In this document: one piece after another, positions 1-33,903 of the stretch
Position numbering within the stretch: the first letter of the stretch is position 1
Layout of the letters: each line of letters starts with the position of its first letter
Translations under genes and position numbers: made by a program
Source of the DNA: Verrucomicrobiota bacterium
Lineage (GTDB): Bacteria; Verrucomicrobiota; Verrucomicrobiia; Limisphaerales; Fontisphaeraceae
Direction: 5' to 3'
Assembly: GCA_037139415.1 (NCBI GenBank)
Contig: JBAXGN010000074.1
Span: 1 to 33,903 of the forward strand
Length of the DNA: 33,903 bases
The notes under the pieces: generated by a model
The model's input: the letters and a program-made list of their open reading frames with translations, nothing else
Database searches by the model: none
Told to the model about the DNA's origin: nothing

Positions 1-90
1 CCCTCCCCTGCAACATTATCCAAAAGCAGGATGTTTCGGTACATTGACCTGTGAGCCCTGCTCAAATTCAAGCTTGCGTCAAAAGCGTGG

Positions 91-119
91 TTGAACGCGG
101 CACCGAGTCGGGCTATCCT
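91..119 (+). promoter_or_regulatory. weak candidate sigma-70-type promoter
   Basis: TTGAAC at 91-96 and TATCCT at 114-119 are separated by 17 bases, each matching four of six consensus positions. The start site would lie almost at the ATG at 128, giving a near-leaderless transcript. No Shine-Dalgarno sequence is visible before that ATG, so the proposal is consistent but weak. Nothing else is recognisable in bases 1-127. Confidence 0.2.
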
Positions 120-127
120 GCTCCTTT

Positions 128-1561
128 ATGAATAACATGAAAAACGACAACCTGGTTGGCACCGGTCTTGGCCGGCGTAAATTTCTTGGCACCACGGCGG
201 CTGCCGTGGCTGGCATCTCACTCGTCCCCCGGCACGTCCTGGGCGGACCCAAATTTGTCGCGCCCAGCGAGAAAGTAAACATCGCCATCATCGGCTGCGG
301 TGGCCAGGGACGCACGAACGCGCGCAATCTTTTCCGCCACAACGACGCGCAGATCATCGCGCTGGCCGATCCCATTGAATCGCACAACCTGGATGGTTTT
401 TATTACAAAGGCATGGCGGGACGCCTGCCGGTCAAAGCGGAGATTGAAAAGCAATATTCCGCAACGACGCCCAATTTCAAGGTGTCGGATTATGAGGATT
501 TCCGCGTCATGCTGGAAAAAGAAAAGTCCATTGACGCCATTCTGTGCGCGACGCCGGACCATCAACACGCCTATGTCTGCGTGACGGCCATGCGCCAGGG
601 CAAACATGCCTATTGTGAAAAACCGTTGACGCACAATGTCTGGGAAGCACGACAGGTGGCCAGGGTGGCCAAAGAAACCGGCGTGGCCACGCAGTTGGGC
701 AACCAAGGCCATTCGGACGAGGGCATTCGCCTCACCAGCGAATGGATTTGGGACGGTGCCATTGGCGACGTGCGCGAAGTGCATGCCTGGACCAATGCCT
801 CCCGCTGGAATAAAAAACACACGGGCGGCCGTCCGCCGACCGAGCCGGTGCCCCAGGGAGTGAACTGGGATCTCTGGCTGGGGCCGCGCGAAACACGTCC
901 TTACAGTTCCATCTACTCCCCGGTAAGCTGGCGCGATTTCTGGGATTTCGGCACCGCGCCCATCGGCGACTTTTTCTGCCACAACTTTGACCCGGCACTC
1001 TGGGCGCTGGATTTGCGCGAACCGCTCAGCATCGAAGCCTACGGTGCCGGGGGTGTGGATTCGTACATCGCCCCCGTGGGCGGCCTTTACACCTATCATT
1101 TCGGGCCCCGCAAGAACATGCCGCCGGTCAAATTCACCTGGTATGAAGGCGGCCTGATGCCGGCGCGTCCCGAGTCATTGGAAGAGGACGACCAGCTTGG
1201 CGCCGGTGGCAATGGCATTCTGTTCGTTGGCGACAAGGGCATGATCACTTGCGCTGGATGGGCGGGCAACCCACGGCTGCTGCCGAGTTCCAAGATGGAT
1301 GGCTTCAAACGCCCGGCCAAGACGCTGCCGCGCTCCAAAGGGCATCACCGTGATTGGCTGGATGCCTGCAAAGGCGGACCCCAGGCCAGCGCGAATTTCG
1401 AGTATGGCGCCGCCTTGAGCGAAATTGGCCTGCTCGGTCTGGTCGCGATGCGCGTGGGCAAGAAAATGCTCTGGGATGCCAAGGCCATGAAGTCCCCCAA
1501 TGCGCCTGAGGCGGACAAATATCTAAAAGAAAGCTATCGCCCCGGCTGGGAGATTACTTGA
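128..1561 (+). CDS. Tat-exported Gfo/Idh/MocA-family oxidoreductase
   Basis: A 477-residue NAD(P)-dependent dehydrogenase-like protein, probably acting on a sugar or sugar derivative outside the cytoplasm. The N-terminus carries a twin-arginine signal (R16-R17-K-F-L followed by an Ala-rich hydrophobic stretch to about residue 40). The Rossmann glycine motif is at residues 56-61 (GCGGQG). The family EKP motif, whose lysine is catalytic in many members, is at residues 164-166. The C-terminal half fits the usual alpha/beta substrate domain, and the length is normal for Tat-exported members, which are abundant in Verrucomicrobiota and Planctomycetota. The stop overlaps the next start by one base (TGATG), so the two genes are probably cotranscribed. 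A second in-frame ATG at 137 is an alternative start. The substrate cannot be read from the sequence. The gene has no evident link to the EPS locus. Confidence 0.93.
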   Translation: MNNMKNDNLVGTGLGRRKFLGTTAAAVAGISLVPRHVLGGPKFVAPSEKVNIAIIGCGGQGRTNARNLFRHNDAQIIALADPIESHNLDGFYYKGMAGRLPVKAEIEKQYSATTPNFKVSDYEDFRVMLEKEKSIDAILCATPDHQHAYVCVTAMRQGKHAYCEKPLTHNVWEARQVARVAKETGVATQLGNQGHSDEGIRLTSEWIWDGAIGDVREVHAWTNASRWNKKHTGGRPPTEPVPQGVNWDLWLGPRETRPYSSIYSPVSWRDFWDFGTAPIGDFFCHNFDPALWALDLREPLSIEAYGAGGVDSYIAPVGGLYTYHFGPRKNMPPVKFTWYEGGLMPARPESLEEDDQLGAGGNGILFVGDKGMITCAGWAGNPRLLPSSKMDGFKRPAKTLPRSKGHHRDWLDACKGGPQASANFEYGAALSEIGLLGLVAMRVGKKMLWDAKAMKSPNAPEADKYLKESYRPGWEIT

Positions 1562-4476
1562 TGCTCCGAAACGTTGCGTGGAAACAGAGTCGCCTGATCG
1601 CAAACGATCTGGCGGCTCCGTTTTTCATTTGGCTCGCCTGCCTGTGCCTTGCGGGCGGGCGTGGAAACGCCGGCGACTGGCCCATGTGGCGGGCCGATGC
1701 GGGCCGAACCGCGAGCGTGGCACCGTCACTACCGGAAAAGTTGAAGGTACTGTGGACCCGGGAACTGGCCCCGCTTGCGCCCGCTTACCGGGATGTGCGC
1801 CTGCAGTTTGATCGCGGTTATGAACCCGTGGTGCTGGGAAAACGTCTTTTCCTGGCCTCTTCACGCGATGACAGTATCACGGCCTATGATACGGATACCG
1901 GGGCGCAACTCTGGAAAATTTATACTGATGGTCCGGTGCGTTTCGCTCCCGTGGCGGGCGATGGGCGGGTAATCTTCGGGTCCGATGACGGATCGGTGCG
2001 CTGTGTGGCGGCTGCCACCGGCGAATTGCGCTGGCAAAAACGCGCGGTGCCGTCGGATCGCCAACTATTGGGTAACGGACGCCTTATCTCGGTGTGGCCG
2101 ATTCGGGGCGGGCCCGTGTTGCGGGATGGGCGGGTGTATTTCGCGGCAGGGGTCTGGCCGCTGGAAGGCGTGTTTATTTATTGCCTGGAGGCAGTCACGG
2201 GCAAAGTAATTTGGCTCAATGACCGCACGGGTTACATTTACGGGGTGCATCCGCACCAGGCACAGGCTTTTGGTGGCGTGGCACCCCAGGGTTACCTGTT
2301 GATTGATGGTGCTGATTTGGTGGTGCCCAGCAGTTCAGCATATCCGGCCCGTTTTGATCTCGCCACGGGCACATTGAAAGAGTTTTCCTTGCCAAAAATG
2401 GCCAGGTATCCGGGCGGCTGGTTCGCCTCGACGACGACGAATGGATGGGTGAAACTTAACCTGAGCACCTTGGTATTTGATGCCGGGGTGAACACCAACC
2501 GGCACGAAGACAAACCGCATCAGCAGGGCGTGCCGGGCGTCCGTCGCAGTTTCCGCGCGGGCGATCGAGAATGGAGTTTCGACCAACCCATGCCTGAAAT
2601 ATCAGGTAAGGTGCATAGCATGATCGCAGCCGATGAGAAATGTTTCGTCGTCACCGAAGAGGGGTGCCTGTACGCGCTCACAGCCCCGGAGCAGGTGAAG
2701 GGTGAGGCGCAACAGTGGCGTCGGGAGCCGATTGTGGCGGCGGCCAAGGGAAGCCAGCAAGACGCGGTTGAAAATTTTCTAGCCGCAGCGGCGACGCAGC
2801 ACGGTTACGCTGTGGTATTAGGCCTGGGCGAACCGGAGTTCCTTGCATCACTGGCTGGCCAGACCGACTTTAAGATTCTGGCGCTGATCGCTGAGAGTGA
2901 CGATATTTCAGCAGCGCGAACGCGTTTGGCCGCAGCCCGGTTTCAGGGAGAACGAGTGGCTCTGCGCCAAACGTCGCCCACCAACGCTGGTTTGCCACCG
3001 TATTTCGCCAGCGTAATCGTGCTCGCTCCCGGCACTCCGTTACCCGACGCGGCGACGCTGAAACAGATGTATTCCTGGCTGCGTCCTTACGGCGGTAAAC
3101 TCATTGGCCCGCCGGCGCTCCGAAAACTTGCCGAGTCCGTGCGCCTGCCGCAGGCCAACCTCACGCAGCACGCGAAGGGACTGGTCATCCTCTCCCGTGA
3201 AGGCGCCCTGGAGGGCAGCACAAACTATAAAGGCGATTGGCTGCCGAGCGCGGACGCGCTGGTGAAAGCGCCGGTCGGAGTGCTGTGGTTTGACGATACG
3301 TTGGGAAATTTTAAACGCGCGCCACAACCGAAGTTCGTGGATGGAGTGATGATCACTGCCGATAAAGACTGGCTGGATGCCTCCACCCGCAAAGGAAACG
3401 TGGACTATCGCCTGCGACCAGCCGTGTTCAGCGATGTCTATACCGGACGCGTGCTTCAAGCTGATGAGGCACCCGAGCTGCGCCAGCAATTCGGCCAACT
3501 CGATTTGCAAAAGATCCAGCCCAGCCAATACCGGCCGCCCACCCAAAAGGATGATTGGAAACCGGAAGCGCCACGGGCCGGGACCCGGCTGAATCCACTC
3601 ACCAGCGAGCGTGAGCCGCGGGTATTTCCAAAAAGCTACGGTTGCGATGGCGGCTTTGATTACGGTTTGCTCTACACCATGCGCTCGGGCACGGCGGCTT
3701 TTTACGATCTGCGCAGTGACAGCGGCACGATTCACATCAGTGGACCACGTTCCGGATGCACCAGCAGCATCATTCCCGCCAATGGCCTGCTCAACGTGCC
3801 CTACTTCTACGAAGGTTGCAGTTGCAGCTATCCCCTGCCCATGGCGCTCGCCCTGGTTCACCTGCCACCCGCCTTTGAACAATGGGCGGCTTGGGGAAAC
3901 GTCCCGGCCACCAACCTCGACGGCAAGATCGAACGGCTGGGCCTGAATTTCGGCGCGCCCGGGGATCGCCGAACCGAGGACAGTACGCTATGGCTGGGTT
4001 ACCCCTCGGTCGGTGGTCCCTCACCAAAAATCAATGTTCGCACTGAACCTGCGGAACCCGTGACCTATTATCATCACTCGATATGGATCGAGGGTGGTGA
4101 AGGCTGGCCTTGGGTTGCCGCTTCCGGTTGCCAGGGATTGCGGACCGTGACTTTGTCCGGTCTGAAAAACGGTCGCTACACGGTACGCCTGATCTTTGCC
4201 GAGCCTGATCGCGCAATGACCTCAGACGGACGGCGTTTCGATTTACGGGTACAGGACCGCGTGGCGTTGTCGAACTTCAGTGTGCTGGCTGAAGCCGGTG
4301 GTGTCCTGCGCGTGGTCACGAAGACCGTGCCAAAGGTGGACGTGAAGGAAGGCACGCTCACCGTGACGCTCACCGCGCGCCAGGGCGAGACTCTACTAAG
4401 CGGCCTGGAGATTATCCGGGAAGGACTGGCCGTGGGTGCCCTGCCATTCCCGGCACGAGCGCCAGGATGGCAGTGA
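1561..4476 (+). CDS. secreted PQQ-like beta-propeller protein with C-terminal malectin-like domain
   Basis: A protein of 971 residues from the ATG at 1561; an in-frame TTG one codon upstream (1558) is possible. A hydrophobic N-terminal segment ends in an Ala/Gly-rich region, consistent with a signal peptide. Residues about 38-380 contain repeats of the type 'Y.tdTG...W' typical of PQQ/BamB-like propeller blades. Residues about 400-490 resemble a degraded Rossmann/methyltransferase-like insert (VVLGLGEPEF, then AARTRLAAARF and LPPYFASVIV). The region from about 680 to 790 is Cys-rich. The last ~120 residues, from WIEGGEGWPW through YTVRLIFAEPD to LLSGLEIIREG, fit a malectin-like carbohydrate-binding fold. 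No enzyme activity can be assigned. It is probably an extracytoplasmic protein that binds or organises polysaccharide. It is convergent with the glycosyltransferase gene on the other strand, with a 6-base gap. Confidence 0.85.
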   Translation: MLRNVAWKQSRLIANDLAAPFFIWLACLCLAGGRGNAGDWPMWRADAGRTASVAPSLPEKLKVLWTRELAPLAPAYRDVRLQFDRGYEPVVLGKRLFLASSRDDSITAYDTDTGAQLWKIYTDGPVRFAPVAGDGRVIFGSDDGSVRCVAAATGELRWQKRAVPSDRQLLGNGRLISVWPIRGGPVLRDGRVYFAAGVWPLEGVFIYCLEAVTGKVIWLNDRTGYIYGVHPHQAQAFGGVAPQGYLLIDGADLVVPSSSAYPARFDLATGTLKEFSLPKMARYPGGWFASTTTNGWVKLNLSTLVFDAGVNTNRHEDKPHQQGVPGVRRSFRAGDREWSFDQPMPEISGKVHSMIAADEKCFVVTEEGCLYALTAPEQVKGEAQQWRREPIVAAAKGSQQDAVENFLAAAATQHGYAVVLGLGEPEFLASLAGQTDFKILALIAESDDISAARTRLAAARFQGERVALRQTSPTNAGLPPYFASVIVLAPGTPLPDAATLKQMYSWLRPYGGKLIGPPALRKLAESVRLPQANLTQHAKGLVILSREGALEGSTNYKGDWLPSADALVKAPVGVLWFDDTLGNFKRAPQPKFVDGVMITADKDWLDASTRKGNVDYRLRPAVFSDVYTGRVLQADEAPELRQQFGQLDLQKIQPSQYRPPTQKDDWKPEAPRAGTRLNPLTSEREPRVFPKSYGCDGGFDYGLLYTMRSGTAAFYDLRSDSGTIHISGPRSGCTSSIIPANGLLNVPYFYEGCSCSYPLPMALALVHLPPAFEQWAAWGNVPATNLDGKIERLGLNFGAPGDRRTEDSTLWLGYPSVGGPSPKINVRTEPAEPVTYYHHSIWIEGGEGWPWVAASGCQGLRTVTLSGLKNGRYTVRLIFAEPDRAMTSDGRRFDLRVQDRVALSNFSVLAEAGGVLRVVTKTVPKVDVKEGTLTVTLTARQGETLLSGLEIIREGLAVGALPFPARAPGWQ
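4441..4473. terminator. possible hairpin at the convergent gene ends
   Basis: CTGCCAT (4441-4447) pairs with ATGGCAG (4467-4473), and the stem extends inward with one bulge. The hairpin sits at the end of the propeller gene, just before the convergent stop codons at 4476 and 4483. It could slow polymerase from both directions, but no T-run follows on either strand. It is not a classical intrinsic terminator. Confidence 0.22.
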
Positions 4477-4482
4477 ATTGGG

Positions 4483-5322
4483 TTACCTGTCGTTCTTGAA
4501 TATTTTATAGGCCAAGGGCCAAAAGAGCCAAGCCGCAAGACGGCCTTTGTGAGTTTGAATGCCAGCCAGTTCATCTGAAGCTTTAGTTGGGTGGAGTGCC
4601 CATCGCAACAAGTGTTTGCCCAGCATGCAGCAGGTTGCTTTCGGTCCCAGCCAGCACACTTTTAAATGGTGCTGATGGGCCAAATGGAAGGTGACTACGG
4701 CAAAGATAAAGTAACGCGCATTGCCGGAGCGCTGATAGCTGAAGTCGAACTTTAAACGTTGGCAGGTATGGCCGCGCTTAAGTTGTTCCAACGTCCACGC
4801 AGAGTCCTCCATCGTGGGCACGGATTCGTCAAAAGGGACTGATTCCCAGAGCCGGCGGCGAAAGATACCCATGCTGTTTGAATAGATGGAACCGAACTTC
4901 AAGCCTTTGGATTTAAGTTCGGACCAGGTGATGGCATCGGAGTAGAAAGGGTCATCGTCCCACCGGGCACTGGCGCACGCAGTCTGGGGATCGGACATCG
5001 TACCTACCAGTTGACTGATCGCATCAGGGGAGTTGAGCACAGTGTGCGAACTGAGGATAAGCACGAGGTCAGTCGGACAATGACGCACGGCGAAATTCAG
5101 GACCCGTGGATGTTTATAGGGCTCGGTCCAATTGAATACCTGTGCCCCTGCGCTTTTCATCAGCGCAACGGAATGGTCGGTGCTTTGGTTGTCCACCCCC
5201 ACGATGAGGTCCGGTTGGACAGTTTGGCGCCGCAGTGCCGCGAGCACGTCTGGCAGCGTCCGGGCGGAGTTTTTGAAGCGGATAATGACCCCGAGAGTGG
5301 GACGTGAGGCGGCGGGATTCAT
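4483..5322 (-). CDS. glycosyltransferase family 2
   Basis: A 279-residue GT-A-type sugar transferase. The N-terminus (LGVIIRFKNSARTLPDVLAA, then VGVDNQSTDHS) is the standard nucleotide-binding half of GT2 enzymes. A later motif, MEDSAWTLEQLKRG, is the acidic ED region that usually supplies the catalytic base. The expected DxD strand reads LILSSHTVLNSPD, so the usual acidic pair is not clear, as in some rhamnosyltransferase-like GT2 proteins. No membrane segment is obvious. It is the last gene of the six-gene minus-strand operon and overlaps the EpsI-like gene by 4 bases (ATGA). Donor and acceptor are unknown. Its position suggests either glycosylation of the sorted protein or a contribution to the EPS. 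Confidence 0.85.
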   Translation of the reverse strand: MNPAASRPTLGVIIRFKNSARTLPDVLAALRRQTVQPDLIVGVDNQSTDHSVALMKSAGAQVFNWTEPYKHPRVLNFAVRHCPTDLVLILSSHTVLNSPDAISQLVGTMSDPQTACASARWDDDPFYSDAITWSELKSKGLKFGSIYSNSMGIFRRRLWESVPFDESVPTMEDSAWTLEQLKRGHTCQRLKFDFSYQRSGNARYFIFAVVTFHLAHQHHLKVCWLGPKATCCMLGKHLLRWALHPTKASDELAGIQTHKGRLAAWLFWPLAYKIFKNDR

Positions 5323-5909
5323 AGTTCAAAAAGGGATGGGCACCGGCTGAAAACATTATCCCAAGCGACGGTTTCCGAACCGGTGGGCTGGAGGATGACC
5401 AGCACCGGCTCATTGCCGGAGCGGCCAAGGGTAAGCCGGCGGAGTGTACTTTGCCACCAGGCGCGCAGAGCTGAAGCGTGGCGCCGGGTTCCGTCCGAAA
5501 ACCAGATCACGGCCTCGGCGGATTCCGAATTACGCGCCAATTTCAACCATCTGGCTTCCCCGCCAGGCACGGAGACCTCCAGCGAGGTCCCCACTTTCCA
5601 ACCCGCACCCCGGAAGCAATAAAGGGGATCGTGGACCGCATGGCGATCACGCGAACCGTCAATCGCCAGGAGCACAAAGCGCTGCCGGCCGACCTGGTAA
5701 AGGCGTTTGACCACATTGGCGTTGTGGTAAACCTGTTTTTCCGTTTCATTCAGTGGCAATTCTTGCGCCGAAAAGCCCAGGCCTTTGCTTGGCAGGGCGG
5801 CCAGCCGGCTGTTTGATGAGGTGCAGGATGGCGCGAATTCCCAAAGCAAACTGACTGTGATGGCAAGCGCCAGTCCGATCCATAAGAATATGCGTTTCTT
5901 ATCTTTCAT
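5319..5909 (-). CDS. epsI: EpsI-like exosortase-associated protein (DUF3485 type)
   Basis: A 196-residue protein with one N-terminal membrane anchor (residues about 8-25) and an extracytoplasmic domain. The segment HDP (93-95), C98 and GAGW (101-104), where C98 sits in an arrangement like the family's 'HxPxxCxxxxGW', matches EpsI/DUF3485. In some bacteria EpsI is fused to the C-terminus of the exosortase; here it is a separate chain. Its molecular role is not settled; it accompanies exosortases and EPS export. It overlaps the upstream membrane-protein gene by 11 bases and the downstream glycosyltransferase by 4. Family assignment is by recognised motif only. Confidence 0.8.
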   Translation of the reverse strand: MKDKKRIFLWIGLALAITVSLLWEFAPSCTSSNSRLAALPSKGLGFSAQELPLNETEKQVYHNANVVKRLYQVGRQRFVLLAIDGSRDRHAVHDPLYCFRGAGWKVGTSLEVSVPGGEARWLKLARNSESAEAVIWFSDGTRRHASALRAWWQSTLRRLTLGRSGNEPVLVILQPTGSETVAWDNVFSRCPSLFEL

Positions 5910-6399
5910 TCAGGGTAACCTTGGTTATGGCACGCGTGGACTTGAAGCCGAGGAATACGGCCAAGGCCGCCAGCGCAATTCTGAGCCCAAGCACGCCGCT
6001 GGGCGTGGCGTTTTGAGCGAGGGAGCCAAGCAGCGGCATCCAGCAGAGCGAAAGTCCCAACCATATCAGGCGGTTCGGAAAAGTCGGAAGCAACAGCCAA
6101 ACTGCACCAGCCAGTGCCAGGTGTCCGAGCAAGTGGATATCCAACATCACACTAAGCAGCGATATCGCCAGCACCAGCCACGTTAGCCAGACCGCAGGCC
6201 TCGGAATTCGCTCCGCACCAGCATTGGATTCCGATCGAAAAACAGCGATGAGCAGAGGCGTCAGCCAAAGGATAAAGGCCAGCCAGCCAAGCCGGTCAAA
6301 CGGCGAATGACGCCAAGCCAGCAGCAGGTCCGACGCGCGCCAAGCACAAAAGGCGGCAACCGCCCACTCGACGCGAACGTTGAAAGGCCAGGCTTTCAT
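5899..6399 (-). CDS. small polytopic membrane protein of the exosortase operon
   Basis: A 166-residue hydrophobic protein with about four or five membrane segments (roughly residues 36-52, 68-88, 90-106, 110-125 and 135-152), several rich in Trp and Leu. I do not recognise a family and no catalytic motif is visible. Because it lies between exosortase and EpsI with overlapping reading frames on both sides (4 and 11 bases), it is probably a partner of the sorting enzyme. It may supply the membrane portion that other exosortases carry in one longer chain, since the exosortase here is fairly short. That interpretation is an inference. Confidence 0.7.
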   Translation of the reverse strand: MKAWPFNVRVEWAVAAFCAWRASDLLLAWRHSPFDRLGWLAFILWLTPLLIAVFRSESNAGAERIPRPAVWLTWLVLAISLLSVMLDIHLLGHLALAGAVWLLLPTFPNRLIWLGLSLCWMPLLGSLAQNATPSGVLGLRIALAALAVFLGFKSTRAITKVTLNER

Positions 6400-7208
6400 C
6401 CCTGTGCCAACTTTGGTTTAAGGTATTTCCGACAAATGGAAAATGCCAATCCACACAAAGCGAACATGGCCGCCAATACGCACCACCCACCCACCTCATG
6501 AAACCAGCCACCGGCAAATTCCGGGCCGAAGCTCAAAGCCACAACGCTGATGACCAGAACCCGGGCCGTATTCGCCACCCAGGCCAGCAAAGGCAGAGTG
6601 GCAAGACCCCACCAGTAAGTCCGGCGGCCGCCGAGTTGCAGGAAGGCCATCGTGACACCGGCGATAAGCATGGCTTGGAGCGCGCGCAAGCCTGAACAGG
6701 CGGGGGTGATATCGATGGGCAAACCTTGTACCACCAGTTGAGTGCCCTGCCGAGCAACTTCAAAGCCAACACTGTGGAAGACATGCTCCGCAGTCCAGGC
6801 AGCCGACAGCCGGCACCACCAGCCCAACTGCGGAAAGTCGAGGAGTAGCCAAGGAAAGGCCAATATTGGAAGCACCAGGAGTTGTCGCATTCGTATCCCT
6901 GAACTTAGCTCCGTGCGAGGCTGCAGCCAACTCCAAAGTGCGGCCGTCCATGAGATGGTCAGTAGCAGGGTCAGATTGGTCGCCACCCCAAGCACCAGCA
7001 TTATTCCAGCGAGCACAAGCGCGGGTGCGTGACAGTTGAGCACTTCGGTCCGGAAGCGCCATGGCGCTCCAAGCCATATAAATAAAGGCAATCCGGCCAA
7101 GATGGGAAGCGTCTCATCCGCCGCAGCTATCCAAGCAGGATCCCGCAGCCAGATAAATGCGGCAAACGCGAATAAGAGCGATAGGGCGAAGTAATCTCTC
7201 GGTTTCAT
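6396..7208 (-). CDS. xrt: exosortase (archaeosortase/exosortase family transpeptidase)
   Basis: A 270-residue integral membrane protein, predicted to cut PEP-CTERM tails and attach or release the protein at the cell surface. The signature residues are all present in the expected order: C171 in PACSGLR, R216 in NTARV and H237 in WFHEVGGW. These match the Cys/Arg/His catalytic triad of the family. About eight hydrophobic segments are visible. The likely substrate gene lies two genes upstream in the same operon. Start and stop overlap the flanking genes by 4 bases each, indicating coupled translation. The subclass (A, B, C and so on) cannot be decided by eye; EpsI is a separate protein here. Confidence 0.93.
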   Translation of the reverse strand: MKPRDYFALSLLFAFAAFIWLRDPAWIAAADETLPILAGLPLFIWLGAPWRFRTEVLNCHAPALVLAGIMLVLGVATNLTLLLTISWTAALWSWLQPRTELSSGIRMRQLLVLPILAFPWLLLDFPQLGWWCRLSAAWTAEHVFHSVGFEVARQGTQLVVQGLPIDITPACSGLRALQAMLIAGVTMAFLQLGGRRTYWWGLATLPLLAWVANTARVLVISVVALSFGPEFAGGWFHEVGGWCVLAAMFALCGLAFSICRKYLKPKLAQG

Positions 7209-9151
7209 CGGGTTGCTTCCGCCTTGGTGATGGTCAGCAGGTTTTCACGAAGTTGGAGTTCGTCGGGCATCAGCAGCAACAACTCTTCCGTCAACTGGCG
7301 GGCAACCTTCCATTGCCGGTTTGCGAAGGCTTGCTGCGCGAGCCAGGTCTTCGCCTCAATGGATTCGGCAGCAATGGCATGGTAAATCTTCTCAACTTCG
7401 TTGGTACGCCCTTGAAACAGCGCCAAGCGGGCTAAAATTTCCTGTCCACTAACGCTTTGGGCCAGGCGCGGTTGCTGCAGAACAGTGGCCGCAGCGGTGG
7501 CGAATTCGCGCCGCTCCGATTGCGCCAAGGCAAGCAACCAAGCGGCGCGCTGACCGACATCAGAATTCAGCAAAGCCAAGGGGGCCAGTTTTTGAAGGGC
7601 ACCCTCGGTTTGATTATCGGCAAGCAGCAATTCAGCACGCAAGAGTTCCAGTTCAGGCGTCGATTTCTGTTGGGCAAGATAGTCGCGGGCCGTCGCTGGC
7701 TTGCGATTGTAACGCAGCGACTGGGCAATGCCATAGGCGAACCAGCTTGGATTGGTGGAATCGGCAAAGTTGGCGAATTGAAGCGCGGCCTCGCGCCAAC
7801 CAACGGCTAAAAACGCCGCCGCCAACGCGTTACGCCCGTGCAGCAGGGCGTCTAGTTCTGGCGACAAGTTCAAGCGTGTGCCGTTCGGATGCGGGCCGTG
7901 AAGGGCTTCCTTCAACTGCACCAGGAACTGGTGACTGGTTGTCTTTGGCGCACCGCTGTTGGAGCGGACAGGACTTAGCGGACGCTTTAGCCGGTAACTT
8001 AAAATATCATCAAGGGTGGCTAACAACTCAGGCTGCAACGACAGCGCGCGCGGAGGGGGGAACCGAATCGAGTCGAGCGCTTCATTTTCCCGTCCAGCGT
8101 GGAGAAGTTCCAGCAGGCGCAGCCAAAAGACTTCCGGCCGTTCCTGTGCCAAAACGCGGGCGTTGGGCAGCAATGTGAAGGCGTTTTCATCCCAAAAATG
8201 ATCGGCGGGCAGATTACGAACCAGCACGGCAAGGGGTGTCAAATGGCTGGAAGTTGAAGAATCATTGGGGGTGATGTTTGGTGAACCGGCCACCAACTTG
8301 TTCCAGAATAGGAACTTGAGTTGCATGAAATCGAGCCCGGAAATATTCAGTGCTTCCTGCCAGGTTTTCAGGGCAAAATCACAATTACCTTGCCGCTGGT
8401 AAAACTCGGCAAGCTGGTCTCGCACCAGCGGGTTTTTAGGATCAGCAACCAGTGCGGCCACATACTCAACGCGGGCATCGGCGAACTTGCCAAGGCTTTC
8501 GAGAATCTGGGCGCGAAATGAGTGAATATCGGGATTGCGCGGGTCAAGCTGATTGGCGCGGTCCAGCAAGGCCCAGGATTCAGAGAGCTTTCGCGTGGCG
8601 GTCAGTAAGGCAAGGCGCACCAACCGGGTAGCCTCGGCGGGGCCGGAAAAACTCCGTGAACGCAGCAGCGCTTCGGCCTCCCGAGGTTTGCCGCGCAGCG
8701 CGAGCGCGTCGGAGTCGAGCGCCAACCACCGATGCGGCTGTTGCTCCCGGTTCGCCCAAGCGCGACGTATCTTCTCGAACTCGCTTTGTTCGTGCGCATG
8801 AAAATACGCGCGTGCCACCAACAACGAAGCCTCTTCATGCGCGAGTACGCGTTCCGGATGTCTTTCGTAGAAGGCGGTAAGCCGTGGCAATTGGCGGGCG
8901 GTAGTCAACGCATCAAGTTCCAAAGCCGACCAAGGTAGTTTTGAGTTCGTCCGGGCCTGAGACTGGACGATGACTAATACTTCGTTGGGCTGATGGTCCC
9001 GCAGGAGTTGCTGCGCTTTGGCAAAGGCACGTTCTTCCTGCCGGTTGATGACGAACTCCCGCCAGGCTTTGAAACCAGCAATGGCCCCAATGATCCCGAC
9101 TAGCACACCAAGAGCAAGGGCGAGGAGGAGGATGGGGCGATTTTTCTTCAT
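7205..9151 (-). CDS. membrane-anchored TPR-repeat protein
   Basis: A 648-residue protein starting at the ATG at 9151 (MKKNRPILLL). The open frame extends upstream to 9265, but that would overlap the PEP-CTERM gene by 79 bases; the internal start leaves a 35-base gap and begins directly with a basic residue cluster plus a membrane helix (residues about 5-27). The rest is helical with tetratricopeptide-like units, for example LLDRANQLDPRNPDIHSFRAQ and later AEFYQRQGNCDFALKTWQEAL. It is probably a periplasmic scaffold. Exosortase/EPS loci often carry a TPR protein (PrsT in proteobacteria). This one holds the same position in the operon, but I cannot show that it is an orthologue. Confidence 0.8.
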   Translation of the reverse strand: MKKNRPILLLALALGVLVGIIGAIAGFKAWREFVINRQEERAFAKAQQLLRDHQPNEVLVIVQSQARTNSKLPWSALELDALTTARQLPRLTAFYERHPERVLAHEEASLLVARAYFHAHEQSEFEKIRRAWANREQQPHRWLALDSDALALRGKPREAEALLRSRSFSGPAEATRLVRLALLTATRKLSESWALLDRANQLDPRNPDIHSFRAQILESLGKFADARVEYVAALVADPKNPLVRDQLAEFYQRQGNCDFALKTWQEALNISGLDFMQLKFLFWNKLVAGSPNITPNDSSTSSHLTPLAVLVRNLPADHFWDENAFTLLPNARVLAQERPEVFWLRLLELLHAGRENEALDSIRFPPPRALSLQPELLATLDDILSYRLKRPLSPVRSNSGAPKTTSHQFLVQLKEALHGPHPNGTRLNLSPELDALLHGRNALAAAFLAVGWREAALQFANFADSTNPSWFAYGIAQSLRYNRKPATARDYLAQQKSTPELELLRAELLLADNQTEGALQKLAPLALLNSDVGQRAAWLLALAQSERREFATAAATVLQQPRLAQSVSGQEILARLALFQGRTNEVEKIYHAIAAESIEAKTWLAQQAFANRQWKVARQLTEELLLLMPDELQLRENLLTITKAEATR

Positions 9152-9186
9152 GACCGTATAAACGCTGTATTCAGTGAACGTCGAGA

Positions 9187-10170
9187 TCAAATCGGGCTGA
9201 GTTGCAGAGTTTGACGGCGCTTCAACCAGACTGCAAACCCAACGAATGAGGCCATCGTGAGCCACAGTGCGGGCTCCGGCGTGCCCATGAGTTTGGCGAT
9301 ATTGGCCGCCCCGATGTCCACGGCGAAAACGACATCGTTAAAGTCCCGGTCGCCACCACCATACATGTCCTCGAAGCTGACGATGAGATAAGGGCTTTCT
9401 TTTACCGCGTAAGCGAAAGAGACGACATGGTTGATATGGTCAGTGTTTTGTGACTTGTCAGTCGAGAAGACATTCTTACCGCCATTGGCCCCGTCGGAGA
9501 TGAGAAAAAAGTCGAGTTTTGTGCCGCCAGCGAAGGTGCCAAGGTTTACGAAATCGCCGGGTAGCAACGGTTCTCTGGCTGAGCGTTTGCCGCTAGCCTC
9601 CGGGTCATAGGTTGATACCGGACTCGAAGCATCCGGGAAAATTAACCGCGGATCGCCATGGCTCACTCCGCTGCCCGCCGCATTGAATCCAAGCGTGTTA
9701 TGATACCCAGCACCTTCACCAATGAAGTACACTCGCACATCCGACTTGGTTTGCAATTGCAATTTGGAAGGGTCGAGCAGCATGGCGGAATCATTGATGG
9801 ATTTCCGTTCACTCAAACGCGTATTCACCAAATCGGTCACTGATGGTAATACCTTCTTTTGGAAATTAGCCGATGCCGTATCGGATCCAACTGCCATTAC
9901 GGGTGCGACGATATTTAAACCGAGAGGCCGGGCGCTGGATTGAACGGGTGCCGCAATGCCACCGGAAGTTGTGGAGGAACGTTTATCACCTTGTTTACCA
10001 TCGGATCCTTCACGTTCGGATGAATCGGCGAACGTGACGTTGGTTGCTGCCAACGTCAAGGTTGCCGCGAGGACGGTTGAAAAGAGGCCGGAACGGAGGT
10101 GTGTCCGGCGGGTTTGCTTCATGTTTCGTTTCATATTTCGTTTCATATTTCGTTTCATACAATAATTCAT
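9187..10170 (-). CDS. PEP-CTERM sorted surface protein with DUF4114 domain
   Basis: Up to 327 residues. A signal peptide (residues about 17-49, ending in FADSS) is preceded by an odd tandem repeat (see the repeat entry). The mature part contains a DUF4114-type domain (about 140-290) with YFIGEGAGYHNTLGF and the acidic signature FEDMYGGGDRDFNDVVF, which is likely to bind Ca2+. The C-terminus has PEP at 298-300, a hydrophobic helix and a basic tail (WLKRRQ), which is a complete exosortase recognition signal. It is the first gene of the sorting operon and the only PEP-CTERM protein in the window. Its start is uncertain: in-frame ATGs lie at 10170, 10158, 10146, 10134 and 10122, and no good Shine-Dalgarno sequence favours one. 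The proposed sigma-54 start site near 10174 would favour a start inside the repeat or at 10122. Confidence 0.9.
   Translation of the reverse strand: MNYCMKRNMKRNMKRNMKQTRRTHLRSGLFSTVLAATLTLAATNVTFADSSEREGSDGKQGDKRSSTTSGGIAAPVQSSARPLGLNIVAPVMAVGSDTASANFQKKVLPSVTDLVNTRLSERKSINDSAMLLDPSKLQLQTKSDVRVYFIGEGAGYHNTLGFNAAGSGVSHGDPRLIFPDASSPVSTYDPEASGKRSAREPLLPGDFVNLGTFAGGTKLDFFLISDGANGGKNVFSTDKSQNTDHINHVVSFAYAVKESPYLIVSFEDMYGGGDRDFNDVVFAVDIGAANIAKLMGTPEPALWLTMASFVGFAVWLKRRQTLQLSPI
10123..10158 (-). repeat. 12-base tandem repeat encoding (MKRN)x3 at the gene start
   Basis: Three head-to-tail 12-base units, ATGAAACGAAAT or ATGAAACGAAAC on the minus strand, each begin with an ATG in the reading frame. 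They are followed by a further related unit, ATGAAGCAAACC (10122-10111). A change in copy number would keep the frame but add or remove start codons and positive charges ahead of the signal peptide. Confidence 0.85.
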
Positions 10171-10184
10171 TCGGAAACATCATA

Positions 10185-10201
10185 AGCAGGCTCCATGCCA
10201 A
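10185..10201 (-). promoter_or_regulatory. sigma-54 (-24/-12) promoter of the PEP-CTERM operon
   Basis: Read on the minus strand: TTGGCATG-GAGC-CTGCT, with GG and GC separated by exactly ten bases. This is close to the consensus TTGGCACG-N4-TTGCW. Transcription would begin near 10174, just ahead of the PEP-CTERM start codons. A sigma-54 activator gene is transcribed divergently from the same intergenic region, and sigma-54 control of PEP-CTERM genes is known in proteobacteria. Confidence 0.7.
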
Positions 10202-10296
10202 GTTGTTTGCCACAGCCGTTCCCCCCAGCTTTGTTGAGAGAGTAGAGTTTTTAGACGAATCCCTTGCGGTTGGGAGTATTACTAGAATTATTGTCC

Positions 10297-10331
10297 TTGC
10301 ATTAAAACTCATTTTGCATTACTGTTGCATT
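10297..10331 (+). promoter_or_regulatory. three TTGCATT boxes before the sigma-54 activator
   Basis: TTGCATT occurs at 10297-10303, 10314-10320 and 10325-10331; the last copy is part of the palindrome TTGCATTGCAA (10325-10335), four bases before the activator ATG. Relative to the minus-strand sigma-54 start they lie about 123-157 bases upstream, the usual distance for activator sites. The same heptamer recurs before the chain-length gene near 31250. They may bind the activator itself; this is not demonstrated. Confidence 0.45.
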
Positions 10332-10339
10332 GCAAACGC

Positions 10340-11761
10340 ATGATAAAAATCCTTTATCCCGGTGAATGCCCGGACGACTTTGTCGCGCGTCTAAAGCAGC
10401 TCGGATTTCCCGCGCATACTTTTACTGCCGGGGAAGTAACCGAACTGACGACGGAGACAGCGGAAGTAGTCTATGTGCTCCCGCACCAGGCTATGAGTTT
10501 GGACTCGTGGCCCCGCCTGCGGGTGCAACTTGCGCAGGCGAATCGTCTTTACATTGCAGTCATTGAGAAAGCGTCCACTGCCGAAGTGGCACGTTTCTTG
10601 CGGGATGGCGCCTATGATGTGCTCGCAATGGAAGACAACGATACGCGCTGGCGCGAGGCGCTCATGACCGCGTCAGGCAATCAACAACTCTGGATTCAGC
10701 TCTATGGCGGGCGACCGCTTTCGTCGGAAGATATTCTGAGCGGCCGCTCCGAATCCATTCTGCGCTTACGACAGACGATTGACCGGCTTGGCCCAACAGA
10801 TGTATGTGTGCTGATCCAGGGCGAATCCGGCGTGGGCAAGGAGCGGATCGCTTCCGCGTTGCACAAGGCGGGGCACGGGAAAAGCTTTGTCGCGCTGAAC
10901 TGCGCGGCCATTCCGAAGGACCTGCTGGAATCCGAGTTGTTCGGGGTGGAGAAAGGCGCTTTCACCGGCGCCATGAGAGCGCGGGCCGGGCTGGTGGAAC
11001 AGGCTCAGGGCGGAACACTTTTTCTCGACGAAATCGGCGAAATGGATATTAGCGTGCAGCCGAAACTGCTGCGGTTCCTCGAAACCCGCTGCGCGCGGCG
11101 CGTGGGCGGAGAGAAGGAGTACCAGGTCAAGTTACGGGTGATCTCGGCCACCAATCGCAACCTCGATACGGAAATTGCGGAGAAACGTTTTCGTGCCGAC
11201 CTCTTTTACCGACTCGCGGAAATCACGCTCCATGCACCGCCGTTGCGGACCCGGCCCGAGGATGTCCCCGAGCTGGCCCTGAACTTCATGCGCAAGGCCA
11301 ACGAGCGGTTTGGCAAGAACTTCGAGACCATCGAGCCGGCGATGATTGAAAAATTTCAACTTCACACCTGGCCCGGCAATGTGCGTGAATTGAAAAGCAC
11401 GGTGGATCGCCTGGTGTTGCTGTTTGACGGGTCCATATTGCGCGCACCGTGGTGGGACGTCCCGGAAACCCGCGTGCCGCAAGCGACGGGGTTCGCGTCC
11501 ATGCCCGTAATGGAAGCCAGCAGCGTTTCAACGCAGAGTTCACCCGCCGTGCCAATCCCCGAGGCGGTGCATGCGGCACCCGTAACTTCCGCGCTGGGGG
11601 TGTACACGCACGGCATGGGAATCCCGAACCATAAACAGAAACTGGTGATTGCCAGACGACTCATGGAGGAAAGCGGCAACAACTTCAGTTGGGTTGCGGG
11701 GCAATTGGGCATTAACGTTACCACGCTCTGGCGTTGGCGCAAAACCGGCAAACTCGGATGA
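10340..11761 (+). CDS. sigma-54-dependent transcription activator with receiver-like N-terminus (PrsR-like)
   Basis: A 473-residue enhancer-binding protein from the ATG at 10340; an upstream in-frame TTG at 10325 lies inside the TTGCATT palindrome and is less likely. The AAA+ core is intact: Walker A GESGVGKE (161-168), the sigma-54 contact motif GAFTGA (206-211), Walker B GGTLFLDEIG (224-233) and an arginine-finger region FRADLFYRL. The C-terminus (about 430-473) is a Fis-type helix-turn-helix. The first ~110 residues have the outline of a receiver but lack its acidic pocket: strand 3 reads VVYVLPHQ with no Asp, and the usual conserved Lys region reads DVLAMED. It is therefore unlikely to be switched by aspartate phosphorylation. 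In PEP-CTERM systems of proteobacteria the analogous regulator is PrsR; here the position suggests the same job. Confidence 0.93.
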   Translation: MIKILYPGECPDDFVARLKQLGFPAHTFTAGEVTELTTETAEVVYVLPHQAMSLDSWPRLRVQLAQANRLYIAVIEKASTAEVARFLRDGAYDVLAMEDNDTRWREALMTASGNQQLWIQLYGGRPLSSEDILSGRSESILRLRQTIDRLGPTDVCVLIQGESGVGKERIASALHKAGHGKSFVALNCAAIPKDLLESELFGVEKGAFTGAMRARAGLVEQAQGGTLFLDEIGEMDISVQPKLLRFLETRCARRVGGEKEYQVKLRVISATNRNLDTEIAEKRFRADLFYRLAEITLHAPPLRTRPEDVPELALNFMRKANERFGKNFETIEPAMIEKFQLHTWPGNVRELKSTVDRLVLLFDGSILRAPWWDVPETRVPQATGFASMPVMEASSVSTQSSPAVPIPEAVHAAPVTSALGVYTHGMGIPNHKQKLVIARRLMEESGNNFSWVAGQLGINVTTLWRWRKTGKLG

Positions 11762-11777
11762 CCTGACCTCCCGCACC

Positions 11778-13205
11778 ATGATGGACCTCGTCAAAACGTT
11801 TGCCATCCTCTTTGCCTACCTCCTTGCGGCACCGGCGCTGGGATGGTTACTGGCGCGGGATCGGCGGCTGGAGCGTGCCGCGTTTTGCCTGATGGTCTTC
11901 ATGCCCTCCTGGTTCCCCGGCAAGCTGACCTTGATGGTCAACTCCGTAGAGCTTTATCGGGGGCATACCAAGGGCTTTGAAGCGTCCATCATTGAAATTG
12001 TTGCGGTGGCGCTAATCGTCTCCGCCGCATTGCGTCGGGAAAAGGGCTTTCGGTGGCTGCCACCCGGCCTCTGGCTCTACCTTGCCTGGTGCGCGCTGAG
12101 TTGTTGCTCGATTATTTCGGCGGACAATAAACTTTATGTGCTGATGGCGGCGGTGAAATTTACCAAAGTGGCGCTGGTTTTCATTGGAGCCTTCCAGGCA
12201 TTTGGAAACAAGGAGGACTTGCGCTGGATGATGCACGCGTTGGCATTTTCGCTCGTGTTCCAAGCCTTGGTCTGCCTCAAACTGCGCTACGTGGACGGCC
12301 AATGGCAGGTGAAAGGGTGGTTTGAGCACCAAAATCCCATGGCGATGTGGTGTTACCTCTGCGCCCTACCATTGCTGTCGGTGGCCCTGGCACCGATGAC
12401 GCCGCGCCGGGATACCTTGTTTTTTGCAACCGGTGTCGCTGCCGCAGGGTTCTGCATCCTGTTGAGCGTATCGCGCGGCGGGTTGGGTGCCTTTGTCGCC
12501 GGGGCGTGTGTGATCTATGCGCTGGCGGTGCTGCGTGGGTTTACCTGGAAATTGACGGCCTTTGCAGTAGTCGGTCTGATTGCTGCCTTGGCGGCTGGGA
12601 TGCTTGCGCTTGACTCCATGATGGTGCGCGTTCAGGAAGTGAACTCACGCGACGAGGATAGGGACCTCCGGGCAGTCTTGAATCAACAGTGCGCCGCCAT
12701 GTTGCATGATCACCCGTTGGGAGTGGGCTGGAATAATTTTGGTGTGGTCAACAGTCTGCCCGTGGAAAAATACGCCGCCATCCTCATGGATTGGGATCAG
12801 AGCCGTGGTTTTCGAATTATCGATGAGAACTACCTGGCCAATCCGCTAACAGAAAGTCTCTACTGGCTCTTGCTGGCGGAAAATGGTTATCCTAGCTTGG
12901 TGATGTTTGTGATCTTCCTGCTAGTGACACTTTGGTGGGCGGTGCGCTGCACGCTGGCATTCTGGCGTGAGCCGGAGGGTTACTTTGCAGCGGGCGTACT
13001 GATTGCCCTGTTTATGACCTATTTTCACGGCACGGTCGAGCGAGTGCTCACGCAAACGAAAAATCTGTCCATGTGGCTGATATTTGCCGGATGTCTGGCG
13101 CGTCTGGAATGGCGCCGTCAGCAAGGCAGCAGCCAGGCACCGCCGGAGAGTTCCCCCGCTGCGGGAGCCAATCCGATTAACTCCAGATCAGTGAACGCAC
13201 TATGA
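11778..13205 (+). CDS. O-antigen ligase/Wzy-like membrane protein
   Basis: A 475-residue polytopic membrane protein with about ten to twelve hydrophobic segments. The ATG at 11778 (or the adjacent one at 11781) is chosen because the open frame upstream overlaps the activator by more than 100 bases. Features of the ligase/polymerase superfamily are LLSVSRGGLGAFVAG (mid-protein) and HPLGVGWNNFG at the start of a large extracytoplasmic loop, followed by further helices. These proteins join lipid-linked glycan units in the periplasm (Wzy) or transfer them to lipid or protein (WaaL/PglL). Exosortase loci often carry a member annotated as a putative O-glycosylation ligase. Whether this one polymerises EPS or glycosylates proteins cannot be decided. 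It overlaps the next gene by 4 bases (ATGA). Confidence 0.85.
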   Translation: MMDLVKTFAILFAYLLAAPALGWLLARDRRLERAAFCLMVFMPSWFPGKLTLMVNSVELYRGHTKGFEASIIEIVAVALIVSAALRREKGFRWLPPGLWLYLAWCALSCCSIISADNKLYVLMAAVKFTKVALVFIGAFQAFGNKEDLRWMMHALAFSLVFQALVCLKLRYVDGQWQVKGWFEHQNPMAMWCYLCALPLLSVALAPMTPRRDTLFFATGVAAAGFCILLSVSRGGLGAFVAGACVIYALAVLRGFTWKLTAFAVVGLIAALAAGMLALDSMMVRVQEVNSRDEDRDLRAVLNQQCAAMLHDHPLGVGWNNFGVVNSLPVEKYAAILMDWDQSRGFRIIDENYLANPLTESLYWLLLAENGYPSLVMFVIFLLVTLWWAVRCTLAFWREPEGYFAAGVLIALFMTYFHGTVERVLTQTKNLSMWLIFAGCLARLEWRRQQGSSQAPPESSPAAGANPINSRSVNAL

Positions 13206-14593
13206 CTGCCGACAAACAACCAATCACCACGGGTGGCCAAATCGGGCCAGAGTTGCCACTGGCTGGGGAAATGAACCCGCGCGTCCCGGCTGGAGCCCGC
13301 CAGCTCCGAGTCCTCCTGCTGGCCGAGTCGGCCAACCCGAAGCTGTACAGCGTTTCGCTGATCGGCTGGAGTTTCGCGCGAGCACTATCCCACGTTGCCG
13401 ACGTACATCTGGTCTCCGAGCTACGCAACCGAGAAGACATTCTGGCGGCTGGTGTTGCGGGGATGGAATTCACCGCCATCAACAACCGCCGGTGGCAGGG
13501 GTTGGCCTGGAACATCGCCCGATTGCTGCGCGGCGGCACGTCGCTGGGTTGGTCCACGTATTCAGGGCTGGCGACGCTGGTCTATCCATTTTATGAGCGC
13601 GAAGTCTGGCGCGTTTTCGGCTCACGACTGAAGCGGGGCGAGTTTGACTTGGTGCATCGGGTAACGCCCAACGCTCCGGTGACGCCCAGCCTGCTTGCAA
13701 AGCGGTGCGCGGACATCGGGGTGCCATTCGTGCTTGGCCCAATCAATGGGGGAGTGCCATGGCCAAAGGATTTCACCCATCTGCGACGGGCTGAACGCGA
13801 TTGGCTGAGTCCCTTGCGTGGTTTATCCCGGTATCTGCCTGGCTATACGGCCACCCGCCGCTATGCGGCGGCCATCCTGGTGGGAGCCCGTAGCGCCTTG
13901 GCGGAAATGCCCGAACGGTATCACGCAAAATGTGTTCGGCTTTCCGAAAATGCGATTGACCTCGACCGTTTTCCGCGTTGCGCGCCTCCCGCGCTGGCCA
14001 AGCCATTGCGGGTCGCCTTTGTGGGGCGTCTGGTCCCGTTGAAGGGTGTGGATATGCTGATCGAAGCCGCCGCGCCGCTGGTGCGCCAGGGACAAGTCAA
14101 TCTGGATATCATTGGCGACGGCCCGGAGTTGCCGCGCCTCAAACTGCTTTGCGAAAAACTCGGGATCACCGGCGGGGTGGAATTTCCCGGTTGGTTGGAC
14201 CATTCCCAGATTACCGGGCGCCTGGGCCGGGCGAACGTGCTCGGTTTTCCCAGTGTGCGTGAATTTGGTGGCGGTGTGGTTCTTGAGGCGATGGCCTTGG
14301 GGGTTGTGCCCATTGTCCTTGACCATGGCGGTCCGGCCGAACTGATTCCGCCGGGCGGCGGCTTCGTCCTGCCCATGGGCTCCCGCGCCAGTCTGGTACA
14401 CCAGTTCGGGGTAACCCTTGCCAACCTGGCCGCCGCCCCTGAGCAACTTCGTGTACTGGCGCGGTGCGCCCAAGACCATGTGCATCAGCATTACACGTGG
14501 GCAGCCAAGGCCAGCCAAGTTTTAGAAGTTTATGATTGGGTGTTGGGCCGGCGTGCTGACAAACCGAATTATTCTTTTACACCTCATGAATGA
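13202..14593 (+). CDS. glycosyltransferase family 4
   Basis: A 463-residue GT-B-fold sugar transferase. The N-terminal half contains LHRVTPNAP-like and FVLGPINGGVPWP segments, as in GT4 enzymes of EPS loci. The C-terminal half has VAFVGRLVPLKGVDMLIEA, the donor-binding start of GT4, and the retaining-enzyme EX7E motif in REFGGGVVLEAMALGVVP. The first ~30 residues are a Pro/Gly-rich tail before the fold starts at LRVLLLAES. The gene starts within the stop of the ligase-like gene (ATGA), and its end overlaps the next start by 8 bases. Sugar specificity is not readable. A cytoplasmic, membrane-associated role in assembling the repeat unit is expected. Confidence 0.88.
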   Translation: MTADKQPITTGGQIGPELPLAGEMNPRVPAGARQLRVLLLAESANPKLYSVSLIGWSFARALSHVADVHLVSELRNREDILAAGVAGMEFTAINNRRWQGLAWNIARLLRGGTSLGWSTYSGLATLVYPFYEREVWRVFGSRLKRGEFDLVHRVTPNAPVTPSLLAKRCADIGVPFVLGPINGGVPWPKDFTHLRRAERDWLSPLRGLSRYLPGYTATRRYAAAILVGARSALAEMPERYHAKCVRLSENAIDLDRFPRCAPPALAKPLRVAFVGRLVPLKGVDMLIEAAAPLVRQGQVNLDIIGDGPELPRLKLLCEKLGITGGVEFPGWLDHSQITGRLGRANVLGFPSVREFGGGVVLEAMALGVVPIVLDHGGPAELIPPGGGFVLPMGSRASLVHQFGVTLANLAAAPEQLRVLARCAQDHVHQHYTWAAKASQVLEVYDWVLGRRADKPNYSFTPHE

Positions 14594-15482
14594 AACAACT
14601 CCAAACTCGCATTCCAAACCAGCCCGGGCAACGCTCCTCTGTCCAACGGACCAGTCCGTGCTGCCGACGCTGTCCCGCCAGTGTCCGCTTCCGCTTTTGC
14701 CGGCCTTGGGCGACACTTTGCTCGGCCATGCCATTGCTTTCCTGGCCGCCCAAGGAGTTCGCGAGATCTGCATTGTTGCCAGCGACCGCACGGACCAAAT
14801 TCGTGCCGCGGTGGGACGTGGCGAACGTTGGGGGGTGAAGCTGGAAGTAACCTCCAGCCCACGCGACCCGGTCGCCCAAGACGCTTCGACCGCTCCGCTA
14901 GTATTGCTGCTGGATCGCCTGCCGCAGGTGCCCGAGCAGCCGCTGTGGACGTCCTACTCGGCGTGGTTTGACGCGTTGCTGACGTTAATGCCACTGGTCG
15001 CGCGTGAACGCGTTGGGATGCGCGAAATCATGCCAAACGTTTTCGTGGGTTTGCGTTCGCAAATTGCCGGCGATGCAAAGCTCATTGGTCCTTGTTGGAT
15101 TGGCGCAAACGCAAATATTGGTGCGCGCACAGTCATCGGCCCCAACGCCATCATCGAGGACGGGGTTGTCCTGGACGAATCCGCTGAGGTGGTCCACAGC
15201 ATCATCGGGCCGCAAACCTACGTGGGGATAATGACGGAGGTGCGACATTCGTTTGCCTGGGGGCGCAACTTGACGAACCTGCGCAATGGTTCACAGATTG
15301 AAATCGTTGACCGTTTCCTGCTGGACGACCTTGCCAATTCGGCATCACGGCAATCGAGCGGCCAGCCAGGGTGGATGGCGAAGGTGCTTCGTCGGCTGCG
15401 GCGGGCGATTTCAGCCCCGTTTAACGGTTTCACCAGTTTGGCGATGCCGGTTTGCATCGCCGCCGGAATGGCACTTAAATAA
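14586..15482 (+). CDS. degenerate nucleotidyltransferase-like protein with hexapeptide (left-handed beta-helix) repeats
   Basis: A 298-residue protein from the ATG at 14586; the longer frame overlaps the GT4 gene. The N-terminal ~110 residues follow the layout of sugar-1-phosphate nucleotidyltransferases (CPLPLLPALGDTLLGHAIAFL and GVREICIVASDRTDQI). The family's GxGTR catalytic loop is missing: that place reads ATLLCPTDQSVLPTLSR. Residues about 155-240 are hexapeptide repeats (AKLIGPCWIGANANIGARTV, then VVLDESAEVVHSIIG), similar to GlmU or GDP-mannose pyrophosphorylase tails. A positively charged C-terminus with a hydrophobic end follows. It is probably not an active NTP transferase; it could be a regulatory or scaffold subunit, or bind a nucleotide sugar. 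Confidence 0.7.
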   Translation: MNETTPNSHSKPARATLLCPTDQSVLPTLSRQCPLPLLPALGDTLLGHAIAFLAAQGVREICIVASDRTDQIRAAVGRGERWGVKLEVTSSPRDPVAQDASTAPLVLLLDRLPQVPEQPLWTSYSAWFDALLTLMPLVARERVGMREIMPNVFVGLRSQIAGDAKLIGPCWIGANANIGARTVIGPNAIIEDGVVLDESAEVVHSIIGPQTYVGIMTEVRHSFAWGRNLTNLRNGSQIEIVDRFLLDDLANSASRQSSGQPGWMAKVLRRLRRAISAPFNGFTSLAMPVCIAAGMALK

Positions 15483-15512
15483 AGCTTTTCATAGCCACAC
15501 GTTGTATGTAGA

Positions 15513-15524
15513 TTGCCTTGGCAA
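15513..15524. promoter_or_regulatory. short palindrome before the STAS cassette
   Basis: TTGCC-TT-GGCAA is a perfect inverted repeat in the 56-base gap between the hexapeptide-repeat gene and the first STAS gene, ending 14 bases before the ATG. It could be an operator. No convincing promoter was found in the gap. Confidence 0.25.
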
Positions 15525-15538
15525 CACAATAACGATTT

Positions 15539-15841
15539 ATGATAACACAAGCTCAGGGAAACTCGCTACGGATGCGCTGCCCCGGCGAGTTGAATGCCGC
15601 AAACGCCGCCGCATTTCGCGACGAAGCGCGCGCAGCAATCACCGGAACGGTCACCACGCTTGATATTGATCTATCAACGACCACGTTCGTGGATAGCAGT
15701 GGCTTGGGGTCGCTCATTGCCCTGCACAAAACCATGGCCACCCGAGGTGGCGTCGTACGGCTTCTGACGCCCACCGCCACCGTATATCAAATCCTGGAAC
15801 TGACCCGCCTTCAGCGCGTCTTTGAAATCGTCAAAAACTGA
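15539..15841 (+). CDS. STAS-domain protein (anti-sigma-factor-antagonist type), first copy
   Basis: A 100-residue single-domain STAS protein of the SpoIIAA/RsbV type. The phosphorylation site is intact in VDSSGLGSL (D52, S53, S54, G55); in SpoIIAA and RsbV the serine right after the aspartate is phosphorylated by the partner kinase. The C-terminal helix (LELTRLQRVFEIVK) is typical. Such proteins switch partners between a kinase and a target according to phosphorylation state. The start at 15539 follows a gap of 56 bases from the previous gene. It is the first gene of the four-gene regulatory cassette. The target is unknown; no sigma factor or ordinary anti-sigma factor is encoded in the window. 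Confidence 0.92.
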   Translation: MITQAQGNSLRMRCPGELNAANAAAFRDEARAAITGTVTTLDIDLSTTTFVDSSGLGSLIALHKTMATRGGVVRLLTPTATVYQILELTRLQRVFEIVKN

Positions 15842-15855
15842 AATAACCTGCGAAC

Positions 15856-16173
15856 ATGAAGACTGAGAATATGACAACTGAAACCTGCGGGGACATCTTG
15901 CTTGTCACCGGTCTCGACCGGCTAAGTGCGACTAATGCCATGCTCTTCAAGGAAGTAACGCTGGCTCAGCTTGCCGCCGAACATCGTTTTGTGGACGTGG
16001 ATGCAACGGGGATCAGTTTCATTGACAGCGATGGCTTGGGGGCGTTGATTGCCGTGCAACGACGGTTGACTCCCCGTCAGGGGCGTGTGCGTCTGCTGCG
16101 GCCCCAGGTGATGGTGCTGCAATTGCTGGAATTACTGCGCATGGAGCAGGTTTTTGACATCGTCAAACATTAA
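15856..16173 (+). CDS. STAS-domain protein, second copy
   Basis: A 105-residue STAS protein, clearly paralogous to its upstream neighbour: both have xDSxGLG, LLRP/LLTP before the last helix and a C-terminus of the form VFEIVKN/VFDIVKH. The site reads FIDSDGLGAL (D57, S58, D59, G60). The phosphorylatable serine is kept, but the next residue is Asp instead of Ser/Thr. That may shift the kinase or phosphatase preference between the two copies. An internal ATG at 15871 is an alternative start. The gap to the kinase-phosphatase gene is only 6 bases. Confidence 0.92.
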   Translation: MKTENMTTETCGDILLVTGLDRLSATNAMLFKEVTLAQLAAEHRFVDVDATGISFIDSDGLGALIAVQRRLTPRQGRVRLLRPQVMVLQLLELLRMEQVFDIVKH

Positions 16174-16179
16174 CCTTCG

Positions 16180-17970
16180 ATGGAAAACGTGCTGGCCATA
16201 TCCAATCGCTCGATGACGATACGGGTTGCGTGCGAGCTGCAGGTCGTGCGTGGCCTTTGCCGGAAGGTGCGTGAATTTCTGGCGGATGCCGGGCTCAGTG
16301 CGGACGAACTCAACCCTTGGGAACAGACCCTCGCTGAGGCCGTCAATAACGCTATCCTATACGCCCCGCCAGCTTCAAAAAACCTGCCGGTGCAAACCAA
16401 TATCACCGTAAGCCAGACCCTCGTTGAGGTGCGGATTAGTGATCACACCGCCGGGTTTGATTTTCCCCAAAACGCGGTGCTGCCAGAGCCGGATGCTGAA
16501 TCAGGACGCGGGCTGTTTATGATCCAAAGCCTGACGGACGAAGCGATTTACCTGCGCGGACGAGGTGAGAACTGCCTGGTGCTGAGGAAACACCGTAACC
16601 TTGGTTCCCGACTTTCAGAATCGGCTGATGACTCCCGCCAGGAACTTGAGGAAACTCGCCACACATTGGACTTGATGACCGAAGAATTGGCATCCTCCTA
16701 TGAGAGTTTGGCGGCGATTTTCCAATACAGCGCCGAGCTATCCACCAACGTCTCCTCGCACGACTTTACGCGTCGCTGGCTGGACCAGTTGCTGACCATT
16801 ATCGGGGCCGACTGGTATCTATTGCGGCTGTTGAGCCCGGACGGCAACCACCTGTGCGTGGCGGCGACGTCACTACCTGGCTGGCAAGAGCACGTGATTC
16901 CGCTTGCCTCCTCCCCGGACGCTCCCTGCCTGGAACAGCGGGCCATTCATCAGCACCGGGATGTATGGTTCGATGACGCCACGCCGTTGCATCATGCCGA
17001 CCCGCTGGCTACCGTCGGGCAACCGGCGAGCGGCTTTGCACACCCGATCGTCGTCAATGGAACTCCGGTCGGGGTGCTTACGGTGGCTTGCGGAACGGGA
17101 ACCCGCATGGCGGAAGCCGGCAACATCAATATTATCCATACGTTCGCGGATTTTTTGGGAATTCAGGTGCGCAATGCGCGATTTGCCGAGGAACAGGTAC
17201 GCACCCGATTGATGTCACGCGAGATGGAAATCGCCACGAATATCCAGCGCTCGCTCCTGCCCGAACGGATGCCGAATCTACGGGGATTTGGCATGGCTGG
17301 GCATTGCCGTAGCGCCCGCCAGGTGGGTGGTGATTATTACGACGCGATTGTCACCGGCGAAGGGCAATTGCTGCTCGTGGTGGCCGATGTCATGGGGAAA
17401 GGCCTTCCCGCCGCGATATTCGCCGCGATATTTCGCAGTCTGGTGCGGGCACGGTTGGATCTCGCGGCAAAGCCGGGAGAATTCCTGGTTTGGCTGAATC
17501 GCAACCTCGGCGCCGACGTAGGGCGGGTGGATATGTTCATCACGGCCCAACTCGCCTTTGTGGACTTGAACCAACGGCGGCTGCGCGTTGCCGGAGCTGG
17601 CCATCCACCGTTGCTGCTCGCGGGCCAGGATGGTTCCTGCGAGGCGCTTGAAAGCAGCGGTCCGCCACTCGGTGTGCTGATGCAAAAAGAGTACGGAGAT
17701 ACGGAACGGATCCTTCCGCACGGCGCCCAAGTATTCCTTTTCACCGATGGGCTAAGCGAGGCGCGCGACCCGGCAGGCGAACTGCTCGGCGTGCCCAGAC
17801 TGATCCACTGGTTGCAGGAGCAGGCATGCCGCCAGCAGCCGGTTGGGCAGACACAGCAAAACTTGCTCGCCATGCTGGAGCAATTTGAGCAGGGGACGCT
17901 ATCCGGGGATGACCAGGCGTTTGTCCTGCTGGCCGAGGAACCCGTAACTTCCACTAACCATGCCTCATAA
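16180..17970 (+). CDS. bifunctional HATPase kinase - GAF - PP2C (SpoIIE-type) phosphatase
   Basis: A 596-residue soluble regulator joining both enzymes of a partner switch. Residues 10-137 are an RsbW/SpoIIAB-like GHKL ATPase: N-box E53-A-V-N56-N57, G1-like D88-HTAG92 and G2 SGRG (108-111). A charged coiled coil (about 145-185) leads to a GAF-like sensor domain (about 190-340; GFAHPIVVNGTPVGVLTVAC). Residues 345-590 form a PP2C/SpoIIE phosphatase with the RSLLPERMP lead-in, metal-binding GGDYYD (383-388) and ADVMGKG (402-408), then FTDGLSEARD and a final GDDQAF. It should phosphorylate and dephosphorylate the STAS proteins encoded just before it, with the GAF ligand setting the balance. The arrangement recalls SypE, which controls syp polysaccharide in Vibrio fischeri through the STAS protein SypA, but SypE has a receiver where this protein has GAF. 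Confidence 0.92.
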   Translation: MENVLAISNRSMTIRVACELQVVRGLCRKVREFLADAGLSADELNPWEQTLAEAVNNAILYAPPASKNLPVQTNITVSQTLVEVRISDHTAGFDFPQNAVLPEPDAESGRGLFMIQSLTDEAIYLRGRGENCLVLRKHRNLGSRLSESADDSRQELEETRHTLDLMTEELASSYESLAAIFQYSAELSTNVSSHDFTRRWLDQLLTIIGADWYLLRLLSPDGNHLCVAATSLPGWQEHVIPLASSPDAPCLEQRAIHQHRDVWFDDATPLHHADPLATVGQPASGFAHPIVVNGTPVGVLTVACGTGTRMAEAGNINIIHTFADFLGIQVRNARFAEEQVRTRLMSREMEIATNIQRSLLPERMPNLRGFGMAGHCRSARQVGGDYYDAIVTGEGQLLLVVADVMGKGLPAAIFAAIFRSLVRARLDLAAKPGEFLVWLNRNLGADVGRVDMFITAQLAFVDLNQRRLRVAGAGHPPLLLAGQDGSCEALESSGPPLGVLMQKEYGDTERILPHGAQVFLFTDGLSEARDPAGELLGVPRLIHWLQEQACRQQPVGQTQQNLLAMLEQFEQGTLSGDDQAFVLLAEEPVTSTNHAS

Positions 17971-18331
17971 AATTCTCATCGCGGATGACGAACCGCACAT
18001 GTTGCGGTTAATCGAAGTCAGTTTAAGAAAAGGCGGATTTCAGATTGTTCAAGCCCGGGATGGCCGCGAGGCGGTGGCGGTTGCCATCCGGGAAAAACCG
18101 GACTTGGTGGTCATGGATCTCGTCATGCCTGAACTGGATGGTTTTGCCGCGTTGCGCGAACTAAAGCTCAACGCGGATACCGCCCACACGCCCGTCATCC
18201 TGTTAACGTCACGCGGCCAGGCCATCGTCCGCGAGGAAGCGGAACGCTCGGGGGCGGCGCTTTATCTGCAAAAGCCGTTTTCGCCTGCTCAATTACTCGT
18301 CGAGGCTAAACGGCTACTCGGGTTGGCCTGA
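17960..18331 (+). CDS. stand-alone receiver (CheY-like response regulator)
   Basis: A 123-residue single receiver domain. All conserved residues are present: acidic pair D9/D10, phospho-acceptor D53 in VVMDLVMPELDG, T83 in LLTSRG and K105 in LQKPFSP. No output domain is present, so it must act by protein contact. It overlaps the kinase-phosphatase gene by 11 bases, which argues for a shared function, for example as an input to the phosphatase. No histidine kinase is encoded in the window, so its phosphodonor is unknown. Confidence 0.93.
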   Translation: MPHKILIADDEPHMLRLIEVSLRKGGFQIVQARDGREAVAVAIREKPDLVVMDLVMPELDGFAALRELKLNADTAHTPVILLTSRGQAIVREEAERSGAALYLQKPFSPAQLLVEAKRLLGLA

Positions 18332-18391
18332 CCGGTTTACCGCCGCCAATCCATGCCGGACAGACATGATTAAAATACTGTATTTTTGACC

Positions 18392-19579
18392 ATGAAACCA
18401 TTTCTTCCAATTTTCATCATGATTGATGCCATGGGGTGGGAAATTTTGCAGGCGAATCGGTTTGCCACGGATTTCCTGCCGACGCGCAAGCGTTTGGACT
18501 CGGTCTTTGGCTACAGTTCCACCTGCGTGCCGTCCATCCTCAGCGGGCATTGGCCCGATGAGCACCGAAATTGGTGCTACTTTGTGCATGATCCAGCCCA
18601 CTCGCCCTTTCACAATCTTCGCTGGCTGCGCTGGTTGCCGACCGCCATCACCGGCCGGCGGATATTTCGTCGTTGGCTTACAAAATTGGTGAAGCGGCAA
18701 CTTGGTTTCCGCGGTTACTTCGACCTTTACAACATCCCTTTCCACCACATTGATCGTTACGACTTTACCGAGAAAAAAAGTCCGCTCCAACCCGGCGGCA
18801 TGAATCGCGGTGGCAACATCTTTGATCTCCTGGTGGCGCAGGGGACGCCCTACTTTGTGAGCGATCCGGCGAAGACGGAGGAGCAGAATCGCGATGCGCT
18901 GGCCGCCCGGTTGCGCAACGGCGACGTGGACTTCGCGTTCATGTATTGGGCGGGGCTTGACGGATTGCTCCACAACGTCGGCAACGACTCGCCGAAGGTG
19001 CAGGAGAAATTGAGCGTTTACGAACAGTGGATCCAGCAGCTTCTCGCCATCGCGCGGGAACAGTATGCGGAAGTGCAACTCTACGTCTTCAGCGACCACG
19101 GCATGGCGAATTGCGACGTGCATCTCGATCTCAAATCACGCATTGATAAATTGCCTGTGCGGGTGCAACACGACTATGCGGTGGTCTATGACTCCACCAT
19201 GGCGCGCTTCTGGTTCTTCAATGAGCACGCCCGTCAACTGATCACCACCGAACTGCGCCAGACGCCCCAGGGGCGCATCATCCCCGATGCGGAGCTGCAA
19301 AGTCTTCACACGCTCTTTCCCGACCGCTATTTTGGCGAACTGATCTTCCTGGTGCAGGAAGGTGTGCTCATCGTGCCGAGCCACATGGGTGAACGCCCGA
19401 TCCGGGCCATGCATGGGTATCACCCTTCCGATAAGCACAGCTACGCGAGCCTGCTGACGAATCAACCGGGGATTCCGGATAATATTACCGCTATTCCGCA
19501 CATCGGCGACCTGATGAAGGATGCCGCGTATATTACCAAGCAACGCAATCATCCACCCACTTTATCCCTGCACGCATGA
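18392..19579 (+). CDS. alkaline-phosphatase-superfamily phosphodiesterase-like protein
   Basis: A 395-residue enzyme from the ATG at 18392; the frame also contains a TTG at 18386. Metal-binding features of type I phosphodiesterase/nucleotide pyrophosphatase enzymes are seen: D12 in FIMIDAMGW, a likely threonine nucleophile T44 in YSSTCVPSILSGHWPDEH, the FSDHGM motif and a late HGYHPSD. No signal peptide or membrane anchor is apparent, so it appears cytoplasmic. It could hydrolyse a nucleotide sugar, a lipid-linked phosphate or a phosphodiester decoration of the glycan; the substrate is not evident. It follows the receiver after a 60-base gap and overlaps the methyltransferase gene by 4 bases. 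Confidence 0.85.
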   Translation: MKPFLPIFIMIDAMGWEILQANRFATDFLPTRKRLDSVFGYSSTCVPSILSGHWPDEHRNWCYFVHDPAHSPFHNLRWLRWLPTAITGRRIFRRWLTKLVKRQLGFRGYFDLYNIPFHHIDRYDFTEKKSPLQPGGMNRGGNIFDLLVAQGTPYFVSDPAKTEEQNRDALAARLRNGDVDFAFMYWAGLDGLLHNVGNDSPKVQEKLSVYEQWIQQLLAIAREQYAEVQLYVFSDHGMANCDVHLDLKSRIDKLPVRVQHDYAVVYDSTMARFWFFNEHARQLITTELRQTPQGRIIPDAELQSLHTLFPDRYFGELIFLVQEGVLIVPSHMGERPIRAMHGYHPSDKHSYASLLTNQPGIPDNITAIPHIGDLMKDAAYITKQRNHPPTLSLHA

Positions 19580-20337
19580 CCATGATTACTTCCACGGAAC
19601 AGCCCACTCTCTTTGAACGCACACTGCTCTTTCAACTGTGGACGGATTTTCGTACTCGGTGGCGGTTTAAGTTCACCCTGCCGCGAGTCCGCACCGTCAC
19701 GTTGGAAGGCGTGGAACTCGACGTCTCGATGCTGTCGTCGTTGATGAAGAATAATCTCCTGCTTGGGCGCTACGAAGTGCAGGAGCGCATGCTCACGCAG
19801 CAGGTTTTGACGCGCGACGATACCGTGCTCGAAATTGGCGGTGCCATTGGCTTCATTGGTTTGTTCTGCCAGACGCGCCTCGGGATTACGCGTTATACGA
19901 CAGTTGAGGCAAATCCAGGCACCGTCGAACTGCTGAAGCGGAATTACGCGCTTAACCAGCGGGTGCCGGTCGTCTGGAATATGGCGCTTGCCGCCGCGGA
20001 TGGCGAAGTCACGTTAAACATCGGCAACGAGTTCTGGGAGAATTCGCTGGTCGCCGGCGCGAACAGTGGGCGCTCGGTGCGCGTCCCGGCCGCGAGCCTG
20101 GCCAGTCTGGTCGGTCGCCTGGATTACGCCCCGACGGCCCTCATCGTGGACATCGAGGGTGCCGAGCAATTTGTGGACTTCCGCCAAGTGCCGCCCAGCG
20201 TGAAAAAAGTCATCATCGAGTTGCACCCGCACTGCATCGGCCACGCCAAGACGTATCAAATAGTCGCTGACTTTGTGAACCTCGGTTTTCACGTAGAACG
20301 CGAAGAGGGGGGAACATTTCTCTTCCTGCGCCCATGA
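19576..20337 (+). CDS. FkbM-family methyltransferase
   Basis: A 253-residue SAM-dependent O-methyltransferase-like protein. The SAM-binding motif I is VLEIGGAIGFIGLF, a slightly varied E.G...G. The following acidic strand reads YTTVEANPGTVELLKRNYALN. The family's C-terminal DIEGAE motif is present (LIVDIEGAEQFV), and a later ELHPH segment is typical of FkbM proteins. FkbM members methylate hydroxyl groups in antibiotics and in glycans; within an EPS locus, methylation of a sugar residue is the natural guess. The start is the ATG that overlaps the previous stop by 4 bases, although an in-frame ATG at 19582 exists. It ends in a 4-base overlap with the next GT4. Confidence 0.9.
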   Translation: MTMITSTEQPTLFERTLLFQLWTDFRTRWRFKFTLPRVRTVTLEGVELDVSMLSSLMKNNLLLGRYEVQERMLTQQVLTRDDTVLEIGGAIGFIGLFCQTRLGITRYTTVEANPGTVELLKRNYALNQRVPVVWNMALAAADGEVTLNIGNEFWENSLVAGANSGRSVRVPAASLASLVGRLDYAPTALIVDIEGAEQFVDFRQVPPSVKKVIIELHPHCIGHAKTYQIVADFVNLGFHVEREEGGTFLFLRP

Positions 20338-21620
20338 GGGAGACCCTGAATAACCGTATCGTGCATGTGCCCCGGCGTTTTGTGGCCGAAGAATGGGGCG
20401 GGACCGAAACCGTTATTCTGGAAATTTCCCGGCAGCAGCAACAAGCCGGGGAGAGCCCCGAAATTCTCACGTCCATGGCCTTGGCCAAGCGACGGGAGGA
20501 AGAGATTGGCGGAGTGCCGGTAAGACGTTTTTCCTATTCGTATCCCTACTTCGGCCTGAGCCAGGCGGACCGCGCAGCGATGGACAAGAAAGGCGGTAAC
20601 TTGCTTTCGCTTTCCTTGTTCGCCTCGCTGCTCACGCGGCCGAACGTCCGGCTTTTCCACGCTCATACTCTCAAGCGGCTTGGCGGCGAAGTGCTCACCG
20701 CCGCGCGGTTGCGCCGGAAACCGTTTGTGGTGTCGTTGCACGGCGGGGTGTTCGATGTGCCCTCTGCCGAACTCCAACAGTTGATCGCACCCATCCAAGG
20801 CAAACTGGAATGGGGCAGGATTTTCGGCGCGGTCTTCGGCTCGCGGCGGGTTCTGGAATCGGCAGACCAGGTGATTTGCGTGGGCCAGAGCGAAACAGCC
20901 AAAGCGGCGGAGCAAATCGGCCACGACCGCGTCGCTTACCTGCCCAATGGTGTGGATTGCACAAAGTTTGCGACGGGGGACGGTGTGGACTTCCGTCGCA
21001 AGCACAGTATTCCGGCTGGCGCGTTGCTAGTGCTCAACATCAGCCGCATTGACGCCCAAAAGAACCAAAGGCTGCTGCTCGAGGCGTTCGCCTGTTTCCG
21101 CGCCCGGCAGGCAAACGCATTTCTGGTGTTGATCGGTCCGGAAACGCAACCGGAGTACGCCGCCAGCCTCCGCGAATTCATTGCCACCAGCAATCTTGGC
21201 GACTGCGTGCGGATGCTGCCCGGTTTGCGCAATGACAGTGCCGATCTGGTTAATGCCTATCACGCCAGCGATGTATTTGTGCTGCCCTCACGGCACGAGC
21301 CGTTTGGCATCGTGGTCCTTGAGGCGTGGAGTGCGGGGCGTCCGGTCATCGTGAATCACGTCGGCGGTCTTAAAGCGCTCGTGCGTCATGGGGGAAATGG
21401 CTTGTTCATCAATCCAGCCTCCGAAGCGACGACGCTGGACCTGGCCGAGCAACTCCAATTGCTCGCCACCGCACCTGCCTTGCGCCAGAAACTCGGCCAC
21501 GCCGGACGGGACGAAGCCCGCTCGCACTATGACTGGAGTCGGATCGCGCAGAAACTCGAAGATCTTTACCAGGCAGCGGAGCGTCATGCCGCGTGTCGTT
21601 ACGGACGGAGGTCTGCATGA
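20334..21620 (+). CDS. glycosyltransferase family 4
   Basis: A 428-residue GT-B sugar transferase. The N-terminal Rossmann half includes FHAHTLKRLGGE and VVSLHGGVFDVPS. The donor domain starts at LLVLNISRIDAQKNQRLLLE and holds the EX7E pair in RHEPFGIVVLEAWSAGRP. There is no membrane anchor. It begins in a 4-base overlap with the methyltransferase and ends in a 4-base overlap with the flippase gene, whose Shine-Dalgarno (GGAGG, 21607-21611) lies inside this coding region. It presumably adds one sugar of the repeat unit; which one is unknown. Confidence 0.9.
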   Translation: MRETLNNRIVHVPRRFVAEEWGGTETVILEISRQQQQAGESPEILTSMALAKRREEEIGGVPVRRFSYSYPYFGLSQADRAAMDKKGGNLLSLSLFASLLTRPNVRLFHAHTLKRLGGEVLTAARLRRKPFVVSLHGGVFDVPSAELQQLIAPIQGKLEWGRIFGAVFGSRRVLESADQVICVGQSETAKAAEQIGHDRVAYLPNGVDCTKFATGDGVDFRRKHSIPAGALLVLNISRIDAQKNQRLLLEAFACFRARQANAFLVLIGPETQPEYAASLREFIATSNLGDCVRMLPGLRNDSADLVNAYHASDVFVLPSRHEPFGIVVLEAWSAGRPVIVNHVGGLKALVRHGGNGLFINPASEATTLDLAEQLQLLATAPALRQKLGHAGRDEARSHYDWSRIAQKLEDLYQAAERHAACRYGRRSA

Positions 21621-23179
21621 ACTACGCGGAGGTGAAGCGCAACATTTGGAGTAACTCGATCTCAAACTATATCCGCACGGTGGTCGGCATGGCCGTGGGA
21701 TTACTCACGTTTCGCATGCTCTACCAGGCGCTTAACAAGGAACAGTTCGGCTTCTGGTCGCTGCTCTGGAGCGTGTTTGGCTACGGCATTCTGCTCGACT
21801 TTGGGTTTGGCTTCGCCGCGCAGAAGCGGGTCGCCGAGTTGTCAGTCAAACAGGATTGGGCCAAGCTTAGCCGCGTGTTGAGCACCATTCTTTTCTTCTA
21901 CACCGGCGTGGCCGTATTCATCGCGCTGATCGTCCTGGTTGGTTCGACGCACATTGTGGGCTGGTTTGGGGTGTCCCCTCAGAATGCGGAAGAGTTCCGG
22001 CGCATCCTCGTGGTCTTCTTTGTCGGGATTGGCATTGCTTTTCCGATGGGCATCTTTCCGGAAATTCTCCGCGGCCAGCAACGCATCCGCCTCGTCAACA
22101 ACCTCATCTCCGCCGCGCTCGTGCTGCGCCTCGGGTTGATCGCCTGCGCGGTCTGGTACAAGTGGAGTTTCATGGCGGTGATGTTCATTGCACTGGTCTT
22201 TGCACTCATACCAGATTGTCTGGCCGCCTTGCTCGCGCTGCGGTGGATGCCGGCCGTGCGACTGAGCCCGCGTCTATTTTCGCCCGCATTGATGCGCGAG
22301 ACCATGTCATTTTCCATCTTTGCCTATCTTGGCACGGCCACGAATATCGTGCTGGGAAAGACCGATCAACTGGTGCTTGGCGCGACGCTTTCGATTAGCG
22401 CGGTGGCGTTATACCAGGCCGGTGCCAAGATTGCCGAGGTTTTCAGCCAGTTTACCCGACAGGTACAGGATACGCTTTCGCCCGCCGCCGCGCACCTGCA
22501 TGCCATCGGCGACCGTGCGGCCCTGAGCGACCTGCTCGTGAACAGTATGCGCTGGAGCGTGCTCATCGCCACACCGTTGTATTTGCTCTGCGCGTTTTAT
22601 CTCGATGAATTGCTGCAACTACTCACCGGCGACCGGCTCATCGCCCGTGAGACCTACCTGGTCGGTCAGGTGTTGCTGCTATGGTTTTATACCACCATCC
22701 TCACGCACAGCGTATCGAAACGCATCTTCATGATGTGCGGCCACGAGCGCCGCCTGCTTTGGCTTGGGCTGGGTGAGGCGATCGCCAATCTGGCGCTCAG
22801 CGTTACGCTCGTCCTCATTTTCCGTAACGTCGCCGCGGTGGCAGTTGGCTCACTTATTCCCACCCTTTACTTCGGCTGGGTGCATCTCTGGCCGTGGATG
22901 GCGCGCGAGGCTGGAATGCGCGGGTGGCAACTTTTCTCGCGCACGGTGTTGCCGTCGTGGGCGGCCTGCGTGCCGATGCTGGTGGTGCTGGTCGCATTTC
23001 AGTTTGTAACGCTGGCCCCCGGCGGCAAGGCAGTGGTGGCAATGTTCATTGAGTCAGCGATCGCCGGGCTGGTCGCGTTGGTGGGTCTTTGGCGCATCGC
23101 CCTGAATGTAAACGAGCGGGAACAGCTTGCCGTGAAATTTTTCGCAAAATTCCCGCGGCTGCGGAAACAACCGGTATGA
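21617..23179 (+). CDS. wzx: Wzx-type polysaccharide flippase (MOP superfamily)
   Basis: A 520-residue polytopic membrane protein with twelve or more hydrophobic helices, fitting lipid-linked oligosaccharide flippases. The start is the ATG at 21617 with a strong Shine-Dalgarno GGAGG at 21607-21611; the longer frame from 21593 would overlap the GT4 by more. Characteristic features are the N-terminal NIWSNSISNYIRTVVGMAVG, a mid-protein GKTDQLVLGATLSISAVALY segment and basic loops between helices. It would move the undecaprenyl-linked repeat unit to the periplasmic face for the ligase/polymerase-like protein. Sequence alone does not separate Wzx from related PST transporters, but the context supports the flippase call. 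Confidence 0.85.
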   Translation: MNYAEVKRNIWSNSISNYIRTVVGMAVGLLTFRMLYQALNKEQFGFWSLLWSVFGYGILLDFGFGFAAQKRVAELSVKQDWAKLSRVLSTILFFYTGVAVFIALIVLVGSTHIVGWFGVSPQNAEEFRRILVVFFVGIGIAFPMGIFPEILRGQQRIRLVNNLISAALVLRLGLIACAVWYKWSFMAVMFIALVFALIPDCLAALLALRWMPAVRLSPRLFSPALMRETMSFSIFAYLGTATNIVLGKTDQLVLGATLSISAVALYQAGAKIAEVFSQFTRQVQDTLSPAAAHLHAIGDRAALSDLLVNSMRWSVLIATPLYLLCAFYLDELLQLLTGDRLIARETYLVGQVLLLWFYTTILTHSVSKRIFMMCGHERRLLWLGLGEAIANLALSVTLVLIFRNVAAVAVGSLIPTLYFGWVHLWPWMAREAGMRGWQLFSRTVLPSWAACVPMLVVLVAFQFVTLAPGGKAVVAMFIESAIAGLVALVGLWRIALNVNEREQLAVKFFAKFPRLRKQPV

Positions 23180-24051
23180 GTACTCCCATCGTCAGTATCA
23201 TCATGCGCAGCTACAACGAGGCTTGGGCCTTGAAGGAAACACTGCCCGCCCTTCAAGCCCAGGAATACCGGAACTGGGAGTTGATCGTCATTGATAGCGG
23301 CAGCACGGATGGCTCCCAGGAACTTATCCGCGCCGTTCAACCCGCGCATTTCATTCAAATCACTCCGCAGGAATACAACCCCAGCCGCGTGATGAATCAG
23401 GGGATGCGCCTCGCACAGTCCGAGTTTGGCATCTTCCTTAATGCCGATGCTACGCCGCAGGGAACTCACTGGTTACAGCCCTTGGTGGGGACACTCCAAA
23501 ACTGCCGGGTTGCCGCCTGTTTCGGACGTCAGATTCCCCGTCCGGATTGTCAGGCGGTATTCGCCTGTGACTATGAACGCTGTTTTGGTCCAAACCGTGA
23601 ATCCGTCAACTGGGAACATTTCTTCAGCATGGTTAGCAGCGGTCTGCGCAAAGATGCGTGGGCTAAGCGCGGGTTCCGCGAGGACCTGCAATACGCCGAG
23701 GACGACGAATACACGCGCTGGTGCAAGGCCCAGGGTTATGAGGTGGTTTACGTGCCGACGTCGGTGGTCATGCACTCGCACAACTACACGCCGCAGCAAG
23801 CCTGGAAACGCAGCTTTGGCGACGCCCGGGCCCATGGTAAATCATGGTCCGGCCGCCCGGGGGAATTCAATTGGTTGAAGACGGTCGCATTCGGCTGGCT
23901 GAGCGATGTGCTTCACGACGCCAAATTCTGTGCCCAAACGCGACGCCTGCGCGAGCTTCCGCACGCCGCCCGCATACGCTGGCAGCAGCGGTGTGGCAAG
24001 CTGGCCGGGTTCCGTCAGGGCTGGGCTGAGGCCAATGGAGGTGAACGATGA
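23176..24051 (+). CDS. glycosyltransferase family 2
   Basis: A 291-residue GT-A enzyme from the ATG at 23176, which overlaps the flippase stop by 4 bases; the frame is open to 23089 but would run into the flippase. Motifs in order are VSIIMRSYNEAWALKETLPAL, VIDSGSTDGSQEL, the metal-binding region FLNADATPQ and the acidic YAEDDEYTRWCKAQG. Its C-terminus (HSHNYTPQQAWKRSFGDARAHG) resembles rhamnosyltransferase-like GT2 enzymes. No membrane helix is seen. It probably transfers one sugar in the repeat unit. The next gene's Shine-Dalgarno (GGAGGTG, 24038-24044) lies in its last codons. Confidence 0.9.
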   Translation: MSTPIVSIIMRSYNEAWALKETLPALQAQEYRNWELIVIDSGSTDGSQELIRAVQPAHFIQITPQEYNPSRVMNQGMRLAQSEFGIFLNADATPQGTHWLQPLVGTLQNCRVAACFGRQIPRPDCQAVFACDYERCFGPNRESVNWEHFFSMVSSGLRKDAWAKRGFREDLQYAEDDEYTRWCKAQGYEVVYVPTSVVMHSHNYTPQQAWKRSFGDARAHGKSWSGRPGEFNWLKTVAFGWLSDVLHDAKFCAQTRRLRELPHAARIRWQQRCGKLAGFRQGWAEANGGER

Positions 24052-25307
24052 GAATCCTGACCGTATCCAATCTCTATCCACCCCACTACGTGGGCGGCTA
24101 TGAGCTGATCTGCTCAACCATGGTGCAAGCGCTGCGCGCTCGCGGTCACACCGTTCAAGTGCTGACGTCCAATCACGGGGGCGAAGCGGCGGCCACCATT
24201 TCAGGCGAGCAAGGAGTGACGCGCACCTTGCGCATTCACGGTTTTTTTGGTCATCCATGGCTCGGCATTCGCAAACTACGCGAATTGGAATGGCATAATA
24301 ACTGCCAGTTGCGTGAAGCCGTGGCTGGCGTTAAACCTGAGGTTGTTTACGTTTGGAATCTTGGCGGCCTCTCGAAATCCCTTTGCCTCACCCTTCAAAA
24401 TCTGGGTGTGCCGGTTGTTTATTCGGTCTTCGACCACTGGATTGCGCGCAGTCTGGTCGCGGACGTATGGCTCGACTGGTGGAATCGGGAACACCTAACT
24501 CACGCCGCCCGCTTGATGCGTTACTGGTGGACCCTTACGGGTGCGCGGCGGCGTTGGAGCCGGGTTGCGCCAACGAATTCCGTTCGCGACATTCGGTTCC
24601 CCCGCATCCATTTTTGCAGCCGCGCGCTCCGCGAGATAACCGTTGCGAAAGGATATGCCGTCCAACATGGCGAAGTCATTTACAGCCCAGTTGATACCGC
24701 CCGATTTGATGGTCAGCCAGCTCCCGCTTCACAAGCGTTGCGCAAGCTGCTGTACGTCGGCCGACTGGCAGAAGATAAAGGCGTGATGACGGCGCTCAAA
24801 GCCATGGCCACAGTGCAGGGCAAATTTCCCGGCGAGCTGCACATCTGCGGCAAAGGTGACGCCGAGTACACCGCCATGCTGACAAGGTTCGTCGAACAGC
24901 ATCGCCTCCCGGTTTTCTTTCACACCGCAACTGCCGCCGATATGCCAGCGGTCTATCATAAGCACGATGCGCTGCTCTTCACTTCCGAATGGGAAGAACC
25001 GTTTGCGCTCACTCCACTCGAGGCCATGGCCAGTGGACTCCCGGTCATCGGGACTACGACCGGCGGCAGCAAGGAACTGTTCGTTCATGGCGACAATGCC
25101 TTGACCTACCGTGCCGGTGATGCGGATGAACTCGCCACGCGCATCCTTGAACTGGCGGCCGATCCGATCCGCCGACTGCGGCTCGCGACCCATGGCCATA
25201 CCGAAGTACGCTCCCGGTTTGCTGAACCGGTCATCGTTAGCCAAATTGAAAACTATCTTTTAGCAAGCGTTAGCGCTACCGTTTCCCGAACGGCAGCCAC
25301 AGTTTAA
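24048..25307 (+). CDS. glycosyltransferase family 4
   Basis: A 419-residue GT-B sugar transferase. The start (MRILTVSNLYPPHYVGGYE) is a textbook GT4 opening with the glycine-rich acceptor loop. The donor half contains LRKLLYVGRLAEDKGVMTALKAMA and the EX7E pair in WEEPFALTPLEAMASGLP, followed by TTTGGSKELF. The start overlaps the GT2 stop by 4 bases and is preceded by an excellent Shine-Dalgarno (GGAGGTG at 24038-24044). It is the last gene of the run before an intergenic gap with a sigma-54 promoter. Specificity is unknown. Confidence 0.9.
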   Translation: MRILTVSNLYPPHYVGGYELICSTMVQALRARGHTVQVLTSNHGGEAAATISGEQGVTRTLRIHGFFGHPWLGIRKLRELEWHNNCQLREAVAGVKPEVVYVWNLGGLSKSLCLTLQNLGVPVVYSVFDHWIARSLVADVWLDWWNREHLTHAARLMRYWWTLTGARRRWSRVAPTNSVRDIRFPRIHFCSRALREITVAKGYAVQHGEVIYSPVDTARFDGQPAPASQALRKLLYVGRLAEDKGVMTALKAMATVQGKFPGELHICGKGDAEYTAMLTRFVEQHRLPVFFHTATAADMPAVYHKHDALLFTSEWEEPFALTPLEAMASGLPVIGTTTGGSKELFVHGDNALTYRAGDADELATRILELAADPIRRLRLATHGHTEVRSRFAEPVIVSQIENYLLASVSATVSRTAATV

Positions 25308-25343
25308 TCGGCGCAAATGAATGAGACACGCTTGCGGTTTAGG

Positions 25344-25360
25344 TTGGCACGCTGCTCGCG
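25344..25360 (+). promoter_or_regulatory. sigma-54 (-24/-12) promoter before the nucleotidyltransferase-like gene
   Basis: TTGGCACG-CTGC-TCGCG has the complete -24 element and GG/GC spaced by exactly ten bases, a near-consensus match. Transcription would start near 25371, at or just after the ATG at 25370. The downstream gene would therefore be leaderless or start later. It lies in the only gap (62 bases) between the first and second halves of the sugar genes. Confidence 0.6.
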
Positions 25361-25369
25361 TGATAGCGA

Positions 25370-26644
25370 ATGAATGTGAATAAACAATTGCCACACCGTG
25401 TTGGTGCAGAATCGCTTCGTGATTGTAATGCGGTCAAGTTTGATCCGCTTGCTACGGCACAGTCATGCAAACGAATTGTATCTGATTTGCCCTCCCAGCA
25501 ATCGCAACCGTTGCGGTTCACGGTGGACGGCAGTTCGGAATTAGAACAGCATCTGGATTCGGTCTGTGCCAAGGTACGCGCTGGGGTTCGGGCACTTGTT
25601 CCGAACGAGAAAATGGATGGTTTGCTGCTGGCCGGTGGTTATGGGCGTGGCGAAGGGGGCGTGCTCCACACCAGCACCGGCGATCAACCCTATAATGACA
25701 TGGAGTTCTATGTTTTCATTCGGGGTAATCGCCTGCTTGCCGACCGAAATTATCGCGCTGCACTACATGAACTCGGCGTTGGTTTGACCCAACCGGCAGG
25801 CTTGGATATCGAGTTCAAGGTACTCACAATCAATACGTTGCGACGCTCGGCCCCGTCCATGTTTTATTACGATCTCGTCCTTGGACATCGGTGGCTTATC
25901 GGTGACGATGCCTTATTATCCGGCTGTGAACACCATCGCGACGCCGGGAAGATTCCACTGCACGAGGCGACGCGCCTATTGATGAACCGCTGCTCGGGCC
26001 TACTCTTTAGCGCCGAGCGCCTAAGCCGGGCGGATTTCGGTCCGGCAGAAGCGGATTTTGTCGGACGCAATCATGCCAAGGTTCAACTTGCCTTGGGCGA
26101 TGTCCTGCTTGCCGCCAGCCAGCAGTACGACTGGAGTTGCCGCGAACGCCACGCGCGCTTGTTGCAACTTGACGGACTCGCTGACCAGGAATTGTTTGCA
26201 GCGATCTGTGCTCACCACACGACCGGGGTGGCCTTCAAGCTGCACCCCTGCCGTTCCCTGGAAACCCGCAGCAAACTCACACAGCGTCAGGCCGAACTCA
26301 GCGATCTCGCCCGACGGCTTTGGCTGTGGCTGGAAAACCGTCGGTTAAGTACCAACTTTACCAGCACCCGCGAGTACGCGTTGAGTGCGTGCAACAAGTG
26401 TCCCGAACAGCCTGGCTGGCGTAATCGGCTGGTAAACGTCCGCGAATGTGGCATCGCCGGAATTTCCTGCGCTCGCTATCCGCGCCAGCGTTTGCAGCAT
26501 GCGTTGTGCCTGCTGCTGTGGGAAAACAATTTACACGACGATACTGCGGGGCGACAGCGCGTTCAACAGGAACTCCGCAGCCAGGCGGGGGACTTCGCCG
26601 GGCTCGTCGAGGCCTACCAACACCTCTGGCACCGTTTCAACTGA
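25370..26644 (+). CDS. predicted Pol-beta-type nucleotidyltransferase-fold protein
   Basis: Up to 424 residues; I do not recognise a named family. The region after residue ~80 reads LLLAGGYGRGEGGV, followed by DQPYNDMEFYVFI and later GLDIEFKVLTI. This matches the G[GS]...Dx[DE]...[DE] pattern of polymerase-beta-like nucleotidyltransferases, with acidic residues in NDME and DIE available for metal binding. The C-terminal ~220 residues are helical with many Arg and several Cys. The first ~75 residues (from MNVNKQLPHR) look unstructured. The overlapping sigma-54 promoter raises the possibility that translation begins at a later TTG or GTG, for example near residue 45. It might transfer a nucleotide or phosphate-linked group to a sugar or regulate a partner. 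The following GT4 starts 2 bases after its stop. Confidence 0.7.
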   Translation: MNVNKQLPHRVGAESLRDCNAVKFDPLATAQSCKRIVSDLPSQQSQPLRFTVDGSSELEQHLDSVCAKVRAGVRALVPNEKMDGLLLAGGYGRGEGGVLHTSTGDQPYNDMEFYVFIRGNRLLADRNYRAALHELGVGLTQPAGLDIEFKVLTINTLRRSAPSMFYYDLVLGHRWLIGDDALLSGCEHHRDAGKIPLHEATRLLMNRCSGLLFSAERLSRADFGPAEADFVGRNHAKVQLALGDVLLAASQQYDWSCRERHARLLQLDGLADQELFAAICAHHTTGVAFKLHPCRSLETRSKLTQRQAELSDLARRLWLWLENRRLSTNFTSTREYALSACNKCPEQPGWRNRLVNVRECGIAGISCARYPRQRLQHALCLLLWENNLHDDTAGRQRVQQELRSQAGDFAGLVEAYQHLWHRFN

Positions 26645-26646
26645 CC

Positions 26647-27846
26647 ATGCGCATTCTTGTCGTCTATCCGTACATTCCGTTCCCGGTGGATCGTGGCACC
26701 TACCAACGCACGTTCCACTTGTTGCGCGCGCTGGCGCGCGACCACGAGGTGGATTTGCTGGCGCTTAGCGAAGCCGGTGAACGCTGCGAGCAAAAACCTG
26801 TATTTACCGAATTTTGCCGGCGGGTGGAGTTCGTGCCGTTTGAACATCCGGCCTGGCCACGACTCTTTCCCGACCGTCTTTTGCACCCGTTGCCAACGAC
26901 CGTGCGCCATTGGCAACTGCCACACGTGGCCGAGGCGATTCACCGTTTTGCCAGCGGCCACGACTATGAGCTGGTGCATGTGTGCGATATCGTCATGGCA
27001 CAGTATTTCTTCAATGCGCTTGCCCAGCTTCCGCTCGCCGTGGACCGGAGCCGGGTGGACTTGCAATTCCAACTCGCCCAGCGCGAAGTCATGGCGGGCG
27101 GCGTCCGCCAAACCGTGCTCGACTGGGAGAATCTTATGAAACTCAAGCGCTTTGAGCGTCGTGTTGCACGGCGCGCGGCGGTGGAGGTGGTCTGTGGGCC
27201 GGATGACGAGACGTTTATTCGTGAGCGCATCAGTCGGCGGGTGAAAGTTCAGGTGATCACGAACGGCGTGGACCTTGATTACTTCACGCCAGCCGCCTCG
27301 CCTGAACCGCGTGCGCCCGAACCGACCGTGCTTTTCTGCGGCGCAATGGACTACCTGCCAAACGTAGACGCGCTGCAGTGGTACTTTGGCGAAATCCATG
27401 ACGCGCTACGCCAGCAAGTCCCGGACTTGCGTGTGCTTATTGTTGGAAAATCTCCGACGCGGGAGGTGCAAGCGTACGCCCAACGCGCGGGCGTCACGGT
27501 TACCGGCGGCGTGCCGGATGTGCGGCCTTTTTACCGTCGAGCCTGGCTGCAAATTGTACCGTTGCGCGTCGGTGGCGGTACGCGGTTGAAGATTCCCGAA
27601 AGCATGGCGATGGGCACACCCGTCGTCTCGACGACCATCGGCGCACAAGGACTTGATCTGCGACAGAGTGAGGACATCCTGCTTGCCGACGCGCCGGAGG
27701 ATTTTGCCGCGCAGACGGCACGGGCACTGAAGGACACTGCGCTGCGCACACACCTTGACCAGACGGGAAGGCAGACGGTTGCCGCCCGGCTTTCCTGGCT
27801 CCTGCTCGGAAAACAACTCAGCAACTATTATGCCGAGAACTTTTGA
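26647..27846 (+). CDS. glycosyltransferase family 4, similar to PEP-CTERM/EpsH-associated sugar transferases
   Basis: A 399-residue GT-B transferase from the ATG at 26647, two bases after the previous stop; the open frame upstream would overlap the previous gene by 200 bases. Motifs are MRILVVYPYIPFPVDRGTYQ at the start, VITNGVDLDYFTP, the donor-domain opening TVLFCGAMDYLPNVDALQWY, and GGTRLKIPESMAMGTPVV, where the usual first Glu of EX7E is replaced by the GGGTRLK form. That form is typical of the Stp1-like group found with exosortase loci. Stp1 membership is inferred from this similarity, not proved. It overlaps the next gene by 17 bases. Confidence 0.88.
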   Translation: MRILVVYPYIPFPVDRGTYQRTFHLLRALARDHEVDLLALSEAGERCEQKPVFTEFCRRVEFVPFEHPAWPRLFPDRLLHPLPTTVRHWQLPHVAEAIHRFASGHDYELVHVCDIVMAQYFFNALAQLPLAVDRSRVDLQFQLAQREVMAGGVRQTVLDWENLMKLKRFERRVARRAAVEVVCGPDDETFIRERISRRVKVQVITNGVDLDYFTPAASPEPRAPEPTVLFCGAMDYLPNVDALQWYFGEIHDALRQQVPDLRVLIVGKSPTREVQAYAQRAGVTVTGGVPDVRPFYRRAWLQIVPLRVGGGTRLKIPESMAMGTPVVSTTIGAQGLDLRQSEDILLADAPEDFAAQTARALKDTALRTHLDQTGRQTVAARLSWLLLGKQLSNYYAENF

Positions 27847-28264
27847 AACCCCTTATTGGAAACGTCGGCGCGTACTCTGGTCCGTCGGCAGCCTGCTATT
27901 ACTCGGCGGGGTGGCGACCGTGGCAACGCTCCGCTCCCGAACGGCGCTTATCGTGGTGTATAACGATACCGGCGCCAACTTGGCGGAATTGACCATCAGT
28001 GCCTGCGGGCAGTCGCAGACACATCGCGATGTGGGGGATCACGAATCAGTGCTCATGAAGCTCAAACCGGCAAATACGGAGAGCGACATTGCCGTGTTCA
28101 CCAACGGCACGGTCATGTGGCGGGGCGACTATGTTGAGCCGCGCCGTGCATCCCGATCCGTTGTACGGTTACAACGCGATGGGCAGGTGGAATGCTTCAC
28201 GACCGGTTCATGGTGGCAAGACTACCTGGTTGGCGCTGCAACCGAATCGCGGTCAACTCCCTGA
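27830..28264 (+). CDS. small membrane-anchored protein of unknown function
   Basis: A 144-residue protein from the ATG at 27830 (MPRTFETPYW); the frame is open upstream, but only inside the GT4 gene. A basic cluster (KRRR) precedes one hydrophobic helix (about residues 17-35), so the C-terminal ~105 residues probably lie outside the membrane. They look like a small beta-rich domain (IVVYNDTGANLAELTISACG, then VMWRGDYVEPRRASRSVVRL). I recognise no family. Its overlap with the GT4 and the short gap (11 bases) before the GT26-STAS fusion suggest that it belongs to the EPS apparatus, perhaps as an accessory or anchoring subunit. Confidence 0.7.
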   Translation: MPRTFETPYWKRRRVLWSVGSLLLLGGVATVATLRSRTALIVVYNDTGANLAELTISACGQSQTHRDVGDHESVLMKLKPANTESDIAVFTNGTVMWRGDYVEPRRASRSVVRLQRDGQVECFTTGSWWQDYLVGAATESRSTP

Positions 28265-28275
28265 TCTGAATCCTT

Positions 28276-29835
28276 ATGAACTCTGCAAACCAGCCTACTC
28301 CCGCTAGCGGATATTCCCCAACCAGCACTGGTGCTGGCGAGCGTCAGCTTGATTCCACTACGGCAAAACCGCTCCGGCAGCGGAGCCTGCCGGCGCCCAT
28401 CGCGATTCTCGGCGTACCGTTTGATATCGTCACCATGGCTGGTACGCTGGAATTGATCGAGGAAATGATTATCTCCCGCAAGCCCCACTACGCCGCAACC
28501 GCGAACGTGGATTTCGTGGTGCAGGCCATGGAAGACATTGAGCTGCGACGGATTCTGTTGGATGCGCATTTGGTGTTGGCCGATGGCATGCCGCTGGTAT
28601 GGGCGTCGCGCTGGCTGGGCAACCCGTTACCGGAACGGGTTACCGGCTCCGACCTGGTCCCGCGCCTGCTGTGCGAAGCAGAGCGCAAGGGCTGGCGCGT
28701 GTTTTTCCTCGGAGGAAGCGAGCAAAGCGTTGCGATAGCGGCAGAGAAATCCCTCAAAAAGCATCCCAACCTAAAAATCGTCGGTGCCTACTCGCCGCCG
28801 TTCAAATCCCTGCTGGAGATGGACCATGAGGATATTGTGAGGCGCGTTTGCGCGGCCAGCCCGGACGTGCTGCTGGTCGCATTCGGCTGCCCCAAACAGG
28901 AAAAATGGATCAACATGCACTTCCGCAAGCTCGGTGTGCCGCTATCCGTGGGCGTGGGAGCCACGATTGATTTTCTGGCCGGCACCATGAAACGCGCGCC
29001 CGTCTGGATGCAGCGAACCGGGACTGAGTGGATTTACCGGATGCTTCAGGAGCCGCGCCGATTGTTCCGGCGGTATGGGACCGATCTCTGGATATTCAGT
29101 CGTGCCATTTTCAAACAGTGGTGGCACATGCGCACCGGTCGAGCAGCGAGCAGGACCGCCGATGCTCCGGCGGCACTCACGATCCTGGGTAAATCACTTC
29201 AAGTCCTCGAACTGCCTTCGCGGCTCGATGCGGAGGCGGTTCGGAGCAACAGTGAGCAATGGAACAAATTGGCGGAAGCGGACCGACATTTACTGGTGGA
29301 CATGTCCAAGATTGAGTTTATTGACAGTACGGGCGCGGGTCTGCTGGTGCGTTTCGAGCGGCGGATGCGCGGGAGTAATCGGCAAATACTGCTCCTGGCT
29401 CCATCCAAGGCTGCGCAAGGAGCTTTGACGTTGATGCGCATCACCGATCTGTTGCCCACGGCACCAAACTTAGAGGCGGCTCGCGAAATGATCGCCCGCC
29501 GGATTGCCGAACAAGCCACGGTAGTTACGCCCAAGCTGCCCGGCGCGGAAGCAGCGTTGGCTTGGCAGGGAGAAATTGTGGCAGCCAATGCCGATGAGGT
29601 TTGGCGATCCACCGAACAATGCCTCGACCGCCTAGCCGGTAATGCCAGCACCCTGACCATCAATTTGGCCGGGGTGCGCTTCATGGACAGCACCGGCGTC
29701 GGATTGATGGTACGAGCCAGGAAACAGGCGGATTTGCGTGGAATCGAGGTGCAGTTTCTGGCTCCCTCGCCCGCAGTCCAAAACGTTCTGCGGACACTAC
29801 GATTGCTGACCATGATTTCCGGGAGGGAAACTTGA
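28276..29835 (+). CDS. WecG/TagA-type glycosyltransferase (GT26) fused to two STAS domains
   Basis: A 519-residue fusion. Residues ~40-285 form a WecG/TagA/CpsF transferase: TAN (75-77), ADGMP with D103, RVTGSDLVP, VFFLGGSE, DVLLVAFGCPKQEKWI and the VGVGATIDFLAGT/APVWMQRTGTEWIYR block. Aspartate in the ADG motif is essential in TagA. These enzymes add the second sugar, such as ManNAc or ManNAcA, to a lipid-linked GlcNAc. Residues ~300-398 form a first STAS domain with FIDSTGAGLL (S351), and ~425-515 form a second with FMDSTGVGLM (S472). Both keep the aspartate-serine phosphorylation site. Typical family members end near residue 250, so the C-terminal half is extra. The stop overlaps the TTG start of the next GT4. 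The first ~35 residues are low-complexity and Ser/Thr-rich. The STAS domains could be regulated by the kinase-phosphatase at 16180-17970. Confidence 0.9.
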   Translation: MNSANQPTPASGYSPTSTGAGERQLDSTTAKPLRQRSLPAPIAILGVPFDIVTMAGTLELIEEMIISRKPHYAATANVDFVVQAMEDIELRRILLDAHLVLADGMPLVWASRWLGNPLPERVTGSDLVPRLLCEAERKGWRVFFLGGSEQSVAIAAEKSLKKHPNLKIVGAYSPPFKSLLEMDHEDIVRRVCAASPDVLLVAFGCPKQEKWINMHFRKLGVPLSVGVGATIDFLAGTMKRAPVWMQRTGTEWIYRMLQEPRRLFRRYGTDLWIFSRAIFKQWWHMRTGRAASRTADAPAALTILGKSLQVLELPSRLDAEAVRSNSEQWNKLAEADRHLLVDMSKIEFIDSTGAGLLVRFERRMRGSNRQILLLAPSKAAQGALTLMRITDLLPTAPNLEAAREMIARRIAEQATVVTPKLPGAEAALAWQGEIVAANADEVWRSTEQCLDRLAGNASTLTINLAGVRFMDSTGVGLMVRARKQADLRGIEVQFLAPSPAVQNVLRTLRLLTMISGRET

Positions 29836-31022
29836 GAATTGCCTTGTCCACCTCGGTTATTCAGCGGGGTAAGTCCGGCGTCGGCCAATACGTTTTCGCG
29901 CTCGTCAAAGCCATGTTGTCGTTCGCCGACAGACACGAGTTCCACTTGCTGGTGCTGGAGGACGATCTGCCACTTTTCGCCTTCGCCGCCGGGCGCATGA
30001 AGCTAGTGCCCGTGCCTGAGAAATGGCGTCCGGCGCTTCGGAACATCGTTTGGCACCAGGTGGTGCTGCCACGCTGGCTGAGGCAGCAACGCATGGATGT
30101 GCTGCATATCCCCAGTTACCGGCGGATGTTGTGGTCCGCGCCCTGCGCGCGGGTATCTACCATTCACGATCTGGCGCCATTCCATGTGTCAGGAAAATAT
30201 GACTGGGCCAGAATGTTTTACGGGCGCGTCGTAGTGCGACAGCTCGCCCGTCGGCAGACTCAAGTCATCGCCATCAGTAGTAATACGGCGCACGATATTC
30301 GTCGGTTCTTTGGGGTCGAACCAAGCCGTCTTCACATCATTCACAATGGTATTGACCATCAACGCTTCACGGTGGGAGATGCCGCGCAAGCGCGACACGA
30401 CGCGGCCCGGCGCTGGCGGTTCGACCGTCCGTTCTTTCTCTACGTGTCCCGCCTTGAACATCCGGCCAAAAACCATGTGCGGCTCATCGAGGCATTCAAC
30501 CAATTTAAGTCGCAAACCGGGGCGGACTGGCTGCTCGTGCTTGGTGGAAGCGACTGGCACGGGGCGGAGCACATTCATGCCATGGCCAAGACTTCGCCGT
30601 TTGTCCGTGACATTCGGTTCCTTGGCTTCGTGCCAGACGATGTGTTGCCGGAGCTCTATCGTGCCGCAAGCGCGATGGTGTATCCGTCGCTGTTCGAGGG
30701 ATTCGGCTTTCCGCCCATTGAGGCAATGGCGTGCGGCTGTCCGGTGATCAGTTCGACGCGCGGATCGTTAGGCGAAGTAGTCGGTGACGCGGCAGAAATT
30801 GTGGAACCGGAAAGCGTCGCCAGCATCACGTCAGCGCTATGCAACATGGCCACCAATGAGCCGCGCCGCACCCAACTCCGAACTGCGGGCTTCCACAATG
30901 CCCGACGTTTCGATTGGGCCATGAATGCCAAGCAGGTGATTGACACGTACGAGCGTGCGGTGATCGAATTTGGAAAGGGGAGAATGACCGGTGCCAAGGA
31001 AACCACGTTTGACAGAGGGTAA
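29832..31022 (+). CDS. glycosyltransferase family 4 with TTG start
   Basis: A 396-residue GT-B enzyme. The start is a TTG at 29832, overlapping the previous TGA (TTGA) and preceded by GGGAGG at 29821-29826; [20 protein letters not shown] is a proper GT4 beginning, so the rare start is well supported. Later motifs are [22 protein letters not shown]-like [31 protein letters not shown] and the EX7E pair in [18 protein letters not shown], close to mannosyltransferase-type enzymes. It is the last gene of this run and is followed by a 273-base regulatory gap. The sugar is unknown. Confidence 0.9.
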
Positions 31023-31078
31023 GCCTGGTGGTACCGATAACTGATCAGGTTGACGGGGTCAGGAGCGCTTGACTTTAC

Positions 31079-31091
31079 TTTACATTGTAAA
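31079..31091. promoter_or_regulatory. palindrome upstream of the chain-length gene promoter
   Basis: TTTACATTGTAAA is a perfect inverted repeat with 6-base arms and a single central base. It ends 15 bases before the -24 element of the sigma-54 promoter at 31107, so it lies near -43 to -55 of the predicted start. It is a plausible regulator-binding site, but closer to the promoter than usual activator sites. No copy was seen at the other two sigma-54 promoters. Confidence 0.35.
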
Positions 31092-31106
31092 CAGACGGCG
31101 ATAGGT

Positions 31107-31123
31107 TTGGCACGGAATTAGCT
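31107..31123 (+). promoter_or_regulatory. sigma-54 (-24/-12) promoter of the chain-length/export genes
   Basis: TTGGCACG-GAAT-TAGCT has a complete -24 element and GG/GC separated by ten bases. The transcript would begin near 31134, leaving a leader of about 160-175 bases before the chain-length gene. The leader contains the TTGCATT palindromes. Apart from these elements and the 31079 palindrome, the gap 31023-31295 holds no gene I can support. Confidence 0.7.
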
Positions 31124-31237
31124 TTATGGGGATGACAGTGATCGAAATAATGACAGAAACCTTTGCAAATCAGGGTATTTTAAACCCGATCGCGTGTTAT
31201 AAACACACGACAGGATATGTCGAGTCTTGTGAGAAAT

Positions 31238-31265
31238 ATGCAATTGCATTGCCAATGCAATGCAA
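31238..31265. promoter_or_regulatory. overlapping TTGCATT/AATGCAA palindromes in the leader
   Basis: ATTGCATTG-C-CAATGCAAT (31243-31261) is a perfect inverted repeat with 9-base arms. It overlaps the 12-base palindrome ATGCAATTGCAT (31238-31249) and a further AATGCAA copy (31259-31265). The same heptamer occurs three times before the sigma-54 activator gene. It lies downstream of the predicted sigma-54 start, so it could act as an operator on DNA, as an activator site working from downstream, or as an RNA hairpin in the leader. Confidence 0.5.
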
Positions 31266-31295
31266 TTATGGAGATCGTTGTGGTAACACGGAATT

Positions 31296-33335
31296 ATGCC
31301 GGTTATTTTTATGACCGCCGCCAACGAAAACACATCGTCCGCCGCGCCACCTGAGGCACCTGCTTCCGCTCGCGAAGAAACTTTGGCGAGACCGGAAGTG
31401 AGGGGCACGTCCTTGCCCTTTGACCCTTTGCGGGTGGCGGCGGCGATTCTGCGGAAGTGGCATTGGATTTTATTCAGCGGTCTCCTGCTCGCTCTAATTG
31501 GCGGCGCAGCGGCATATTTCACCGTCGAACCGCAATACACCGCTTCGGCACAACTTATGCGGCAGGAAGTGGCCGGCATGTTTCGCGCCTCGGACCAGGG
31601 CGAGCCGTTCAAACCGCGCCAGCTCTCGGTCCCCACGCTGGTGGGCTATATGAAATCTCCAGCGGTGCTGCAACCGGTGAGCGCGCAGGCTCAGCCATCG
31701 CTTTCAGTCCAGGCAGTTCTCGGTGGCCTGACCATCACGCCGGAACGCAACACGGATTTGATTACGGTCACGTTCAAATCCAAGCGCAGCAGCGAGACGG
31801 CCCTGCGCATATTGAATCTGTATGGCCGGGAGGTAGTCCGACTCACGCGGGAGATGCAGGCGCAAGAAGCAGCCGATGTGAACCGGCTCCTGAAAAAACA
31901 GTTGGTGAAGACCGACGATGACCTGCGTGGGATCAATAACGAACTACTCGTGTTCTCGCAGGAGGCCGGGATCATCAATGTGGATAAGGAGATTGACGCC
32001 TATTTGCACAAGCTGGGTGAACTCGATCTGAGATTCGAGTCCACGCGTCTCGACTTTGAAACGCTCGACTTGAAAATCAACGCCCTGCAAAAGGAACTGG
32101 CGGAGCACAACCCACTCGTCGAACGCGCCAATGCGGCTCGTGATCGGCTGGCGGAAATGCGCGCGCAATACACGGACGCCAATCCCTTGGTGGAAGAGCA
32201 AAAGGAACGGGTGGCGGCGATGGATAAACAATTAAGCGAGGCGGAGAACAAACCGATCCCGCCGCCGCGCCAGGGTGAGAGCGGTCTGGCAGCAAGTTTT
32301 TATCAGGAACTGCTATCCCTGAAAACACAGCGGGACGTATTGGCCTCGCAGCTCGAAAAACTAATCGCCGTGCGCCAGGCGGTGGAAAAGAAACTGCGCG
32401 CATTGCCGGAGAAGGGCCTGCAATACGCGCGTCTCAAAGCGCGCCAGCAATCGCTTGAAGCGGTGCAATCGTTGCTGACCAGCCGCCAGCGCGAAGCCCA
32501 GCTCTACGAAGAAAACCCGCTGGGTTACTACCGTTTCTTTGAAGCGAAACCGGATCAGGTGGAGACGGTTGGGCGCACCAAAAAAGTCGCCCTGCTCGCG
32601 GGGGCGGGCGGCGTATTGGGCGCCCTTATTTGCCTCGCGCTGGTGGGACTGGTAGAATCGTTGGACGAACGTCTCAAAACCCCTGCGGACGCACAGCGGG
32701 TAACCCGCCTGCCATTGCTGGCACGGCTTCCAAACTTGGAGTCGCTGGATGCTGTCGGGCAGTCCGCGTGGGCGTTTCGCACGTGGATGGCATTGCAGAC
32801 GAAACTCAGTGCCTCGGCGTCCGGTAATATTGTCTGCGGTGTGGCAGCCTCCTCGGCAGGTGAAGGCTGCTCGACGTGGCTGGAGTTGCTCGGTCACGCC
32901 GCTGGGCAGCGTGAAAGCAGCGTACTGGTAGTGACGAATGTCAAACCGCACAACGGCACGCACATCGGGCTGAAAGACGCCCTGGAGAATTCCGCGCGGG
33001 TGCGGCCTGAAGTGGGTTCGCCGAAATGGTTGATCGTTCCAGAGGACTGGCGGTGGGATGCGCCCCACCGGCAACAATGGCACGCCGCGCTAAATGAATG
33101 GCAGCGGACGCAACGGCTCGTGATTTTGGTGGAACTCACCGCCACGGATCAGCCGGATACCCTGTTGATGGCAGAGAGCCTGACGCAACTGATCTGGCTC
33201 GTGGGTTGTGGGCAGGCGCGCACGGCTGAGACGACCCAACGGCTTGAGACCCTCCGGCACGCCGGTTGCCGGTTCGCCGGTATGGTTTTGAACCGGCACC
33301 AGAAACTCTTTTCCTGGCTGCCAATGAATCTATGA
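31296..33335 (+). CDS. Wzz/GumC-type polysaccharide co-polymerase with degenerate BY-kinase domain
   Basis: A 679-residue inner-membrane protein; the ATG at 31311 is an equally good start and no Shine-Dalgarno decides between them. After a Ser/Ala/Pro-rich N-terminus come a Wzz domain with a first membrane helix (about 55-75), a long periplasmic coiled coil (about 170-420) and a second helix (about 430-452). The cytoplasmic tail has the shape of a BY-kinase/ParA-like domain, but its Walker A reads SSAGEGCST, with Cys in place of the catalytic Lys, and the Walker A' strand (VLVVTNV) lacks its Asp. No Tyr-rich tail follows. It is thus probably a chain-length regulator without kinase activity. 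Its stop overlaps the export gene start (ATGA). Confidence 0.9.
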   Translation: MPVIFMTAANENTSSAAPPEAPASAREETLARPEVRGTSLPFDPLRVAAAILRKWHWILFSGLLLALIGGAAAYFTVEPQYTASAQLMRQEVAGMFRASDQGEPFKPRQLSVPTLVGYMKSPAVLQPVSAQAQPSLSVQAVLGGLTITPERNTDLITVTFKSKRSSETALRILNLYGREVVRLTREMQAQEAADVNRLLKKQLVKTDDDLRGINNELLVFSQEAGIINVDKEIDAYLHKLGELDLRFESTRLDFETLDLKINALQKELAEHNPLVERANAARDRLAEMRAQYTDANPLVEEQKERVAAMDKQLSEAENKPIPPPRQGESGLAASFYQELLSLKTQRDVLASQLEKLIAVRQAVEKKLRALPEKGLQYARLKARQQSLEAVQSLLTSRQREAQLYEENPLGYYRFFEAKPDQVETVGRTKKVALLAGAGGVLGALICLALVGLVESLDERLKTPADAQRVTRLPLLARLPNLESLDAVGQSAWAFRTWMALQTKLSASASGNIVCGVAASSAGEGCSTWLELLGHAAGQRESSVLVVTNVKPHNGTHIGLKDALENSARVRPEVGSPKWLIVPEDWRWDAPHRQQWHAALNEWQRTQRLVILVELTATDQPDTLLMAESLTQLIWLVGCGQARTAETTQRLETLRHAGCRFAGMVLNRHQKLFSWLPMNL

Positions 33336-33903
33336 AAACGTTCTTGAGGGCGTGGATGAAAGTCGGGCTGGCACTCCTCGTTGCCATCACTTCCCTGTAT
33401 GCGGGTGATGAAGCGAGGGCTCTGCCGGTTGGCGAGAATCCGCCTCCCCCGCCCGTATTCTCCGGGCCAAACGCGATGACCAAGGGAGTCTGGCAGCAGC
33501 GTCTCACACTCGGCCCTGGCGATGTGGTGAATTTCTCGTTTTATGGCCGGCCGGAGCTGACCCGCAACGATGTGGCCATCGAACCCGATGGTCGCATCAG
33601 TTACCTGCAAGTCCAGATGGTATTAACCAACGGCCTGACGCTTGATGAGTTGCGGGAGACCATGACGTCCAAGCTGGCACAGTTTTATCAGCGGCCACGT
33701 ATTATCGTCACGCCGGGTGCGTTTAAGAGCAAGAAGTTCTGCGTGCTCGGCAAGGTTGTGAACAAAGGTGCTTACATTCTTGACCGGCCGATGACGGTGC
33801 TCGAAGCCGTAGCCCAGGCTGGCGGATTGGAGACCGGCCTTTTTCAACTGAATACGGTTGAACTTGCCGATTTGCCGCGCAGTTTTATTATCCGGCAGGG
33901 GCG
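33332..33903 (+). CDS. Wza-type polysaccharide export protein (partial, runs off the window)
   Basis: Only the first 190 codons are present; the frame is open to the window end. An N-terminal hydrophobic stretch (about residues 10-24) is consistent with a signal peptide. From LTLGPGDVVNFSFYGRPELT the sequence follows the polysaccharide biosynthesis/export domain, through VAIEPDGRISYLQVQM and ELRETMTSKLAQFYQRPRI. A SLBB-like segment follows: FCVLGKVVNKGAYILDRPMTVLEAVAQAGGLE. Proteins of this type form the outer-membrane exit channel with the Wzz/GumC protein encoded just upstream. The ATG overlaps the previous stop by 4 bases. I see no lipobox in the first 35 residues, so lipid anchoring is doubtful. 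Confidence 0.9.
   Translation, partial: MKTFLRAWMKVGLALLVAITSLYAGDEARALPVGENPPPPPVFSGPNAMTKGVWQQRLTLGPGDVVNFSFYGRPELTRNDVAIEPDGRISYLQVQMVLTNGLTLDELRETMTSKLAQFYQRPRIIVTPGAFKSKKFCVLGKVVNKGAYILDRPMTVLEAVAQAGGLETGLFQLNTVELADLPRSFIIRQG

Follow-up and report, generated by a model that had tools for sequence, protein, structure and literature searches.

The four genes at the centre of this locus, which code for two STAS proteins, a kinase-GAF-phosphatase protein (KGP) and a lone receiver (REC), are best read as a partner-switching unit dedicated to an EPS locus and acting post-translationally, its most likely effector being a WecG-type enzyme that carries two STAS domains of its own; we put the probability of this reading at roughly 60%. 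In its fuller form, the tandem STAS domains of the WecG-type enzyme may be where KGP and the STAS proteins act, gating the membrane-active state of the enzyme; EPS would then be controlled at the level of the enzyme, without a sigma factor, in a way conserved across the class. This fuller form is put forward tentatively, as close to an even bet but short of one. Partner-switching proteins usually control sigma factors; here they are placed in an EPS operon across a little-studied class of soil and water bacteria. New here are a cassette that spans the class, the way it is anchored to the initiating enzymes, and its link with the tandem-STAS GT26 enzyme. Among the papers searched there was none joining a STAS domain with an exosortase, or a STAS domain with a glycosyltransferase and WecG.

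The window, that is, the whole stretch of DNA analysed, is one whole contig of 33,903 bp, and the features on which the argument draws are as follows.

4483..10170, - strand: divergent exosortase arm, with a GT2, an EpsI-like protein (DUF3485), a small ORF, an exosortase, a TPR protein and a DUF4114 protein (Pfam, NCBIfam)
10325..11761, + strand: sigma-54 (AAA+) transcription activator (Pfam Sigma54_activat)
14532..15482, + strand: nucleotidyltransferase/hexapeptide-like protein, the conserved upstream neighbour, adjoining the cassette in most EPS-context loci (Pfam Hexapep/LbH)
15539..15841, + strand: STAS_A, stand-alone STAS protein of 100 aa, core cassette member, motif D-S-S-G (Pfam STAS, E 3.7e-16)
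15856..16173, + strand: STAS_B, second STAS protein, 105 aa, a lineage-specific extra copy, motif D-S-D-G (Pfam STAS, 5.5e-10)
16180..17970, + strand: KGP, kinase-GAF-phosphatase ORF of 596 aa (Pfam HATPase_c_2, 9.8e-18; GAF, 3.9e-5; SpoIIE/PP2C, 7.9e-42)
17960..18331, + strand: REC, single-domain receiver with its phospho-acceptor Asp present (Pfam Response_reg, 2e-26)
18386..19579, + strand: type I phosphodiesterase/nucleotide pyrophosphatase-like protein (PDE), the conserved downstream neighbour (Pfam PF01663)
20334..25307, + strand: EPS genes downstream of the cassette, coding for a GT4, a Wzx flippase, a GT2 and a GT4, the ORFs overlapping or abutting (Pfam)
28276..29835, + strand: WecG/TagA/CpsF (GT26) glycosyltransferase with two C-terminal STAS domains (residues 300-386 and 425-514), the candidate effector (Pfam)
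29832..31022, + strand: GT4e, the gene after the WecG-STAS fusion in the relatives examined (Pfam)

An earlier note on this DNA had described a row of two STAS proteins, a kinase-GAF-phosphatase protein and a lone receiver between sugar genes, with no sigma factor nearby and no other STAS domains in the window than those on the GT26 fusion. The Pfam matches at 15539-18331 agree with this description, no further STAS domain is matched, and no sigma factor lies within the window. Around the cassette are found Wzy, Wzx, Wzz, at least seven glycosyltransferases and the GT26 enzyme with its two STAS domains. The spacings within the series STAS_A, STAS_B, KGP and REC are 14, 6 and -11 bp, the REC gene overlapping that of KGP by 11 bp, and the cassette is embedded in a row of + strand ORFs that abut one another, beginning with the sigma-54 activator (10325) and ending with GT4e (31022), in which the largest intergenic gap is at most 62 bp. 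It is plausible that this entire run is one transcription unit. In a promoter scan, sigma-70-like sites were fewer than in shuffled sequences, a result that is uninformative for the host organism. The sigma-54 activator has PrsR as its top NCBIfam match, at 275 bits, which is below the curated cut-off of 502.6.

The kinase, phosphatase and phospho-acceptor motifs of the cassette proteins are intact. KGP contains an RsbW/SpoIIAB-like serine kinase domain (residues 21-137), a GAF domain (199-329) and a SpoIIE-type PP2C domain (394-584). The AlphaFold model (pLDDT 83) has these in order with a helix at 149-187 after the kinase and a linker helix at 313-359 between GAF and PP2C, the relative placement of the domains being uncertain (pTM 0.50), and Foldseek matches it to RssB, SiaA, Rv1364c and SpoIIE phosphatases. 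In an alignment of 21 sequences, in which the homologues share 39-52% identity with KGP of the window, the N and G boxes of the kinase (E53, N56-N57, D88, G92, G109-R110-G111) and the metal-site motifs of the PP2C domain (G383-G384-D385, D403, D523-G524, D577-D578) are invariant. These invariant catalytic motifs, together with a gene order that recurs in dozens of genomes, place the cassette beyond chance.

STAS_A matches the structures of SpoIIAA, RsbV and TM1442 in sequence, and the motif D-S-[S/C/E/N]-G, with the serine after the Asp, is found in 33/33 aligned stand-alone homologues. STAS_B is present in only some relatives, mostly with D-S-E/D-G. We considered whether its D-S-D-G motif makes it inactive and rejected this, since comparison with SpoIIAA and RsbV (whose phospho-serines are Ser58 and Ser56, respectively) identifies the phospho-serine as the first residue after the Asp, and this is present. 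The receiver is conserved beside KGP, with the phospho-acceptor retained in nearly all relatives; the receivers of three loci (L074, L075 and L088) are divergent and still keep the KPFSP motif.

The named relatives comprise Verrucomicrobia subdivision 3, Pedosphaera, Opitutaceae, Spartobacteria and Chthoniobacter. A survey of 145 other genomes of the order found a KGP orthologue, full-length or split between contigs, in 38. The core unit across relatives is STAS-KGP-REC, with the second STAS optional; two STAS genes in a row were tried as a hallmark of the cassette and rejected, as most relatives have one. When context classes were assigned by hand from tblastn maps of these draft genomes, 24 of the 38 loci were in an EPS context, five were beside a sigma-54 activator and hybrid kinase, seven were elsewhere and two were unclassified. 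The typical setting is [hybrid histidine kinase]-GT4-uridine-kinase-like-PGT (PF02397)-nucleotidyltransferase-STAS-KGP-REC-PDE-FkbM-GT4-Wzx, the hybrid histidine kinase being of HNOBA type where tested, and the PDE stands beside REC/KGP in many loci at 60-77% identity. Among class members outside the order, 17/21 loci have an EPS context, in which the usual neighbours are the initiating sugar transferase (PGT) and a nucleotidyltransferase: 15 of the 21 have the PGT in the neighbourhood, and two more adjoin the WecG-STAS fusion and a sigma-54 activator. With EPS contexts at these frequencies both within the order and beyond it, the cassette is not one whose main setting is beside a sigma factor and away from EPS loci, a distribution that the earlier note had said would refute an EPS output.

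A tree of 67 sequences shows the EPS context to be clustered, requiring 11 changes against a shuffled mean of 16.5 (0/500 shuffles as low), with the non-EPS placements scattered. This pattern suits an EPS association that is old and was followed by relocations, though the root of the tree is arbitrary and the pattern therefore no more than suggestive. The scattered placements, two of which (L045 and L129) are beside flagellin-like genes, could also be taken to mean that a general-purpose signalling unit has become trapped in an EPS locus and has its targets elsewhere, in motility or second messengers. We consider this extremely improbable: the EPS placement is not only clustered but by far the commonest on the tree, it recurs in distant class members, and none of the seven genomes with cassettes elsewhere contains the fusion.

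The domain families of the cassette are the same as those of RsbV/RsbW/RsbU, and the canonical arrangement would have the KGP kinase domain as an anti-sigma factor, with the STAS proteins freeing a sigma factor. Searches of the cassette's own genome, a 98%-complete draft in which the sigma classes were judged by eye from sequences, identified four sigma70_r3 proteins, these being RpoD and three others, each about 335 aa long and containing a region-1.2-like segment. Group-2-like sigma factors exist in this genome, but the sigma70_r3 search of it showed no SigB/SigF-type (group 3) factor, and across the loci examined no sigma factor gene is a recurrent neighbour of the cassette. KGP is the only strong HATPase_c_2 match in its own genome (68.8 bits, the next being 31.8), and the five weaker matches inspected are histidine kinases. 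Since KGP is thus the only RsbW-like kinase found there and no SigB/SigF-type factor was seen, a sigma-factor output of the cassette is unlikely. Moreover, KGP is a fused kinase-phosphatase like SypE of Vibrio fischeri, where STAS is the downstream component. Taken together, we regard canonical switching as very unlikely. It is worth adding that the remaining STAS proteins of the genome are a pair of SulP transporters and the product of one unrelated STAS gene. The STAS gene on contig C73, near a sigma factor, was considered as an anti-sigma locus and rejected, as the intervening ORFs, judged by eye, include no RsbW-like kinase and the STAS is of an unrelated type.

Attention then falls on the GT26 fusion, in which both the GT26 fold and the conserved active-site region are present. 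Its AlphaFold model (pLDDT 86, pTM 0.84) is matched by Foldseek to TagA with a TMt of 0.94 and to RsbV/SpoIIAA at about 0.8. In this model the helix at 260-291 is the segment corresponding to the C-terminal appendage of TagA, and the two STAS domains come after it. The motif DS[T/S]G is conserved in both STAS domains, with the phospho-serine retained in 31/33 sequences for STAS1 and 28/30 for STAS2, and these serines are among the most conserved residues of their domains. Conservation is lower in the fused STAS domains than in the GT core, which counts against the fusion as the output.

The fusion or a clear orthologue was found in 33/145 other genomes of the order, counting one (G139) in which the contig end cuts it before the STAS part. 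It goes with KGP: 25 genomes have both, 13 KGP only, 8 the fusion only and 99 neither (odds ratio 24, p=4e-12, a statistic that ignores kinship and the co-transfer of large EPS loci). Absence of the cassette from loci with the GT26-STAS fusion, the other result that the earlier note had named as refuting its proposal, is thus not what is seen, since 25 of the 33 genomes with the fusion have it. The fusion also follows the context of the cassette, being present in 19/24 genomes with an EPS context, 5/5 with the sigma-54/hybrid kinase context and 0/7 with the cassette elsewhere (EPS versus elsewhere, p=3e-4). Against the preferred reading stand the seven order-level cassettes placed outside EPS loci and the five EPS-context cassettes in whose genomes no fusion was found, some of the drafts being incomplete. 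In three genomes of one family at class level (f65; G148, G155 and G163) the fusion comes directly after KGP and REC, in the consecutive one-strand order STAS-STAS-KGP-REC-WecG-STAS-STAS-sigma54 activator, with a PGT upstream of the STAS-STAS-KGP-REC-WecG run in two of the three. In a further genome (G260) the fusion lies in one neighbourhood with a STAS gene, KGP and REC, and in another (G128) a lone STAS gene is directly upstream of the run from PDE to fusion, with KGP at a separate locus.

These results bear out the earlier proposal that the likely output is the EPS machinery and not a sigma factor: the EPS context, the co-occurrence with the fusion and the want of an evident sigma partner all support it, and the physical target is what we infer from them. 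They narrow the candidate targets to the GT26 fusion first and the sigma-54 activator second. EPS might instead be controlled through some other effector, such as the sigma-54 activator, the PGT or the nucleotidyltransferase, with the fused STAS domains having a structural role in oligomerisation or membrane positioning. Even in distant class members, no other neighbours of the cassette are as constant as the PGT and the nucleotidyltransferase, and the sigma-54 activator lies next to the cassette in five genomes of the order and next to the fusion in family f65. Furthermore, eight genomes have the fusion without KGP, and in five of these no RsbW-like kinase was found, which shows that the STAS domains of the fusion can serve some other purpose. 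Whether the phospho-serines of the fused domains are lost where KGP is missing was also considered and set aside, the trend being weak (the serine or the whole of STAS2 is gone in 3/8 fusion-only genomes). However, Pfam finds neither a STAS nor a HATPase domain in any of these alternative effectors. The fusion, by contrast, has two STAS domains whose phospho-serines are conserved, and we consider another effector unlikely.

With the fusion as the preferred effector, the following mechanism may be proposed. The N-terminal domain of KGP would phosphorylate the conserved serine of the stand-alone STAS protein or proteins, and its C-terminal PP2C domain would strip the phosphate from STAS. The balance between kinase and phosphatase would be set by GAF, through the long linker helix, and by the separate REC, which is probably fed by the hybrid histidine kinase. 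In one of its two phosphorylation states, STAS would then act post-translationally on the EPS machinery. The fused STAS domains could bind the switching STAS proteins, or KGP could phosphorylate them directly, and the STAS-STAS or STAS-kinase contact would alter the membrane docking and activity of the fusion through its C-terminal appendage. Three elements of this scheme are inferences: which way phosphorylation runs, that REC and GAF supply the input, and that the glycosyltransferase is what the switch acts on directly.

The analysis points to an old role for partner switching in Verrucomicrobiota, as a regulator of surface polysaccharide across the class that is not copied from the sporulation or stress sigma-factor circuits. 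The enzyme on which the cassette probably acts adds sugars and has the same switch domain in duplicate. The window locus gives a concrete candidate for a STAS target in a polysaccharide pathway, namely a glycosyltransferase with STAS domains of its own.

Several known systems resemble parts of this locus. Rv1364c of Mycobacterium tuberculosis (3ke6) has RsbU and RsbW domains in one protein, as KGP does, but the phosphatase precedes the kinase; Rv1364c also has a fused STAS domain and a sigma-factor output. TagA/TarA enzymes (WecB/TagA/CpsF) correspond to the GT core of the fusion but are without STAS domains. TagA enzymes exist as an inactive cytosolic dimer and an active membrane monomer, switched by the C-terminal appendage (PMC6493773). 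The PEP-CTERM system PrsK/PrsR/PrsT likewise has a sigma-54 activator and a TPR protein in an exosortase/EPS locus, but its description has no mention of STAS, anti-sigma or phosphatase, and Verrucomicrobium spinosum is listed as lacking PrsK/R/T (Table 1, PMC1569441).

In Nostoc punctiforme, HmpU/V/W comprise a STAS protein, a kinase and a phosphatase encoded at a locus for motility and polysaccharide, with the target of HmpV stated to be unknown (PMC8256260). There the kinase and phosphatase are separate proteins, the setting is cyanobacterial hormogonium development, and no GT-STAS fusion is described. STAS-GT fusions are already known at least once: all4160 of Anabaena is reported in a review to be a glycosyltransferase with a STAS domain that is needed for heterocyst envelope polysaccharide, differing from the window fusion in having one N-terminal STAS, and the review states no link to a kinase/phosphatase cassette (PMC8256260).

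The closest parallel is SypA/SypE of Vibrio fischeri, in which unphosphorylated STAS is the active downstream form, control is exerted below transcription, the kinase/phosphatase answers to a receiver, and the target of SypA is stated to be unknown (PMC10120452). Shared with the cassette are a stand-alone STAS with a phosphorylatable serine, one protein combining an RsbW-like kinase with PP2C, a receiver, and a polysaccharide locus with a sigma-54 activator, which is present in the window. SypG, the regulator of syp, is of the sigma-54 type. The two differ in phylum and in the number of STAS proteins, which is one in Syp and one or two in the cassette, and to our knowledge there is no STAS-fused glycosyltransferase in syp. 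The precedent had been proposed earlier with the caveat of a different domain layout, and it is apt, the caveat being correct: SypE is kinase-REC-phosphatase, whereas KGP is kinase-GAF-phosphatase and REC is a separate gene. On this comparison the cassette is a Syp-like variant and not a member of that system, because REC is not inside the kinase-phosphatase.

The window's own genome (G000) bears the remaining half of the common locus on a second contig, C8, apart from the window contig:

L317:5890-13911 (C8, about 65.9-73.9 kb), HNOBA kinase, GT4, uridine-kinase-like protein and initiating sugar transferase (PGT)

In the match to the HNOBA kinase on C8, a break of about 2 kb separates query residues 611 and 618; it is perhaps an insertion.

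Other neighbours of the cassette, tentatively identified by reading the sequences by eye, are:

L045:549-2528 and L129:92-898, flagellin-like genes near non-EPS cassettes
L076:20566-22293, L088:13566-15200 and L093:195-1916, DHH/inorganic-pyrophosphatase-like ORF

The latter ORF is recurrent and adjoins the receiver gene, the order being receiver, ORF, phosphodiesterase-like gene (PDE) wherever a PDE is present. The receivers adjoining the kinase-GAF-phosphatase gene (KGP) at L074, L075 and L088, all of one lineage, are divergent, and one of the three is missing the phospho-acceptor Asp. They keep the C-terminal KPFSP motif, and this retention in the sequence suggests a binding role.

STAS and kinase genes are also found apart from KGP:

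L251:13787-14098 (genome G128), lone STAS gene directly upstream of the run from PDE to the WecG-STAS fusion

G128 has its KGP and receiver at a different locus, with a STAS of their own. The fusion-only genome G119 has a separate cluster (L258) of a receiver/phosphatase, an RsbW-like kinase and a STAS protein, which could stand in for KGP.

A possible source of input is the hybrid histidine kinase adjoining one cassette, with related kinases at L047, L053, L058 and L310:

L076:11205-14543, HNOBA (heme-NO-binding-associated), PAS and GAF domains, two receivers and Hpt

The Syp pathway of V. fischeri also receives input from HahK, which is under NO control. Given the HNOBA domain of the L076 kinase, the input to the cassette may, by analogy, be similar.
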